Below, in pieces: positions 1 to 64,000 of a stretch of DNA of 64,000 bases (its first letter is position 1; the number at the start of each line of letters is the position of its first letter). Below the pieces are notes generated by a model, which was not told the DNA's origin, made no database searches, and was given only the letters and a program-made list of their open reading frames with translations. A program made the position numbers and the translations under genes. Source of the stretch: an uncultured Planctomyces sp. (lineage in GTDB: Bacteria > Planctomycetota > Planctomycetia > Planctomycetales > Planctomycetaceae); the NCBI GenBank assembly GCA_937899075.1, contig CALDJX010000608.1:1-64000 (forward strand). The letters run 5' to 3'.

Positions 1-776
1 TGATCAACATCCTGCTTCCGGACGAAGTTCAGGGCGACGTCTTCAAAGCCGATGTTCTGCCGAACCTTCAGCCCGGCAACCTGCTGATGTGCTCACATGG
101 TTTCAACATTCACTTCGGTCAGATCACGCCTCCAGAAGGCGTCGATGCAGCACTCGTCGCTCCGAAAGGACCTGGTCACCTCGTCCGTTCTGAATACGAA
201 AAGGGCGGCGGAGTTCCTTCGCTGATCGCCATGTACCCCGGCTCGTCTGACAGTTCGAAGCAGCTCGCTCTGGCTTATGCCAAGGGCATCGGCGGAACTC
301 GCGGCGGCGTCATCGAAACCACCTTCGCAGAAGAAACCGAAACGGACCTCTTCGGCGAACAGGTTGTTCTCTGCGGCGGCGTGAGTGCTCTGGTGAAGGC
401 CGGATTCGAAACGCTCGTTGAAGCTGGCTACCAGCCGGAAATGGCTTACTTCGAGTGTATGCACGAACTCAAGCTGATCGTCGACCTGTTTTACCAGGGC
501 GGCCTGAACTACATGCGGTACAGCGTTTCGAACACGGCCGAGTACGGCGACTACACCCGCGGCCCGCGCATCGTCGGCCCGGAAGTCAAAGTCGAAATGA
601 AGAAGATTCTGGAAGAAATCCAGAGTGGCGAATTCGCTCGCGACTGGTTGCTGGAAAACAAAGTCAACCAGGCTTCATTCAAAGCGACTCGCCGCCGAGA
701 ACGAACTCACCAGATCGAAGAAGTCGGCGCACAACTTCGCAGCATGATGACCTGGATCGACTCGAAAGAAGTCTGA
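1..776 (+). CDS. ilvC: ketol-acid reductoisomerase, C-terminal part (5' end outside window)
   Basis: Open frame from base 3: [10 protein letters not shown]...[10 protein letters not shown]...[24 protein letters not shown]...[16 protein letters not shown]...[11 protein letters not shown]-like block; typical KARI C-terminal domain. Confidence 0.95.
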
Positions 777-787
777 ACCAGCAACGT

Positions 788-816
788 CGTCATTCCCGCG
801 CAGGCGGGGATCCGGA
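788..816. repeat. dispersed repeat family A (half copy)
   Basis: cgtcattcccgcgcaggcggggatccgg; matches the arm at 13641-13668. Confidence 0.75.
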
Positions 817-829
817 ATTGCTCACAAAA

Positions 830-863
830 GAAAGCTCGCTCCATCCGGAGTGAGCTTTTTTTT
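830..863 (+). terminator. Rho-independent terminator after ilvC
   Basis: aaagctcgctcc-atcc-ggagtgagctttttttt: GC stem followed by a T run. Confidence 0.85.
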
Positions 864-879
864 GTAGGAAACTGCTGCC

Positions 880-1122
880 TCACGATGGCGATGTTGTTTC
901 GACAGCCTTGTCGGCAATTTCTACGTCGTTCGGGATGTAGAGCATGCTGAGCAGGTCGAGGGTTTCTCGAATCGCGTCGGCACAGCCATCGTGGTATCTC
1001 CGACCGCATTCGCTTTCGAAGATGTCTCGGCCGCGATCCACTTCCTGGGCGAAGGCAGCGGCTTCGGATTCGTGTAGTTCTACTTTGGCTGAAAGTCGTT
1101 CTACGAGCTGTGCAAGTTCCAT
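880..1122 (-). CDS. small hypothetical protein (80 aa), second gene after the RHH gene
   Basis: MELAQLVERLSAKVELHESEAAAFAQEVDRGRDIFESECGRRYHDGCADAIRETLDLLSMLY; 61 bp downstream of 1184-1492 on the same strand. Confidence 0.6.
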   Translation of the reverse strand: MELAQLVERLSAKVELHESEAAAFAQEVDRGRDIFESECGRRYHDGCADAIRETLDLLSMLYIPNDVEIADKAVETTSPS

Positions 1123-1183
1123 CTGATTCTCTCCGGTGATCTGGCAGCGAGAGTTGGAACGAGCAAACAGGTCTCGTCGCCAA

Positions 1184-1492
1184 TCAGGCGCTGCGTTTCT
1201 TGGTTGTTGAATCTGCTGCTACGGTGTTGTTGAGTTCTTCGTCCGTCGCCTGCCGAATCTGCTCGATGATGTCTTCAGGCGAGATGATCTTAGGAGCACC
1301 CTGACCCCACGCTGGTGGATTCGAAAGTTCGCCATTGTCGATCAGCATGTGCACGGCGGTGCGGACGAAATCGCTGAAGGATTGTTCGCCCCGAACCTGA
1401 TCAACCCGCTCGACCCAGTCCTGCGGCCAGCGAATTAACTTCGGAACAAGTACGGTTTCTGTGGTCGCGTCGGCTTTCTGGCTTCCTGCCAT
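1184..1492 (-). CDS. ribbon-helix-helix-like DNA-binding protein (102 aa)
   Basis: ETVLVPKLIRWPQDWVERVDQVRGEQSFSDFVRTAVHMLIDNG fits a beta-helix-helix RHH pattern; palindromes upstream. Confidence 0.6.
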   Translation of the reverse strand: MAGSQKADATTETVLVPKLIRWPQDWVERVDQVRGEQSFSDFVRTAVHMLIDNGELSNPPAWGQGAPKIISPEDIIEQIRQATDEELNNTVAADSTTKKRSA

Positions 1493-1517
1493 GACTGCTC
1501 CTTTATCATCCGTGAGT

Positions 1518-1580
1518 GAGATATCTCTTAGATCGGCAGCTGATGAGTGAAAGAGTTATCTCTTTCGAGAGATATCTCTC
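1518..1580. promoter_or_regulatory. putative operator: three GAGATATCTC-type palindromes
   Basis: gagatatctc 1518-1527, gagttatctc 1553-1562, gagagatatctctc 1567-1580, between the divergent genes 1184-1492(-) and 1768(+). Confidence 0.6.
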
Positions 1581-1767
1581 ATTTTTCCCGAAATCGCAGG
1601 AAGCCGTGGCGGATACCGGGATCGATCGCCGCTCCGGCAGGCACCGCTTGCAATGCCCGGATTCTGCACGAAACAATGCGGACTGATCTCAGCGAGTACT
1701 GATCCATGCTGCGTGTCGGGCGTTGCGGAACTCTGCAACTACTGACCTGTGTGCTTAAGAGGCTGTC

Positions 1768-4092
1768 ATGGCGAAACGAATCATCATTCTTCTGTTGGTA
1801 ACTGCCGGTGCCGGTTTCGCGGCGTTGTCCGCAGGGCCCTTGCGTGCTCAGGATGAGGCGGCGGATGCGACTTCAAAAGAAACAGCTGACGCACCGAAAG
1901 ACGTTGCCGAAGAAGAAGCGACCGAGCCCGCAGCAGAGGCAGGAGGGACGGTCGCTCGCTACATCACCGTCACGAATCCGGCGGGAGAGCTCGTCTTTTC
2001 AAGAATCAGAAACGCGCTGGTCGAACTTCAGCATCAGGCGGACGAGGAAGATCAGGACACGATTCTGATTCTCGAAATCGAACGCGGGTCAAGCACGTTC
2101 GGGCAGGTCAGTGATCTGGCGAAAGAGCTGACGTCTGCGAAGTATTCGCGAGTGCGCACGATCGCCTGGATCCCCAAAGGCGAATCAGACAAACCGCTGA
2201 CAGGCTACACGGCAATCATTCCTCTCGCCTGTCGCGAAATCGTCATGCACCCCGACGCCGAAATCGGTGACATCGGCCGCGGGACGGCTCTGGACGACGA
2301 CGAGCAACTTTCGATCATCAATCTTGTCGAGAAACGATACAACACCAAGGTCAATGGAGCGTTGGCTGCCGGCTTCGTCGAACCTTCCCGGACGGTGCTC
2401 AAGATCAAAGTTATCTCGGGCGAAGGAGCCAATCGCGTTACCGAAACTCGAGTGGTCACCAGCGAAGAAATGCAGCGACTGCAGGAGACGGACGTCGCCA
2501 TTCCCGATGTCATCACGATCAAAGAGAAAGGCGATGTGCTGTTGCTTTCGGGCAAGCGTGCGAGGCAACTCGACGTCCTGGTCATGCAGACTGCCGAGGA
2601 CCGCGTCGATCTGGCGGACCTCTACGAGTTCGACCGCCGATACCTGCGCGAGAGCATTGCCAGTGGCAAGCCACCGCGGGCAAGGATCATCAGGATCGAC
2701 GGAGTCATCGATCCAATTCTCCATGAGTATGTCGAAAGAGAAATCCGTCGAGCAGTCGCCGAAGATGCAAACCTGATCATCTTCCAGATCGAATCGCCGG
2801 GCGGATACCTGCTCGACAGCGAACAACTGGCCGATCGAATTTCGCAACTCGACGGTAAGAAGCATCGCACCGTGGCGTACATCCCCGAGTACGCATACAG
2901 CGGGGCCGCGATCATTGCGATGGGCTGCGACGATATTTACATGCACCCCGACGCAAAGATCGGCGACGCCGCGCCAATCGAAGTCCGACTAGGTGAACAG
3001 TTCGAACGTGCTCCGGAAAAAGTCCTCAGCCCACTGCGAGAGACTCTGAAAGTTCTTGGCGAGCGAAAAGGTCGCCCGCCTGCACTGCTCGAAGCGATGG
3101 CCGACAAAGACCTCCGAGTTTACGAAGTCACTCACAGCCAGACCGGTCGCAAGTCGTACGCTTCAGCGGCGGAAATTGAAGCCTCAGGCGGCGAGTGGAT
3201 CAAAGGTCCGCTGGTGGCCGAGTCTCGCGAAGACAACCTCCTGACCGTAACCGGCCGACGAGCGCACGACCTGAAACTGGCCAACGAGCCGGTTCACGAC
3301 ATGGGTGAACTGAAGCAGCGACTCGGAATTCCAGCAGGGGCCGTCGTGCCAGCTTCGAAACAAACGTGGGTCGATACGATGATCGCGATTCTGAAATCGC
3401 CTGGAGTCACGTTTCTGTTGTTCATGGTCGGGCTGATTTGTATCTACCTTGAGGTCTACACGGTCAGCGGCTTCTTCGGAATTGGCGGCGCGTTGTGCTT
3501 TGCCATCTTCTTCTGGAGCCGATTTCTGGGCGGCACAGCCGGCTGGCTGGAAGTGACTTTGTTTATCTTCGGCATCGCGCTCATCGCGATGGAGATCTTC
3601 GTCATCCCTGGATTCGGCGTGTTTGGACTTTCCGGCGGGCTGGCCGTGATCGCGTCGTTGATTCTCGCCAGTCAGACATTCGTCATCCCATCGACCAGCG
3701 CAGAATTCGACCAGTTCAGTTGGACGATCGGAACGCTCAGCAGTTCCGTTGTGGCGGTGGTCGTGGTCGGCGCGGTGATCAGTCACTTCATGCCCAGAAT
3801 TCCGGGTTTGCGGGGCTTCGTGCTTGCAGCACCCGGCACTGTTGACGATGGTGGCCCGCTGCTCAATCCCGACTTAACGGGTGATCCTTCACAAACGCTG
3901 CAAATCGGCGAGGACACAGGTTTGCTCAGCCAGGTTGGGACGACGTTCTCGACGCTGCGGCCGTCCGGCAAGGCTCACATCAATGGCAAACTGGTCGACG
4001 TTGTCAGCGATGGAGGCTTCATCGATCCGGGTACACAGATCGAAGTCATCGAAGTTGCCGGCAACCGGGTCGTCGTCCGAGCGATCACCTAA
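1768..4092 (+). CDS. NfeD-family membrane protein with ClpP/SppA-like serine protease domains (774 aa)
   Basis: Signal peptide; ESPGGYLLD...YAYSGAAIIAMGCDDIYMHPDAKIGDAAP; TM block; C-terminal OB-fold VGTTFSTLRPSGKAHINGKLVDVVSDGGFIDPGTQIEVIEVAGNRVVVR. Confidence 0.9.
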   Translation: MAKRIIILLLVTAGAGFAALSAGPLRAQDEAADATSKETADAPKDVAEEEATEPAAEAGGTVARYITVTNPAGELVFSRIRNALVELQHQADEEDQDTILILEIERGSSTFGQVSDLAKELTSAKYSRVRTIAWIPKGESDKPLTGYTAIIPLACREIVMHPDAEIGDIGRGTALDDDEQLSIINLVEKRYNTKVNGALAAGFVEPSRTVLKIKVISGEGANRVTETRVVTSEEMQRLQETDVAIPDVITIKEKGDVLLLSGKRARQLDVLVMQTAEDRVDLADLYEFDRRYLRESIASGKPPRARIIRIDGVIDPILHEYVEREIRRAVAEDANLIIFQIESPGGYLLDSEQLADRISQLDGKKHRTVAYIPEYAYSGAAIIAMGCDDIYMHPDAKIGDAAPIEVRLGEQFERAPEKVLSPLRETLKVLGERKGRPPALLEAMADKDLRVYEVTHSQTGRKSYASAAEIEASGGEWIKGPLVAESREDNLLTVTGRRAHDLKLANEPVHDMGELKQRLGIPAGAVVPASKQTWVDTMIAILKSPGVTFLLFMVGLICIYLEVYTVSGFFGIGGALCFAIFFWSRFLGGTAGWLEVTLFIFGIALIAMEIFVIPGFGVFGLSGGLAVIASLILASQTFVIPSTSAEFDQFSWTIGTLSSSVVAVVVVGAVISHFMPRIPGLRGFVLAAPGTVDDGGPLLNPDLTGDPSQTLQIGEDTGLLSQVGTTFSTLRPSGKAHINGKLVDVVSDGGFIDPGTQIEVIEVAGNRVVVRAIT

Positions 4093-4152
4093 TACGCTGT
4101 GACCGGTTCTTTGTGCTGACCATCCCACAAGTGACGAAAGACTAACTCTCTG

Positions 4153-4641
4153 ATGAATCGCTTTCTCTGGACCGTGCTTCGGTTTTCGTTATGTGCCTGG
4201 GTTGGTGCTGCAAGTTTGTTCGTCGTCACGGGAGTTCGTGAAGTCACGATTACCGACTTCGACGCCGCGACGAAGAACGTGCTGGCAGCCACTCGCTTCC
4301 CGGCTTACTACGCGTTCGGCTTCACGCTTGTTGCCGTCGCAGCAGGTTCGGCTCTCGGGCTGATCCTTGCCAACAATGAGATGCGCCGCCGAAAAGTTGT
4401 CGTCCTGACGCTGTCGGTTTTCGCTCTCGTAGTGATGTACCTGGACCATCAGTTTATCTACCAGCCTCTTGAAATCATGATGCTGGAACCGGAAGGCCGT
4501 TTGGATCCAGACTTCTTCACGTATCACCAATGGTCGAAATACATCAACTGCGTATCGGTCGGTGCGTGCCTGATTGCCAGTTTCGTTTCGGCTTGGCCGG
4601 GCCGATCATCGGTAATTGGTAATTCAACATCGGACTCCTGA
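4153..4641 (+). CDS. integral membrane protein, hypothetical (162 aa)
   Basis: Several hydrophobic segments; collinear between the NfeD-family gene and msrA. Confidence 0.7.
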   Translation: MNRFLWTVLRFSLCAWVGAASLFVVTGVREVTITDFDAATKNVLAATRFPAYYAFGFTLVAVAAGSALGLILANNEMRRRKVVVLTLSVFALVVMYLDHQFIYQPLEIMMLEPEGRLDPDFFTYHQWSKYINCVSVGACLIASFVSAWPGRSSVIGNSTSDS

Positions 4642-4652
4642 GAGACACTCAA

Positions 4653-5189
4653 ATGGCGACGTCAGTGGCGACATTCGGATCCGGCTGCTTCTGGTGTACG
4701 GAAGCCGTCTTTCAATACATTCGGGGAGTGGCGAAAGTCGTCTCCGGCTACTCCGGTGGCGAGACGCCGTCGCCCGACTACAAAGCAGTTTGCGCCGGAA
4801 CGACGGGGCATGCCGAGTGCGTGCAGGTGACTTTTGATTCGGACGTCGTTTCTTATCAGGAACTGCTGAACGCCTTTTTCAAGACTCACGATCCGACAAC
4901 GCTGAACCAACAAGGCGCCGACCGAGGAACGCAGTACCGGTCGGTGATCTACTTTCACGACGACACACAGCGAGAACTCGCCGAGGCGTACCGCGACCAA
5001 CTCAACGAAGCCGGCGTGTTCTCATCGCCGATCGTGACAGAGTTGAGCCCCGCTGAAGAATTCTTTCCGGCAGAGGGGTATCACCAGGGCTACTTCGAGC
5101 AGAACTCAGGACAGGCTTACTGTCAGGCAGTCATCGCGCCGAAGCTGGCGAAGTTCCAGAAAGAGTTGCCGGACCTGCTGAAGCGGTGA
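4653..5189 (+). CDS. msrA: peptide-methionine (S)-S-oxide reductase
   Basis: ATFGSGCFWCTEAVFQYIRGVAKVVSGYSGG; GTQYRSVIYFHDD; EGYHQGYFEQN. Confidence 0.97.
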   Translation: MATSVATFGSGCFWCTEAVFQYIRGVAKVVSGYSGGETPSPDYKAVCAGTTGHAECVQVTFDSDVVSYQELLNAFFKTHDPTTLNQQGADRGTQYRSVIYFHDDTQRELAEAYRDQLNEAGVFSSPIVTELSPAEEFFPAEGYHQGYFEQNSGQAYCQAVIAPKLAKFQKELPDLLKR

Positions 5190-5198
5190 GCTCCTGGT

Positions 5199-5226
5199 GG
5201 TATGCCGGCGCTGCGCTTGTCTACGC
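5199..5226. repeat. dispersed repeat family B
   Basis: ggtatgccggcgctgcgcttgtctacgc; reverse complement of 16679-16707 except for a short indel. Confidence 0.75.
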
Positions 5227-5258
5227 TTCGTGAATTTTCATCATGCAGAAATTGGACG

Positions 5259-6314
5259 TCATCGTTCCCGCCAGAGCGTCGAGTCCGGGATGCCGAGCTG
5301 CTTTTGACACTCCGCGATCTCTTTGCGAAATCGTTTCGCATCCTGAGGGTAACCCTTCGTCGGCTTGATGTCTGGAAGGTGTTGCTTCCAGAAGTCGTTG
5401 AACAATTCCATCGACAGCTCGCGGACGTACTTACAAACCATCGAGGCGACTGCCACAGGAAAGTGCTCTTCAGCTTTCGTCTGAAAGTGGATCTCTGACG
5501 TGCCGACCCGATAGCTGCTTTTTTGCCGGCCTTCCTGAAGACGGAAGATCATCTGCCCGTCGAGTTGCTCGTCAATCAGCTCATCGTACCGGCTGCGGCC
5601 GCCGTGTTTGTCCCCGATGATCAACGCTGGCTCTTCCGAATCGGGTTCCCAGACGCTGCGCAACAGCCTGAGCGTGAAGCGGGACAAGGACGCTCCTTTG
5701 CTCTGGTAAAAGTCAGACACTGAGTTGAACCTCTCCGTCAGCACGATGTCGCTGCTGATTCCGACAAGTTGAATCCCTGCGCCGTCGCAAGCTGATTTCA
5801 GTCGACCACTGAGAAGTTCGATTTCGCTTTGCTCATTGGAGACGGGCAGCGCCAGATCGCTTTCGAGGAACCAGGGTTCGACATCGAGAAACGACGAAGC
5901 CATCGTCGAGTCGGCAGTGTTGATTGCAGGCTGAGAATCCTTAACGGGCTTCGCTGGCGGCCTCTGCACCAACTCGGGGAAGTCGCCGGACGGCGACCGC
6001 GCGAAGTCAGAAGTCATCAGCCATTCGCAAAGATTCCGGAATGACGACGCATCGTTCGACGTCAGACCAAAGAGCGTTTGAATCGACCGCTCAAGTGGCT
6101 GAATGCCTCGCGACGGTGAGTAGACCTCTTTCGAATCCGCAACGTGAATTCTGCCAGCGTCTTTGGTGGCAGACTGGCTGACGACAGTTTCGAGCGACTT
6201 CCAGAAATCGGTCGTTCTCGGATCGCCCGGCACTTGCCACACGGTTGCCGTGATCACGAGTGGGCCGAGATTCGGACCATACCCCGCTTCGTCCATCCCA
6301 ATGACGATTCCCAA
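5259..6314 (-). CDS. RNase H2/H3-like protein, divergent (351 aa)
   Basis: MGIVIGMDEAGYGPNLGPLVITATVW; HVADSKEVYSP; ALIIGDKHGGR; FPVAVASMVCKYVREL; KGYPQDAKRF follow the order of type 2 RNase H motifs. Confidence 0.75.
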   Translation of the reverse strand: MGIVIGMDEAGYGPNLGPLVITATVWQVPGDPRTTDFWKSLETVVSQSATKDAGRIHVADSKEVYSPSRGIQPLERSIQTLFGLTSNDASSFRNLCEWLMTSDFARSPSGDFPELVQRPPAKPVKDSQPAINTADSTMASSFLDVEPWFLESDLALPVSNEQSEIELLSGRLKSACDGAGIQLVGISSDIVLTERFNSVSDFYQSKGASLSRFTLRLLRSVWEPDSEEPALIIGDKHGGRSRYDELIDEQLDGQMIFRLQEGRQKSSYRVGTSEIHFQTKAEEHFPVAVASMVCKYVRELSMELFNDFWKQHLPDIKPTKGYPQDAKRFRKEIAECQKQLGIPDSTLWRER

Positions 6315-6343
6315 TTGACAGCCTTCCTTTGGCAGCGGGTTCG

Positions 6344-7372
<1,029 letters not shown>

Positions 7373-7819
7373 CCAAACTCTCCGTACTGGCGACCCGTGA
7401 AGACGTGGACAGGGTACAGCAGATTTCACAATGAATCACCCCAGGTTCGCTGATTCGGCCCGATTCCATAGGGTGTTTCCAGTCTGTGATAAACCACTCA
7501 TCAGTTGTTCGAGAAGACTGTCTCAAAGTTGCTGACAGCCGCCTTCGTCGATTTTTCTCGATAGCTGAAATTGCTCTTCAAGGGCTGTTGCGAGGGTGCT
7601 CAACGAAATCGCACACACACAATCGTCACGATTTGTCTGTTTTTTGTCAGTCGATCGTGAAAAATCGGCAGTCGAATCGCGAGAACCGACCCATGCTGAT
7701 TCAGGCTGCGTCGTCGCACTCCCTGCGCCGTTTGGTTGGCGTTATAGCGTTGCGTTCGTATGTCACGAGTGCCATTCTGATTACGCCCACACGTCATCGT
7801 CGTATCAGGGAGAGTCTCC

Positions 7820-10027
7820 ATGAGACCCGCCTGCCCCAATGTTATCACCCTGAATCATTACGTCTCCGGAGCTTTGGCAGAGTCCAAAGCCGAAGAGATT
7901 GCTGAGCATCTCGCAGCCTGCGACCACTGCCAGCAGCGTTCTGATGAGATGGCCAGCGAAACTGACAGTCTCATTGGAGCCGTCCGCCGAGGTGCCGTCG
8001 CTGCTTCCGGGAATGACGAACCGCAACTCGCGCGGCTGATTACAGAAGCTCTTCATGCCGGGTCGCATTCGGGTGCTGACCTTTCCGACATGTCGCCGGA
8101 CGATTCACCGCTCCCATCCAAACCGAAGCGAAAGGATCTCGAATCCTTCATCGACGGTCTCCGCAAAAGTGGTCTGATCGATGAAAAAGAGCTGCACCGG
8201 CTCGTCGTGAACAGCGAGGCGGACGATGCCGACTCGTTCGCGAAAGAGCTGGTCGAACACGACACCCTGACGGCGTACCAGGCGCGGGCCTTGTCGCGCG
8301 GCCGCTGGAAGGGGCTGGTCCTGGGCAACTATGTCATCGTCGAAAAGCTCGGCAAGGGTGGCATGGGGCAGGTCTACAAAGCTCGCCATGACCGCATGGG
8401 CAGAACGGTTTGTCTGAAAGTCCTGCGTTCGGTCGGGCGGCGTTCGCCGGAAGTGGTCGAGAGATTTCGGCGGGAAATAAAGACGCACTCGGCACTCAGC
8501 CATCCCAACTTTGTCGTCGCTCACGATGCCGACGAAGCGGAGGGCATTCAGTTTCTGGTCATGGAGTTCATCGATGGCCGCGACCTTTCTCGCCGAGTCA
8601 AAGATGACGGTCCATCACCGATCGGCGAAGCGATGCAGATTCTGCGTCAGACAGCTTCGGCGCTGGAGTATGCCCATGACCAGGGCGTGACTCATCGAGA
8701 TATCAAGCCGCACAATCTGATGGTTGCCGAATTCGGCGACGATGCCGGCCAGGTCAAGGTTCTGGACATGGGGCTCGCCCGGTTCGAACCGTTGCTCGAC
8801 GGCCCGACCGACTCAACCACGCGAGCTTCCATGACTGCCAGCGGCGTGATCATGGGCACCGTCGACTACATGTCTCCCGAGCAGGCACTCAACAGTAAAA
8901 ACGCGGACGCCCGGTCGGACATCTACAGTCTCGGTTGCACGATGTACTTCCTGCTGACCGGCACGACGATGTTTGCCGGCGAGACTTTGATGGAAAAGAT
9001 CATCGCGCATCGAGAGCAACCGCTGCCCCGACTGCGCGACCTGGTTCCGGAAGCGTCAGCAGGACTCGACGCAGTGTTCCAGAAGATGGTCGCCAGAAAT
9101 CCGGACGACCGCTATCAGACCATGAGACAACTGGGAGAAGACCTCGATGCATGCATCGCCGGTCGTCGACCTTCCGCTCTGGCCGCGCCGTGGTCTGACC
9201 TTGTCGAGCGACTGAGAGCAAAGCCGGCCTTGGTCTCGATTCCGGCCGCTGCCGTTCTGCTGGCTGGACTCGCTGTCCACGCCGCAGTGAGAACCGGTCC
9301 TGCGAAACCCGTCGAAGAAGACTTCGCTGCCGAAACAGAGTCTGCGAGCGAGAAATCCACGAAGAGCTTCATCGGGGCGATCGGCGCAATTCCGGCAGCC
9401 TTGTCAGAAGAAACGAACGGCTCTGATGCAAAACGAGGCTCCAATGCAAAGACCGAGTACCGTTCAGACGAGCAAACAATCAGACGCAAGGCTCTACCGA
9501 AGAAAGCGCTGGTCGTGCTTGCTGACAAGAGCTACGACCAGAACGAACTCGACGTCACGCTCGAACAACTTAAAAAGCAGGGCTTCGCCCCGGTCATTAC
9601 TTCGGATCGCAAAGGCAAACTGCATTCGCGCTACAGCGAGTCTGGCAACAACGGGCACGTCGACATCAAGCAGACCCTCGCCGAAGTCAGTGCTCAGGAA
9701 TACTTCTCGGTCGTGCTGATGACTGGCGAGGCGTCGAGCAAGTTCAAAGGCAAGACACCGGCCGGACGGCAAGTGCAACAGCAACTTCGGAAGACACTGA
9801 AAATGCACGGGGCGATTGTCGGCATGGGAGCTGCCCAGGCGATCGTCACCGACGAGTCAATCAGCGGACCGATTCACTACGAATATTGTGACGGGCTGTG
9901 CATCGGCGACCCCAAAAAAGGCCCCGGTACGGTGATCAAAGTGGCCGAGTCCAAATACATTCCCAAGATGGCCTGGCAGCTCAACGCCCGCTTCGAAGAA
10001 GCTCGAAAGAAACTCAGCAGCAAGTGA
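7820..10027 (+). CDS. zinc-finger/Ser-Thr protein kinase/TM/DJ-1-PfpI-like fusion (735 aa)
   Basis: HLAACDHC zf; LGKGGMGQVYKARH, VTHRDIKPHNLMV, VLDMGLARF; TM near aa 480; C-term KALVVLADKSYDQNELDVTLEQLKKQGFAPVITS...GAIVGMGAAQAIV. Confidence 0.9.
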   Translation: MRPACPNVITLNHYVSGALAESKAEEIAEHLAACDHCQQRSDEMASETDSLIGAVRRGAVAASGNDEPQLARLITEALHAGSHSGADLSDMSPDDSPLPSKPKRKDLESFIDGLRKSGLIDEKELHRLVVNSEADDADSFAKELVEHDTLTAYQARALSRGRWKGLVLGNYVIVEKLGKGGMGQVYKARHDRMGRTVCLKVLRSVGRRSPEVVERFRREIKTHSALSHPNFVVAHDADEAEGIQFLVMEFIDGRDLSRRVKDDGPSPIGEAMQILRQTASALEYAHDQGVTHRDIKPHNLMVAEFGDDAGQVKVLDMGLARFEPLLDGPTDSTTRASMTASGVIMGTVDYMSPEQALNSKNADARSDIYSLGCTMYFLLTGTTMFAGETLMEKIIAHREQPLPRLRDLVPEASAGLDAVFQKMVARNPDDRYQTMRQLGEDLDACIAGRRPSALAAPWSDLVERLRAKPALVSIPAAAVLLAGLAVHAAVRTGPAKPVEEDFAAETESASEKSTKSFIGAIGAIPAALSEETNGSDAKRGSNAKTEYRSDEQTIRRKALPKKALVVLADKSYDQNELDVTLEQLKKQGFAPVITSDRKGKLHSRYSESGNNGHVDIKQTLAEVSAQEYFSVVLMTGEASSKFKGKTPAGRQVQQQLRKTLKMHGAIVGMGAAQAIVTDESISGPIHYEYCDGLCIGDPKKGPGTVIKVAESKYIPKMAWQLNARFEEARKKLSSK

Positions 10028-10030
10028 CGA

Positions 10031-10702
10031 TTATTCTGCCGCAATGTTCCACTCGGCGTGAAACTGCTCGAGAAAATCTTCCAGCACCTGGTGACGCTGA
10101 GCCGCCAGCTTCAGACCGGTTTCCGTATTCATGCGGTCTTTGAGCAGCAGCAGTTTCTCGTAGAAGTGGTTGATCGACGGGCCGGACTTCTTCTTGTAAT
10201 CGTCGAACGACGCGTGCAGCTCCGGCGAGTCCTCCGGATCGTGCATCAACCGACCCTTCGCCCCGCCGAACGCAAAACACCGGGCGATCCCGATGGCTCC
10301 GATGGCTTCCAGCCGGTCGGCGTCCTGGACGATCTTTCCTTCGAGTGTCGCCATCGGGGTCTCGACGCCCGCCCCTTTGAAAGAAACCGTCGCGACAATG
10401 TCGCAGACGTGTTCGATCACCGACTCATCAACAGACTGCTCCGACAAACACGCTCGCGCGGCTTTCGGCCCGGCTGATTCGTCGCCGTCGTGAAACTTCC
10501 AGTCGGCGATGTCGTGCAGCAGTGCGGCAAGTTCCGTCACAAACCGATCGGCGTTTTCACTGCGTGAGATGAACAGCGAGTTCTGCCAAACTCGCCAGAC
10601 GTGCCACCAGTCGTGTCCCGACGAATCGCCTTCCATTTGACTGCGCACGTGATCGGCTGTCTGATCAACAATCAGTTGCTGAGCATCGGTAAGTTCTGCC
10701 AT
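10031..10702 (-). CDS. HD-domain phosphohydrolase
   Basis: GHDWWHVWRVWQNSLFI...ELAALLHDIADWKFHDGDE. Confidence 0.88.
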   Translation of the reverse strand: MAELTDAQQLIVDQTADHVRSQMEGDSSGHDWWHVWRVWQNSLFISRSENADRFVTELAALLHDIADWKFHDGDESAGPKAARACLSEQSVDESVIEHVCDIVATVSFKGAGVETPMATLEGKIVQDADRLEAIGAIGIARCFAFGGAKGRLMHDPEDSPELHASFDDYKKKSGPSINHFYEKLLLLKDRMNTETGLKLAAQRHQVLEDFLEQFHAEWNIAAE

Positions 10703-10717
10703 CGACGAATCCGTTCG

Positions 10718-13597
10718 TTACTTGTGTCGCACGTGAAGAATGATCGGCCAGGATGTCTGACCGCCTTCTTCTTTGCTGCGGAGATGAAACACTCGAGTCT
10801 GCTCCGGAACCCAGTCGGCCGCCGTCAAATAGAATTGTCGTTGAGTCTTTCCTTCGACAATCAGCAAACCGCTCAAGCCCACGTTGTCGACAATAATTCC
10901 GTGCGGAAGATTGTGGGCGATTGCTTCGAAACCAACCCGCCCGTTGAAGTCGTTGTTTCGTTGAATGTGGACTCTGGCGGTGATCGTCTCGCCAGGGGCG
11001 ATGGTCAGTTCCAGCGGGTTAGGTGTGCCAAACGTCGGAGCCTCGACTTTCGCTGCGTCGCCCTCGTCAGGGCCAATCGCGACAAGAATCTTTGGAGCCG
11101 CTGCCAGCATGAGTTCCGCAAAGCCGCCCACGTCCTTCGACACTTCTTTGCCGTTCACCATTGCCGTCGCGATTACCTTGATCTTCTTCACGTCTTCCGG
11201 CGTCGGCTCTTTAGCATCCGGCGCTGCGTTGATCGATGCGTACGTGATGAACTGTCCGGCTTCGATGACCAGCGGTTGCGACACCTGAAAACCGGCCGGC
11301 ATGTTCTCAACCGCGATCTGGATCGCTCCTTGAAATCCATCCAGTCGGTCGGTGACGAATTTGAATTCTTTGCCGCTGCCTGCCTGCACCGAAGGCTTGT
11401 TCCCATCCAGTCGAATGCTGAAGTCAGGTTTCGCCGGCCGCACGGTCAGTTCGTATTTGAACTCTGGCCCGCTGGTCCCTCGCACGTCAGACACGCGGAC
11501 AAAGTAGTCGCCGTTGGCCGGAGCCGTGAACGTCAGCCGCGAGTCGCTTCCCAATTGCCGCGATGCATCGTCATCGTTTTCGTAGTAAATCGGAAAGACC
11601 GGCAGGCCGTTCGGAATGAGTTTCGTGCCGGGCGGATGAGGCTCCACGATGTAGCAGGGTTCCTGCAGCGCGTGCGAGTTCGCCGTCGTGTCGAACAGCC
11701 CGGTTCGGTTTCCGGTTTGCGGGTAGAACTGAAATCCTGAGTCGGGACCTCGCGGCCACAACCAGAGCTGCACCACTTCGCCATTCAGATACAGCAGCTG
11801 ATTGACGTCCATTTCTTCCCAGTTATGCAGACGGCAGTCGCGAGTGTCAGAATTGATTCCGCGAAACGTGATGTACGAATCCCGGACGGCTTGCAGACGG
11901 ACTCGCTCGATGCGATTTCCGTCGGAGTCCAGAATTTCGATGTTCGAATCGAGCGGCGATTTGTTTCGCGCGGCATTCACTTCGAAGACCCAGGCTTCAC
12001 CAGCGTTGGCCGAGAAGCGGAACATGTCGACATCAACAGCCGAAGCTGTCGGTGAATCGCCGGCCGCAGGATTGATGACGCCCTTGATCGTCGCCGGGAT
12101 CTCGACCACGGATGCCTGAGCCGAATTGTTGTTCGGCTCGGTCTCATTGACTGTTTGAGACGGTCGGTCCGCAGCCGGAAATATGGTGACCAGTGGTGAG
12201 TGCTGTGAGACATCCTTACCGCGTGACGCGATGTCGAAATCGTATTTCTGCAACGAGCCGTCAATCCGGCCGACGACGAATAATTTTCCGTTGGAGGCGA
12301 CATCCAGAGCGGGTGCCACGGCTGGCTGAGCTTCAAAGGCGAACTGCTGCGTGTACTCGGCGGTGTCCCACAGTTTCATCGTCTGGTCGTCGGCGATGGA
12401 AATCAGTTTGGAACCGTCCGGGCTGAAACCGAGCTGAATGATCGATCCCTCAGCAGCGATTCTCGAATAGACCAGCGGATTAATCTGCGGCTTCGTTCGA
12501 GACACGACCTGCCACACTCGGATGCGATTGTCGAGGCCGCCGGCAATGACGTGTCGTCCGTCCGGAGAAAATCTCACAACGTACTGATCCTTCAGCGGCT
12601 GGCTGAGCGTGTCGAGTCGCACGCCTGTGGAAACCTGCCAGAGTTTGATTGTCTGGTCAGCGCTCGCGCTCGCGACGATGGTCCCGTCCGGGCTGAAGTC
12701 GAGATCAAAGACCGCGCCGTTATGACCGGCCAGCGTGCGGAGCTCTTTCCCAGTCGCCACCTCCCAGAGAATGATTTTCTTATCGTAGCTGCACGTTGCC
12801 AGAATCGACTGGTCACGATTCAGCACGGCGTCGTACATCGCGTCGCGATGCCCTTCGAACATCGCCACCTGCTTGCCATCGGCGATCGTCCAGATGCTTG
12901 CGTGACCGTACAGCCCGCCAATGCCCGATCCCGCGACGACTCGCTGACCGTCTGTTGAAAATTCAACGGAGTTCACCTTGCCCGGGAAGTCCGTCAGCCG
13001 CCGCAGTACTTTCATGGACGCCGCATCGCGAATCTCGACAGCAGCAAACCGCGCAACCGCGATTCGACTTCCGTCCGGCGAAATGGCAACGGCTGCAACT
13101 GGTCCGTCTGCGCTGGCTGAGCCTGCAAGCTTTGGAACCATCAACGTTCGGCGAGTCGGTTCTTTTCCGTTCGGCCCTTTCGCTCCCGTTTCAATCCACA
13201 CGGTCAGCAGAGCGATCTGTTCCGGCGTGAGACGTTCCTCATCTTCGGGCGGCATGATCGGCTTTGCTTTACCGGTCACCAGCTGAAGAATCCGGCTCGA
13301 AGCGACGTCACCCGGCTGAAACGAAGGCCCGTGCTTTCCGCCCTTTTGCAGATCGACGTAGGAATCCAGCGAAAGCTTCCCTTCTGCATCTTCAGCGTTG
13401 TGACAACCGACGCAGCGTTTCTGAAAGATCGGAGCGATCTGTTTCGCATAGTCCGGCGCAACGTTATCGGCAGCGTTTAAGCGTGAGTATCCGAATGCGG
13501 TGACAATCGCGAAGCTCAGCAACAGAATCGTTAGTGACCTGCTTGCTGGGAAAGTTTGAGGATTCTGGTTCATTTTGGAACTCACGTATTTTGCCAT
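10718..13597 (-). CDS. c-type cytochrome (PSC1-like) / WD40 / C-terminal beta domains protein (959 aa)
   Basis: IFQKRCVGCHNAEDAEGKLSLDSY...MPPEDEERLTPEQIALLTVWIETGA; repeated FSPDGxxxASASADQTIKLW units. Met at 13573 is an alternative start. Confidence 0.9.
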   Translation of the reverse strand: MAKYVSSKMNQNPQTFPASRSLTILLLSFAIVTAFGYSRLNAADNVAPDYAKQIAPIFQKRCVGCHNAEDAEGKLSLDSYVDLQKGGKHGPSFQPGDVASSRILQLVTGKAKPIMPPEDEERLTPEQIALLTVWIETGAKGPNGKEPTRRTLMVPKLAGSASADGPVAAVAISPDGSRIAVARFAAVEIRDAASMKVLRRLTDFPGKVNSVEFSTDGQRVVAGSGIGGLYGHASIWTIADGKQVAMFEGHRDAMYDAVLNRDQSILATCSYDKKIILWEVATGKELRTLAGHNGAVFDLDFSPDGTIVASASADQTIKLWQVSTGVRLDTLSQPLKDQYVVRFSPDGRHVIAGGLDNRIRVWQVVSRTKPQINPLVYSRIAAEGSIIQLGFSPDGSKLISIADDQTMKLWDTAEYTQQFAFEAQPAVAPALDVASNGKLFVVGRIDGSLQKYDFDIASRGKDVSQHSPLVTIFPAADRPSQTVNETEPNNNSAQASVVEIPATIKGVINPAAGDSPTASAVDVDMFRFSANAGEAWVFEVNAARNKSPLDSNIEILDSDGNRIERVRLQAVRDSYITFRGINSDTRDCRLHNWEEMDVNQLLYLNGEVVQLWLWPRGPDSGFQFYPQTGNRTGLFDTTANSHALQEPCYIVEPHPPGTKLIPNGLPVFPIYYENDDDASRQLGSDSRLTFTAPANGDYFVRVSDVRGTSGPEFKYELTVRPAKPDFSIRLDGNKPSVQAGSGKEFKFVTDRLDGFQGAIQIAVENMPAGFQVSQPLVIEAGQFITYASINAAPDAKEPTPEDVKKIKVIATAMVNGKEVSKDVGGFAELMLAAAPKILVAIGPDEGDAAKVEAPTFGTPNPLELTIAPGETITARVHIQRNNDFNGRVGFEAIAHNLPHGIIVDNVGLSGLLIVEGKTQRQFYLTAADWVPEQTRVFHLRSKEEGGQTSWPIILHVRHK

Positions 13598-13640
13598 TCA
13601 GGATCAAACTCGAATCAACTTCTCTCGATTTCCTGGCACG

Positions 13641-13710
13641 CGTCATGCCCGCGCAGGCGGGCACCCAGTTCCATACGATTGTCTGGATTCCCGCCTTCGC
13701 GGGAATGACG
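13641..13710. repeat. dispersed repeat family A, full hairpin
   Basis: cgtcatgcccgcgcaggcgggcacccag ... ctggattcccgccttcgcgggaatgacg, about 27-bp imperfect inverted arms. Confidence 0.9.
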
Positions 13711-13848
13711 AGATTGGCAGCAAGGATAATCCGACTTCGGTTCGAAACACAGTTTCGCGGCCTTCGTCGACGTGTCATCATTTCTTTTACGCGGCGAAAC
13801 GCGTCCGTGGATCATCGTCGAGCGGGAAGTCTTACGGAGCAAACCACG

Positions 13849-16662
13849 GTGGCATTTCGAATTAGAAGACTGCGTCAACTGTCGATTCTGTGTTTCGTCA
13901 TGGTCGCGGGCCTTGTGTTTGCGACAGGCGATGCAAGGTGTGACGAACCGTCGGATCTTGCCGAAGCGACGGAGCATCTGCAGCGAGGCCGCTACGAGGA
14001 AGCCGCTGACGCTTTTACGGCAATTCTCGAAAACGCAAAGGACGATACGAAAGCGGCGGCGGTCATCGGCCTCAGTCGAGCTCTGGAAAGTCAGGGGCAA
14101 TACAAAGAAGCGATCACTCGTTTGACGGAAATCGCCCAGCCGTCTGCGGCCATTCTTGCCGAAGCTGCCAGGCTGCAATTCACCATCGGCCGTCTTGAGG
14201 AAGCCGCTTCGTCGTGTGAAGCAGCGTTGAAGGCTGACGCCGATCAGCCACTGGCCCATCTCGTGCTTGCCAGGTTGAGCACCGAAGCCGGCGATCTGAA
14301 GAAAGCCAATGAAGCCTTCCGCTGGTTCGTCCGTTTCTACAATCGCAAACAACCCACCGACGCCGAAACGCTTTTGCTGATTGCCGAAGGAGCGGGTGAA
14401 TACGCGCGATGGAACAGCAACTCCAGCATTTTTAACTTCATCATCAACACGCTGTGTACCGACGCGTTAAAGGATGATCCATTGTCGTGGCAGACGCATC
14501 TGGCGTCCGGTTCGCTGCTGCTGGAAAAGTACAATCGCGCTCAGGCGATTCCTGACCTGAAGAAAGCTTTGGAGATCAACCCGCGAGCGGTCAGCGTCAT
14601 CGTGGCTCTTGGCGAGGCTGCTTTGCAGAAGCACGACGTCGATTCCGCGCTGACGTATGCCGAACAGGCTCTCAACGTTCAGGACAATTACGTGCCGACG
14701 TTGCGACTGATGGCGGATATTGCGTTGAACAAACACTCGCCCGATGCAGCCATGCTGGCTTTGCAGGAGGCTCGAAAGACCAACCCCTTTGACTCGGAAA
14801 CTCTCGGGCGGTTGGCGGCGACGCATTACCTTCTGGATGTTCAGCCGGGCGGTGATGCCGACGACCGACTGACGTCTTTGCTCGCAAACCTCGATGCCAT
14901 CGATCAGGCGGCACTGAAAGAACCTTCCCATCTGGAACAGCTCGTGATCGATGTCGCGACTCGAAACCCGAAGCCCGGAGTGTTTCTCAACGCCTTCGCC
15001 AGCGCGCTGGAATCACGCCGCAAATACGCGATGGCCGAGAAACTTTATCAGCACGCTATTCGAGTCATGCCGCAACTTTCAGAGCCAAAGACGTCACTTG
15101 GCATGCTCTACATGCAGACCGGGCGGTCGGACCAGGCGAAGCTGCTGCTGGACGAAGCCTTCAAAGCCGATCCCTACCACGTTCGAGTCAGCAACATGCG
15201 GAAAGTGCTGGGCGTGCTCAGCGGTTACGAAACGATCACGACCGAGCACTTCGTCATCCGAGTCGACTCGCAGGCCGATAAAATTCTCGGCGAGTACATG
15301 GCTGAGTATCTCGAAGAGGTTTATCCGGAACTGGTCGAACTTTACGGCTACGAACCCCCGCAACGCAGCGTTTTTGAAATCTACAACAATGCCAAAGGCC
15401 TCTCGGCTCATCAGTGGTTCAGCGCGAGGATGGTTGGTCTGCCCTGGATTCAAACGATCGGGGCGTCGACGGGCATGATGGTCGCTCTGGCGTCGCCGAC
15501 CGCGTCGCCTCAACCTTACAACTGGGCTCGTGTCGTGAAGCACGAGTTCGTCCACGTGCTGACTCTTCAGCAGACGCATTTCAACATCCCACACTGGTTT
15601 ACCGAAGCGCTGGCCGTCACCAGCGAAGGCATCGAACGACCTGCCGAGTGGAATCGCATGTTGCTGGAACGTGTGCCTCGCGGAGAACTGTGGAGCCTCG
15701 ACGAACTGACCGGAATCTTCGTTCGACCTGAAACGCCCGCGGACTGGCAGTTCGCCTATTGCCAAAGTCGACTCTACGCGCAGTACATGATCGAGACGTT
15801 CGGCGAAGAGACGATCAGCAGCATGCTGGCGTTGTACCGGAAGAACGTTCGAACGAATGACGCCATTCCTCAAGTCTTTGACATGACGGCCGATGAATTT
15901 GACGCCGGCTACCGAGACTTCCTGAAGCGAATTATTGAAGAAGAACTCGGCGGCTCCGCAATCAAGGCTCCGCAATCGATCACCGATATCGAAAAGGACT
16001 TCAACGCCGCTCCGGACGACCCGACCGCGATGGCGGCTTTCGCGGATGCACTCTTCAAGGCAAAACGTCGGCGACAGGCGAGAGCACTGGCTGAGCAGGC
16101 TCTCGAAAAAAATCCGCGTGAGCCACTGGCCGCTGTCGTTCTCGCCGAGCTCGAATTGCTGGGTCGTGACGTCGACGGAGCGGTCGTGTTTCTTGAAGCA
16201 GCCTTCGATGAAGAACAGCCGAACGATCGCGTGCTCGGGCTACTGGCAAAACTTCGTCTCATGCAGGATCAACCGGAGGAAGCGGCAAGGCTGTACGAAC
16301 TCGGCCGGAAGGAATTCAAAATTGATCAGGCCTACCTGCCGCAGTCGGGCGAGTGGTTGAAAGGTTTGGCGGCGGCTTACATCCAACTTGGAGAAGACAC
16401 CAAGTTGAAGGGCGTGCTTGAGTCGATCGCCAATCTCGACGGTGACAACCCCGTCGTGCGACGAAAGCTGGCGCAGCTCGCCGACGACAAGGGTAACGTC
16501 GTGGAAGCCGGCCGCTGGGCGAAGGAAGCCCTTCACATCGACGTGACCGATCCGGAAACCCACCGAATCCTGGCCAAGCTGCACGATCACGAAGGCCGAA
16601 GCGAAAAAGCGGCAACGGAGCGACAGATCGCGAAGCAGCTTGAGGCCCAGCCGCCTGAGTAG
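13849..16662 (+). CDS. exported TPR protein with gluzincin-type metallopeptidase motif
   Basis: GTG start at 13849 gives signal peptide MAFRIRRLRQLSILCFVMVAGLVFATGDARC; TPR units; VKHEFVHVLTLQQTHFNIPHWFTEALAV (HExxH plus downstream E). The supplied ORF start at 13534 runs through repeat A. Confidence 0.85.
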   Translation: MAFRIRRLRQLSILCFVMVAGLVFATGDARCDEPSDLAEATEHLQRGRYEEAADAFTAILENAKDDTKAAAVIGLSRALESQGQYKEAITRLTEIAQPSAAILAEAARLQFTIGRLEEAASSCEAALKADADQPLAHLVLARLSTEAGDLKKANEAFRWFVRFYNRKQPTDAETLLLIAEGAGEYARWNSNSSIFNFIINTLCTDALKDDPLSWQTHLASGSLLLEKYNRAQAIPDLKKALEINPRAVSVIVALGEAALQKHDVDSALTYAEQALNVQDNYVPTLRLMADIALNKHSPDAAMLALQEARKTNPFDSETLGRLAATHYLLDVQPGGDADDRLTSLLANLDAIDQAALKEPSHLEQLVIDVATRNPKPGVFLNAFASALESRRKYAMAEKLYQHAIRVMPQLSEPKTSLGMLYMQTGRSDQAKLLLDEAFKADPYHVRVSNMRKVLGVLSGYETITTEHFVIRVDSQADKILGEYMAEYLEEVYPELVELYGYEPPQRSVFEIYNNAKGLSAHQWFSARMVGLPWIQTIGASTGMMVALASPTASPQPYNWARVVKHEFVHVLTLQQTHFNIPHWFTEALAVTSEGIERPAEWNRMLLERVPRGELWSLDELTGIFVRPETPADWQFAYCQSRLYAQYMIETFGEETISSMLALYRKNVRTNDAIPQVFDMTADEFDAGYRDFLKRIIEEELGGSAIKAPQSITDIEKDFNAAPDDPTAMAAFADALFKAKRRRQARALAEQALEKNPREPLAAVVLAELELLGRDVDGAVVFLEAAFDEEQPNDRVLGLLAKLRLMQDQPEEAARLYELGRKEFKIDQAYLPQSGEWLKGLAAAYIQLGEDTKLKGVLESIANLDGDNPVVRRKLAQLADDKGNVVEAGRWAKEALHIDVTDPETHRILAKLHDHEGRSEKAATERQIAKQLEAQPPE

Positions 16663-16678
16663 TCCACAGCTTTATCCT

Positions 16679-16707
16679 GCGTATGACAAGCGCAGCGCCG
16701 GCATACC
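16679..16707. repeat. dispersed repeat family B (inverse orientation)
   Basis: gcgtatgacaagcgcagcgccggcatacc. Confidence 0.75.
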
Positions 16708-16834
16708 CTAAAGTTCGGATCGACGTAGAAACTAACTCCGGACTATTTCGGCTGTTGTCTGGATCGTGGCCGTTCGATATGAAAGAGTAGTTGCAGCGAA
16801 TCCTGCGACCACTGGTCTATTCGGAGTCTCGTAA

Positions 16835-18229
16835 ATGCTCAGCGTTGGTGATTTCAGCAAACCATTCGGTAGACGCGAGTTTCTACGCATTGGCGGCCTC
16901 GGACTGGGCGGCCTTTCGCTGGCCGACTTACTGCGGACTGACGGCCAGGCGGCCGGCGGCAATCCGCTGACGACGGGCCGTTCGGTCGTGTTCCTCTTTA
17001 TGCACGGCGGACCGAGTCAGATTGAGACGTTCGATCCAAAAATGGAGGCTCCATCAGGAATCCGCAGCGCGACTGGTGAGCTGGCGACGAAGCTGCCCGG
17101 CATCACGTTCGGCGGAACGATGCCGCAACTGGCTGCGCGAGCCGACAAGTTTTCGATTGTCCGTTCGTTTCAAACGGGCGACAGCCGGCACGACATCAAA
17201 CCGATCGTGGGCAAGGATTCTTTCGACGCGAACATTGGATCGATCTACTCGCGAATCGCCGGCACCAACCGAACCGACAACGGCATGCCGACGAACGTCG
17301 CTCTGTTTCCGAAGGCTGTTGACGATTCAACGATGACGCGGATTTCCAATTTCGGAAAATTCGAATCGGTCGGCAACTTCGGCAGCGTCTACGCACCGTT
17401 TATTCCGGGTTCGGACGGCGATGCTCAAAAGAATCTGAAGCTCAATCTGCCTCTCGACCGGTTGGATGATCGACGTTCCTTGCTGACGAACCTCGACGAT
17501 GTGAAATGGGCTCTCGAAAACGCCGGTCAGGCAGGCGGCATTGGAAAAGTTCGCGAGCAGGCCTTCTCGACAATTCTTGGCGGTGTGGCTGACGCCTTTG
17601 ATCTGTCGAAGGAAGACCCGGCAACGGTCGCTCGATACGACACCGCGCCGCTGATGCGACCTTCAGACATCAGTCGGCACTGGAAGAATTACGAACGGTA
17701 CGTCGACAACGGCAAAGCACTCGGCAAGTTGATGCTGATGGCGCGGCGTCTTTGCGAAGCGGGCACGGGCTTTGTGACCGTCACGACGAACTTCGTGTGG
17801 GATATGCACTCGGACGTGAATAACGCCGGCGTCGAAGAAGGCATGCGTTACATGGGGTCGCCATTCGATCACGCCGTTTCGGCATTCCTGGACGACGTTG
17901 AAGCTCGTGGACTCAGCGATAAAATTCTGCTGGTCTGCTGCGGAGAGATGGGGCGCACGCCGCGCATCAACGCTCGCGGCGGACGCGATCACTGGGGCAA
18001 CCTGTCGCCGCTGCTGCTTTCGGGCGGCGGCGTGAATTCAGGACAGGTGATTGGGCAGTCAACTCGCGATGCGGGCGAGCCATTAACGACACCGATGCGA
18101 AATCAGAATCTGATCGCCACGATCATGCACACACTGTTCGACGTCGCAGAACTTCGCATCGCTCAAGGAGTGCCGCCCGAAGTCGCACGCGTGGCAGGCG
18201 AGTGGCAGCCCATCCCGGGCCTGCTGTAG
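16835..18229 (+). CDS. DUF1501 domain-containing protein
   Basis: GRREFLRIGGLGLGGLSLADLLR; FLFMHGGPSQIETFDPK; CCGEMGRTPRINARGGRDHWG. Confidence 0.95.
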   Translation: MLSVGDFSKPFGRREFLRIGGLGLGGLSLADLLRTDGQAAGGNPLTTGRSVVFLFMHGGPSQIETFDPKMEAPSGIRSATGELATKLPGITFGGTMPQLAARADKFSIVRSFQTGDSRHDIKPIVGKDSFDANIGSIYSRIAGTNRTDNGMPTNVALFPKAVDDSTMTRISNFGKFESVGNFGSVYAPFIPGSDGDAQKNLKLNLPLDRLDDRRSLLTNLDDVKWALENAGQAGGIGKVREQAFSTILGGVADAFDLSKEDPATVARYDTAPLMRPSDISRHWKNYERYVDNGKALGKLMLMARRLCEAGTGFVTVTTNFVWDMHSDVNNAGVEEGMRYMGSPFDHAVSAFLDDVEARGLSDKILLVCCGEMGRTPRINARGGRDHWGNLSPLLLSGGGVNSGQVIGQSTRDAGEPLTTPMRNQNLIATIMHTLFDVAELRIAQGVPPEVARVAGEWQPIPGLL

Positions 18230-18252
18230 GTCAGGCTCGGCCTGACGAAGTT
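18226..18252. repeat. dispersed repeat family C
   Basis: gtaggtcaggctcggcctgacgaagtt; contains the stop codon of the DUF1501 gene. Confidence 0.75.
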
Positions 18253-18322
18253 CCAGCTCCACTTCTTCCGGCAATCTCCTTTCCGCTGACATTTCTCAAA
18301 GCGAAAATCCCGAGCACACACG

Positions 18323-19510
18323 ATGTCAGCGTCTGATCTTCCTGCGATTCTCGGTGGCACTCCGCTCCGCCTCGAAGACCCACCTGCCTGGCCTGGAGAT
18401 TGGCCGGAAGTCACCGCCGCGTTGAATGCCTGCCTGAGTGACGGCTCGTGGGGAAAGTACCACGGCTCGAATTGCGAAGCGTTTACCGAGCAACTCAACG
18501 CGTTTCACAACATTGCCGAGACGATTCTGTGTGCCAGTGGCACGGTCGCTGTTGAGCTCGCGTTGCGAGGCGTTCGCGTTGAGCCCGGGGACGAAGTCAT
18601 CCTCGCCGCCTACGACTTCAAAGCGAACTTTCAGAACGTGCTCACCGTCGGAGCGATTCCCGTCCTGGTCGATATTGATCCGGCGAGCTGGCAGCTTGAC
18701 GTCTCGCAGCTCGAAGACGCGATCTCCGAAAAAACCAAAGCAATCATCGTCTCGCATCTGCACGGCGGTCAGGTGTCGATGCAACCGGTCATGGAACTGG
18801 CGGAGCGGCACGGCGTCTCGGTGATCGAAGACGCGTGCCAGGCAACCGGCGCAATTCTTGACGGACAACGAGCCGGCACCGTCGGTCACGTCGGAGTGCT
18901 GAGTTTCGGCGGAAGCAAGCTCATGACGTCCGGCCGCGGGGGAGCGGTGATGACAGACCGCTCCGAGATCGCGCAACGCATCCGATTGTTCACCCAGCGA
19001 GGCAACGAAGCGTACCCTCTGTCAGAAATGCAGGCCGCCGTGCTGCGGCCTCAGTTAGAACGACTCGATGAGAGAAACGTCGTTCGTTGGGACTCCGTTC
19101 GCCGGCTATCCGCGAAGCTAGGGCAGCTTACTTCAGCGGAGGGCGTGCCCATTCTGAGACCGCTGATTGATGCATGCTCATTCGCCAGCGATGACTGTCC
19201 GGCGTTCTTCAAAGTGGGTTTGCAGTTTGATCCTGAGCGAGCAACTGGTTTGACTCGGGACAGTTTTTCGCAGGCGATGCGGGCCGAAAACGTGGCCCTC
19301 GACGCAGGATTTCGAAGTCTGCACCGAATCCACAGCAAACGTCGATTTCGAGCAGTCGGTGAGTTGCCGAACGCGATTCTTTGCGATGAGCACGTGCTGG
19401 TGCTTCATCACCCGGTTCTACTGGAAGGCGAACACGCAACGCAGCAGATTTACGACAGCGCCGCGAGAATCTGTCGTCACGCGGCGGAAGTCGCCGCTGC
19501 GACCGCCTGA
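18323..19510 (+). CDS. DegT/DnrJ/EryC1/StrS-family PLP aminotransferase
   Basis: ASGTVAVELALRGVRVEPGDEVILAAYDFKAN...VIEDACQATGA...SFGGSKLMTSGRGGAVMTD. Confidence 0.93.
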   Translation: MSASDLPAILGGTPLRLEDPPAWPGDWPEVTAALNACLSDGSWGKYHGSNCEAFTEQLNAFHNIAETILCASGTVAVELALRGVRVEPGDEVILAAYDFKANFQNVLTVGAIPVLVDIDPASWQLDVSQLEDAISEKTKAIIVSHLHGGQVSMQPVMELAERHGVSVIEDACQATGAILDGQRAGTVGHVGVLSFGGSKLMTSGRGGAVMTDRSEIAQRIRLFTQRGNEAYPLSEMQAAVLRPQLERLDERNVVRWDSVRRLSAKLGQLTSAEGVPILRPLIDACSFASDDCPAFFKVGLQFDPERATGLTRDSFSQAMRAENVALDAGFRSLHRIHSKRRFRAVGELPNAILCDEHVLVLHHPVLLEGEHATQQIYDSAARICRHAAEVAAATA

Positions 19511-19529
19511 CCGGATGCTCGACCGCTGC

Positions 19530-20591
19530 TCACGTGTTTTTCAGCAGCTCTCGCATCAGACACGTCGCGTAGACACCCGACGGGAGCGTGAATGAAAACT
19601 CGATGCCGTTTTCGACGCTCTGCACGGCAAGGTCGTCCGGCCAGATCACCATCGGTCGGCGAGTGCCGAGAGTCAGCTTTTTGAACTTGCTGAACACTTC
19701 ACGCGGAAGATCGAATCGGTCGAGGATTGCCTGCTCACGTTCCCCCGGAATTTCTTCCGGCTGCTTCATCTTTGGTCCGAAGATCGGTCCCGAAAGAACG
19801 GTCTCGTGACTGTCGTAGCGGGCTTGCTCGGTCGCTACATCAGTGACCACAAACGGGCCTTTCGAAGTGGTGACCTGCATGACGTCGCCCTTTAGAACCT
19901 CACGACTTAGCCCGTCGGAGATGCGGTCGGTTACCCAGGCGTTAAACATCCTCGACTGAACGGCCGACAGCGTGAACCGGAGCCCGTCGCGGCTTAAGCG
20001 GCGAACTCGCTCACCACGCAGCAATCGAAAGCCGAGATCATCGGTCGTGCCAGCGTTGCCAAAACGTTGTTCACCGAAGTAGTTCGGGAAGCCAAACTGC
20101 TGGATCTCGGCGACAAGACTCTGAGCAATTTGTTCCGCGTTTGCTGCCGCTTCTCGAACGACGATTCGAAAACGGTTTCCGCGAAGGTGCCCGGTTTTCA
20201 GCTTGTTGGTGTGCCGTCTTGTGCTGAGCACTTTGACCTGGTCGGAATCAATCTTCTCGACGAGATCGCTCGCCGCCGCCGGCACGGACACGTACTGTCT
20301 GGTAACCGCCTGAGCGTCTTTTCGGCCTGCACAACCAACGTCGGCTTGCTTCAGCGAGAGCGTTTGCTCGATATGACGAATCAGGTCCGGTGTGGGGATG
20401 CCGCGTTTTTCGATGTGCAGGAAAAGGAATTCGCCCTCGCCTGAAGCTTCGTAAGCGGGTACTTCGTCGACGAAAAAATCTTCCGGAGACTGTTTGAGCA
20501 GGCCGCCAATTCCAGAGCCACTCGTTAAGAATGGAAGCGCGCCAGAACCTTTGGCGTTGTCGTCATCCGAGACACAATCTGAATCCGACAT
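19530..20591 (-). CDS. truD: tRNA pseudouridine synthase D
   Basis: QSPEDFFVDEVPAYEASGEGEFLFLHIEKRG; VGCAGRKDAQAVTRQYVSV; RFGNAGTT. Confidence 0.93.
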   Translation of the reverse strand: MSDSDCVSDDDNAKGSGALPFLTSGSGIGGLLKQSPEDFFVDEVPAYEASGEGEFLFLHIEKRGIPTPDLIRHIEQTLSLKQADVGCAGRKDAQAVTRQYVSVPAAASDLVEKIDSDQVKVLSTRRHTNKLKTGHLRGNRFRIVVREAAANAEQIAQSLVAEIQQFGFPNYFGEQRFGNAGTTDDLGFRLLRGERVRRLSRDGLRFTLSAVQSRMFNAWVTDRISDGLSREVLKGDVMQVTTSKGPFVVTDVATEQARYDSHETVLSGPIFGPKMKQPEEIPGEREQAILDRFDLPREVFSKFKKLTLGTRRPMVIWPDDLAVQSVENGIEFSFTLPSGVYATCLMRELLKNT

Positions 20592-20608
20592 TGAACGCGG
20601 CAGCTCCG

Positions 20609-21043
20609 TTAATCGTCGCCAATCAGGCGAACGTCGCTTTCGCTGCCAAGTCCCGCGACGGCTTCGTCGTCAAAGCTGTCGTCGTTGGCGAGGTCGGCTG
20701 CGGGAAATGAGGTCATCATCTCAGTGCGGTCTGGTCGACGATCCGGTTCTGGTTCGTCCGGCCCGAGGTAGACACGGAAGCGGGCGTTTGCGAAAGCGAG
20801 CTCGTCACCGGGAAGCAGAGCTCCGCGAGTGACTCGTTGCCCGTTGACTTTGGTGCCGTTCGTACTGCCCAGATCGCGAATGAAAAGCAGGCCGTCCGTC
20901 TTCACGATCACGCAGTGAAGTTTCGACACGCTGGACCGGTCGATGTACACATCGCAGACGCCACGTTTGCGCCCTACGACTGTGACATCTTTCGTGAGGA
21001 CGATCGGTCGATCGCCATCAATCGAGATGAGCTTTGCGAGCAT
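20609..21043 (-). CDS. FHA domain protein
   Basis: VVGRKRGVCDVYIDRSSVSKLHCVIVKTDGLLFIRDLGSTNGTKVNGQRV. Confidence 0.93.
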   Translation of the reverse strand: MLAKLISIDGDRPIVLTKDVTVVGRKRGVCDVYIDRSSVSKLHCVIVKTDGLLFIRDLGSTNGTKVNGQRVTRGALLPGDELAFANARFRVYLGPDEPEPDRRPDRTEMMTSFPAADLANDDSFDDEAVAGLGSESDVRLIGDD

Positions 21044-21428
21044 CGCAATGCCTCAACCGGCGGAAGCTGTTTGATTCGAGCGAAGGTCAGTATCGGAAAA
21101 GGTATGCACCGCGACCCGACGTAACTCTCGATCACACAGCAGGAAAAGCCAACGCTTGATTGTCCAGCACGAAACCAGGAAGTCAAGGTGCGTCCTGCAA
21201 CCCATAACCAGACTCGTGCCGCACCAGTCGCGGCAATCCGTAACGTTAGGACAGTCGCACCCTCGGTTGCTCTTTCAAAGCCGTCACTTCCGATATTGTT
21301 GGACTATCCATTGTTTTCACTAATAACGGAGCGACGATGCGCGAGCGGCGTCATTCATCCGTCGCGTTTGAGTGGCTACGATCCGAGCTTCACTGACAAT
21401 GACTCAAGCGTTTCCTCCGGAGGTTACC

Positions 21429-22829
21429 GTGGCACACAACGACGATCAGATTCTCAGTAACACGTTTGTGCTCGCGCCCGAAGAAACTCCGAACATCGAG
21501 ACCCGCTATCGACGAATTCATACGCCGCTGCCAGCGCCCGAGACAATTTCTGATCTCCGACGCGCGGCGGCACTGTTTCCCGAAGTGAACTGCTACCAGC
21601 CTCCCATCATCTGGGACTCAGCCGAAGGGTTCACCATTAAGGATCGAGCGGGAAATCAATGGATCGACTTTACGTCGACAGCCGTCATGACAAACACCGG
21701 GCACGGCCATCCGGCGATTCGCGAAGCCGTGACGAAGCATGTCGATAGTGGCGGACTGATGGGACAGTTCAGTTTCGCATCTGACATTCGAATCGAACTG
21801 GCAGAACGGCTTGTCGGCATCGCCCCGGATCATTGCGACAAGGTCTACTTCTGGACTGTCGGTTCGGAAGCGATCGAGTGTGCTTTGCGACTGGCTCGCG
21901 AGGCAGGTATTCGTCAAAACGCTGAGAAGTATCACGTGCTCACGCACCAGGCCGATTACCACGGCTGGACGCTGGGTGCTCACCAGATGTCAGGAACATC
22001 GGCGAGCAAACCATGGCTGGCAACTCCGGACTCGGCCATCCACCACATTCCTTTCCCTCAAGGTGACAGTCGCGAATCCGGAAACACCGACTGGTCAAAG
22101 TTCCTGCAGAAGAGTTTGTCGCCCCTCGCCGACCTGGGCATCACTGCCGAGAAAGTCTGCGCCGTTTTCATTGAGACCATGCAGGGCTGGGGCGCTGTGC
22201 CGCTGCCAACGGGTTACGTGAAGGCACTCCGGAAGTGGGCCGACGAAAACGATGTTCTGCTTGTCTTTGACGAAGTACAAACCGGATTCGCTCGAACAGG
22301 AAAGATGTTTGCCCATGAGCACTACGGTGTGCGAGCGGATTTGCTTTGCATCGGCAAAGGTCTGACTTCAACGTTGCCGCTTGCCGCGGTGCTCGGGCCT
22401 GCAGACATACTTGATCTGCTGCCTCCTGCTGAAATCACAACGACCCACGCAGCTCATCCCGTGTCGTGCGCCGCCGCTCTTGCAAACCTCGATGTCATTG
22501 AAAATGAAAACCTGATCGCGCAATCCGTTCGAAAGGGAAACATCGCCGCAGAAGCGTTGCAGAAGCTGCAGGAAAGATTTCCGGATGTTGTGCGGGAGGT
22601 TGCCGGCTTTGGGCTTCTGCGAGGCATTCATATTTGCGATCCACAAACCGGCGAACTCAGTCGAGAACTCGCCAGAGACTGGACATGGGCCGCCGTTAAA
22701 CATGGCGTGATGCTGTTCCAAGTGAACCGGCCGTCAATCAAAGTATGCCCACCGTTGATCATTGACGATGCGGCAATTGTGGAAGGCGTTGAGGCCCTCG
22801 GCGACGCTCTCGCCAGCATCCTCAAATAG
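21429..22829 (+). CDS. class III PLP aminotransferase
   Basis: VFIETMQGWGAVPLPTGYVKALRKWADENDVLLVFDEVQTGFARTGKMFAHEHYGV...CIGKGLTSTLPLAAVLG. GTG at 21429 follows GGAGG; the supplied ORF begins at 21372. Confidence 0.92.
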   Translation: MAHNDDQILSNTFVLAPEETPNIETRYRRIHTPLPAPETISDLRRAAALFPEVNCYQPPIIWDSAEGFTIKDRAGNQWIDFTSTAVMTNTGHGHPAIREAVTKHVDSGGLMGQFSFASDIRIELAERLVGIAPDHCDKVYFWTVGSEAIECALRLAREAGIRQNAEKYHVLTHQADYHGWTLGAHQMSGTSASKPWLATPDSAIHHIPFPQGDSRESGNTDWSKFLQKSLSPLADLGITAEKVCAVFIETMQGWGAVPLPTGYVKALRKWADENDVLLVFDEVQTGFARTGKMFAHEHYGVRADLLCIGKGLTSTLPLAAVLGPADILDLLPPAEITTTHAAHPVSCAAALANLDVIENENLIAQSVRKGNIAAEALQKLQERFPDVVREVAGFGLLRGIHICDPQTGELSRELARDWTWAAVKHGVMLFQVNRPSIKVCPPLIIDDAAIVEGVEALGDALASILK

Positions 22830-22895
22830 ACTCGCCGAAGTCTGCTCGACGTTCAAGAAAATGGTCGGTGTCCAGATTTCCTGGCAATCACGCAA

Positions 22896-22935
22896 CGAAA
22901 AAGCCCGGCTGGACAGGACGTCCAACCGGGCTTGT
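22896..22935 (-). terminator. stem-loop terminator for 22998-25211(-), possibly bidirectional
   Basis: gaaaaagcccggctggac-aggac-gtccaaccgggctt; read on the minus strand the stem is followed by TTTTT. Confidence 0.8.
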
Positions 22936-22997
22936 GTGCAACGCATTCGGATTACCGCTACCGATCGAAGCCTCGACCAACAACGAATCCGCGATGA

Positions 22998-25211
22998 CTA
23001 CTTGATCGTGATCGTCAACCAGCCAGCGTTCGGACGAATCTCTGTGATAGCGAGGTCGACCGGTCCACCAGTCTTACGATTCAGAGTAATCATCCGATCG
23101 ATCTTTCGAGTCGGAAGAGCCTTCTGGATTTTCGCTTTGACGATCCCCGCTCGCGGAATCTGAACCAGCGGACTTGCGGCTTCGACAGCGGACACGCCAA
23201 CGGCCCCCGCTTCGATAACGATGTTGGTTCCCTCGATCGAGAACATCAGCGGCACCGTAATCTCCTGAGTCGGAATCACGTCATCGCCTTCCGGCTGCAG
23301 ACCCATTCTCAGGATAAGAGTCAACTTGCCGCCCTGAGCTTTGATGCGGATTGCATCCTGATCAGGGAAGATGAAACGAGTCTTGTCTTCATTTTCCGGC
23401 TCAGCGTTTGCGTCTACCTCTTTGTCGCCACCAGGCAGCTTGAACTTGTCGCCGAGCAACGTTTGCAACGCGACTTCAATCTGCTCGCCGAGTTCCTTCT
23501 CGGTAAATGTGCCACCAGCAATCGGAAGCTTATCCAACGAGTTGTTCAGCAAAGTCTCGTGAAGGTGAATGGCCGCACTGCCCGCGACTCTTGTCGAGAA
23601 CGATGGAGCGTCACCGCCCAGGTTGTCGTCGTCCATCAGGCGAGTACCGATCCAGAGTGCGTCTCCAGTCGATCGGTACGTTCGAGCAGATGGGAACAAT
23701 CCGTTTTCTTTCAGCTTCGGAATGACATCCTCTTCTAACTGCTTGCTCGACTTGTTGAACTCAGCGTCGACTTCCTGATTGAATTCTGGAATCAAACGGT
23801 TTCGAAGTTTTCCAGCAGCAATGGCCTCTGACTGACCTCGTTTATCGCGAGCGACTCCGACGGCATATGAATCGGCAATGCTTCCGAACAGTGGCAGACC
23901 GCTGACTTTCGTACGAGCGCCCGTCGTCGTGTTGTTTGCATTGACCCACATTGTCGCCGGGAAAGTCTTGAAACGATCGCCGTCGAATTGAATCGCCTTC
24001 TGAGCACCGAAGGTGTGGTAACCAGAAGTGAAGATCGTCGCCTGGTCCGTCACTCCCTGAGTATTCGTCTGTGTGATGCCGTTAAACGTCATGTCAAACT
24101 CGATCACCTGGTTGTTCGGCTTCAGGTCGATGCCAACGGTACCGGTTGTCGACTGGTTGCCGTCGACTTTTGCTCCAAGGACGAAATCGTCGACGGCGCC
24201 GGAGTCCGTGTGCTTGTAGCCGGCGACTTTGTTGAGGAATGACTCAGTCGCAACAACTCGCAGGTTATAGTTGAAGTAGAAACCAGCCAGGACGTCTGCG
24301 ATGTGGTTACCACCGTCGGCGGCCAGGCTTCGAACATCACCGTAAGCATCCCGCGCGGCAGTTGCTGAAGTCAGGCTTCGAGTCTCTTCGTAGGCTTCGA
24401 GCGAAGACACGAGTTTTGTGAGTGCGGCCCGCAGTTCTGACTGGTCGTTCTTAGCGGGCGACTCGGCAGAGGCAAGCTCGATGAACTCTCCCAGAGTTTG
24501 CTTCACTGAGAGAAACTGTGGACGCTGCACGAACTTTCGTTGAGCTTCGTTTTCCATTTTGTCGGCGTCGGTGAGTCGCGTGAATACTGCGCTGACAACT
24601 TCTGACGACTTTGCGGCCTCGACTGCTGAACGCAGTTCTTCAGCGCGGATGTACTTCAGCCATGCGTCGCCGTTCTTGATTTTCGCCAGGTACTTGCCCA
24701 GGGATTCGACCGAGTGGGCGACTTCTGCCCCAGCAGCATCGACCCTTGCTTTGTGAGCAGTCACCGGGTTCATCTCAAGAGTGTCCAGCACGGCGGTCGC
24801 GACTGAAACCCGACGCGACAACCGACCGTTGATCGTCGCCAGTTGTTCGTGGATGGGAGCGTAGGCATTGTTGCCCAGCGCTTTCTCCATCGTGCGGACG
24901 CGTTTGTTGAGTTTTGCGACTACGGCTCGCTGTCCCGCAACGTCGAGATCTTCCTGCTCGTACAGAGCGGCGACTTCGGCGGCAGCGTCGGTGCTCCAGC
25001 TTTTCCATGAATCACCGAGCGTCAGGAAGTCGTCTTCCAGAAGGCCGATCGGTACGAACTCAGGCAGAATCCCTTGCAGTCCCTGAAGTGGCTGCTCTGC
25101 ATCGTCTGCGAGTGATAGATGCCCGCTAGACGTGCATACAAAAGTAATCGCGGCGGCGAGCAGGGAAAGCAGCATCCCATGCTTCGTCCGAAGCCAGGTC
25201 ACTGAACTCAT
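22998..25211 (-). CDS. large exported hypothetical protein
   Basis: Signal-like N-term MSSVTWLRTKHGMLLSLLAAAITFVCTSSGHLSLADD; no recognised domain. Supplied ORF starts at 25244. Confidence 0.8.
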   Translation of the reverse strand: MSSVTWLRTKHGMLLSLLAAAITFVCTSSGHLSLADDAEQPLQGLQGILPEFVPIGLLEDDFLTLGDSWKSWSTDAAAEVAALYEQEDLDVAGQRAVVAKLNKRVRTMEKALGNNAYAPIHEQLATINGRLSRRVSVATAVLDTLEMNPVTAHKARVDAAGAEVAHSVESLGKYLAKIKNGDAWLKYIRAEELRSAVEAAKSSEVVSAVFTRLTDADKMENEAQRKFVQRPQFLSVKQTLGEFIELASAESPAKNDQSELRAALTKLVSSLEAYEETRSLTSATAARDAYGDVRSLAADGGNHIADVLAGFYFNYNLRVVATESFLNKVAGYKHTDSGAVDDFVLGAKVDGNQSTTGTVGIDLKPNNQVIEFDMTFNGITQTNTQGVTDQATIFTSGYHTFGAQKAIQFDGDRFKTFPATMWVNANNTTTGARTKVSGLPLFGSIADSYAVGVARDKRGQSEAIAAGKLRNRLIPEFNQEVDAEFNKSSKQLEEDVIPKLKENGLFPSARTYRSTGDALWIGTRLMDDDNLGGDAPSFSTRVAGSAAIHLHETLLNNSLDKLPIAGGTFTEKELGEQIEVALQTLLGDKFKLPGGDKEVDANAEPENEDKTRFIFPDQDAIRIKAQGGKLTLILRMGLQPEGDDVIPTQEITVPLMFSIEGTNIVIEAGAVGVSAVEAASPLVQIPRAGIVKAKIQKALPTRKIDRMITLNRKTGGPVDLAITEIRPNAGWLTITIK

Positions 25212-25940
25212 TTGGCAACTCCATTTCCCGAAATGTGAGGCCACGGCTGTCCGTCATTCATTTAGCCGGAAATCTTCAACCGTGAGCCTCTGATAGCCGG
25301 ATTCGGAAGCGATAATAACATCCCGAAATCGCACGGCATCGTGTGTTTGATTGGTCGTCAACGCACCCCGTGGAACGAGGTTGAATCTGCGGGCGAGCTG
25401 GAATATTTCGTAAAACCGGCGAAACCAATCCTTACGGTTTCACATGCCTTGTCTGCATCGCCAACAAAATCCCCCAGTCCTGCGTACGCGGCTCAGTCTA
25501 ACTCTGCCTCGTAACCACTGCAATCGGCTTTGTTTGCGCCAATGTCCAAATTAATATTTCGTAGAATTCTGCCGGCGCGGTGCGGACGGCCAGAACTCTC
25601 CCAACCTCACACCACATGACCTTAACCCTCGTCTCGGACATGACTTGCGTCTTTAACTCTGACACAAACGACAGTCGAAGCAGATCCGCGAGCCAGACTT
25701 CCAGACACGAGCACGTCATCGATCTCGCGTGGTCGGTCAACTCCGCCGTCGACTGGGAGTCGTGGAAAATGGGAATCGTGGAAACCCAGACTGATCTCCT
25801 CGCGAACCGATTGTGGATGCTAGAGTTCGACCGTCGGAAACCGGCGTTGCGGACTGCAATGCGCGCTTTTCCTGACACGGACAGGCCGGCGAATCGCTGA
25901 CCGACGAGAAAAACAGGACTCACTTCCTGAGGACAAAACT

Positions 25941-26903
25941 TTGACCAATTATCTGGTAACCGGCGGTGCGGGATTCATCGGGTCGCACATCGTCACTCGA
26001 CTCGTCAAAGAAGGTCACGACGTCCGTGTCCTGGACAATCTGTGTACCGGGTCTCTTGAGAACCTCGCACACATCGACGGTCACTTCGAGTTCATCCACG
26101 GCGACGCGGCCGACCCCATCGCCTGCACACGATCTGTCGACGGCGTCGAAGTCGTCTTTCATCAGGCAGCTCTGGCGTCCGTTCCGCTCAGCATTGAACG
26201 GCCGCAGGACTGCCACCGAGCGTGCGTCACGGCGACGGTCAATCTGCTGGATGCATCCGTGAAAGCCAAAGTGCGTCGAGTTGTCTACGCCGGCTCAAGC
26301 AGCGCGTACGGCAACGATCCGGAAATGCCCAAGCGAGAGAGTCAGCTTCCGCAAGTCCTGTCGCCTTACGCCGCGGCCAAGCTGGCCTCTGAACTTTACT
26401 GCGAAGCCTTCGCCGCTTCGTACGACATCGAAACCGTCCGACTTCGATACTTCAACATCTTCGGTCCTCGACAGGATCCAGCCAGTCCATACTCGGCAGT
26501 GATCCCACTTTTCGTTTCGGCACTCGTCAACGGCAAACAGCCAACGATCTTTGGAGACGGCACTCAGTCGCGAGACTTCACCTTCGTCGAAAACGTCGTC
26601 GAGGCGAATGTACGAGCATCGCTGGCGGAAGGCGCGTCGGGCAGAGTCTTCAATGTCGGCTGCGGCGAATCGCTCAGCCTGATCGACCTGCTGAAAGAAA
26701 TCTGCAACCGATTGAATGTCGAGTACGCACCAAACTTTGCCGAAGCGCGACAGGGTGACGTCAAACATTCCTGGGCAGACATCTCGACGACCCGAGAAGT
26801 GCTTGGCTACGAACCCAGCATCGGCTGGCGCGAAGGTCTTCAACCAACCATCGACTACTACGCCGAACTCGCTCGCGACGCGGCCGGTTGCACAGCCAGC
26901 TAA
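25941..26903 (+). CDS. NAD-dependent epimerase/dehydratase (UDP-glucose 4-epimerase-like), TTG start
   Basis: [53 protein letters not shown]...[13 protein letters not shown]. Confidence 0.95.
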
Positions 26904-26994
26904 CGCGACTGACTTCAGGAAACTCAATTCAAAATCAAGTGGCCAGGAGAGCCGCTGAACGTCGGACGGAGTCGCTCGCCTTCAGAGGGCAACC

Positions 26995-29481
26995 ATGAGC
27001 ATTCGTGACGACCAGAACGAACAACCGTTCGACATCACAAAACTGCCAGCCGGTCACTTGCCGTACCGTGATTCCGGATCGGGCGACTCCACGACGATGG
27101 CTTCGGCTCGTGCGCCGATTCAAGATCCGAGACACCTGAATCAGGTCGTCTGGACCGGTGGCACGATCGATTACGCCGGGCTCGCGAAGCGCTACGCGTT
27201 GTGGCTGGTTTGCGGAATGGTCTCCGGCGTCCTGTTGGGACACCTGATTTTCCAGGCTTACGGCCCGGAATACACGGCGACGGCCAAAGTGCTTGTGTCA
27301 AAGCGAATCTCCGGCCCGATCAGCGAGAACAGCGAAGCTGAAACCTGGGGCGACCGCGCCGAGCATATCGCACTGATCATGAGCCCGCTGATCGTTGAGA
27401 AAGCCGTCGAACTTCACGAACTCGACAAACTCTCGTCGCTGGCTTTGTCGAATGATCCCGTCGAAGACGTTCTGGACTCAATCAAAGTCAAACGAAGCGC
27501 CGGTGAAGATCGTTCGTTCCTCAACGTTCTCGACGTCACCTGCACAAACGCCAGTCGCGACGACGCAAAGACGATCTGTCACGCGGTGATCGATGCTTAC
27601 CACGTCTACCTTCGTGAGAATCACGCGGAAAATACGGGGGAGCTGCTGAAACTCGTGAACCGTGCAACCGGCGATCTCAAGCGCGAGATCGACGAAACCG
27701 AAACCGCTTACGACAAGTTCCGATCAACCGCTCCGATCCACATGAAGACGACGACTCGCGGAGCGGGCGGCGAGAGAACGGCATCCGCCACGAACGTGCA
27801 TCAGGAAAATCTGGCAGCGCTCGAGTTGGAACAACAACGACTGCTCGTCCAGAAAGCCGAGGTTCAGTCGAAAATTCAGTCGATGCATAAGGGGCTCGCC
27901 CAGGGGCAGTCGCGCGAGGAACTCGCGACAATGATCCAGCTCTTTTCGGCACCTCAGAGTAAGTCTGCTCAGACACCGACCGCGCTGACGGCGACCGCCG
28001 GAGCGAATTCAATTGATGGCCAGCTTCTTCCGCTGATCCTGCGAGAGAAGCAGCTCCTGCTCGAATTTGGTGAAGACTGGCCGGAAGTTCAAACTGTCCG
28101 AGCACAAATCGACACACTGCGGCAGTACTTCGTGCAGCAAAGACTTCAGCGAGCAGGCGGCGGTCAGACGCCGGGCGGTGCGTTCGCGAGAGGGCCGCTT
28201 GGCACCTCGATGCCGCCTCAATCGATGGCAAAAACTTCGAACGGCCTGGATCTGGTCGACGTCTATCTGGCGTCACTCAACCAGGAATTCGATTCACTGA
28301 ATCTTCGCGAAACAGAAATTGAGCGGATCTACGCAAGCGAATTCAACCGTGCTCGTGAACTCTCCGGTTACCTCGAAAAAAACCGACAGTACAACGACGA
28401 CCTCGATCGACTGCATGGGCTTTGGGCGTCGATCAAAGTTCAGGCTTCGAAGGTCAACATCGAGAAAGAAAACCTTGGCTACTCGCTGAAGATTATTGCT
28501 CCGGCGAAAGACCAGCTCTCACTCAAGCGAGTCATCAAGCTGTATGGTGCGGGCCTTGTCGCGGTGATGGGCCTTGTCTGTGGTTTGATCTTCCTTCGCG
28601 AATGGATGGACACAACGCTCAAGTCTGTCGACGAAATTCGTGCGAGCATCCCGCTGCCGATCCTCGGTTCGGTACCGTCGTTCAATTCGAAAGCTCTGGG
28701 AATTTCGGGCAGCCCGTTACAGACCGCACTGTGCTACTTCCATCGTCCCGGCTCGCCCGAAGCGGAAGCTTATCGATCGCTTCGAACGTCGTTCCTTGTC
28801 ACTCTGAGCGAAGGTCAACGGATCATCCAGGTGACCAGCCCGGAACCTGGCGACGGCAAGAGCACACTGACTGCCAACCTGGCGATCGCGATGGCTCAAT
28901 CCGGCAAGAAAGTCCTGCTGATCGACAGCGATCTGCGTCGCCCGACACTGCATACGCTCTTCGGAATGCGGCGTGACATCGGCGTCACGGAAGTCCTGAC
29001 TGGCGAAATCGATCTATTGACCGCTGCTCAGCAAACCATTGTCGATGGCTTGTCGGTCCTGACTTGCGGAAGCCTTCCACAGAATCCTGCCGAGCTGCTC
29101 GCATCGCGCGGCTACGCGACGATGCTGCGGAACGCCGAACAGGAATTCGACATCGTTCTGGTCGACACTCCGCCGCTGCTGGCAGTGAGCGATCCTTGCA
29201 TCGTCGCCCCGAATACCGACGGCCTGGTTCTCGTTCTGAGAATGGGCAAGAACAAACGCAACTCGGCAAAACGAGCGACTGAGCTGATCGACACAAACCA
29301 TATCCGCGTCCTCGGCGTCGTCTGCAACGGAACAACCGCCGACGCGGAAGGGTACAGCTACAAAGAAACCTACGGAGAGTACTTCTCCGGACCGGCAACG
29401 AAGCAACGCCCGGTTGTCACCAAGTCGGCGGCCTCGCAGAAAGAGGATGCGAAGTCAGGTCAAACACCCGTCACCGTTTAA
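26995..29481 (+). CDS. polysaccharide chain-length determinant/tyrosine autokinase (Wzz + BY-kinase)
   Basis: Wzz-like TM ends; EPGDGKSTLTANLAIAMAQSGKKVLLIDSDLRRPTLH; IVLVDTPPLLAVSDPCIVAPNTDGLVLVLR; C-terminal YSYKETYGEYF Tyr cluster. Confidence 0.94.
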   Translation: MSIRDDQNEQPFDITKLPAGHLPYRDSGSGDSTTMASARAPIQDPRHLNQVVWTGGTIDYAGLAKRYALWLVCGMVSGVLLGHLIFQAYGPEYTATAKVLVSKRISGPISENSEAETWGDRAEHIALIMSPLIVEKAVELHELDKLSSLALSNDPVEDVLDSIKVKRSAGEDRSFLNVLDVTCTNASRDDAKTICHAVIDAYHVYLRENHAENTGELLKLVNRATGDLKREIDETETAYDKFRSTAPIHMKTTTRGAGGERTASATNVHQENLAALELEQQRLLVQKAEVQSKIQSMHKGLAQGQSREELATMIQLFSAPQSKSAQTPTALTATAGANSIDGQLLPLILREKQLLLEFGEDWPEVQTVRAQIDTLRQYFVQQRLQRAGGGQTPGGAFARGPLGTSMPPQSMAKTSNGLDLVDVYLASLNQEFDSLNLRETEIERIYASEFNRARELSGYLEKNRQYNDDLDRLHGLWASIKVQASKVNIEKENLGYSLKIIAPAKDQLSLKRVIKLYGAGLVAVMGLVCGLIFLREWMDTTLKSVDEIRASIPLPILGSVPSFNSKALGISGSPLQTALCYFHRPGSPEAEAYRSLRTSFLVTLSEGQRIIQVTSPEPGDGKSTLTANLAIAMAQSGKKVLLIDSDLRRPTLHTLFGMRRDIGVTEVLTGEIDLLTAAQQTIVDGLSVLTCGSLPQNPAELLASRGYATMLRNAEQEFDIVLVDTPPLLAVSDPCIVAPNTDGLVLVLRMGKNKRNSAKRATELIDTNHIRVLGVVCNGTTADAEGYSYKETYGEYFSGPATKQRPVVTKSAASQKEDAKSGQTPVTV

Positions 29482-29499
29482 GCGTGTGTGGCGGTTCGA

Positions 29500-30324
29500 T
29501 CAGTCAGCCGATTGCTGATCGTCCGATTTGCCTTTCGGCCGCGGACGAAAGAACCGCATCGACTGCAGAACGACCATCTTTCGTCGTGCCAGGCGAACGC
29601 TCAGTGACAGCACCAGATTCAGGAAGCCGGGCACGACATATTGTCGCCCTTTGTCGAGCCCGCGGATCGACTTCCTGACGACGTAAGCGGCTGAGTGTGA
29701 TCGTTGCTTTTTCAACCAGCCGGAAACTCCGGCAACGTCAAAGAATTCTGTGGCTGTCGTTCCGGGACAAAGTCCCTGAATGATCACATTGCGGTCTCGG
29801 CATTCTGCCCAGAGTGCTTCGCTGAAGTGCAGAACGAAGGCTTTGCCCGCCGAGTAAACCGGCATGTAAGCAACCGGTTGAAACGCGGCAACGGATGCCA
29901 CATTGATGATTCCGCCGTGCTGACGTTCGAGCATGGCCGGCAGAAACCGATACGTCAGCTCCGTCAGTGCGCCGATGTTGAGCCGAATCATCTCCATCAT
30001 GCGATTCGGATCTGTGTCGTCGGCCGTGCCGACAAAACCGAATCCCGCATTGTTAATGAGAAGCTCGACGTCGATCTTCCGCGCGGTGACTTCGTCGAAC
30101 AATCGTTGCGACTCTTTGGGGTCAGACAGGTCCGCAACAATGACTTCGCAGCGAGTTCCGTGCCGAGTATCCAGCTCTTCAGCCAGTTCCTTGAGTCGGT
30201 CTTCGCGGCGGGCGACGAGAATCAGGTGCATGCCTCGTGCGGCGAGCTGTCGCGCAAACTCAGCCCCGATACCGGACGACGCTCCGGTAACCAAAGCCCA
30301 GCGATCTGCGTATCCCTCGAACAC
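29500..30324 (-). CDS. short-chain dehydrogenase/reductase
   Basis: ALVTGASSGIGAEFARQLAARGMHLILVARRE; NNAGFG; YSAGKAFVLHFSEAL. GTG at 30324 follows GGAG; the supplied ORF extends to 30507. Confidence 0.92.
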   Translation of the reverse strand: MFEGYADRWALVTGASSGIGAEFARQLAARGMHLILVARREDRLKELAEELDTRHGTRCEVIVADLSDPKESQRLFDEVTARKIDVELLINNAGFGFVGTADDTDPNRMMEMIRLNIGALTELTYRFLPAMLERQHGGIINVASVAAFQPVAYMPVYSAGKAFVLHFSEALWAECRDRNVIIQGLCPGTTATEFFDVAGVSGWLKKQRSHSAAYVVRKSIRGLDKGRQYVVPGFLNLVLSLSVRLARRKMVVLQSMRFFRPRPKGKSDDQQSAD

Positions 30325-30584
30325 TTCGGAGACTCCTGCGACCTCACTCCGATGCCAGCCCGCGACTTCAACTACGACCGCAAAGGGAAGTAACTTCAGG
30401 CTGACCTCGCCCTCGGTACCGCCACATTGCAAAACGATTATCACTTCCCAGCGTGACGACCGTCGGCGCATCGTAGCAAACGACTTTCGAAAGGAAAGCA
30501 ATCGCAAACGGCCTCGTCGCGTCGAAGTCGTTTCAGCATAACGACCTGCGAGCAGCCCTCGTCAAAGAATACTCAGACGGTGAT

Positions 30585-30944
30585 TCAGTTTTCCGAACGG
30601 TATTCCACGGTCACATTCGTACGAATTCCGCCCCGCGGCGTGAACTCGGCGAGGATCTTCATGGAGCGAGGTTCGGTCGCGGCGACAAGATCATCGAGGA
30701 TCCGATTCGTGACGTTCTCGTAAAACGCACCGTGATTTCGATACTGCTGCAAATACAGTTTCAGCGATTTCAGCTCGAAGCACTTCTGATCGGCCACGTA
30801 CGTAATCGTCAAAGCCCCAAAGTCCGGCTGACCGGTTTTCGGGCACATTGACGTGAACTCGGGACAGATCGTCTCGATTGAGTAATCCCGTTGTGGATAA
30901 GGGTTCTCAAAGGTCTCGATGATATCTCGTGAAATCTCGCTCAT
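30585..30944 (-). CDS. queF: NADPH-dependent 7-cyano-7-deazaguanine reductase (preQ0 reductase)
   Basis: [66 protein letters not shown]. Confidence 0.95.
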
Positions 30945-31098
30945 GAAAGCTTCCGTCTTGTGCGATGTTGTTCAGGGTTTGGTGATTTGAGTGACGCATG
31001 GATGTTGCGACGAATTCGCTCTCCGACCCCGATTGTAGTTCTCAGCCAGCGTTTCTGCATTTCTGATCACGGGGCATGGATTGTCGTGGTGCGGTTTC

Positions 31099-31488
31099 TC
31101 ACGAAGGGCTGTCTGCCTTTCGCGCAGCGGGCAGCCGGAGGATCACTCCGATTCCGATCAGCGCGATGGCCGCGGCTATCCATCGAATCATCGAAGACAG
31201 ATCGGTCAACCACAACGACAGAGCCACGGCCAGCAGAACGATCATGATCGCTTTGACTTTAACGTCCGGCCGAACGCCGCCCAGTTGCTGCCAGTCTCGA
31301 AGAATTGGTCCGAAGAATCGCGACCCAAGCAGCCAGCGATTCAGACGCGGCGAGGAGCGGGCCAGGAAATAGCTCGTCAGCAGCAGGAAGGGAGTCGTCG
31401 GCAGAACGGGAAGGACTGCTCCCAAAGCACCGAGAACGAAAAACAAACCCGCCAACGCCATGAACACAAAACGCTTCGCCCCAGTCAC
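31099..31488 (-). CDS. DUF454 (YbaN-like) membrane protein
   Basis: FVFMALAGLFFVLGALGAVLPVLPTTPFLLLTSYFLARSSPRLNRWLLGSRFFGPILRDWQ; the longer supplied ORF (to 32109) overlaps the upstream gene. GTG at 31488 is the best visible start. Confidence 0.8.
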   Translation of the reverse strand: MTGAKRFVFMALAGLFFVLGALGAVLPVLPTTPFLLLTSYFLARSSPRLNRWLLGSRFFGPILRDWQQLGGVRPDVKVKAIMIVLLAVALSLWLTDLSSMIRWIAAAIALIGIGVILRLPAARKADSPS

Positions 31489-31670
31489 TGGTTGCGGTTC
31501 AGATTCCGGTGAGCTGCCTGGAGAAACTTTTTTTGAGCGTTTCTGTGCGGGAGTAAGCGTGCCGAAAGGTGACCCAACTTTGCAGTTGCCGAGTGCTGAA
31601 GGGCAAGAAGATTCAACGTGTCGAGTGACGCAATCTACACGCAACAGTTGGCCGATGAGAACGCCGCCGC

Positions 31671-34600
31671 TTACTTCTTTTCCTCGCGGCGGGTGACGAC
31701 GGCCAGGCCGGCGGAGGTGGCGACGTAGAGTTCGTTGCCTCGGACGACGGCGGCGTAGGTCATGTAAGTTGTGCTGGTGCGGAAGCCGTCGTGAGGGCTG
31801 AACATCGTGAACTCGCCGGTCTTCATATTGCAGCGGTACAGGCCGGAACTCTGGAAGCGGTACCACGGGCTGCCGCCGAACCAGATATCGCCGTCCCACT
31901 CGACCGCGAACTTGACCAGGTAACCGGATCGACCATTTTCGCCGCGAGGGAACCAGGCCTTCTGGTAGTGGCTTGAGCTGAGGTCCAGGCTTCGCAGCTG
32001 CAGAGTGGCTTCTCTGGCTGTTTTTGTTCTCGCATTTTTGCGGCGAGCGGCGATGCTCTCTTTCAGTTCGTCCAGGCGGAACAATTCTCGCGAGTAGGTG
32101 GAAAACCACAGTCCGGATTCTCCCCTGAACACTCGGGCGATGCTGTCATAACCAAGAGTCGTCCATTCGCCGGTCTCAAGATTCTGCTCCTGGATGAAAC
32201 TACCCGATGACACGTACAACGATCGGTCGTGCTCGACGATGTCGACCGGCGATTTCGTCGGCGCGCCGTCGCCTTCAATGATCACCACCGAGTGGTCCAG
32301 TCCGATCCGCACGAGACCTCCGCTGCCCGACCCGACGCCAACGTATGCGTCATCCTTGTCGGCCGTCACTGCCGAGATGGCCATGTCGGGCAGCCCGTCC
32401 GCTTCGGTGAACTGCTTCCAGTTCTTGCCGGAGACATCGCCTCGCCACAGCCCGTTCTTGACGGTGCCGACCCACAGCGTTCCGTCGGCATAGTCCATGC
32501 AGGTCACGCGGCCGAGGCCTTCCGGTGACAGATCCTGCCAGGAATCATTGCCGGGATCGTAGGCCAGAATTCCTCGACCCGGTTTGCCCGTTGCAGACCC
32601 CGCAAAGTTGCCCGCACTGAAGATAAGATTCCCGTCGGTCGCCAGAGCCAACGTGCTGGACGTGCCGCCGAGCGGACTTTTGACATATCGAACATTGATC
32701 TCGCGATCCTTCGAAAGCGGGACACCACCGAGTCGCTTGATCCGCCGCACGATGTCTGTGTTGTTCACATAGCCCTCGTCCTGGTTGGCGACTTCTACAT
32801 AAATCGCGAGCGCTTTCTCCGGCTGACCAAGCTTTTCGTAGCAGTCTCCGATCCGTTGAGCCCAGTAGCCGACAGCGACCGATCCGTCGTTCTTCGGCCT
32901 GAACGATTCCAGCAGTTGGAGTGCTTCGTTCGTCTTGTTTCCCTGGAACAAGGCGCCTGCGGCGAGAATTCGAAAGCTGTCAACGAACGACGACTCTCGC
33001 ATCTTCTCGTCAGCAGCCAGTGCGTCAGCGGCCGTTAGAAACCAGTCTGCTGATTTCTGAAAGTCCTTTTGGCCCCACGCTCGATGCCCCAGCGAACGGC
33101 AGGCAACCTGCTTGAGCGTCAGGTTGTTTCCAGCTGCCCACTTCTCAAGTTGATCGACCGAAGCAAAATTCACCGCATTCATCGTCAGGTTGTACTGAAG
33201 CTTTTCCGGTGCGGTTTCCGCCGCTTTCGCGATTTCTTCAGAGACGACGGCCAGTCCGGAGACATCGTCACGCGGATAGACGTCGCGGATCAGTTTCGGC
33301 ATTCTCGACCAGCGAGTGTTCTTCGCCTCGTCCGGCATCGACCGAAACGCGAACAGCAATTGAGACGTCGCCAGCTTACGATTCTCAGGAGCGCACTTGC
33401 CGTACTGATGATGGAAGCAGACTTCGGACAACACGCGCAAAGCGGAGACTCCGATCGGACCTTTGGGATCCATGCTGAAGGCGCGACGTAGCAACTCGTC
33501 AGCCCGTTCAAGATCCATGATGCCATCAATGTGGTAGGCATAGCAGAACCCCAGCGCAAAGCAGACGTCCGCTCGGTCGGGCATGATGAACAGCGTTGAC
33601 TCGAGCCGGTCGATTGATTTCCGCAGCGTGTGTCGAGGCTGTGGCTTGTCGAGAGAATGGTAGGTGCCTCCGTTTGCGGCACCGATGCTGACCTTCCTGG
33701 GGAGCTCGAATCGTCGAGAGCTGAAATCAACCGGTGTCAGCCTTCCAAAACGACGCAGGTCCTTCACCACCTGAGTGAACAGCAACTCGGTCTCGTTGAT
33801 CGCACGCAGCGTGCCCGGAGTTTTGCTGACTGAACCATCCGGATGCCGCAGGAACCCGGCAATCAGGTCAACATGAACTGCCAGCTTCTGCGGCAGTTCC
33901 TTTGGGGTAGAGACGAACTCAAAATCACGAACCGTCTTTCCCGACGCGGCATGCACCAGCTTTGCCGACACGATGATTTCGAAACCGTTTTCGTTACGTT
34001 CATCGATCGTCCCGTGAACGAGGTAAGCCGCCGCGCGAGTCGGCAACGACCTGGGAAGTCGAGACTGATCGACCAGGCCCGACTGAATCAAATCCAGCTC
34101 CTTCAACAACTGCTGCATGTTCGAACGTTGCAGAACCAGGAACGGCGAACCGGGTGCTGAACCGTCGTCTGACTTTGGGTCACCGGCGGCGACAGCGTCT
34201 TGATCGGCATTCTCGCTCGCCGCCTGCAAATCTCCCCAACGCCGCAGCCGAGTGGCGATCATGTCTCGCAGACCAAGCTCCATCGATCGCAGCCGATTGA
34301 AGCGTCCCAGACTTTCGAACGGAGCGACCGCCACTGTCACGATTGCATCCGTCGGCCGGGCCGCAACAGCAGACAAATACTTCGCGATATCCGCCGCCGA
34401 CTCGTCGACTGTAATCAGCTCAACCGGCGTAACGACCACTCCGCGAATCGCTCCGGTCAGAGACTCGACAATCCGCACCAGCACGTTCTGGACTTCGGAA
34501 TCCTTTTCCCGACGCAGCAGCTCCATCGTCAGGATCAAGTCTGCGTTGATCAGCTTTCCGAGTCGAAGTTTCTTCTCGGCTGACTTCGAAAGATCAACAC

Positions 34601-34850
34601 TCAGAGCAAGCTCGTGAAGTACGAGACCAATCTGCCGCCGCTCGACAACTGACAGATCAGGATCCTGAGATGCCTCGACCTCAAGCAACGCCAGCAACGA
34701 CGTGGCCATCTCCCGATCCTCGACCGTCGCGGTGGTCGGAATTGCGATCGTCAACGCGACCGTCGTGTCTGCCGCGTCCGATGGTACCGCTGTGAAGCAG
34801 AGCAGAATGATCGCTGTCAGCAGAGATGCCGATAAACGAATTGTGTACAT
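31671..34850 (-). CDS. exported protein: tandem CsgG/TolB-N-like modules, TPR-like region, C-terminal beta-propeller-like repeats
   Basis: Signal peptide MYTIRLSASLLTAIILLCF; LSVVERRQIGLVLHELALS; FLVLQRSNMQQLLKELDLIQSGL; repeats such as DGTLWVGTVKNGLWR, GDIWFGGSPWYRF. Confidence 0.8.
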   Translation of the reverse strand: MYTIRLSASLLTAIILLCFTAVPSDAADTTVALTIAIPTTATVEDREMATSLLALLEVEASQDPDLSVVERRQIGLVLHELALSVDLSKSAEKKLRLGKLINADLILTMELLRREKDSEVQNVLVRIVESLTGAIRGVVVTPVELITVDESAADIAKYLSAVAARPTDAIVTVAVAPFESLGRFNRLRSMELGLRDMIATRLRRWGDLQAASENADQDAVAAGDPKSDDGSAPGSPFLVLQRSNMQQLLKELDLIQSGLVDQSRLPRSLPTRAAAYLVHGTIDERNENGFEIIVSAKLVHAASGKTVRDFEFVSTPKELPQKLAVHVDLIAGFLRHPDGSVSKTPGTLRAINETELLFTQVVKDLRRFGRLTPVDFSSRRFELPRKVSIGAANGGTYHSLDKPQPRHTLRKSIDRLESTLFIMPDRADVCFALGFCYAYHIDGIMDLERADELLRRAFSMDPKGPIGVSALRVLSEVCFHHQYGKCAPENRKLATSQLLFAFRSMPDEAKNTRWSRMPKLIRDVYPRDDVSGLAVVSEEIAKAAETAPEKLQYNLTMNAVNFASVDQLEKWAAGNNLTLKQVACRSLGHRAWGQKDFQKSADWFLTAADALAADEKMRESSFVDSFRILAAGALFQGNKTNEALQLLESFRPKNDGSVAVGYWAQRIGDCYEKLGQPEKALAIYVEVANQDEGYVNNTDIVRRIKRLGGVPLSKDREINVRYVKSPLGGTSSTLALATDGNLIFSAGNFAGSATGKPGRGILAYDPGNDSWQDLSPEGLGRVTCMDYADGTLWVGTVKNGLWRGDVSGKNWKQFTEADGLPDMAISAVTADKDDAYVGVGSGSGGLVRIGLDHSVVIIEGDGAPTKSPVDIVEHDRSLYVSSGSFIQEQNLETGEWTTLGYDSIARVFRGESGLWFSTYSRELFRLDELKESIAARRKNARTKTAREATLQLRSLDLSSSHYQKAWFPRGENGRSGYLVKFAVEWDGDIWFGGSPWYRFQSSGLYRCNMKTGEFTMFSPHDGFRTSTTYMTYAAVVRGNELYVATSAGLAVVTRREEKK

Positions 34851-34860
34851 GGTCGATTCC

Positions 34861-37707
34861 TTATTCCTTGCGTGCCTGCCCGTCAGCCTCATCGAGGATG
34901 GTGACGCGAGAGACCGACTGTTTCTCGTTAAAGGGCGAGTATGTGATCAGGCCGTAGTGCGCTGACGAACCGACTCGCAGATCCCAGAACTCGTGCGCCA
35001 GAGTCTTCGCCTGGAGTCGTTCCAGCTTCCTAGTGGCGACGTGCTGGCGCATCCAGACATAGCCCGGGCGGTAAAGCCAGCCGTCGTGGTACAGAATGCG
35101 TTTCGAATTCCGCGAGACGGCAACTCCTGAATTCACTGGAACGGCAAGGCCGTCTCGAACAAAGAGCCTGCCGAAGTATCCGAGTTCTGTTTCGGTCGAA
35201 AGCCCCTTCAGTCTTATGCTTTTTTCTGGAACGGAAACATTGAGCGACTCCAGATCAATCAGCATCAGCGGCAATTCACGCCGATCTACGAGGACGAAGT
35301 CCCTCCCATCGGAATGGTGCACCCGGCTGAGGTCTTCGGGTTGAAAGACCGTCGTCACATCTGCGGCTGCTTGTGTTGCCGGTCGTCCTTCGGCGACGTT
35401 CTTCGCTTCGAAGAAGACGTTGACTGACGACTGACCGTTCTCGCCGATTTCCAGCAGGCCGCACCAGGTTCGGTTTGTTTCTCCAAAGCTGCCTGCCATC
35501 AGGGCTCGCCCAGGTGAAAGTGCAAGCAACCGGTGCCCTTTCGAATAACCGGGCGTCTTCCCCTTGAACGAGGTCAGGTCAGTGCCGTCAGGGCGGACTG
35601 CAACGATGCCCTGACCGTAAGCATGTAACCAGATGAACTCGCCGTCCCAGGCGACTTCCCAGAACAGATTGTGTTCGGCACTCAGATTCGTCAGCTTCAA
35701 TTCACGCAGCACGTTCGGTTCGTGCATAACAAAGAAGCGGTCTTTCGACCAGTACGCATCGACGTCGCCGCACCTCAACATGCCGATGATGTGCGGCGGC
35801 TTGTGAACGTTTTCCTCGTCCTCTACGACGAACCGGAGCGGTTCCAGCTGCATGCGTCCCAACGGCCCGGTGAACCCTCGCGGGAGCGGGGCTGTTGGTT
35901 CACGAACGGGCTGAGGTTTCGGCCGCCCCATCCGGAGATTGATGACGTTGTAGATGGGTTCGTCGGTACGTCCCATCCGCTGCACTTCGGTCAGCAAATG
36001 TTCCAGATCGGGAGTTAACCCCGTCCTCTTACTCTGGTCCTGAGCCAGGCCGTATTCTCCATAGAGCCGAGCGAGGTCTCGATCCGACTTGCTGAGGTCA
36101 GTGAGGAGATCGATCCAGTCCGAGTAACTGTCGTCCCCTGGGCCTGGCACGTGCGTATAGCCGATCAGCCCCAGCAGGCTGCTCGACGTTCGAGCATCTG
36201 CGGCAAGATGGCGAGTGAGTAACTCCCGCAGGCTGACCAGCGATTCCGAACTAAAGCCGTTGAAGCCAACATCGCTGATCACGTGATTTGTGATGACATA
36301 CTGGGCGCCGTAGAACGGTTCGCTCAGGTGTTTGGGGAGTCGTCGTCCGTCCGGCAGTTTCATCACTAATGGGTAGACGTCACGAAGAAATTTCCGCTGT
36401 GCCAGAATGGCCGGTCGCAGCGTCTGCAGTTTGAGCGAATCCAACGGGCGATCGGCGGTGATCATGTATGGCGGTTTGTACCAGACGTGCCTGCCAAGAA
36501 TTCCGATGGCATCAACACGATTGATCAGCCGGTTTCGAATCAGCGAGGCGAGATGATCCAGACCGACGCTGTAGTCGTGCACGGCAACTCTCATCGCTCG
36601 CTCGCGAGTTTCCGGAGGAATCGGTTTTGCGAATCGCGCGCGATGCCAGTTCTTATCCAGATCGGGCTGAAACCGGTGCTGGTACTCGGTGATCAGCAAC
36701 GCCCGTTGCAGCACATCGTTGGGATCGAGCACCAGAGCCGTCTCACGCAGTGAAATCGACTGCTCCCAGTTGCCGAGTTCCGCGAACCGTTGTGCATGTC
36801 GGGTCAGGATCTCCCTCTGCACCTTCGGAGGCAGTGCCGGTGATCGTGTTTTACTGACAGCCAGCAACTGGTCAGTCAAATCCTGAACAAGCCACGAGCC
36901 GACAGCAGCGACATCAAGCGACTTTTCGATCTGCTCGCGTTGGCCATCGCCGTGGGCCAGTTCAATCTTCAAGTTGACGCGTCGCTGGCTGACTTTGTCG
37001 GACGGATCGACCCGGTAGGTTGCCTTCACGACGGACGAAATCGGACGATCCAGAGCACCGCTGAGAGTATTCTCGAGCTCAAGCCGAATGGCCCGCGCTT
37101 CTTCGATCTCAACCACCGCGACTCCGGCGTGTGCCATGAGCGAACTGCTCAGCTGATCGCTGCAGCGAGTCTGCAGATAATCAAAGTGATGTTCAAAGTC
37201 CTCGGACAGAAAGGCCGGTATGGCAATGATGTGTTGAATGCCGCCCGCAAAACGCTGGCGAACTTCATCGACGGTCGTGGCACAGTGCTGAACCAACTGC
37301 TCGATGTCGTCTTTGCCGCGGTAGGCAAAGCGGCCTTCCCACAATCGAACACCGAGATCGGCGTCGCACACAACAACTCGCAGCAGTTGCTTTCCGTCAG
37401 TTCTCTCATACGACAGAACCATCAAAGCGTTGGCTTTGAGCGTCCTGCCAAGCTGTAGGCGTGAACCGACCTGGTCCGCTCTGACAAGCGTTGAGAGTTG
37501 CAGCTCACTCATTGCTGCCTGTAGTTGCTCCCGCTCGACGAGTTCGAGTGACTCGTTATTAGAAAGTTCGACCGTCAGCAGATCTGACAGCCCGCTGGCT
37601 ACGACTTCCCTGGTCGCCATCACCGCCCAGCGCTCGAGTGTCGGCGCTGCACCAGAGGCAACAGCGGGCAACAGCAGAATCAGAGATGTGAGCAGCGTTC
37701 TGCACAT
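34861..37707 (-). CDS. exported protein: CsgG/TolB-N-like modules and C-terminal beta-propeller-like region
   Basis: Signal peptide MCRTLLTSLILLLPAVASG; LELVEREQLQAAMSELQLS; second module AIPAFLSEDFEHHFDYLQTRCSDQLSSSLMAHAGVAVVEIEEARAI. Supplied ORF start 37752. Confidence 0.78.
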   Translation of the reverse strand: MCRTLLTSLILLLPAVASGAAPTLERWAVMATREVVASGLSDLLTVELSNNESLELVEREQLQAAMSELQLSTLVRADQVGSRLQLGRTLKANALMVLSYERTDGKQLLRVVVCDADLGVRLWEGRFAYRGKDDIEQLVQHCATTVDEVRQRFAGGIQHIIAIPAFLSEDFEHHFDYLQTRCSDQLSSSLMAHAGVAVVEIEEARAIRLELENTLSGALDRPISSVVKATYRVDPSDKVSQRRVNLKIELAHGDGQREQIEKSLDVAAVGSWLVQDLTDQLLAVSKTRSPALPPKVQREILTRHAQRFAELGNWEQSISLRETALVLDPNDVLQRALLITEYQHRFQPDLDKNWHRARFAKPIPPETRERAMRVAVHDYSVGLDHLASLIRNRLINRVDAIGILGRHVWYKPPYMITADRPLDSLKLQTLRPAILAQRKFLRDVYPLVMKLPDGRRLPKHLSEPFYGAQYVITNHVISDVGFNGFSSESLVSLRELLTRHLAADARTSSSLLGLIGYTHVPGPGDDSYSDWIDLLTDLSKSDRDLARLYGEYGLAQDQSKRTGLTPDLEHLLTEVQRMGRTDEPIYNVINLRMGRPKPQPVREPTAPLPRGFTGPLGRMQLEPLRFVVEDEENVHKPPHIIGMLRCGDVDAYWSKDRFFVMHEPNVLRELKLTNLSAEHNLFWEVAWDGEFIWLHAYGQGIVAVRPDGTDLTSFKGKTPGYSKGHRLLALSPGRALMAGSFGETNRTWCGLLEIGENGQSSVNVFFEAKNVAEGRPATQAAADVTTVFQPEDLSRVHHSDGRDFVLVDRRELPLMLIDLESLNVSVPEKSIRLKGLSTETELGYFGRLFVRDGLAVPVNSGVAVSRNSKRILYHDGWLYRPGYVWMRQHVATRKLERLQAKTLAHEFWDLRVGSSAHYGLITYSPFNEKQSVSRVTILDEADGQARKE

Positions 37708-37770
37708 TTCTATGGTTCTCGTTGGAAAATCGTGATCGAGGCAGATAATCATCGAGACGTCACAGAAAGC

Positions 37771-38763
37771 TTACTTCTCTGTCCGCTTCTTCCCATTCTC
37801 TGAGCTGACCAGTTTCGGCAAGAGCCGCTCGGCGATGCTGACTGCCGCATCCTGCAGAGCCGTTTTGCCGGCGATCTGTTCTGCCAGGTCGACGGCGACG
37901 GCAGTCTGGCGGTCGCCGGCCAGTACCTTGCCGGATGCTCGATCCAGAGCTTTCACTTCAAGCCGAGCTTTCACAGAAACCAGATTCCCGTGTCGCGATG
38001 CAAACTGGCTGAAACCTTCGCCAGTCATCACGACGTCGGCGTCTTTGCGGTTACCCTCTTTGCGGTCGATGACCTCGAAGCCGAGTTCCTTGCAGAAGAG
38101 AGTCAGCTCAGATTCGGCAGCCGGATCATAAGTCGTCTGACCAATGTGGCGTTCTGAAATGTCGATCCAGATGGACGGTCGTTTGCCCTTACTCAGCTTC
38201 TTCGTCAGTGCCGCCAGACGGTCTTCTTTGCTGGCCGGTTTGGCGACCAGATCTTTCGCTCGTTCGGAAATTGTTGAAGCCACATTCTTCGCCAGTTCTT
38301 CGACCAGGCCATCGAGTTCGTCGTCGACCGCTCCTTTGACCGACGCTCCAAGCACGCGACTTGTCTCCGTGCCGATGATCTTCGCGACAACGTACATCTT
38401 GTCGCCGACGACCAGAACGGAACCCGTCACCAGAATCTTTGCACCAGTCAGATAACCAATCTGAGTCGCCTGAGCCGGATTGATCAAACCGGAACGGTTG
38501 AGTTCCTGCTCGGTAAACAGCTTGTCGATCTCTTCCCGCTCGACCAGATACATCTCCGGATTCGAAACAAGATTTGCGAACAACAGGTCCGTCACCTTGC
38601 TGCCGAGTCCTTCGGCGTCACGACCTCGTGCAGCGAACGGAAAAACCGCCACCGGGTAAACCGCCTGCTCGGCCTCGCCGTTTGCTTTCTTCTGAGCGGG
38701 CAAGGTCGAGGTCATGAGCAGGGCAATCAACGTTGCCGAACACAGGATTCTAAAGTGGTTCAT
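37771..38763 (-). CDS. CsgG-family protein
   Basis: MNHFRILCSATLIALLMTSTLPAQ; VAVFPFAARGRDAEGLGSKVTDLLFANLVSNPEMYLVEREEIDKLFTEQELNRSGLINPAQATQIGYLTGAKILVTGSV. AAGGAG before the Met at 38763; supplied ORF begins at 38922. Confidence 0.85.
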   Translation of the reverse strand: MNHFRILCSATLIALLMTSTLPAQKKANGEAEQAVYPVAVFPFAARGRDAEGLGSKVTDLLFANLVSNPEMYLVEREEIDKLFTEQELNRSGLINPAQATQIGYLTGAKILVTGSVLVVGDKMYVVAKIIGTETSRVLGASVKGAVDDELDGLVEELAKNVASTISERAKDLVAKPASKEDRLAALTKKLSKGKRPSIWIDISERHIGQTTYDPAAESELTLFCKELGFEVIDRKEGNRKDADVVMTGEGFSQFASRHGNLVSVKARLEVKALDRASGKVLAGDRQTAVAVDLAEQIAGKTALQDAAVSIAERLLPKLVSSENGKKRTEK

Positions 38764-38840
38764 AGAAAGCTCCTTTGGACACACAAGGGTGAGTGGTGAT
38801 CTATTGTTGAAATGAGAGTCTTGTTTGCTCCACTGGGTGG

Positions 38841-38870
38841 CACAGCCAGAATGGCTGTGTCGCGAAGCGA
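38841..38870. repeat. small hairpins in the 5' leader of the CsgG-like operon
   Basis: cacagcc-agaat-ggctgtg followed by tcgc-gaa-gcga. Confidence 0.5.
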
Positions 38871-38975
38871 CAGGATGTTTCATCATGTGGGTGCAATTCA
38901 AAACGGCCGGCCTCAAATCCATCGACTGCTGACGAACCAGCCTGCCCTGGACTCCTGAATCAGGCTCGAAAAAAA

Positions 38976-39047
38976 AGCCACAGAGAACACAGAGGTCACT
39001 GAGTCAGTCACCAAGAATTATCTGAGGCCTCTGTGTTCTCTGTGGCT
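38976..39047. repeat. intergenic palindrome D (72 bp, 20-bp perfect arms)
   Basis: agccacagagaacacagagg (38976-38995) / cctctgtgttctctgtggct (39028-39047). Confidence 0.95.
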
Positions 39048-39084
39048 AAACATCTGATGAAGTTTTCTAAACGCTTTCCCTGAT

Positions 39085-40119
39085 TCATGACTCTGGTCGA
39101 GATGTGAGAATTCGATTCAGCAGGTATCTCGGTGCTGGTCCGCGGTTCCAGTTCTCGACGATGTTGAATCCGCAAAACACGAATCGTCCTTTGGTTTCGG
39201 GATAGTCGACAGTGACCCACGGCCAGTCGCCGTCTTCGGACACTTCCATTCCGATTCGATTCAGACGCGTTCGCAGCGTGACCTTTGAGCCAGCGAAGCC
39301 GCCGGGTCCTGGAAGAAATTCCGAATCCAGTCGTTTGTCAAATTCACGAATGACGTGATGCCGGCGAAATCGGAGTTCACCCGGCTGAGCATCCTTGATG
39401 TCGCCTTTCTTTGAGACTTCGCCGGGCATCGGGATGACGCCTTCGGACGGAGCCAGCATCAGAACGGTCCCTCCGGCGTCAGCGAAGCTGAGCAGTCGTT
39501 CCGCGAGTCCGCGATTTCGAATCAGCGACGTTCCCTCGCCGACGATCAGGTACGAGTGCTCATCGCCGTTCTCCAGCACCGCGATACTTCGAATTCTCCG
39601 ATGAGGGAGTTCGATCTTTTCAAACTGCGCGGCCGTTCTTCCGTCAGGATCAAAGAGCGTGAGTTGGCGATTTTCCAACGTTTCACGCTGATCGACAAAA
39701 GGATCTTCTGGAAACAGCCAGAGCGTTTTCGTCAGTGTTGCGGTTGCGGAATTCTTTCCACTCGGGACATAAGCCACGGTGAGTTCTGTTTGAAAGACGA
39801 CGCCGTCCCGCACTTCCGGAATTCGCAGAACGATCTCGGCCTGCGCCGCGTCGTCGCGACCAATCTCAGCTTCACCGCGAGCCAGCGTTCGTTGATTGGC
39901 CGAGTAGTGCCATTGAATGCGGCCGTCGACCGCTGGCTTTTCTTTCCGCTGCACGACTCGAAAGTGCAATGTCACTTCCTGATCGCCGAACACGTTCGAC
40001 CAGCGTTCAGCCGGCACGATCACAGCGGTGGCCTTGGGGTCTTCTGCGGCGAATACTTCCGATGCATAACACGGTAAAAACGTGAGCGTGATCAGGACCG
40101 AAGCAATCGTCGACTTCAT
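39085..40119 (-). CDS. exported hypothetical protein, third gene of sigma/anti-sigma operon (344 aa)
   Basis: Signal peptide MKSTIASVLITLTFLPCYASEVFA; 2-bp gap to 40122-40988. Confidence 0.75.
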   Translation of the reverse strand: MKSTIASVLITLTFLPCYASEVFAAEDPKATAVIVPAERWSNVFGDQEVTLHFRVVQRKEKPAVDGRIQWHYSANQRTLARGEAEIGRDDAAQAEIVLRIPEVRDGVVFQTELTVAYVPSGKNSATATLTKTLWLFPEDPFVDQRETLENRQLTLFDPDGRTAAQFEKIELPHRRIRSIAVLENGDEHSYLIVGEGTSLIRNRGLAERLLSFADAGGTVLMLAPSEGVIPMPGEVSKKGDIKDAQPGELRFRRHHVIREFDKRLDSEFLPGPGGFAGSKVTLRTRLNRIGMEVSEDGDWPWVTVDYPETKGRFVFCGFNIVENWNRGPAPRYLLNRILTSRPES

Positions 40120-40121
40120 GA

Positions 40122-40988
40122 TCAGCCTACCTTCTTATTGAGAACGGAGACTGTCCGGAGAATTCGATATTCAACACCGTCCGCGCCGGTCAGTAGTTCC
40201 TCGGAAGGTTGCCGATCTTTCTGCACGTTCGAAAACGCTGCGTGGAAAGGCATGTTCGTCGTGGGCGAAGCGGTCGTACTGCCTGGAGAAAACTCCAACT
40301 CGGAATCGATGGCGACCATCCCGTCTGGCAACACGTAAGCCCACAGGGTCATTGTTGTTCGGTCATCGTGCTTCGCGGCGAGCTTTACCACTTCTTCGTT
40401 CTGCGAAATAACGTCGGCCGACCACGCTCGCCGCCAGCCGCTTTCTGGAGACGTTCGGTCTTCAACCACCACTCGCACGGCAATTTCCACCACGTCGTTG
40501 TGAGCAAGCGACGTTTCAGTCGCTTGGGGATTACCGCTCAGCCCGAATTCGAATCGAGAGTCGGTTTCCGCGAGCCAGGTCAACTGATCGCCGAACACAT
40601 CCTTCATTCCTGAAAGAACGATCATCCGGTCGTCCAACTGGTCATCGTCCAGTTGTGCATAGTCGGGAAACTTCGGTTGCGTTGCTTCCGCGATCTGAAG
40701 TCTGCGGCCTCCAACGTCAATCGACTGTGCTGACCAGATAAACGCGACCAGTGCCAGGAGTGTTGCGCCAATCAAACGCCCCACCAGCGACACTCGACGA
40801 AGACTGATCGGTCGACACGGATACGCCGATGTCGCCGTGGGAAGCGACACGGTGGAAGTCGGCTCATCATGCATCGCTGATAGAATGCGGTCATGCAGTT
40901 TGTCGAGGTGCTCGGGACTGGCAGCCCGCTCGGCAGCCCACTGCTGCAGCATGTCGTCCAGTGGTTCGTGGGAGATTTTGTCGCTCAT
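40122..40988 (-). CDS. probable membrane anti-sigma factor
   Basis: One TM (VGRLIGATLLALVAFIWSA); overlaps the end of the sigma gene by 4 bp. Confidence 0.7.
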   Translation of the reverse strand: MSDKISHEPLDDMLQQWAAERAASPEHLDKLHDRILSAMHDEPTSTVSLPTATSAYPCRPISLRRVSLVGRLIGATLLALVAFIWSAQSIDVGGRRLQIAEATQPKFPDYAQLDDDQLDDRMIVLSGMKDVFGDQLTWLAETDSRFEFGLSGNPQATETSLAHNDVVEIAVRVVVEDRTSPESGWRRAWSADVISQNEEVVKLAAKHDDRTTMTLWAYVLPDGMVAIDSELEFSPGSTTASPTTNMPFHAAFSNVQKDRQPSEELLTGADGVEYRILRTVSVLNKKVG

Positions 40989-41572
40989 GACAGGTGCTCC
41001 TTCAGGAGACGTTTCAGCTTCCGGCGACCTTCGTGAATTCGCCAGTGGATAGTGTCGGGTGAACAGCCTTCGATTTCGGCAGCTTCGGCCGGACTGAATC
41101 CCTGCAGACAGACCAGCACCACGGCGCCACGAAGAGTCGGCGACAGGCTGGCAACCGCTGTTTCAACTTCGGTCGAAAGTTCCGCTTGCAGCACGGCTCG
41201 ATCGGGCGAAGCATCCGCCGACGTGACCGGGTCCTGTAGCTCCGACCGAAAGTCAACCGGCGATCGAGATCGACGCTTGAGGTATGAGTAAGTCGTGTTC
41301 ATCGTGACTCGGTAGAGCCATGTCGAAAACTCGGCTCGGCAGTCAAATGTTTCCACGCCGCGAATGGCTCGAAGAAAGACTTCCTGCGTGACGTCGTCGG
41401 CCTCGGAGTCGTTATGCACCATTTGGAAAACGGTGGCCCGAACCCGCTTGAGGTGCCGCCGCATCAGCTCGTCAATCGCCTCCTGCCGACCGTTGTCGCG
41501 GAAGAGTTCGATGAGTTGTTTGTCGGGCGTGTTGACCACTTCGGCGACAGTCTGTTCACGAGAGTCGAGCAT
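40985..41572 (-). CDS. ECF-type RNA polymerase sigma factor
   Basis: NDSEADDVTQEVFLRAIRGVETFDCRAEFSTWLYRVTMNTTYSYLKRR; SPTLRGAVVLVCLQGFSPAEAAEIEGCSPDTIHWRIHEGRRKLKRLL. Confidence 0.95.
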   Translation of the reverse strand: MLDSREQTVAEVVNTPDKQLIELFRDNGRQEAIDELMRRHLKRVRATVFQMVHNDSEADDVTQEVFLRAIRGVETFDCRAEFSTWLYRVTMNTTYSYLKRRSRSPVDFRSELQDPVTSADASPDRAVLQAELSTEVETAVASLSPTLRGAVVLVCLQGFSPAEAAEIEGCSPDTIHWRIHEGRRKLKRLLKEHLS

Positions 41573-41789
41573 TCGGCCAGGTTAGACCTGCCGGGCAACC
41601 AAATCCTGGCGGCAAACCAGCAGGAGTTGCGAGTTTCATGAGTCAGGATACTCATCTTGTTTCCGTAAAGGCACTTGCGTCGTTGCCTGTGTCGCGCATC
41701 AAGCGACTTATCTGAGCGTTTTTCTGAATGTACGTTGGACGAGCCGTCTATCAGACTGGCTGGCGAAACGAGCCTTCGCCTGCAATTCT

Positions 41790-41871
41790 GTAGGTCAGGC
41801 TCAGCCTGACGGAGTCCGAAATCAGGATTCGGTCGTCTGTCGCGAACTTCGTCAGGCAGAGCCTGACCTAC
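41790..41871. repeat. dispersed repeat family C, inverted pair
   Basis: gtaggtcaggctcagcctgacggagtcc (41790-41817) and gaacttcgtcaggcagagcctgacctac (41844-41871). Confidence 0.85.
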
Positions 41872-41921
41872 TCACAATCACTCATCGCAAGCAACATCCG
41901 TCAATTTTTTCGAGGCAACCG

Positions 41922-42992
41922 GTGGCAACAGATTCAGCGTCCAGAATGAAGACGGTGGGTGTCGGTCTGCTTCGCTGGGGATTGTTTGGTCTCGTTCTGT
42001 GGTATGTCGCGACTCAGGCCCGCACGCTCTGGGATGCCAACCGCGACATCGACGTTCAAATTGACTGGAAATATCTTGTCGCCGCCGCAGTCGTGTCGCA
42101 GCTCAGCTGGCTGCCTTCCACCTGGTTCTGGCAGAGATTGATTGAACTGCTCGGCGATCGAAACCTCGAACGCTACCCGCTGATCCGAGCTTACTTTTGC
42201 GGCTCACTCGGCAAGTACGTCCCCGGCAAAGCAGCCGTGATTTTGATCCGGTCGGCACTGGCCAGGAATCACGGCGTGTCCTTCGTGCGGGCCAGCATTG
42301 CATCGATCGTTGAAGCCGGAGCGGTCATGCTGGTCGGCTGCGTCGTGACGATCGTTTTTGCCGTGACCATCATTCCGCCCGACGCCGTACCCGCCTGGTT
42401 CATCAAGGCCGTGCCACGCGAATCCACATCGTGGAGCAGCCTCTTCATCGCCGTTGTCATCCTTGTGCTGGCGATGCCGGTCGTCGCCGTGCCAGCCAAC
42501 GGAATTTTTCAGAAGATCACTCGCATCGTCCAGAAACGTTCGCTCCAGAAACAGGCTAAAGAAGGCACGCCTTCAGAAGAAGAAGCCAATGAAGAGCCGA
42601 TAGATCAGTCAGTTGGCAAACTGACCTGGCAGTTCCTGGTCGCGGCGTCGCTGATGTTCGCCCTGTCGTGGGCCGGCCACGGACTAAGCCTGCTGCTTGT
42701 GCTGAGGTCGATGAATCCCGAAATCGTCAGCCTCGACGCGTGGGTCATCTCAACCGCCGCCGCTGCCGCAGGAACATCCATCGGATTCTTCGCCATCTTC
42801 GCACCTGGAGGGCTGGCCGTTCGAGAAGGTCTGATCATCACCATGCTGGCCCCATCAATGGGAGGCCCGATCGCCGTCGCCGCAGCCGGCCTGTACCGCC
42901 TGGCCTCGTTATTCGCCGAAGCCACCGTCGCGCTGATTCTTTATCTGGTTGGGCCAAAGGACAAAGAGTCAAGTAAAGACTCACTCAGTTAA
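41922..42992 (+). CDS. lysylphosphatidylglycerol synthase TM-like (UPF0104) family membrane protein, GTG start
   Basis: Polytopic; FCGSLGKYVPGKAAVILIRSALARNHGV; GGLAVREGLIITML. Confidence 0.85.
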   Translation: MATDSASRMKTVGVGLLRWGLFGLVLWYVATQARTLWDANRDIDVQIDWKYLVAAAVVSQLSWLPSTWFWQRLIELLGDRNLERYPLIRAYFCGSLGKYVPGKAAVILIRSALARNHGVSFVRASIASIVEAGAVMLVGCVVTIVFAVTIIPPDAVPAWFIKAVPRESTSWSSLFIAVVILVLAMPVVAVPANGIFQKITRIVQKRSLQKQAKEGTPSEEEANEEPIDQSVGKLTWQFLVAASLMFALSWAGHGLSLLLVLRSMNPEIVSLDAWVISTAAAAAGTSIGFFAIFAPGGLAVREGLIITMLAPSMGGPIAVAAAGLYRLASLFAEATVALILYLVGPKDKESSKDSLS

Positions 42993-44181
42993 TCGTAATC
43001 TGGATGATTCTTGCGGTGTGGCCTTTGCTTTCTTTGTTCGCGGCATCGCTGATGCGGAGTTTCAGGATGTGGTCGCTTGCGGAAAGGTCGGCGGCGAACA
43101 TGACTGTTCTTGGATAATGCAGGCCCTTGCTGTAGCGGTGGAAGAGGTCGACTTTCTTGAAGGATCCGCCATCGATGCTGGCTTCGACAATCCCGGCATC
43201 GGGGCCAGCGACGACGAAAGCGCCGATGGCCTGGCCGTTGAAGTTGATCGTTGATTCCGAACCGGGCTCCGTCGCGCAGAGCAGTGGGATGTTTGTAAAG
43301 CGTTCTCGCTTACCGCCAGGAATGTTCTTCCAGTCGGGCTGGTGAACTTTCCAGCCGTGATCAGTTGACGCTGTTTCCAAAGCTTGAAATTGACCGTTGG
43401 AATAGCTGCCTTTGTCGAGCTGTTTCTCGGGGACGGCGTGAGCGGTCAGTTTTGCGGACTGATCCAACGGCTTCGCCCAGGCGTCGTTGAGCAACGTTTT
43501 AATCATGTCCGCGCCGATGCGATTTCCCGCTGGTTTGGGGTGAGTTCCGCCGTACTCCGCCCAGGTCAGCGTTCCGGCCGTAATTCGGTCGGCGGCTTCG
43601 CGAGCCAGATGAATTGTCGACACGTTGTAATACTCAAGCACCGCCGCGTGGCTGCCCATCGAAGTCGGCGTCTTGCCCTGCTGAAGCAATTCCAGCATGC
43701 CGGGATTCACGAAGAACGTGACGACCATGTCCATGTTCGGATTGTGCTTCCGGCACTGCCGAATGATGCCTTCCATGCCGCGGATGCACTCTCGGCGAGC
43801 GTGGCCGGCGTCCTGGTCATCGTTCACGGCGAACTCGATAAAGAACAGATCGACTGGCCCTTTCGAAAGGACGTCTCGGTTCAACCTGAACGCGCCCGTC
43901 GTCGAGCACGTTGACGAGATTCCTGCCGCGGTGAAGGTGAACTCCGTTTCCGGATACCGCTTCTGCAGGTCTTCGCACACCATCGGGCGGTAGCCGTTCA
44001 TTTCAGTAATCGATCCGCCGATGAACGCGACGTGCCCTTTCTTCTCCCGCTCAAATTTGATCTGCGAGTTTGTGTAAGAACCTCGGCTGATGATGTTTCG
44101 ATTCGGCTCGGCGGCTTTCGAGAAAGTCGGACCGACGAACAGAGTGGCGACCAGGCAGGGAACGAGGAGTCTGTTGAACAT
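42985..44181 (-). CDS. SGNH/GDSL hydrolase-like exported protein
   Basis: HVAFIGGSITEMNGYRPMVCEDLQKRYPETEFTFTAAGISSTCSTTGAFRLNRDVL...DLFFIEFAVNDDQD. Confidence 0.88.
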   Translation of the reverse strand: MFNRLLVPCLVATLFVGPTFSKAAEPNRNIISRGSYTNSQIKFEREKKGHVAFIGGSITEMNGYRPMVCEDLQKRYPETEFTFTAAGISSTCSTTGAFRLNRDVLSKGPVDLFFIEFAVNDDQDAGHARRECIRGMEGIIRQCRKHNPNMDMVVTFFVNPGMLELLQQGKTPTSMGSHAAVLEYYNVSTIHLAREAADRITAGTLTWAEYGGTHPKPAGNRIGADMIKTLLNDAWAKPLDQSAKLTAHAVPEKQLDKGSYSNGQFQALETASTDHGWKVHQPDWKNIPGGKRERFTNIPLLCATEPGSESTINFNGQAIGAFVVAGPDAGIVEASIDGGSFKKVDLFHRYSKGLHYPRTVMFAADLSASDHILKLRISDAANKESKGHTARIIQITIN

Positions 44182-44215
44182 CGGAGGCGGATCTTTCTAT
44201 TCGAAAAGAACGGGA

Positions 44216-44293
44216 CGCAGAGACCGCTGAGGACTCGCAGAGAAGAAAGGAGAGCTCTCCGCGAACTCTGCACTTTCCTTGGCGATCTCTGCG
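44216..44293. repeat. intergenic palindrome F (78 bp, gapless imperfect)
   Basis: cgcagagaccgctgagg...gagctc...ggcgatctctgcg, dyad centre 44254/44255. Confidence 0.8.
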
Positions 44294-44316
44294 ATGAAGA
44301 CTCGACGAAGCATGGC

Positions 44317-44562
44317 TCAGTCGAGGTTCTTGTGAGTGCCGTCGCAGCGAGGTTCGTTGCCGGTGTGTTTGCAGGCGCAGAGATGAGCGTCTTCGTCTTT
44401 CTCGGCGGTGAACACGTTGGGGACAAACGACGTGCCTTTGTGTTTGCCGTCACAGAAGGGCTGCCCTTCCGAAAGTCCGCAGGTGCAGAAGGCGTATTTC
44501 TTGCCAGCTTCGAGCGACACTTTGATGGGAGCTTTGCCGGCGATTGTTGGTTTGTCGGACAT
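44317..44562 (-). CDS. tandem CDGSH iron-sulfur domain protein (81 aa)
   Basis: CTCGLSEGQPFCDGKHKG and CACKHTGNEPRCDGTHKN. Confidence 0.93.
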   Translation of the reverse strand: MSDKPTIAGKAPIKVSLEAGKKYAFCTCGLSEGQPFCDGKHKGTSFVPNVFTAEKDEDAHLCACKHTGNEPRCDGTHKNLD

Positions 44563-44650
44563 GGTCGGTTTCCTGGCAGGTCACGAGTTCAAGAAGTGAA
44601 TTCACACAACGGACTCTTTCCGTCGCGGCGGAGTAGTCTATTCGTTGGAG

Positions 44651-44692
44651 GCGTCTCGACGCACCACTGACCGGAACGGTGCGTCGAGACGC
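44651..44692. repeat. 15-bp perfect inverted repeat
   Basis: gcgtctcgacgcacc (44651-44665) / ggtgcgtcgagacgc (44678-44692). Confidence 0.85.
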
Positions 44693-44742
44693 TCCCTGTG
44701 AAATGATCGCCTGCCTTTCAGTGTTCGTAATCGGCCGCTGGT

Positions 44743-44830
44743 CTGACGCAAAGGCGCTAAGCCGCAGAGTTTCGCAAAGAGCTTCATTTGACTCTTTGCG
44801 TACCTTCGCGTCTCCGCGACTTTGCGTCAG
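44743..44830. repeat. intergenic palindrome E (88 bp, 39-bp imperfect arms)
   Basis: ctgacgcaaaggcgctaagccgcagagtttcgcaaagag / ctctttgcgtaccttcgcgtctccgcgactttgcgtcag. Confidence 0.9.
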
Positions 44831-44870
44831 ATTCACGAATTCCAATCCTTGTTTTCGTGGGATGCACCAC

Positions 44871-45917
44871 TCAGCGGTCGAAGTCCGACAGGTCGGCTCC
44901 CAGGCGATCGGCCAGTTCGTTGATCTGCCGCCAGGTTTCGTCGGGGATCGGGACGCCTTCGGATCGACGTTGAGCGTCGCGGCGGAGTTCGATTTCTCCT
45001 GGGAGGAGGATCTCTTCGACGCCTGGCTGCTTGCGGCAACTCTTAATGGAGTCGACGTAGGTTTCCATCAGCGCGTCGTATTCGGCCCGGTCGATAAACT
45101 GCGCGACATCGACAAAGTACATCCACACTCCGTTGGCTCCGCGCGGGAGATCCGTTCGGCAAACGCCGCTGCCCGAAAGCATCCCGCCGAACACGTCGAT
45201 CATCATTGACATGCCCGAGCCTTTGAATCCAAGCGATCCGCCCAGCGGCAACAACGCTCCACCGTCGTAAAACTTTTGCGGCTCGGTCGTCGGGTTTCCT
45301 TCCGAGTCGATGATCCAGCCCTCGGGCACCTGGTCGCCTTTCTGCAAAGCGACTCGCACTTTGCCCTCGGCCGTAGCGCTGGTTGTCATGTCGAGAACCA
45401 GCGACGAGTCTCGCCAAGGTGCGGACATGGAGATCGGATTCGTTCCAAGCTTTCGCTCGATCCCGCCGAACGGGGCCACGCCGCCGGGGCCGGGAGCGTT
45501 GACCGCCATTGTGGTTGAGCAACCCTGCTCGGCGGCTTTCTTCGAGTACGAACCCAGACGCCCAACATGGTTGCAGTTGCGAATCATGACCGTCGCGGTT
45601 CCGACGTTTCGCGCGAGTTCAACTCCGCGTTCAACAGCCAGACTGGCGGCCACCTGACCGAAATTGAAGTTGGCATCCAGAATCAGGAACGAGCCGCCGG
45701 ATCGTACCGTCTCGACCGGCGCTCCCAGCTTCACGAATCCGTCATCGATAAACTGGACATACTGCATCAGCCGCATCACGCCGTGACTGTCGTGCCCGAC
45801 GGCGTTTGCCTCGGCCAGTTCTTTGGAAACGATTTGTGCATCAGCCGCTGGTGCGCCGGCAGCTTCGAGAATCTTCAGTGCGAGAGCCTGGAGATCGGAG
45901 ACGGAAAATGTCGGCAT
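44871..45917 (-). CDS. Ldh-family (malate/L-lactate/ureidoglycolate-type) oxidoreductase
   Basis: AQIVSKELAEANAVGHDSHGVMRLMQYV; VMIRNCNHVGRLGSYSKKAAEQG; GIERKLGTNPISMSAPW. Confidence 0.93.
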   Translation of the reverse strand: MPTFSVSDLQALALKILEAAGAPAADAQIVSKELAEANAVGHDSHGVMRLMQYVQFIDDGFVKLGAPVETVRSGGSFLILDANFNFGQVAASLAVERGVELARNVGTATVMIRNCNHVGRLGSYSKKAAEQGCSTTMAVNAPGPGGVAPFGGIERKLGTNPISMSAPWRDSSLVLDMTTSATAEGKVRVALQKGDQVPEGWIIDSEGNPTTEPQKFYDGGALLPLGGSLGFKGSGMSMMIDVFGGMLSGSGVCRTDLPRGANGVWMYFVDVAQFIDRAEYDALMETYVDSIKSCRKQPGVEEILLPGEIELRRDAQRRSEGVPIPDETWRQINELADRLGADLSDFDR

Positions 45918-46620
45918 GGTGGATCAACTCCGGAAAATCAGGTTCTGGCAGACAGTTTGACCTGCCGGCGTTCAGGAAGCACACGACGGTGCGAACTTTG
46001 CGGCGAGGATACGAACACTGCCGCTCAGGTCGCTACCGTCCGAGACGTGGAGTTTCCGCTGAAACAACTTCCGGTTTCGCCGAGATGGCGAGGCTCGCTC
46101 AGACGCGTTGCCGGACATTCCCGGCGGAGACAGGAGCGAACTCAAGGCGCCGCACGCGGCCTTGATCACACTTTGGCCCACCTGCCCGTACGACGGACTT
46201 CCCAGAAGCGCCCGACATTGCCTGCACTTGACGTGGCTCGCCGCTGAGTTCGGGCAAGAGGGGGCATGCGGTGTTGTTGATCGCGGCTGGCTTGTTGAAT
46301 TGGTTTGAGTCGATTTTCGGCTGGTGGACGACTCGGCCGTCGGGATGACCTCGCCCAAAGCTCGCAGTTACTCTTCGTTGTTATCCGCAGGCCGTCTTCA
46401 GGCGGGCGTTGCGCAGGGAAGTGGCTCGAAGAATGTTCCACGCGGTCAGCTTCAGCATCACCGATTGCTTCACCGGCGGCATCGTGCCCAAGACGGGCAA
46501 CGTGTGTAGACACGCGAGGGGATGAGTTGTTTATCGGCAAGTGTTCAAGTCCATCAACAGCGATTTATCCAGAAAACATCAGCGGCGAACCAGTCTGCAC
46601 ATCTCCGCAGCGGAGCTCGC

Positions 46621-47425
46621 TCAAAAGAAGTTTCCGCCGCCTTGAAAACCGCCTCCGAGGCCTTTGTTGCGGCGTTTCTTTTTACCGTCCGAGCCAAATA
46701 AGCCTTCCTGCTTCGGCTCTTCAGGAGGCTTGATTCGCTGCTCGCTGATTCGTTTTGCGGCTCGCAGGAACGTAAGAAGTCGTTGGACCTCGACGAGCCC
46801 TTCCGGAGACTGGCGGACGACAAGTGATTGGGGCGCCTGAACCATGCTGACGGTGCCTCCGCTGCCGTCGATTCGTTCCCACAGCCCGTCCGTCTCCTGC
46901 TCAACAAGGCGAGCAAGCGACTTCCAGCTTTTTCGGTCTTCGGTCACAAGGTCCGATACCGGAAAGATTCCCGTTGTCAGTTTGAAACTACCGATTTCAA
47001 CCGTTGTCACTATTACGACTGCATCTTCAACGACATATCCCATCTCCCACTCACCGAGCAGAAGCTTCAGGATAGTTTGCACCGGGACATTACTAACCTG
47101 CAGTGTGACGGGGGTGTCGGTGCGGATGCCGGCATTTTCGAGGTCAATTAAGTCGAGGATGATCGGGATGCCAGTGGTCTCAGAAACGGATTTCAGTGCG
47201 TCAGCGAGTGGCAGCTTTTTAAAGTTGACCGACGTCTTTCCGTGGAGCTTCTGGTAGATCTCGGCGGCCGCGTCGGAGATTCCAGGAAAGAGCGGTTCGA
47301 CGAAATCTTCCGGGAGGGGTCGTGCCCCCGGGAAAGGGTGACTCGTTGACCTGAGCGGCTGCGAAGCCACACGCGGCTCCGGCGAGAAGAATCAGGCTGA
47401 ACTGGATGATCGCTGGGCGTCGCAT
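46621..47425 (-). pseudogene. STN/secretin-N-like exported protein, apparently frameshifted near 47319-47330
   Basis: Signal peptide MRRPAIIQFSLILLAGAACGFAAAQVNESPFPGG (ORF 47219-47425) is in a different frame from ARPLPEDFVEPLFPGISDAAAEIYQKLHGKTSVNFKKLPLADALKSVSETTGIPIILD (ORF 46621-47370); removing one G of a GGGGG run joins them. Confidence 0.65.
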
Positions 47426-47476
47426 GTTGTATCTCCGGAAATGGGAGCGTCAGTATGCAGCGTCTGCGACCTTGAG

Positions 47477-50203
47477 TCATGCGTTTTGTGGAGCGATTTC
47501 TGGTCGGCGGTTGGGCCAGGCGAGGATCAGCATTTCGGTCAGCAGGAAGATCAGAACGGCGCCGACCAGCCACTTCCAGAGATCGCGGCCGCGGATGCGG
47601 GCTCCTTCGACGCTGATCGTTTCGTCGGCCTCCAGCCAGCGGTAACCGTCGACGCCGGCTCGTTCTTCGAAAGCCATCGCGTCGAGTGTTTCCAGCTGAG
47701 ATTCCTCGGGCGGGCAGTTGAATGCCAGTCTCGTCGAACGTGAACCTTCGGATGCCTGAGCGGCACCGTTCTCTGCGATGTCCGTTGAAGTTGACACGAC
47801 GTCGTAGTGTCCGTTGTTGACGGCTCGGTGAATCCGCAGGCCGTATCGTTCGGCACTCAGAGCTTCGACTGAAACTGCGTCACGGATTCCGTCCGGCATA
47901 ACGAGCTCCCAGCGAAGCTGATCAGAACGTCGAGCGGGCAACGTAACGACGTCTCCCGTTTCATAGTTGCGGCGCGGCAGCGTGTCTTCCAGAAGTTGCC
48001 GCAGCATTCGGTCGAACATCAGAATCGCGTTTGTTGAGGTCAACGTGTTCCAGCTCGAAAACAGCCCGGACGAAAGAAAGAAAGACCGACCGGCACCAAT
48101 GCGTCGCTCTGTCAGAAACGGGCGTTCTTCCAGCGTGTACCTTGCCAGGATTCGCGGCCGCGAACGTTCGGCGAGTTCGTCCGGTGATAGTTCTTCCAGA
48201 CGAGCCAGTTCGTCCGTGTCAGCCCAGCTCAGCCATCGCGGCTGGACTTCACGTCGGCGAGCTTCGTAGAATGCGCGTTCCGAAATCTGATCGTCGCTGA
48301 GGTTGCCTTGTCGATCGAGTTCGTCCCAGTCCGCACGGCTGGTGTCGGATGCTGAAAGCAGTTCGCGGCTCGTAGCAATACGTTTGGTTTCCGTTTTGAT
48401 AAGTGCGTCGATGAATGCCTGGTCGGTTTCGGCGGCGACCGCTTTGAAAAAGATGGGCGTGCGATAAAGATCGGTCAGAGAATCCTGAGACTCGCCTTCG
48501 ATCAGAAAGAAGTCGTGCTGCAGCGAGCGGAAGTCCAGATAGAACGGTTCGAGTTGCCCGACGGCGACTTCGGGAAGCTGACCAACCGGTTCGGTCGTTA
48601 ACTGAGTTGGAAGAATTCCCGCACCGTCGAGCCACGCCTTCGCCGCCCATTCGCTCGCGTCGAAATCAGCTCCGGCTGCGATGACCAGTGAACCGCCTTG
48701 CTCGACGTACTGCCGAAGCAGCGGCACGGACTCACCCGGCGATTCAACTCCGGCGATGACCACCAACCGGGCGTCGCTGAGCACTTCTTCTGTCAGGCGG
48801 TCGATCGTCAGATGGCGGATTCGCACAAGCTGCCGGTTGACTTCTTCATCCGTCGAAGTTTGTGGCGCGAGCAGGCGACGCAGTCGGTAAGTCTCGCCAA
48901 TTTCACCTCGGTCAGGATTTTCGGTGTCGCCGTACTGGTCGACAAAGACGACAGGCAGTCCGGCTACGACCGGCACGACAATGTGTCGCGAGTTGTCTCG
49001 CAACAGTCGGTCGCCGACTCCACCTTCCACACTTGCGGTCACCGTTGCTCGTACAAAAGTTGCCTCCGAGATCCCGGTACCCAGCGCGCCTGTGTCTGAA
49101 ATATTGTCGAGCCTTTGTCGAAACTCGACCTGCCTTGCCTGACCAGGTTCCAGATCGATGACCCGGCTGGCGATTTCGGCTCCGTCGATCGAAAGTTGAA
49201 TCTGCACGTTGGTTAGAGGGTGGCTGCCGGCGTGCTGGACTGTGGCGAGGAAGACAGCTGGCGTCTCCGTATCGGCAACGCCGTCCTGGAGTTCGAATTC
49301 GCTGACCCAGACGTTTTCAATTACTTCGGGCGCGATTCGCATGATTTGAAAGTCGGGCAAGGCCGCGAGCTGGCTGGCGTTCGTCCCGCCGGCCCAGAGG
49401 TTTGCCTGTTGATCGCTGATCAGCACGACTCGTTTAGATGGAAGTTCCGGAACCTGTCGACAGGCCGCGATCGCCTGGTCGATCGCAAAGTTGGCTCGAC
49501 CGATTCGATCGACAACCTTGATCCGATCGAGAGCCGCTCGCGCGTCCGACTTGTTTCGATAGGCACTCGTCGTGTCCGCTTCGTCTGAACCGCACAACGG
49601 CAGAATGTTGATGTGGCTGCCCGAAGGAAGAGCGTCGATAAACTCGGCAGCTTTCGTGCGAGCTCGATCAAGCAGCGTGCCTTCCAGAGATTCGTAGCCC
49701 ATGCTCATCGAATTATCGATCAGCAGCACGGCGTGAATCGGCTGCCGGCTGGTGAGCACTCCCAGCCCCTGGTCGTTCGCCCCTCGAAACATGCTGAAGA
49801 CCCCGAGCGCTCCCAGGCCGACACACAGAGCGCACGCACCGAACGCCAGGCCGCGAGTCTTACTGGTCGAAGTGAGAATCCCGCTGGCGGCTGTCGCGAC
49901 GGCTCCGACGATAGCCAGAGCCGTGCCGATTCCAACCAGCATCGTCCATGAAGAAACTCCTGACAGAAACGGACGCGCCAGAGCCGCTCCGAAAATCACG
50001 ACGGCCAGACAACGCAGAACCAGCACGAGCAGGTCGCGAAGCTGCACGGCTCGGCGGCTTCGCTGCATCGCCTGACGCAGAAAGTCCATCGCCGCCCACT
50101 CGACGACTCGAAAGCGGCGACGGTTCAGCAGGTGAATGATGATCGGACCGGCCGCGGCGATCAGACCTGCGATCGCAAACGTGCCGGCAAAGAACTTGAA
50201 CAT
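47477..50203 (-). CDS. BatA/vWA-type membrane protein (908 aa)
   Basis: FFAGTFAIAGLIAAAGPIIIHLLNRRRFRVVEWAAMDFLRQAMQRSRRAVQLRDLLVLVLRCLAVV; HAVLLIDNSMSMGYESLEGTLLDRARTKAAEFI. Confidence 0.9.
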   Translation of the reverse strand: MFKFFAGTFAIAGLIAAAGPIIIHLLNRRRFRVVEWAAMDFLRQAMQRSRRAVQLRDLLVLVLRCLAVVIFGAALARPFLSGVSSWTMLVGIGTALAIVGAVATAASGILTSTSKTRGLAFGACALCVGLGALGVFSMFRGANDQGLGVLTSRQPIHAVLLIDNSMSMGYESLEGTLLDRARTKAAEFIDALPSGSHINILPLCGSDEADTTSAYRNKSDARAALDRIKVVDRIGRANFAIDQAIAACRQVPELPSKRVVLISDQQANLWAGGTNASQLAALPDFQIMRIAPEVIENVWVSEFELQDGVADTETPAVFLATVQHAGSHPLTNVQIQLSIDGAEIASRVIDLEPGQARQVEFRQRLDNISDTGALGTGISEATFVRATVTASVEGGVGDRLLRDNSRHIVVPVVAGLPVVFVDQYGDTENPDRGEIGETYRLRRLLAPQTSTDEEVNRQLVRIRHLTIDRLTEEVLSDARLVVIAGVESPGESVPLLRQYVEQGGSLVIAAGADFDASEWAAKAWLDGAGILPTQLTTEPVGQLPEVAVGQLEPFYLDFRSLQHDFFLIEGESQDSLTDLYRTPIFFKAVAAETDQAFIDALIKTETKRIATSRELLSASDTSRADWDELDRQGNLSDDQISERAFYEARRREVQPRWLSWADTDELARLEELSPDELAERSRPRILARYTLEERPFLTERRIGAGRSFFLSSGLFSSWNTLTSTNAILMFDRMLRQLLEDTLPRRNYETGDVVTLPARRSDQLRWELVMPDGIRDAVSVEALSAERYGLRIHRAVNNGHYDVVSTSTDIAENGAAQASEGSRSTRLAFNCPPEESQLETLDAMAFEERAGVDGYRWLEADETISVEGARIRGRDLWKWLVGAVLIFLLTEMLILAWPNRRPEIAPQNA

Positions 50204-50311
50204 GGAAGTTGATCCGCGGGTGGTAACTCAAGAGTTAGAAGTAGAACTTCAACGCAGACAGTTCAACATTGCAAGGAACCGGAAACGGCCAAACTTGAGA
50301 TCGAAGTTTTT

Positions 50312-50395
50312 GAACCACGAATGGACACGAAGAAACACGAATGATCCATTAAAAGAGGAAATTGATTCGTGTCTATGGATGTCCATTCGTGGTTC
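50312..50395. repeat. intergenic palindrome G (84 bp)
   Basis: gaaccacgaatggacacgaagaaacacgaat (50312-50342) / attcgtgtctatggatgtccattcgtggttc (50365-50395). Confidence 0.9.
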
Positions 50396-50513
50396 CTGAT
50401 TCCGACAGCGTGGCATCGGCAGGACATGGTTGGTTGACTGTGTTTCCTCGTTTTCTCCGGCTTGAATTTGTTGTTCGAGTTGCTTGGATGCATCATTCAA
50501 AAACGAAGTATTG

Positions 50514-50583
50514 ACCACGGAAGGCACTGACTTACACGGAATTCAGATGAACGTTTTCCGTGTAATTCCGTGTTTTCCGTGGT
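50514..50583. repeat. intergenic palindrome H (70 bp)
   Basis: accacggaaggcactgacttacacggaa (50514-50541) / ttccgtgtaattccgtgttttccgtggt (50556-50583). Confidence 0.9.
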
Positions 50584-50625
50584 TTATTTCTTCGAGTGTT
50601 GATTGAAAGAAACGGGGTGTTGGTT

Positions 50626-50652
50626 GACTTCGTCAGGCGGAGGCTGACCTAC
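50626..50652. repeat. dispersed repeat family C
   Basis: gacttcgtcaggcggaggctgacctac. Confidence 0.75.
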
Positions 50653-50860
50653 TACATTGCCGTGCAGGTCGAACTGCTGGCGACTGCGGCGAAGCTTGCC
50701 CGGCACGGCAGCGAGTTCTGGGTGGTCCGCCCGCGAGTCAGCCTGTCGAAAGTAACGGGACTCGATGCGGTCGTCGGAGCACGCTACCTCGGAGTTCAAC
50801 CGGGGTCGCCGGGCTCGGACGCACGATTTGAATTTGAGGTATCCGGACAGACTTCTGGGA

Positions 50861-51757
50861 TCAGTCAGCGAGAGCAGTCGCGACGCGAACAGAAACTTCG
50901 TCGTACAGATCGGCGGGAAGCACTCCGGACTTCGCAGAGGCAAGGTTCTCGGCGAGATGCTCCGCGTTGCATGTCCCCACAATCGTCGTATGACAATGAG
51001 GGTGCGACATCGTGTACCGCAGGATCAATTCGGCACGTGACATTTCAGCGGGCAGGACTTCGTCGAGCTTTGCGGTCGACCAGACCGCGTTCAAAGCTTC
51101 GCGTTGAATCTCCGCGTCCGGTCCACCTTGAGCGACGCCACCACGGATGATAATGCCGGCCCCAGTTTCTGCCGCTTTCGTAATCAGATCGTGATGCTTC
51201 GGTGCCAGGCACGAATAGGGGATCTGAAACGTGTCGAAGACGTGGAGCTCAATCATTCCCGGCAGATTGGGCAGCGAGCTCGACGATCCAATGAAGCGAA
51301 TCATTCCCTGATCCCGAAAGCTCATCAACGTTTCGATCAAACCGGCGCGCTGAAGAGATTCCGCATCGCCGCCGTGAAACTGCAGGATGTCGATGCAGTC
51401 GGTTTGGAGCCGTTTGAGACTCGTTTCCAGATTCTTTGCGACGACGTCGCGATCCCAGACATGGTCGATTTCAAGATGGTCGTCATGCTGGGTGTAAACA
51501 CAGCCACATTTGGTGGCGAGGTAGAACTCGCTTCTGCGGCCACTGATGTATCGGCCGATTCGTTCTTCGCTGACTCCGTAGTCCGGTGACGTATCAATGA
51601 AGTTAATCCCGGCGTCGAGCACGGAATTCAGAAACTCATCGGCAGCATCCTCGCTGACAACACGCACGCCCCAGGTCTTCGGGCCGCGCAAGCCCATACT
51701 TCCGTAGCCGAGTTGCGTTACTTCCAGACCTGTGCGGCCAAGAGTTTTCTTGAGCAT
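50861..51757 (-). CDS. aldo/keto reductase
   Basis: LGRTGLEVTQLGYGSMGLRG; GINFIDTSPDYGVSEERIGRYISGRR; LKRLQTDCIDILQFHG. Supplied ORF starts at 51874. Confidence 0.93.
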   Translation of the reverse strand: MLKKTLGRTGLEVTQLGYGSMGLRGPKTWGVRVVSEDAADEFLNSVLDAGINFIDTSPDYGVSEERIGRYISGRRSEFYLATKCGCVYTQHDDHLEIDHVWDRDVVAKNLETSLKRLQTDCIDILQFHGGDAESLQRAGLIETLMSFRDQGMIRFIGSSSSLPNLPGMIELHVFDTFQIPYSCLAPKHHDLITKAAETGAGIIIRGGVAQGGPDAEIQREALNAVWSTAKLDEVLPAEMSRAELILRYTMSHPHCHTTIVGTCNAEHLAENLASAKSGVLPADLYDEVSVRVATALAD

Positions 51758-51887
51758 GTCAGCAGATTCCCGATCAGCAGGTAAGCGGTGGCCGTCATCC
51801 ATCAATGTGACGGTGAGGCGTAACCTACTTTCTGCGGCGTGGGAATTCAGTCGTGCGAGCGATAGCCTGCTCATTCACGAGCGGAGT

Positions 51888-54800
51888 TCAGAGCTTCTTA
51901 CCGCGTCTCGGCTTGTCGTCTGACTGAGAGTCGATCCGCCCGATCAACCTTTCGTAGGCCTTCAGCGAATCTTCCAGACGTTTCTGCAGATTTCGAATGT
52001 CCGAACTCTGAGCACTGGTCGCACGATGAATCGGCTCCAGCCACGCTCGCATCAGTTCAAACTGCTCACGCAACACGCCGGTGAACGCCTTCGGCAGCCG
52101 ATTCACGACGGTAATTCGATTCTCAATCGGCTCCCCGGATTCCGGCGACGTAGATCCCGATGCAGCAGGAGTCGACACGGGAGCGACCGATGCGACCGCG
52201 GCGGGTGAAGCAGCGGCAGACATCAACAGCTGAGTCAGGTCGCCAAACTGACTGCCCATGTCCCCGAATTTCGAAAGCCCGGAATCCAGCGACTGGCTGA
52301 TCGACGCCAGCCCGGCCTGCATCCCGTCGAGTTGTCCGGTCAGAGCTTCCACCATTGCATCGACGTCAGAAGTGTCGGCCACTTCCTTAGCAACAGGTTC
52401 TGCGATGGCCTCGGCGGAACGCTGCTCTGCCAACTGAGCGACACCGGTGGCCATGGCCTTGCGAATTGAATCCAGGCCGTCTGACAGTGTTCCCAACTGA
52501 GCGATCACTTGTCCCGTCTTATCGTCCGACGAGATGCCGCGCATCTTCACGTTCTGTCGGAACGCCCGCTTAATGTCGTCCCAACGCTCTTTTTCTTCGT
52601 CCGTCATCAACTCGGTCAGTTCTCTGAACTTGAGCAGGTTGGCTTCGGTGCCGGACGTCAGTGTCTGAGCATCATTTTCGTAGTTCGATACAATCAACGC
52701 CGTGAGTTCGGCATCGTTCATCACCGAGACAACTTTCTCAGCGATGCGGTTCATGTTTCGGTAAGAGCCCTGCAACTTGAACGAAGGCTCTGTGCGGTAA
52801 TCATCCGACTGCGCCGCCGAGCGAATGTATTCCTTATTCACGGCAAGGATTACATCGCGAACCCTCATCAGCTTCTGCATCGTGCTGACAAGTTCGTTGA
52901 TTTCTTCCAGCGAATAATTGCCTTCGAGTTCGATGCCGTCGCGCGGCTCGTTGTTGGCCATGGCGATGATTGCGTAAACGTCTTTCTGGCTGCGGCTGGC
53001 CAGTTTGCTGAGCACTGGATTCGACGTCAGACAATTTTCGAGATAGCTCATCTCAAAGGCGTCGCTGGTTTCTCCGATGATCTCGCCAAGGTTGTAGATG
53101 TCGGCCCGGTTGGAAAGCATGTCCGGAATCTGAAACTTCTCGCCGCTTTCCGTGTACGGGTTCCCGGCCATGACGACGGCGACCTTGCGGCCTCGCAGAT
53201 CGTAGGTTCGCGAGCGGCCTTTGTAGACGCCTTCAATTTTCCGTTGAGCGTCGCACAACGAGATGAACTTCTGCAGGAATTCAGGATTCGTGTGCTGAAT
53301 GTCGTCGAGATAAATCATGACGTTATCGCCCATTTCGAGAGCGAGATTCAGCTTCTCAACTTCCTCACGAGCACCGGCGTTTGTAGTTTCGGTGGGATCA
53401 AGCGACGTCACGTTGTGCCCCAACGCCGGCCCGTTGATCTTCATGAAGATCAGTCCGAGGCGATTCGCGATGTACTCCATCAGCGTGGTCTTACCGTAAC
53501 CCGGCGGCGAGACCAGCAGCAGCAACCCCATCAGGTCCGTCCGCTTTCCTTCGCCGGCCGCGCCGATCTGCTTCGCCAGGTTGTCTCCGATCAGCGGCAG
53601 ATAGACCTCATTCAGCAGCCTGTTTCGAACGAACGACGTCAGCACGCGAGGGCGAAACTCGTCGAGTCTCATGTCTTCCCGATGTGACTCGACAATGTCT
53701 CGTTTCAGCTCAACGTACGCGTTGAAGCGAGGGACGATGACCCGGCTGAAATGGTCGAGTCGATGCGTGAACCGGTTGTAGTTTAAGTGGTAAGTCCCGC
53801 CGTCGATGACCGGATGGCTGCCGACAATGCCGGGCAGTTCGTCGTCAACCTGTCCGTCGATGAACTGTTTTCCGTCCGGCTTACCCGGCATCAGAATCAA
53901 GGCGATTTCGTCGACGTAATCGGTTAGTTTGGCATCGTCCTGAGTCGCCACGAAGGCCTGCACCCAGTTTCGCAACAGGCCAAAGCAACTGCCTGCGTCG
54001 CGATGCACCGCGTCGACGGACTTTTCGAAGGCGCTGTCGAAGTCGTTTCGCTTCAGATGAGTTCGAAACTCGTCGGCAAGACGATGGGCGACTGCACCGA
54101 CGGAAAATTGTCCGCCAGTCGTCAGTTCTGCAAACAGGTAATCGGCGGCTTCGCTGACATACTCTTCTTCAAATAACGAGGACTCGTCGACGAATTCTGT
54201 CAGCCAGGAGCTGATCTCGGAAATGTAGGCGGCCCGCCCTTCGACATCATTGAACACTTTGACGATGGCTCCGACTCCGGCGAGTCGAGCGTTCATCAAC
54301 GCCTTGGATTTCTTGTCGCCGAACGCGTGCCAGTAGAGGCTCGCCAGTGCTCGCGCTCGGGTGTGATACTTCAGCAACCCGATCTTCTGTTGCATCTTCG
54401 CCAGCGACGTCAGCATGTTTGCCGCGTCGGCGTCGTGCACGCCCTTGGTGTACGACTCGCTGTATCGCGGACCCATAAACTTCTGCACGAAAGCCAGTCG
54501 CTCCTCATCAGAAAACTTCAGCAGTTCTTCGGCCGTTGGCATTTCCTCAACGCCGAGCGAACGGAGCATCTGATACGCCAGATACTCTCCGCGATAGACA
54601 TCGCGGTTCTCCGAGGGCACCTCTTGCGTCGACACATCGTCCATCGACAGCAGTCGCTCATCAGCGATCGGTTCGAAAAAGTTTGTGCCAGTCAGGTGAA
54701 GACACATTTCGCCGTCACGCGTGACCGTCGTCAGATCGAGAGCCTGCACATTGACCGAGAACAAGTGCGTGCCGAGCCGAATTGTGTTTTCGCCTTCGAC

Positions 54801-57365
54801 AAACAGTTCGCTGCGGTCTTTCAGCTGCCGAACGGCGTCTTCGCGGATCGTCTTCAGGCGACTTTGGATGTCGTCGACTTTGACGCTGTCGTCGAGGTCG
54901 CGCAACTGCTCGATGATGTCGCGGACCTTTTCGATCATCAGGTCCGACGCGAAGTAGCCATTGATATCGTTGATCGTTTTAAAACTGGCAACGCGCGTCT
55001 GAATTCCCTTCAGAACGCGTTCGGCGGCACTCATTAGCGAGTTCGCACGCTTGTTTCGCGACTCGACCAGTGCCAGTTTTCGAGACTCAAACGCGTTGTA
55101 GACTTCTTCGCGTTTCTCAGTGAGCTGCAGGATAAATTCGTCGAACTCTGCGAATCGTCCTTCCAGTTCTTCGAGCTGGATCATGACCTTCGTCAGGAAC
55201 TCTTCGCACTTCTCTGGAGAGTCGCAGATGTCGAGGTAGTTGACGACGGCCTGATTCAACAGCTTCATCTGCGAATTGAATTCGGCGACGCCTTCGACTG
55301 ATGCCAGCTCCTTAATCTTCTTCTTCAGAACCGCTCGGGCCTGGTTTACCGTCGAGAAGATCGCTGAGATGTTGTCGATAATCGCTGTTCGATGAGTTGC
55401 GTCGTCGATCTTCAGATTGCTGACGATTTCGATCAGCATCTCCAGCTCGCTGGCACTTTTCGCAATGTCTTCTTCAAGCTGCTTCGCGTCGGTGACCTTG
55501 GTCAGGTCGTCGATTCGCGATTGCTCTTCCCGCACCTTGTCGTCGTAAGGCTGCAGCGATTCCGGCCGCAAGAGGAACTCAACACAGTGCCTGGATAGTC
55601 GATCGGTTTGCTTGGCGACGTCGGTCTCAAGGGCTTCTGCCAGGTCCAGATCGACGTAGCGGAGATCTCGCAGCGAGATAATGTCGCCACGAACGCCGCG
55701 CAGATCGCTCAGCGAAGCCACGAAGTCGTCGATGTGGTCAAAGCGGCGCTGTCTGATCTGAGTCAGGATCTCTTTGGTTCGAGTCTGAGTCTGTTTTGTC
55801 TGTTCGGTGGTGTTCTGCCGAACGCGGACAACCTTGTCGAATTCGTCGATCGCCGCCGTCGCAGCCGCTTTGACGTCGGAGAGTACTTCGGCAAGATTGA
55901 ATGTGTCTTCGCGGTTGATCCAGAAATAGGAGTCGATCGTGTCGCCAGACAGCTTGACCAGATCGAGGTAAAGGCCGGCGTACGAGTCGTCACGGTGGAT
56001 GAGATTCAGGACTTCGTGACACTCCGCCATGCCGCGAACGATGTCTTTATTTCCGATCTTCCCGAGGAACGAACCGTCCTGCGTGTGAGGGACGAAGTCC
56101 TCGCCGACGTAAGGCGTTTGCCAGATCTGGATCGCGTGGTGTTTCTGCGGATCGTCCTGAGACTTGAAGCAAAGCAGTTCGCCAGCTTCGAACAGCGCAA
56201 GGCCGCTGCAGATGATCGGCGTGTCAACCTGCTGGCTGATCAGGTTGTACGGAAGCAACGCGTACGTGCCGGACTCGCGGTTGTAAAAGACGTAAAGATA
56301 GTCTTCGCCGTTCGGTGCGGGGATCACCCGTTCGAACAACATGTCTGTCAGACCGTTGTCGAATGTCTTGTACTCGCCGGTCTGCAGGTAGTACCCGTTT
56401 GAAAAGATCAGACCGTGATCATCCGGCAGCAGCACACACGCATCTTTAACCGCGTCGAGCCTCAGAGCCTGCTGCAGCTTCTCGTTGAAGACGATGTGCC
56501 GAAAGTTTGTTTCCTGGTACGGACGAATCTTCAACAGGATGATATTGCCGACGATGGCGTAGTAGATTTCCGCATCGTCGAGCGTCTGATCTTTGTTGTC
56601 GACGTCTTCGGCATAGATGCCTTCGCCCGTGTTCGTGCTGTCTTCAACTTTGATCGTGAGATCGCCGCCGACCGTTTCGACGAAGACGCGATTCTCGATT
56701 GAGATGTGAGGATGTTCGCCCGACTGATGAAGTTCGCGGTGCGTGCGTTTCCACTCGAAGCCGTGCTGCGGGGGAAACTTGAATTCATGATCGCTGCGAT
56801 TATCGACATACCGCAGCGAGTCCTGACCTTCGATCACCCACTTGAATGTCTTGATCTCGCCGACACTCTTGCCAACGCGGAAGACCATGTAGAGGTGCGG
56901 GCCGCGGACGGCGAACTTGGCAAAAACCGCATTCTTGTAGTAGCGGAAGAGGTCTTTGAAGTCCTTCTCAAAGTCTTCGTTGCCGATCAGGTCGAGCGGT
57001 TCAGCATGAAACGTCTGCTCTTCGAAACGATAGACGGCGAAGACGTCCTGCAGATCGGTTTCCGTTTTGAGCCCGAAGTGGACGTTGTATCCGAGCAGGA
57101 TCCGATTACCGACGGCCAGCAGATCCCGCGCGACACAGTTGTGGTCGGTCGTGATCCTTTCGGTACTCAGCAGAACCGTATCAATCGAGCCGAAGACGTC
57201 TTTGCGAGCGTCGTTCAGCTGGTCGAGCCGCGAACGCAGCTCCTTCCCGCAGTTGACCAAACGATTACGAATGATCTCGTACGTGCTGCTTTCGAGGCCA
57301 ACCGACGTTTCAGTGCTCTCGGCCGAGCTGTCAGGTTGTTCTTCAGACATCGTCGAAGTATCCAA
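51888..57365 (-). CDS. giant AAA ATPase (1825 aa), resembles DUF3686-type 'DNA repair ATPase' proteins
   Basis: Walker A LLVSPPGYGKTTLMEYIANRLG, Walker B NVMIYLDDIQH, VVMAGNPYTESGEKFQIPDMLSNRADIYNLG; long coiled-coil middle. Confidence 0.85.
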   Translation of the reverse strand: MDTSTMSEEQPDSSAESTETSVGLESSTYEIIRNRLVNCGKELRSRLDQLNDARKDVFGSIDTVLLSTERITTDHNCVARDLLAVGNRILLGYNVHFGLKTETDLQDVFAVYRFEEQTFHAEPLDLIGNEDFEKDFKDLFRYYKNAVFAKFAVRGPHLYMVFRVGKSVGEIKTFKWVIEGQDSLRYVDNRSDHEFKFPPQHGFEWKRTHRELHQSGEHPHISIENRVFVETVGGDLTIKVEDSTNTGEGIYAEDVDNKDQTLDDAEIYYAIVGNIILLKIRPYQETNFRHIVFNEKLQQALRLDAVKDACVLLPDDHGLIFSNGYYLQTGEYKTFDNGLTDMLFERVIPAPNGEDYLYVFYNRESGTYALLPYNLISQQVDTPIICSGLALFEAGELLCFKSQDDPQKHHAIQIWQTPYVGEDFVPHTQDGSFLGKIGNKDIVRGMAECHEVLNLIHRDDSYAGLYLDLVKLSGDTIDSYFWINREDTFNLAEVLSDVKAAATAAIDEFDKVVRVRQNTTEQTKQTQTRTKEILTQIRQRRFDHIDDFVASLSDLRGVRGDIISLRDLRYVDLDLAEALETDVAKQTDRLSRHCVEFLLRPESLQPYDDKVREEQSRIDDLTKVTDAKQLEEDIAKSASELEMLIEIVSNLKIDDATHRTAIIDNISAIFSTVNQARAVLKKKIKELASVEGVAEFNSQMKLLNQAVVNYLDICDSPEKCEEFLTKVMIQLEELEGRFAEFDEFILQLTEKREEVYNAFESRKLALVESRNKRANSLMSAAERVLKGIQTRVASFKTINDINGYFASDLMIEKVRDIIEQLRDLDDSVKVDDIQSRLKTIREDAVRQLKDRSELFVEGENTIRLGTHLFSVNVQALDLTTVTRDGEMCLHLTGTNFFEPIADERLLSMDDVSTQEVPSENRDVYRGEYLAYQMLRSLGVEEMPTAEELLKFSDEERLAFVQKFMGPRYSESYTKGVHDADAANMLTSLAKMQQKIGLLKYHTRARALASLYWHAFGDKKSKALMNARLAGVGAIVKVFNDVEGRAAYISEISSWLTEFVDESSLFEEEYVSEAADYLFAELTTGGQFSVGAVAHRLADEFRTHLKRNDFDSAFEKSVDAVHRDAGSCFGLLRNWVQAFVATQDDAKLTDYVDEIALILMPGKPDGKQFIDGQVDDELPGIVGSHPVIDGGTYHLNYNRFTHRLDHFSRVIVPRFNAYVELKRDIVESHREDMRLDEFRPRVLTSFVRNRLLNEVYLPLIGDNLAKQIGAAGEGKRTDLMGLLLLVSPPGYGKTTLMEYIANRLGLIFMKINGPALGHNVTSLDPTETTNAGAREEVEKLNLALEMGDNVMIYLDDIQHTNPEFLQKFISLCDAQRKIEGVYKGRSRTYDLRGRKVAVVMAGNPYTESGEKFQIPDMLSNRADIYNLGEIIGETSDAFEMSYLENCLTSNPVLSKLASRSQKDVYAIIAMANNEPRDGIELEGNYSLEEINELVSTMQKLMRVRDVILAVNKEYIRSAAQSDDYRTEPSFKLQGSYRNMNRIAEKVVSVMNDAELTALIVSNYENDAQTLTSGTEANLLKFRELTELMTDEEKERWDDIKRAFRQNVKMRGISSDDKTGQVIAQLGTLSDGLDSIRKAMATGVAQLAEQRSAEAIAEPVAKEVADTSDVDAMVEALTGQLDGMQAGLASISQSLDSGLSKFGDMGSQFGDLTQLLMSAAASPAAVASVAPVSTPAASGSTSPESGEPIENRITVVNRLPKAFTGVLREQFELMRAWLEPIHRATSAQSSDIRNLQKRLEDSLKAYERLIGRIDSQSDDKPRRGKKL

Positions 57366-57407
57366 TCTTTACGTGCGTTTGGTGGCGACTCCCCTTTGGA
57401 ATGGCAG

Positions 57408-57436
57408 AAGCGGCGCAACCCATCGCTGCGCCGCTT
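57408..57436. promoter_or_regulatory. 10-bp perfect hairpin between the flotillin and AAA genes
   Basis: aagcggcgca-acccatcgc-tgcgccgctt; not followed by a clear T run on the minus strand. Confidence 0.6.
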
Positions 57437-57452
57437 GCGTGCCCGTTGTCAC

Positions 57453-59576
57453 TTACGCGTTGGGTACGTCCGATGATCCGCCAGCCAGTGATGCGATCTT
57501 GCGATTCGCGATCGACGTTCCGGCGACCGTGTCGAGCATTCGTGTCAGCTCAGAACGAGACTCGTCAGTGTCGGCCAGCGTCAACAGTTTCCCGATCAGA
57601 GCTGTCACCGACAGGTCTTTCACATCTTCAAAACTGACGTTGAACTGGCTGGCAAACGAGGTCAGCTTCGTCCGGAAGTATTCGGGATCGCCGTTGAAGA
57701 ACGTCTGCTTAATGTCGGTCACCGTTTCGCTGTTATGAACGAACCTGTCGACTGACTTGCCGGCTTTGATGGAACCAACGATCTGATCGAAGAACGTCGA
57801 CTCTCCACCGACGATGTCGATGCGGGCCGTTTTCAGAGCTTCGCCGACGATGTTCGACTGAGCTTCCGCGATGTCCTTCTGAGTATGAATCGCGGCGATT
57901 TCGATTTCCTTGTCCTTGTTCAGCCGCAGCTTGAATTCTTCGTGCTCTCTGCCGACGCCGTCGAACAGCTTCATAGCTTCGGCCTTCTCCTGAATGCCGT
58001 TCGCTTCTGAAGTGAACTTGAGCTGCATGACCGTCGCTTCGGCAGCGCCTTCTTTCTCGATGCCAACCGCTCGCGCTTCCTGCCCTTTCGCTTCGGCAAC
58101 GGCTTTCTTCTGGAGAACGTTTGCTTCCGCCGTGCCGGTTCGCTCAATCGCTTCGGCTTTGGCGACCATGACTTCGGCATCGGCAAGCCCGATCGCGGCG
58201 TGATCAGCAGCTTTGGCTTCGGCCAGCATTTTTGTGGCCGAGGTGTCTTTCTCAGCGGACGCTCGGCGAGCTTCTGCTTCGACAACAACCTGCTCGGCCG
58301 TCAGGTCAGCAGCTGTCTTGGACGCTTCGGCGGCTTTAACCTGCTTGACGAGTTGTTCCTGAGCGTCCATCTCGGCCAGTGTAATGGCGACTGTCTTTTG
58401 CCGATCTGCGCCCATGAACGCTTCGGTATTTTTGATGCGTTCCTGTTCTTCCACGACGGCTCGTTCGACGGCGACGCGTTCGCGGATCACTTCCTGGATA
58501 TTCTTCTTTTCGATTTCGATCGCTTTTTCTTTTTCGATCGAAGCCAGACCGACGACTCGCTCGCGTTCGGTCATCTCGAGTTCACGATCGCGGATAACTC
58601 GTTCCTGCTCGACTCCGTCGGTTCGTTCTTTGCTTCGTTGCGCGACGAGCACCTGACGTTGCTTGTTTTCTTCCTGGACGGCAATTTCTTCCGCAGCGCG
58701 AATTCGAGCAGTTTCGGCCTTCAAGTGTTCTTCTTCCTGGACCTTGGCAGCTTCGGCCTGCTCACGGGATGTGATGGTTGCAATTTCTCGTTTCTGTTTT
58801 TCGACGGCTTCGACTCGCTGTTTTTCCAGTTCCAGGATTGCTTCCTGAGCTTCCACATCCTGCTTCTTCAGCGTCTTTTCTTTTTCACGTGTGAACTGGT
58901 TTTCCTGGACTTTTTCGAGTGCCGTCAACTGCGTGATTTTCTTGATGCCTTCTGCGTCAAGAATGTTGTTCGGGTTGAGCCGTTCCAGCGGAGTCTGTTC
59001 CAGATAGTCGATCGCGCAGTCATCGAGCACATAACCGTTGAGGTCCGTACCGATGACTCTCAGAATCTGCTCTTTGAACTGATCCCGTTCGGTGTAGAGC
59101 TTCACGAATTCAAAGTTCTTACCGACCGTCTTCAACGCTTCAGAGAACTTCGCCTCGAAGAGTTCTTCGAGTTTGTCCTGCTCGGATGCGCGACGAGGTC
59201 CGATGGTTTCTGCAACCGTCTTGATGTCTTCAGGCTGATTGTTCACTCGGATAAAGAACGTAACTTTGATGTCGGCCCGCATGTTGTCCTGACAGATCAG
59301 GCCGTCCTCGCCGTCTCGAGCGATCAGTACGCGTTTGACGGACAGGTCCATCAGGTGCGCTTCCTGAATCAACGGTACGACAATCATGCCTCGGCCAGTG
59401 ATCGTCGCCAGCCCGCCGACACCCGTTCGGACGATGGCTTCTTCCGGTCCAGGCTTTCGGTAGAACTTCGAGAACGCCGTGATAAAACCGACAAACAACA
59501 CCAGCAGCGCCAGGCCTCCGAAGAAGAAGACCATCAGTTGCTCTGTGTCCATTCCGAAAACGTTGCCTAGCAGCAT
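57453..59576 (-). CDS. SPFH/band-7 flotillin-like protein (YqiK-like, 707 aa)
   Basis: N-terminal TM; YRKPGPEEAIVRTGVGGLATITGRGMIVVPLIQEAHLMDLSVKRV; AKVQEEEHLKAETARIRAAEEIAVQEENK coiled coil; AEAKGQEARAVGIEKEGAAEATVMQLK. Confidence 0.93.
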   Translation of the reverse strand: MLLGNVFGMDTEQLMVFFFGGLALLVLFVGFITAFSKFYRKPGPEEAIVRTGVGGLATITGRGMIVVPLIQEAHLMDLSVKRVLIARDGEDGLICQDNMRADIKVTFFIRVNNQPEDIKTVAETIGPRRASEQDKLEELFEAKFSEALKTVGKNFEFVKLYTERDQFKEQILRVIGTDLNGYVLDDCAIDYLEQTPLERLNPNNILDAEGIKKITQLTALEKVQENQFTREKEKTLKKQDVEAQEAILELEKQRVEAVEKQKREIATITSREQAEAAKVQEEEHLKAETARIRAAEEIAVQEENKQRQVLVAQRSKERTDGVEQERVIRDRELEMTERERVVGLASIEKEKAIEIEKKNIQEVIRERVAVERAVVEEQERIKNTEAFMGADRQKTVAITLAEMDAQEQLVKQVKAAEASKTAADLTAEQVVVEAEARRASAEKDTSATKMLAEAKAADHAAIGLADAEVMVAKAEAIERTGTAEANVLQKKAVAEAKGQEARAVGIEKEGAAEATVMQLKFTSEANGIQEKAEAMKLFDGVGREHEEFKLRLNKDKEIEIAAIHTQKDIAEAQSNIVGEALKTARIDIVGGESTFFDQIVGSIKAGKSVDRFVHNSETVTDIKQTFFNGDPEYFRTKLTSFASQFNVSFEDVKDLSVTALIGKLLTLADTDESRSELTRMLDTVAGTSIANRKIASLAGGSSDVPNA

Positions 59577-59578
59577 AG

Positions 59579-60208
59579 TTACGTTCCTTTTTCAGCCCGC
59601 TTGATCAGATAAACATTCTGTTCCCGTTGGAAACCGACGATCACCGCTTCGTCGCCTCGAGTCAGGCCAAATTCTTCGGCTCGAACTCGCAGCTTGAGAG
59701 GGGCTCCGTCGGTCGAGTACTCCGCCTCGCCGAATGATTCAGTTACTTCGCTGGTGGTTACCTTGCAGTTTCCACCGATCAGGTCTTTTGCCAGGTTCAC
59801 TTCTTTAGGATCGAAGCGGCCTCGCAAAGGTTGTGTCAAACATTTGGTAATGAAGACCGCGATTCCCGTGTCTCGCAGAATCGCCAGCCCGTCGCTCGCC
59901 AGTTCAAGATTTGGATGCGCCACCGGGCTGTTGATCAGCCGCGAAGCCATCCATCCGGTTAACGCAAAAACGCTCAGCCACAGCATCGTCGGCACGCTGC
60001 CGATGTTCAGCCACTTCAGCGGAATGAATCCAACCTGAAGAATTGACGCGTCCACGTCGGCATCGAGATCGAAGTCCAGGTCAAAGTCGAGTATGTCCAT
60101 GTCGAGAGCGCCCAGCATGACCAGGCACCAGTACCCGCAAACCAGAATCAGCAGGATCGTCGCGGGGTAAGACGGCCAGGAAAAACAGCCTTCGATAAAC
60201 TGATCCAC
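59579..60208 (-). CDS. OB-fold membrane protein (YqiJ/NfeD-like), GTG start
   Basis: TM, MLGALDMDILDFDLDFDLDADVD, TM, C-terminal LIGGNCKVTTSEVTESFGEAEYSTDGAPLKLRVRAEEFGLTRGDEAVIVGFQREQNVYLIKR. AGGAG before the GTG; supplied ORF extends to 60238. Confidence 0.85.
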   Translation of the reverse strand: MDQFIEGCFSWPSYPATILLILVCGYWCLVMLGALDMDILDFDLDFDLDADVDASILQVGFIPLKWLNIGSVPTMLWLSVFALTGWMASRLINSPVAHPNLELASDGLAILRDTGIAVFITKCLTQPLRGRFDPKEVNLAKDLIGGNCKVTTSEVTESFGEAEYSTDGAPLKLRVRAEEFGLTRGDEAVIVGFQREQNVYLIKRAEKGT

Positions 60209-60311
60209 TGACAATTCTCCTGCCCGGTTCCAACCCAAAGGTCACGACATCGAAAACACGAATAACTGCATGTCACAAGTTTTTCGTGACAAGTAGCTTG
60301 CCGTCCGGGAC

Positions 60312-60430
60312 CTGAATATTTCACGTCGGTCGTGAATTCAGGCAGTCTGCGATGCGGGGTGACACTCTGTCGGTTTTGAGAGACGATGCAAATATGCAGC
60401 ACGTTCCGGGCAGCGAAGCCGGGGAACGTG
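60312..60430. promoter_or_regulatory. two inverted repeats upstream of the YqiJ-like/flotillin operon
   Basis: ctgaatatttcacg-tcggt-cgtgaattcag (60312-60341) and cacgttcc-N15-ggaacgtg (60400-60430). Confidence 0.4.
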
Positions 60431-60591
60431 GAAACGCACGATTGGGATCACAAGTAATCTGCCACTCGCCAGGATAAACCGTCTGGCGCGATTACAACGG
60501 CAGCAAGAAGGGCTCACGCAGTTTTCGAAGACAACGTCAGGCGAAGCCATTCGGCGCGACCCGCCAGCTCACCCAGCGCCAAACTCGCAAT

Positions 60592-63500
60592 TTACGGCTG
60601 CTGCGGCGATGACGGGTCAGCCTTGTGATTTGAATTCGGATTGTCGTCACTCGCAGAATTGTCAATCCTGGTTGCATCGGCTGGGTCAGCCAGTTGCGGA
60701 CGAGTGACCAGATCGGAGTCGTCGTTAAACAGAATTCCCGGTTCCAGGTCTGGTGGAGAATCGGTGAGCACTTCGCCTGTCATGGCCAACAGCCAGGCCT
60801 TAACCATTGGTCGAAAGCGGCTTTCGGGGAAGTCGTCGACCAGTGCTTTCAAAGTGGAAGTCGCTTTGTTGCAGTCACCGGCTTCGAGATTGGCCATAGC
60901 GCTGGTCCATTGCAGGATCGCGATCTCGTTGGCAGTTTCCATCATCGTTTGAGATGAGATCAGCGTTTGACTTGCCGGCCAGATATTGCTTTCTCCCAGA
61001 AACTGCGGCGACGGCATTGCAAACGGAACGGTGGCCATCATTGCTTGAGTGCTGGCGGACTTGAGTTGTTGAATGCGTTCGGTGCAGCGTCTGGCGGCGC
61101 TTTGATAGTCGCCCAGAGCCATGTCGAGCCAGCAGGTCTGAAGCACGACGGTTAATGGAATGCCAGCCGCATTTCCCATTTGTTCGAAGGTTGCGAACAT
61201 CGCGCTGGCTTCATCAAGACGTCCAGTCTCGGCGAGCAGAAACGCGAGCTGAAGTTCCGCCATTTGATTTCCGGCGACGGCGAGCCGATCGTCTTCCAGA
61301 ATCTGCAGTGCGCGACCTGCAAAGCCAGCTTGATTCAACGCGGCTGCAAGCTGGGCGCGATCGACGTTTTCCTGCTGCATCGCCTCTTCAATGCGCTTGT
61401 CGGTTGCTTCAACCTGCGGAGCGATCTGTTGTTTCATCTGGTTGAGCTGTCGCGCGAACTTAAGAATCTGATCACTCAGTTCAGAGTCGGCGAGTTTTCG
61501 GATTACGGCCAGAGCACGTTCACACATTTCAAGCGTCAGGTCGGTTCGACCAACCGAGTGGTAGAGCTGGGCCGCGCCAAACAGCAGTTGCAGATTTTCT
61601 GGGTCGATGACCAGAGCCTGCCGCATTGCGTAAAGCCGCTGGTAATACCTCTGTTGAGTAGGAACTGGAAGCTGAAACTCGGCCATCAGATTTGCTTCAA
61701 CACTTTGCAGAATGCTGTGAACGTCTGCCTGAATGCTGAATATTTGAGCGTTGTCTGTTTCATCGCTGATGCCGGCCGCCGCGTCGCGAAGTGCGAGAAT
61801 GGCAAGACCCAGTGCGTCGCCGCGTTCCATCGGCAATCCGCCGCTGGCAACTGCGGAAAGGTGGGCCAGCTCATGCCTCGCCCTTTGTGCGAAGTTGGAA
61901 ACTGGCGGAGTCGGTAAAGACAGAAACTGCTGATAGCTCGAAGCGGGCCGCGGCCATTCAACCCGAGTTTGGATGTCTGACTTCACTCGGCATTCTTCAA
62001 ACGCGATCTTCTTAAAGAACCCGAGATTCAGGTTCGATAGCTGTGCACCAGGGAGCTGTTTCGATTGAGAAAAGAATGCTGTCGAAGCGCCCAGCGCGAC
62101 CAGATCCCAGTGTGGTGACGCGACGAGATCGAAGTACGAGTTGTAGTCCGGATTCACCCCCCACATCCGCGGCGTCACCAGTTTGACCTGGTACTCGTCG
62201 AACGGCGCTTGCCAGAATTCTTGTTTTCCGAGCCAGGCGTCCGATTCGTTGACAGACCTCCCTGAAGCAGGATCTGCAGACGCAGGCTTCGCCGCGCCTC
62301 GTCTCAATGCATAACGTGCTTTGTTATGAGTCTTGAGGATGTCGTTGTCGCCGCCCGCGAAGACTCCGACGCGACTGTCAACGAACGATGGAACGCCGTG
62401 CCAGAGCAACACGTCGGCCTGATCGAGTCGGAAGGTGAAGATGCGTCCTTCAGGCAACTGCTCGACTTCGTCTCGGGCAGCTTCGATCGTTGCAGCCAGA
62501 AGTGGAGAGAAGCCGAGTCCGACGCGCCGACCTTCCGGCCCCATCAGTCGACCACTGATCGCCAGAAACGCGATCGCCGCAAAGCCGAGCACCGTGACTG
62601 CTCGCCCGGCTCGTGACCACAAAACTTCAGCCGTTTCGATCGTGTATTCCTGTCGGCAGCTGGCCCGGTACCAGTCCTGGCCGTTCAGCGAAGCGAGTAC
62701 ACACGAAACAAGAGCCAGTGTTCCGAGTTCATGTGAGCACGCGATCGAAAGTCCAAGCACGGCAACGTAGGTTGCCAACAGGCCAACGTTCAGTCGTGAA
62801 AAATTCATGACACTTGTCACGGCAGCGACGACGGCGATCGTCAGCGCAGCAATCGTGTGCAGGTTGAGATTTTCCCAAAACACAGAATCAAACAGAGGAA
62901 CAAGCTGCAGCTCGTGTGGAAGTCGGATTCGCCCGGCGTACTCGGCCAGAGCCGGCATCTCGACTCCGTACAGCTGAATCGGAGAAAGAATTGCGTGCCA
63001 GCCGAAAGGGTTAATCATCAGCGCGACGAAGCCGACTCCTGTCGCCATCGCCAGACCTTTCAGCGATGCACTTTCGTGGAGTGATCCTCGACCGAATTTC
63101 TGACCGATCGCGGTTCCTGCCAGATAGGCCAGCAGAATGAACCAGCCGATGAATGCTCGCGGATCGAGGTTGCTCCAAACCGCCAGAGAACCAGCCAGGC
63201 ACCATAGCGTCGACTGCTTCCCGGTTTGCGACCACAGGTGCAGCCCTCGCAGCATCCACGCCACTCCGAGCAAAGTGACGACCTGCGGCAGCACGGTGAA
63301 CTGCAGATTCACCATCAGCAGCGCAATCCCAACGCAGACTGAAGTCCACCAGGTGGGGAGTTCGTCGCGAGTGATTCCGTGCAGAAAGTAAAACGTTGCG
63401 CCCGCAGCCAGGGCTGTCATTAACGTCAGCCCGGTGGCACCACCGACTCCGTGCACACCGGCAATCATCAAGTCGAACAGCCAGGCCAGATTAACCCAGG

Positions 63501-63891
63501 GACGATCGGCAGCCGTGTAAGAAAATACGTCGTTGGCAGGCGGCAGGATTCCATTCGACGCAAGATGCTCGCCCGTTCGAATTCGAACCAGCGTGACGGT
63601 ATCCGAGATGTGTCGACACCCGAGCAGAAACGCGAGAAGGATCACCACCCAACGCAGCATGAAGTCGCCACGGATGGCTTCATCCTCGACGATTTCCGGA
63701 GACAGTGGCTCCCACTCGGGCAGATCATCTTCATCGTCGACGTCTTCAGCCGGTGCTGGCGTCAACTCGGAAGACTCAGCTTGAGGTTCATCTACGCGCG
63801 ATTCGTCAGCATCGTTGGAGCTGGAAACGTCATGCGAAGTTGGCTCAGTATCGTCCGACGGAGTCTCATCCTGGTCTTTGGGATCTGTCAC
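60592..63891 (-). CDS. polytopic membrane protein with C-terminal TPR-like region (1099 aa)
   Basis: About ten hydrophobic segments in the N-terminal half, helical-repeat C-terminal half (LQLLFGAAQLYHSVGRTDLTLEMCERALAVI). Confidence 0.8.
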   Translation of the reverse strand: MTDPKDQDETPSDDTEPTSHDVSSSNDADESRVDEPQAESSELTPAPAEDVDDEDDLPEWEPLSPEIVEDEAIRGDFMLRWVVILLAFLLGCRHISDTVTLVRIRTGEHLASNGILPPANDVFSYTAADRPWVNLAWLFDLMIAGVHGVGGATGLTLMTALAAGATFYFLHGITRDELPTWWTSVCVGIALLMVNLQFTVLPQVVTLLGVAWMLRGLHLWSQTGKQSTLWCLAGSLAVWSNLDPRAFIGWFILLAYLAGTAIGQKFGRGSLHESASLKGLAMATGVGFVALMINPFGWHAILSPIQLYGVEMPALAEYAGRIRLPHELQLVPLFDSVFWENLNLHTIAALTIAVVAAVTSVMNFSRLNVGLLATYVAVLGLSIACSHELGTLALVSCVLASLNGQDWYRASCRQEYTIETAEVLWSRAGRAVTVLGFAAIAFLAISGRLMGPEGRRVGLGFSPLLAATIEAARDEVEQLPEGRIFTFRLDQADVLLWHGVPSFVDSRVGVFAGGDNDILKTHNKARYALRRGAAKPASADPASGRSVNESDAWLGKQEFWQAPFDEYQVKLVTPRMWGVNPDYNSYFDLVASPHWDLVALGASTAFFSQSKQLPGAQLSNLNLGFFKKIAFEECRVKSDIQTRVEWPRPASSYQQFLSLPTPPVSNFAQRARHELAHLSAVASGGLPMERGDALGLAILALRDAAAGISDETDNAQIFSIQADVHSILQSVEANLMAEFQLPVPTQQRYYQRLYAMRQALVIDPENLQLLFGAAQLYHSVGRTDLTLEMCERALAVIRKLADSELSDQILKFARQLNQMKQQIAPQVEATDKRIEEAMQQENVDRAQLAAALNQAGFAGRALQILEDDRLAVAGNQMAELQLAFLLAETGRLDEASAMFATFEQMGNAAGIPLTVVLQTCWLDMALGDYQSAARRCTERIQQLKSASTQAMMATVPFAMPSPQFLGESNIWPASQTLISSQTMMETANEIAILQWTSAMANLEAGDCNKATSTLKALVDDFPESRFRPMVKAWLLAMTGEVLTDSPPDLEPGILFNDDSDLVTRPQLADPADATRIDNSASDDNPNSNHKADPSSPQQP

Positions 63892-64000
63892 GAAAGCCTC
63901 TACGCGGTTGAGAAAGGAAGACCGTTTAATAACGCCGAAATGAAAACAAAGAGATGAAGCCGTGCAGACTACGATTCCGGGCAGAGCAGAATCAACAACA

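What the first reader, a model, noticed from the sequence alone, without database searches (positions are those of the whole stretch)
51888..60208. Membrane OB-fold protein + flotillin + 1825-aa AAA ATPase operon
Seen: three collinear minus genes, 2 bp between the first two and 87 bp before the third: a two-TM OB-fold protein with an Asp-rich segment, a YqiK-like SPFH protein with a very long coiled coil, and a giant protein with Walker A (PPGYGKTT), Walker B (MIYLDDIQ) and long coiled coil. Knowledge: YqiJ/NfeD-type proteins pair with SPFH proteins in membrane-microdomain assemblies. Large ATPases of this kind are often labelled DNA repair ATPase, but I see no DNA-repair signature. Inference: a membrane scaffold coupled to a remodelling or surveillance ATPase, possibly stress- or defence-linked.
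Basis: partly seen in the sequence, partly recalled or inferred. Interest (0 to 1): 0.75.

Follow-up and report, generated by a model that had tools for sequence, protein, structure and literature searches.

The report
Flotillin–YqiJ–DUF3686 AAA ATPase membrane operon
These three genes are the planctomycete version of an operon found across many bacterial phyla, in which a giant ATPase (usually mislabelled "DNA repair ATPase") is almost always encoded right behind a flotillin scaffold protein and its small membrane partner; it is probably a membrane-stress machine of a type already described in 2024, whose function is still unproven.

Summary
The genes encode a YqiJ/NfeD2-like membrane protein, a YqiK-like SPFH protein (32% identical to E. 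coli YqiK, E=5e-50) and a DUF3686–DUF7902–AAA+ ATPase. The linkage is very strong. In the planctomycete phylum sample, 34/34 ATPase-bearing genomes have OB–SPFH directly upstream in the same order. Of 67 named loci from many phyla with enough upstream sequence, 64 have the SPFH gene upstream, 59 have both genes, and one has them divergent and adjacent. All 8 plasmid-collection loci inspected have the trio. The system is not new: Ravi et al. 2024 (PMC11237479) describe this operon, with and without CesT/Tir and PspA. The Bacteroidota loci found here are exactly the PspA-containing form. This planctomycete has the short form, with two unlinked PspA genes elsewhere. The AAA+ domain is closest by fold to MoxR-type remodelling ATPases (NorQ/CbbQ), with RuvB and MCM also related. 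Neighbouring genes give no support for defence. Most likely it is a membrane-scaffold-coupled protein or membrane remodeller for envelope stress. The substrate is unknown.

The parts
59579..60208 (-). YqiJ/NfeD2-like membrane protein (209 aa, GTG start; mechanical ORF from TTG 60238): hydrophobic segments at about 12-38 and 67-87 with an Asp-rich stretch between, then a predicted OB/NfeD-type C-terminal domain
   Evidence: PF21001 YqiJ_N E=8.5e-6; hhalign of its family profile to E. coli YqiJ prob 96.2%, E=2e-9; hydropathy; RBS and start from sequence and alignment A3
57453..59576 (-). YqiK-like SPFH/flotillin protein (707 aa): N-terminal TM, SPFH domain, very long E/K/A-rich helix
   Evidence: BLASTP to E. 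coli YqiK 32% id, E=5e-50; hhalign prob 99.9, E=1e-36; Band_7 in 6/18 orthologues, none in this member itself
51888..57350 (-). DUF3686 giant AAA+ ATPase (1820 aa from ATG 57350; 1825 aa if TTG 57365 is used)
   Evidence: PF12458 E=9e-190, PF25472 E=8e-28, PF00004 E=5e-9; only copy in the genome
55923..57242 (-). DUF3686 domain: repeated beta-sheet module, propeller-like, behind an N-terminal helix
   Evidence: AlphaFold model pLDDT 89, pTM 0.87; Foldseek hits dominated by beta-propellers, E about 1e-6, but TM-scores only 0.1-0.3
55308..55559 (-). DUF7902 within the helical linker
   Evidence: PF25472 residues 598-681 of the 1820-aa protein
52401..53813 (-). AAA+ module (residues 1180-1650): Walker A PPGYGKTT, Walker B YLDDIQ, predicted presensor-1 hairpin, sensor 1 AGNPYTES, Arg finger NRAD, sensor 2 GSYRNM
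   Evidence: A1/A4 invariant columns; motif counts; model pLDDT 81; Foldseek: best target-normalised TM among listed hits NorQ 0.60, cso-CbbQ 0.57, then RuvB, MCM

Best explanation
A three-gene membrane-remodelling module. SHOWN here: conserved gene order, orthology to YqiJ and YqiK, ATPase domain make-up, intact AAA+ motifs, PspA/CesT linkage in Bacteroidota. INFERRED: the YqiK-like SPFH protein oligomerises on the cytosolic face of the inner membrane into a ring or cage. The YqiJ/NfeD-like protein anchors and sizes it through its TM helices and OB domain. The DUF3686 ATPase forms a ring via its MoxR-like AAA+ core and docks through its propeller-like N-domain and helical linker on the SPFH assembly. 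It uses ATP to remodel a client, either a membrane protein, the scaffold itself, or PspA polymers, when the envelope is stressed. In this planctomycete the PspA partners, if used, are encoded elsewhere in the genome.
For: Linkage in same order and strand: 34/34; 64/67 with SPFH upstream and 59/67 with both, plus one divergent; 8/8 plasmid-collection loci from Pseudomonadota, Actinomycetota, Deinococcota and Bacteroidota. Distance matrices of the three proteins correlate (ATPase-SPFH r=0.86, permutation maximum 0.12; 86 loci), which shows co-inheritance although shared ancestry contributes. Bacteroidota operons read HTH(<) CesT_Tir - PspA - YqiJ - SPFH - ATPase. AAA+ fold closest to NorQ/CbbQ; the literature describes MoxR-class ATPases as chaperone-like remodellers (PMC3893208, PMC9976466). 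SPFH cages working with AAA+ machines have precedent in HflKC-FtsH, and an SPFH-NfeD structure (QmcA-YbbJ) is cited in PMC12624060. FloA-NfeD holds unfolded proteins (PMC11222466). Ravi et al. 2024 reach a similar submembrane-assembly reading.
Against: No direct biochemical or genetic data on any DUF3686 protein were found: no paper in the library holds the term DUF3686. E. coli yqiJK has no ATPase neighbour, so the scaffold can exist without it. Walker B is D-D rather than D-E in 85/86 relatives, so hydrolysis is assumed. No VWA gene, the usual MoxR partner, belongs to the conserved module. P. aeruginosa lacking the SPFH member of the related operon (PaFlo3) shows only about 20% less biofilm (PMC13086221).
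Confidence: 0.6

Rival explanations
1. It is a DNA-repair ATPase, as Pfam and database annotation say; the flotillin pair is incidental or tethers repair to the membrane.
For: The PF12458 title is 'ATPase involved in DNA repair'; RuvB and MCM are among fold and weak sequence relatives. A Shewanella YqiK homologue mutant (SO1377) has more spontaneous resistant colonies and H2O2 sensitivity (PMC1468410).
Against: No DNA-binding or nuclease domain was found in the protein. No repair gene recurs among its neighbours. MoxR-type folds fit better by TM-score than RuvB or MCM. Linkage to membrane proteins is near-universal. The SO1377 authors read their phenotypes as iron and oxidative effects.
Confidence: 0.07
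2. It is an anti-phage or other defence system.
For: Large ATPase plus membrane protein is a common defence layout; patchy distribution (34 of 248 genomes in the phylum); some copies on plasmids.
Against: No PADLOC family fits the proteins beyond a weak mad8 P-loop match, E=9e-4; neighbours show no recurring defence family versus the control genes; no phage copies; no effector domain recognised; single chromosomal copy in the window's genome.
Confidence: 0.08
3. It is a stress-response or metabolite module tied to polyamines and ion homeostasis, the ATPase being a chaperone for a transporter rather than a membrane remodeller.
For: On plasmid pQBR103 the trio directly follows DUF2491-DUF350-DUF1190-glutathionylspermidine synthase genes; Ravi et al. 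link PspA-CesT/Tir operons with polyamine genes; one Streptomyces copy lies about 4 kb from a TerD gene.
Against: These genes were not seen around the window, and in the phylum only the trio is constant.
Confidence: 0.15

Closest known systems
CesT/Tir-PspA + band-7/flotillin + beta-propeller AAA+ ATPase + YqiJ/YuaF operon, and its abbreviated forms (Ravi et al. 2024, PMC11237479)
   Same: Same three proteins, same domain order described (TM+band-7+coil+flotillin; AAA+ with N-terminal propeller and coil; YqiJ-like TM protein); the authors state that short forms without PspA are widely distributed
   Different: This copy lacks CesT/Tir and PspA in the operon (two PspA genes lie on other contigs); the SPFH protein has no Pfam flotillin-domain hit
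P. aeruginosa bacABCDEF operon (PA14_16140-16200; PMC10948618)
   Same: DUF2170(CesT/Tir)-PspA-NfeD-SPFH then two downstream genes, shown by RT-PCR to be one operon
   Different: I could not fetch bacE/bacF to confirm that one is DUF3686; reported sigma54 control, whereas no sigma54-like site was found upstream of the window operon
E. coli yqiJ-yqiK and SPFH2-NfeD2 pairs (PMC2636767)
   Same: Homologous scaffold pair in the same order
   Different: No ATPase gene next to it
MoxR-class AAA+ ATPases (NorQ, CbbQ, RavA)
   Same: Closest solved folds by target-normalised TM-score (NorQ, CbbQ); GNP...E.G...P.ML.NR pattern
   Different: 1820-aa fusion with propeller-like and helical parts, Walker B D-D, SPFH partner instead of VWA partner
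HflKC-FtsH and QmcA-YbbJ (SPFH cage assemblies)
   Same: SPFH scaffold working with an AAA+ machine / an NfeD partner
   Different: ATPase not FtsH-like and not fused to a protease; no structure of this complex

Membership tests
Ravi 2024 YqiJ / band-7-flotillin / AAA+ operon (abbreviated form) | YqiJ/YuaF-like TM protein gene in the operon | tested here: met
   PF21001 E=8.5e-6, hhalign to YqiJ 96%
Ravi 2024 YqiJ / band-7-flotillin / AAA+ operon (abbreviated form) | band-7/SPFH + coiled coil + flotillin protein | tested here: met
   YqiK homology E=5e-50; the C-terminal flotillin domain was not detected by Pfam, so met for SPFH and long helix only
Ravi 2024 YqiJ / band-7-flotillin / AAA+ operon (abbreviated form) | AAA+ ATPase with N-terminal beta-propeller and coiled coil | tested here: met
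   DUF3686 + DUF7902 + AAA; N-domain model is all-beta with propeller top hits, low TM
Ravi 2024 full operon | CesT/Tir and PspA genes in the same operon | tested here: not met
   None next to the window operon; PspA at G000:C494 and C378, unlinked
SPFH2 / YqiK-like flotillin | Sequence homology to YqiK over SPFH domain and helix, paired with an NfeD2/YqiJ gene | tested here: met
SPFH2 / YqiK-like flotillin | Oligomeric membrane-microdomain scaffold | not testable with these tools
   needs fractionation and EM
MoxR-class AAA+ | AAA+ core with presensor-1 hairpin, closest to MoxR folds | tested here: inconclusive
   Strands 192-205 and NorQ/CbbQ best TM-target 0.53-0.60, but Foldseek E-values for RuvB/MCM are similar and no clade phylogeny was made
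MoxR-class AAA+ | VWA-domain partner | tested here: not met
   No VWA gene in the conserved module; a BatA/VWA protein at 47477-50203 of the window is not conserved with it
DNA repair ATPase | DNA-binding/repair domains or repair-gene context | tested here: not met
Known anti-phage defence systems | Match to a defence protein family or defence-gene context | tested here: not met

The most novel reading that the evidence does not exclude
The DUF3686 ATPase docks on the YqiK cage as a propeller-decorated AAA+ ring and acts as a membrane-bound, protease-free unfoldase that disassembles PspA (ESCRT-III-like) polymers or extracts misfolded membrane proteins: a bacterial functional counterpart of Vps4 or of HflKC-FtsH without proteolysis, found in many phyla and mislabelled as DNA repair.
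Probability: 0.2. Interest if true: 0.75.

Novelty: new member of a known kind. Interest (0 to 1): 0.38.

Why it matters
The functions of YqiK-like flotillins and of "DNA repair ATPase" DUF3686 proteins are both open. Near-absolute linkage across at least eight phyla says they are one machine, that the DNA-repair label is probably misleading, and that the two questions can be answered together with simple deletions and pull-downs. The operon type itself is already in the literature, so this locus adds statistics, a planctomycete short form and a fold assignment, not a discovery of the system.

Tried and rejected
Pfam, NCBIfam and PADLOC on the three proteins: no extra domains, no defence family. 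Own SPFH protein against Pfam: no hit; resolved through YqiK and orthologues. Solved-structure sequence search: only weak P-loop matches for the ATPase, one weak coil match for SPFH, none for OB. Promoters: no sigma70-like site in 50800-60800, no sigma54 site above chance and none upstream of the operon. Defence-island idea tested with immediate versus distant neighbours and rejected. PspA co-occurrence (27/34 module-bearing versus 45/214 other genomes, Fisher p=6e-11) looks like support, but the window's own family carries PspA with or without the module, and the families labelled f21 and f49 likewise include module-negative PspA-positive genomes, so I treat it as shared ancestry. Genes inserted between SPFH and ATPase in some relatives look mobile or unrelated (IS200-like transposase, GxxExxY, nucleotidyltransferase-like; read from sequence), not system parts. 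A Pseudomonadota-wide survey could not be centred on the E. coli locus, so plasmid records were used instead. Literature search for DUF3686: none; 'DNA repair ATPase' with flotillin: none.

Full report
OBSERVATION. The window carries three collinear minus-strand genes at 51888-60208 as described. Starts need slight correction: GTG 60208 for the OB protein (209 aa), with a Shine-Dalgarno-like AGGAG upstream, and most likely ATG 57350 for the ATPase (1820 aa, 102 bp gap), judged from homologue N-termini. No terminator-like site lies on this strand between the genes.

IDENTITY OF THE PARTS. The small protein is a YqiJ relative (PF21001 E=8.5e-6; profile match to E. coli YqiJ 96%). The large protein is a textbook DUF3686 protein: DUF3686, DUF7902 and a C-terminal AAA+ core, present in all 19 orthologues tested. 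It is the only DUF3686 gene in the 8.0 Mb assembly.

NEIGHBOURHOOD TEST. In a 248-genome sample of the phylum, 34 genomes have DUF3686. I fetched the loci of the other 33, and all 33, plus the window, have OB and SPFH genes directly upstream in the same order and strand, with median gaps of 27 and 141 bp. Outside a genus the flanking genes are not conserved. A scan of public genomes gave 80 named loci from Planctomycetota, Verrucomicrobiota, Bacteroidota, Desulfobacterota, Clostridia, Kiritimatiellota and others. Of 67 with at least 2.5 kb upstream, 59 have OB+SPFH and 5 more have SPFH upstream; one has both divergent and adjacent; only L075 and L093 have neither. Twelve records in the plasmid collection carry the ATPase. 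Eight were inspected (Pseudomonadota, Actinomycetota, Deinococcota, Bacteroidota) and all eight carry the trio. Some of these records are very large and may be mislabelled chromosomes. Distance matrices of the three proteins correlate strongly (r 0.72-0.86, permutation maximum about 0.12, 86 loci), as expected if they are inherited together. The linkage is therefore about as strong as gene context can be.

LINK TO PspA. In 18 Bacteroidota-type loci and one Hymenobacter plasmid the operon begins with a CesT_Tir_1 gene and a PspA/IM30 gene, with a divergent HTH regulator. In one genome of the window's own phylum (G143, locus L047) two PspA-like genes sit immediately upstream of the trio. The window's genome has two PspA genes on other contigs. 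PspA co-occurs with the module across the phylum (27/34 versus 45/214), but members of the same family have PspA regardless, so this is not independent evidence.

THE ATPASE. Walker A is invariant (86/86). Walker B is D-D in 85/86 and D-E in none. Sensor 1 AGNPYTE, the Arg finger and sensor 2 are conserved in 82-85 of 86. The AAA+ model (pLDDT 81) has a hairpin before sensor 1. Among the listed Foldseek hits, the best target-normalised TM-scores are NorQ (0.60) and CbbQ (0.53-0.57), with MCM and RuvB also present at similar E-values. This places it in the MoxR/RuvB/MCM neighbourhood, nearest to protein-remodelling MoxR ATPases; no clade phylogeny was made. The N-terminal DUF3686 domain models with high confidence (pLDDT 89) as repeated beta sheets after one long helix. 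Its top structural hits are mostly propellers, but global superposition is poor (TM 0.1-0.3), so "propeller-like" is as far as I go; Ravi et al. call it beta-propeller repeats.

PRIOR ART. Ravi et al. [quoted passage not shown] The P. aeruginosa bac operon (PMC10948618) is probably a full form; its SPFH member (PaFlo3) deletion has only mild effects (PMC13086221). No paper in the library holds the term DUF3686.

MECHANISM. Shown: gene linkage, homologies, intact motifs. Inferred from known families: SPFH proteins form membrane-attached cages (PMC12624060; PMC11260169); NfeD-type partners bind them (PMC11222466; QmcA-YbbJ cited in PMC12624060); MoxR ATPases remodel client complexes (PMC3893208). 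My reading is that the trio is a membrane scaffold with its own ATP-driven remodeller, used in envelope stress, sometimes with PspA. Client, direction and trigger are unknown. The DNA-repair label has no support in domains or neighbours, and a defence role gained no support from PADLOC or neighbours.

VERDICT. It is a new member of a described but experimentally uncharacterised operon type.

Noticed in passing
window 53295-53312 (ATPase Walker B, residues 1347-1352): Walker B reads YLDDIQ; the second acidic residue is Asp in 85 of 86 relatives and Glu in none, so the family may have an altered catalytic base.
   Followed up: partly
L150 (plasmid pQBR103, Pseudomonas fluorescens SBW25) 1-10656: The OB-SPFH-ATPase trio directly follows DUF2491-DUF350-DUF1190-glutathionylspermidine synthase, joining two operon groups that Ravi et al. 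list separately; a phospholipase D family gene lies about 9 kb downstream.
   Followed up: partly
L073:6996-7547, L126:8242-8793, L132:6817-7350: Some relatives carry an extra short SPFH-only protein (about 180 aa, no long helix) between OB and the main SPFH gene; possibly a second cage subunit.
   Followed up: partly
L047 (G143:C89) 4601-6076: Two adjacent PspA-like genes sit immediately upstream of the trio in a genome of the window's own phylum, with a third PspA match about 1 kb or more beyond the ATPase end (G143:C89:19135-19791).
   Followed up: partly
window 47477-50203 (-): 908-aa BatA N-terminus + VWA protein, the partner type of MoxR ATPases, about 1.7 kb downstream of the operon; not conserved with the operon.
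   Followed up: partly
window 31671-41572 (-): An ECF sigma factor gene followed on the same strand by two genes without Pfam hits and three large proteins with CsgG-like stretches.
   Followed up: no
L075 and L093: The only two DUF3686 loci with full upstream sequence and no SPFH/OB gene within 10 kb; whether the partners are elsewhere in those genomes was not checked.
   Followed up: no
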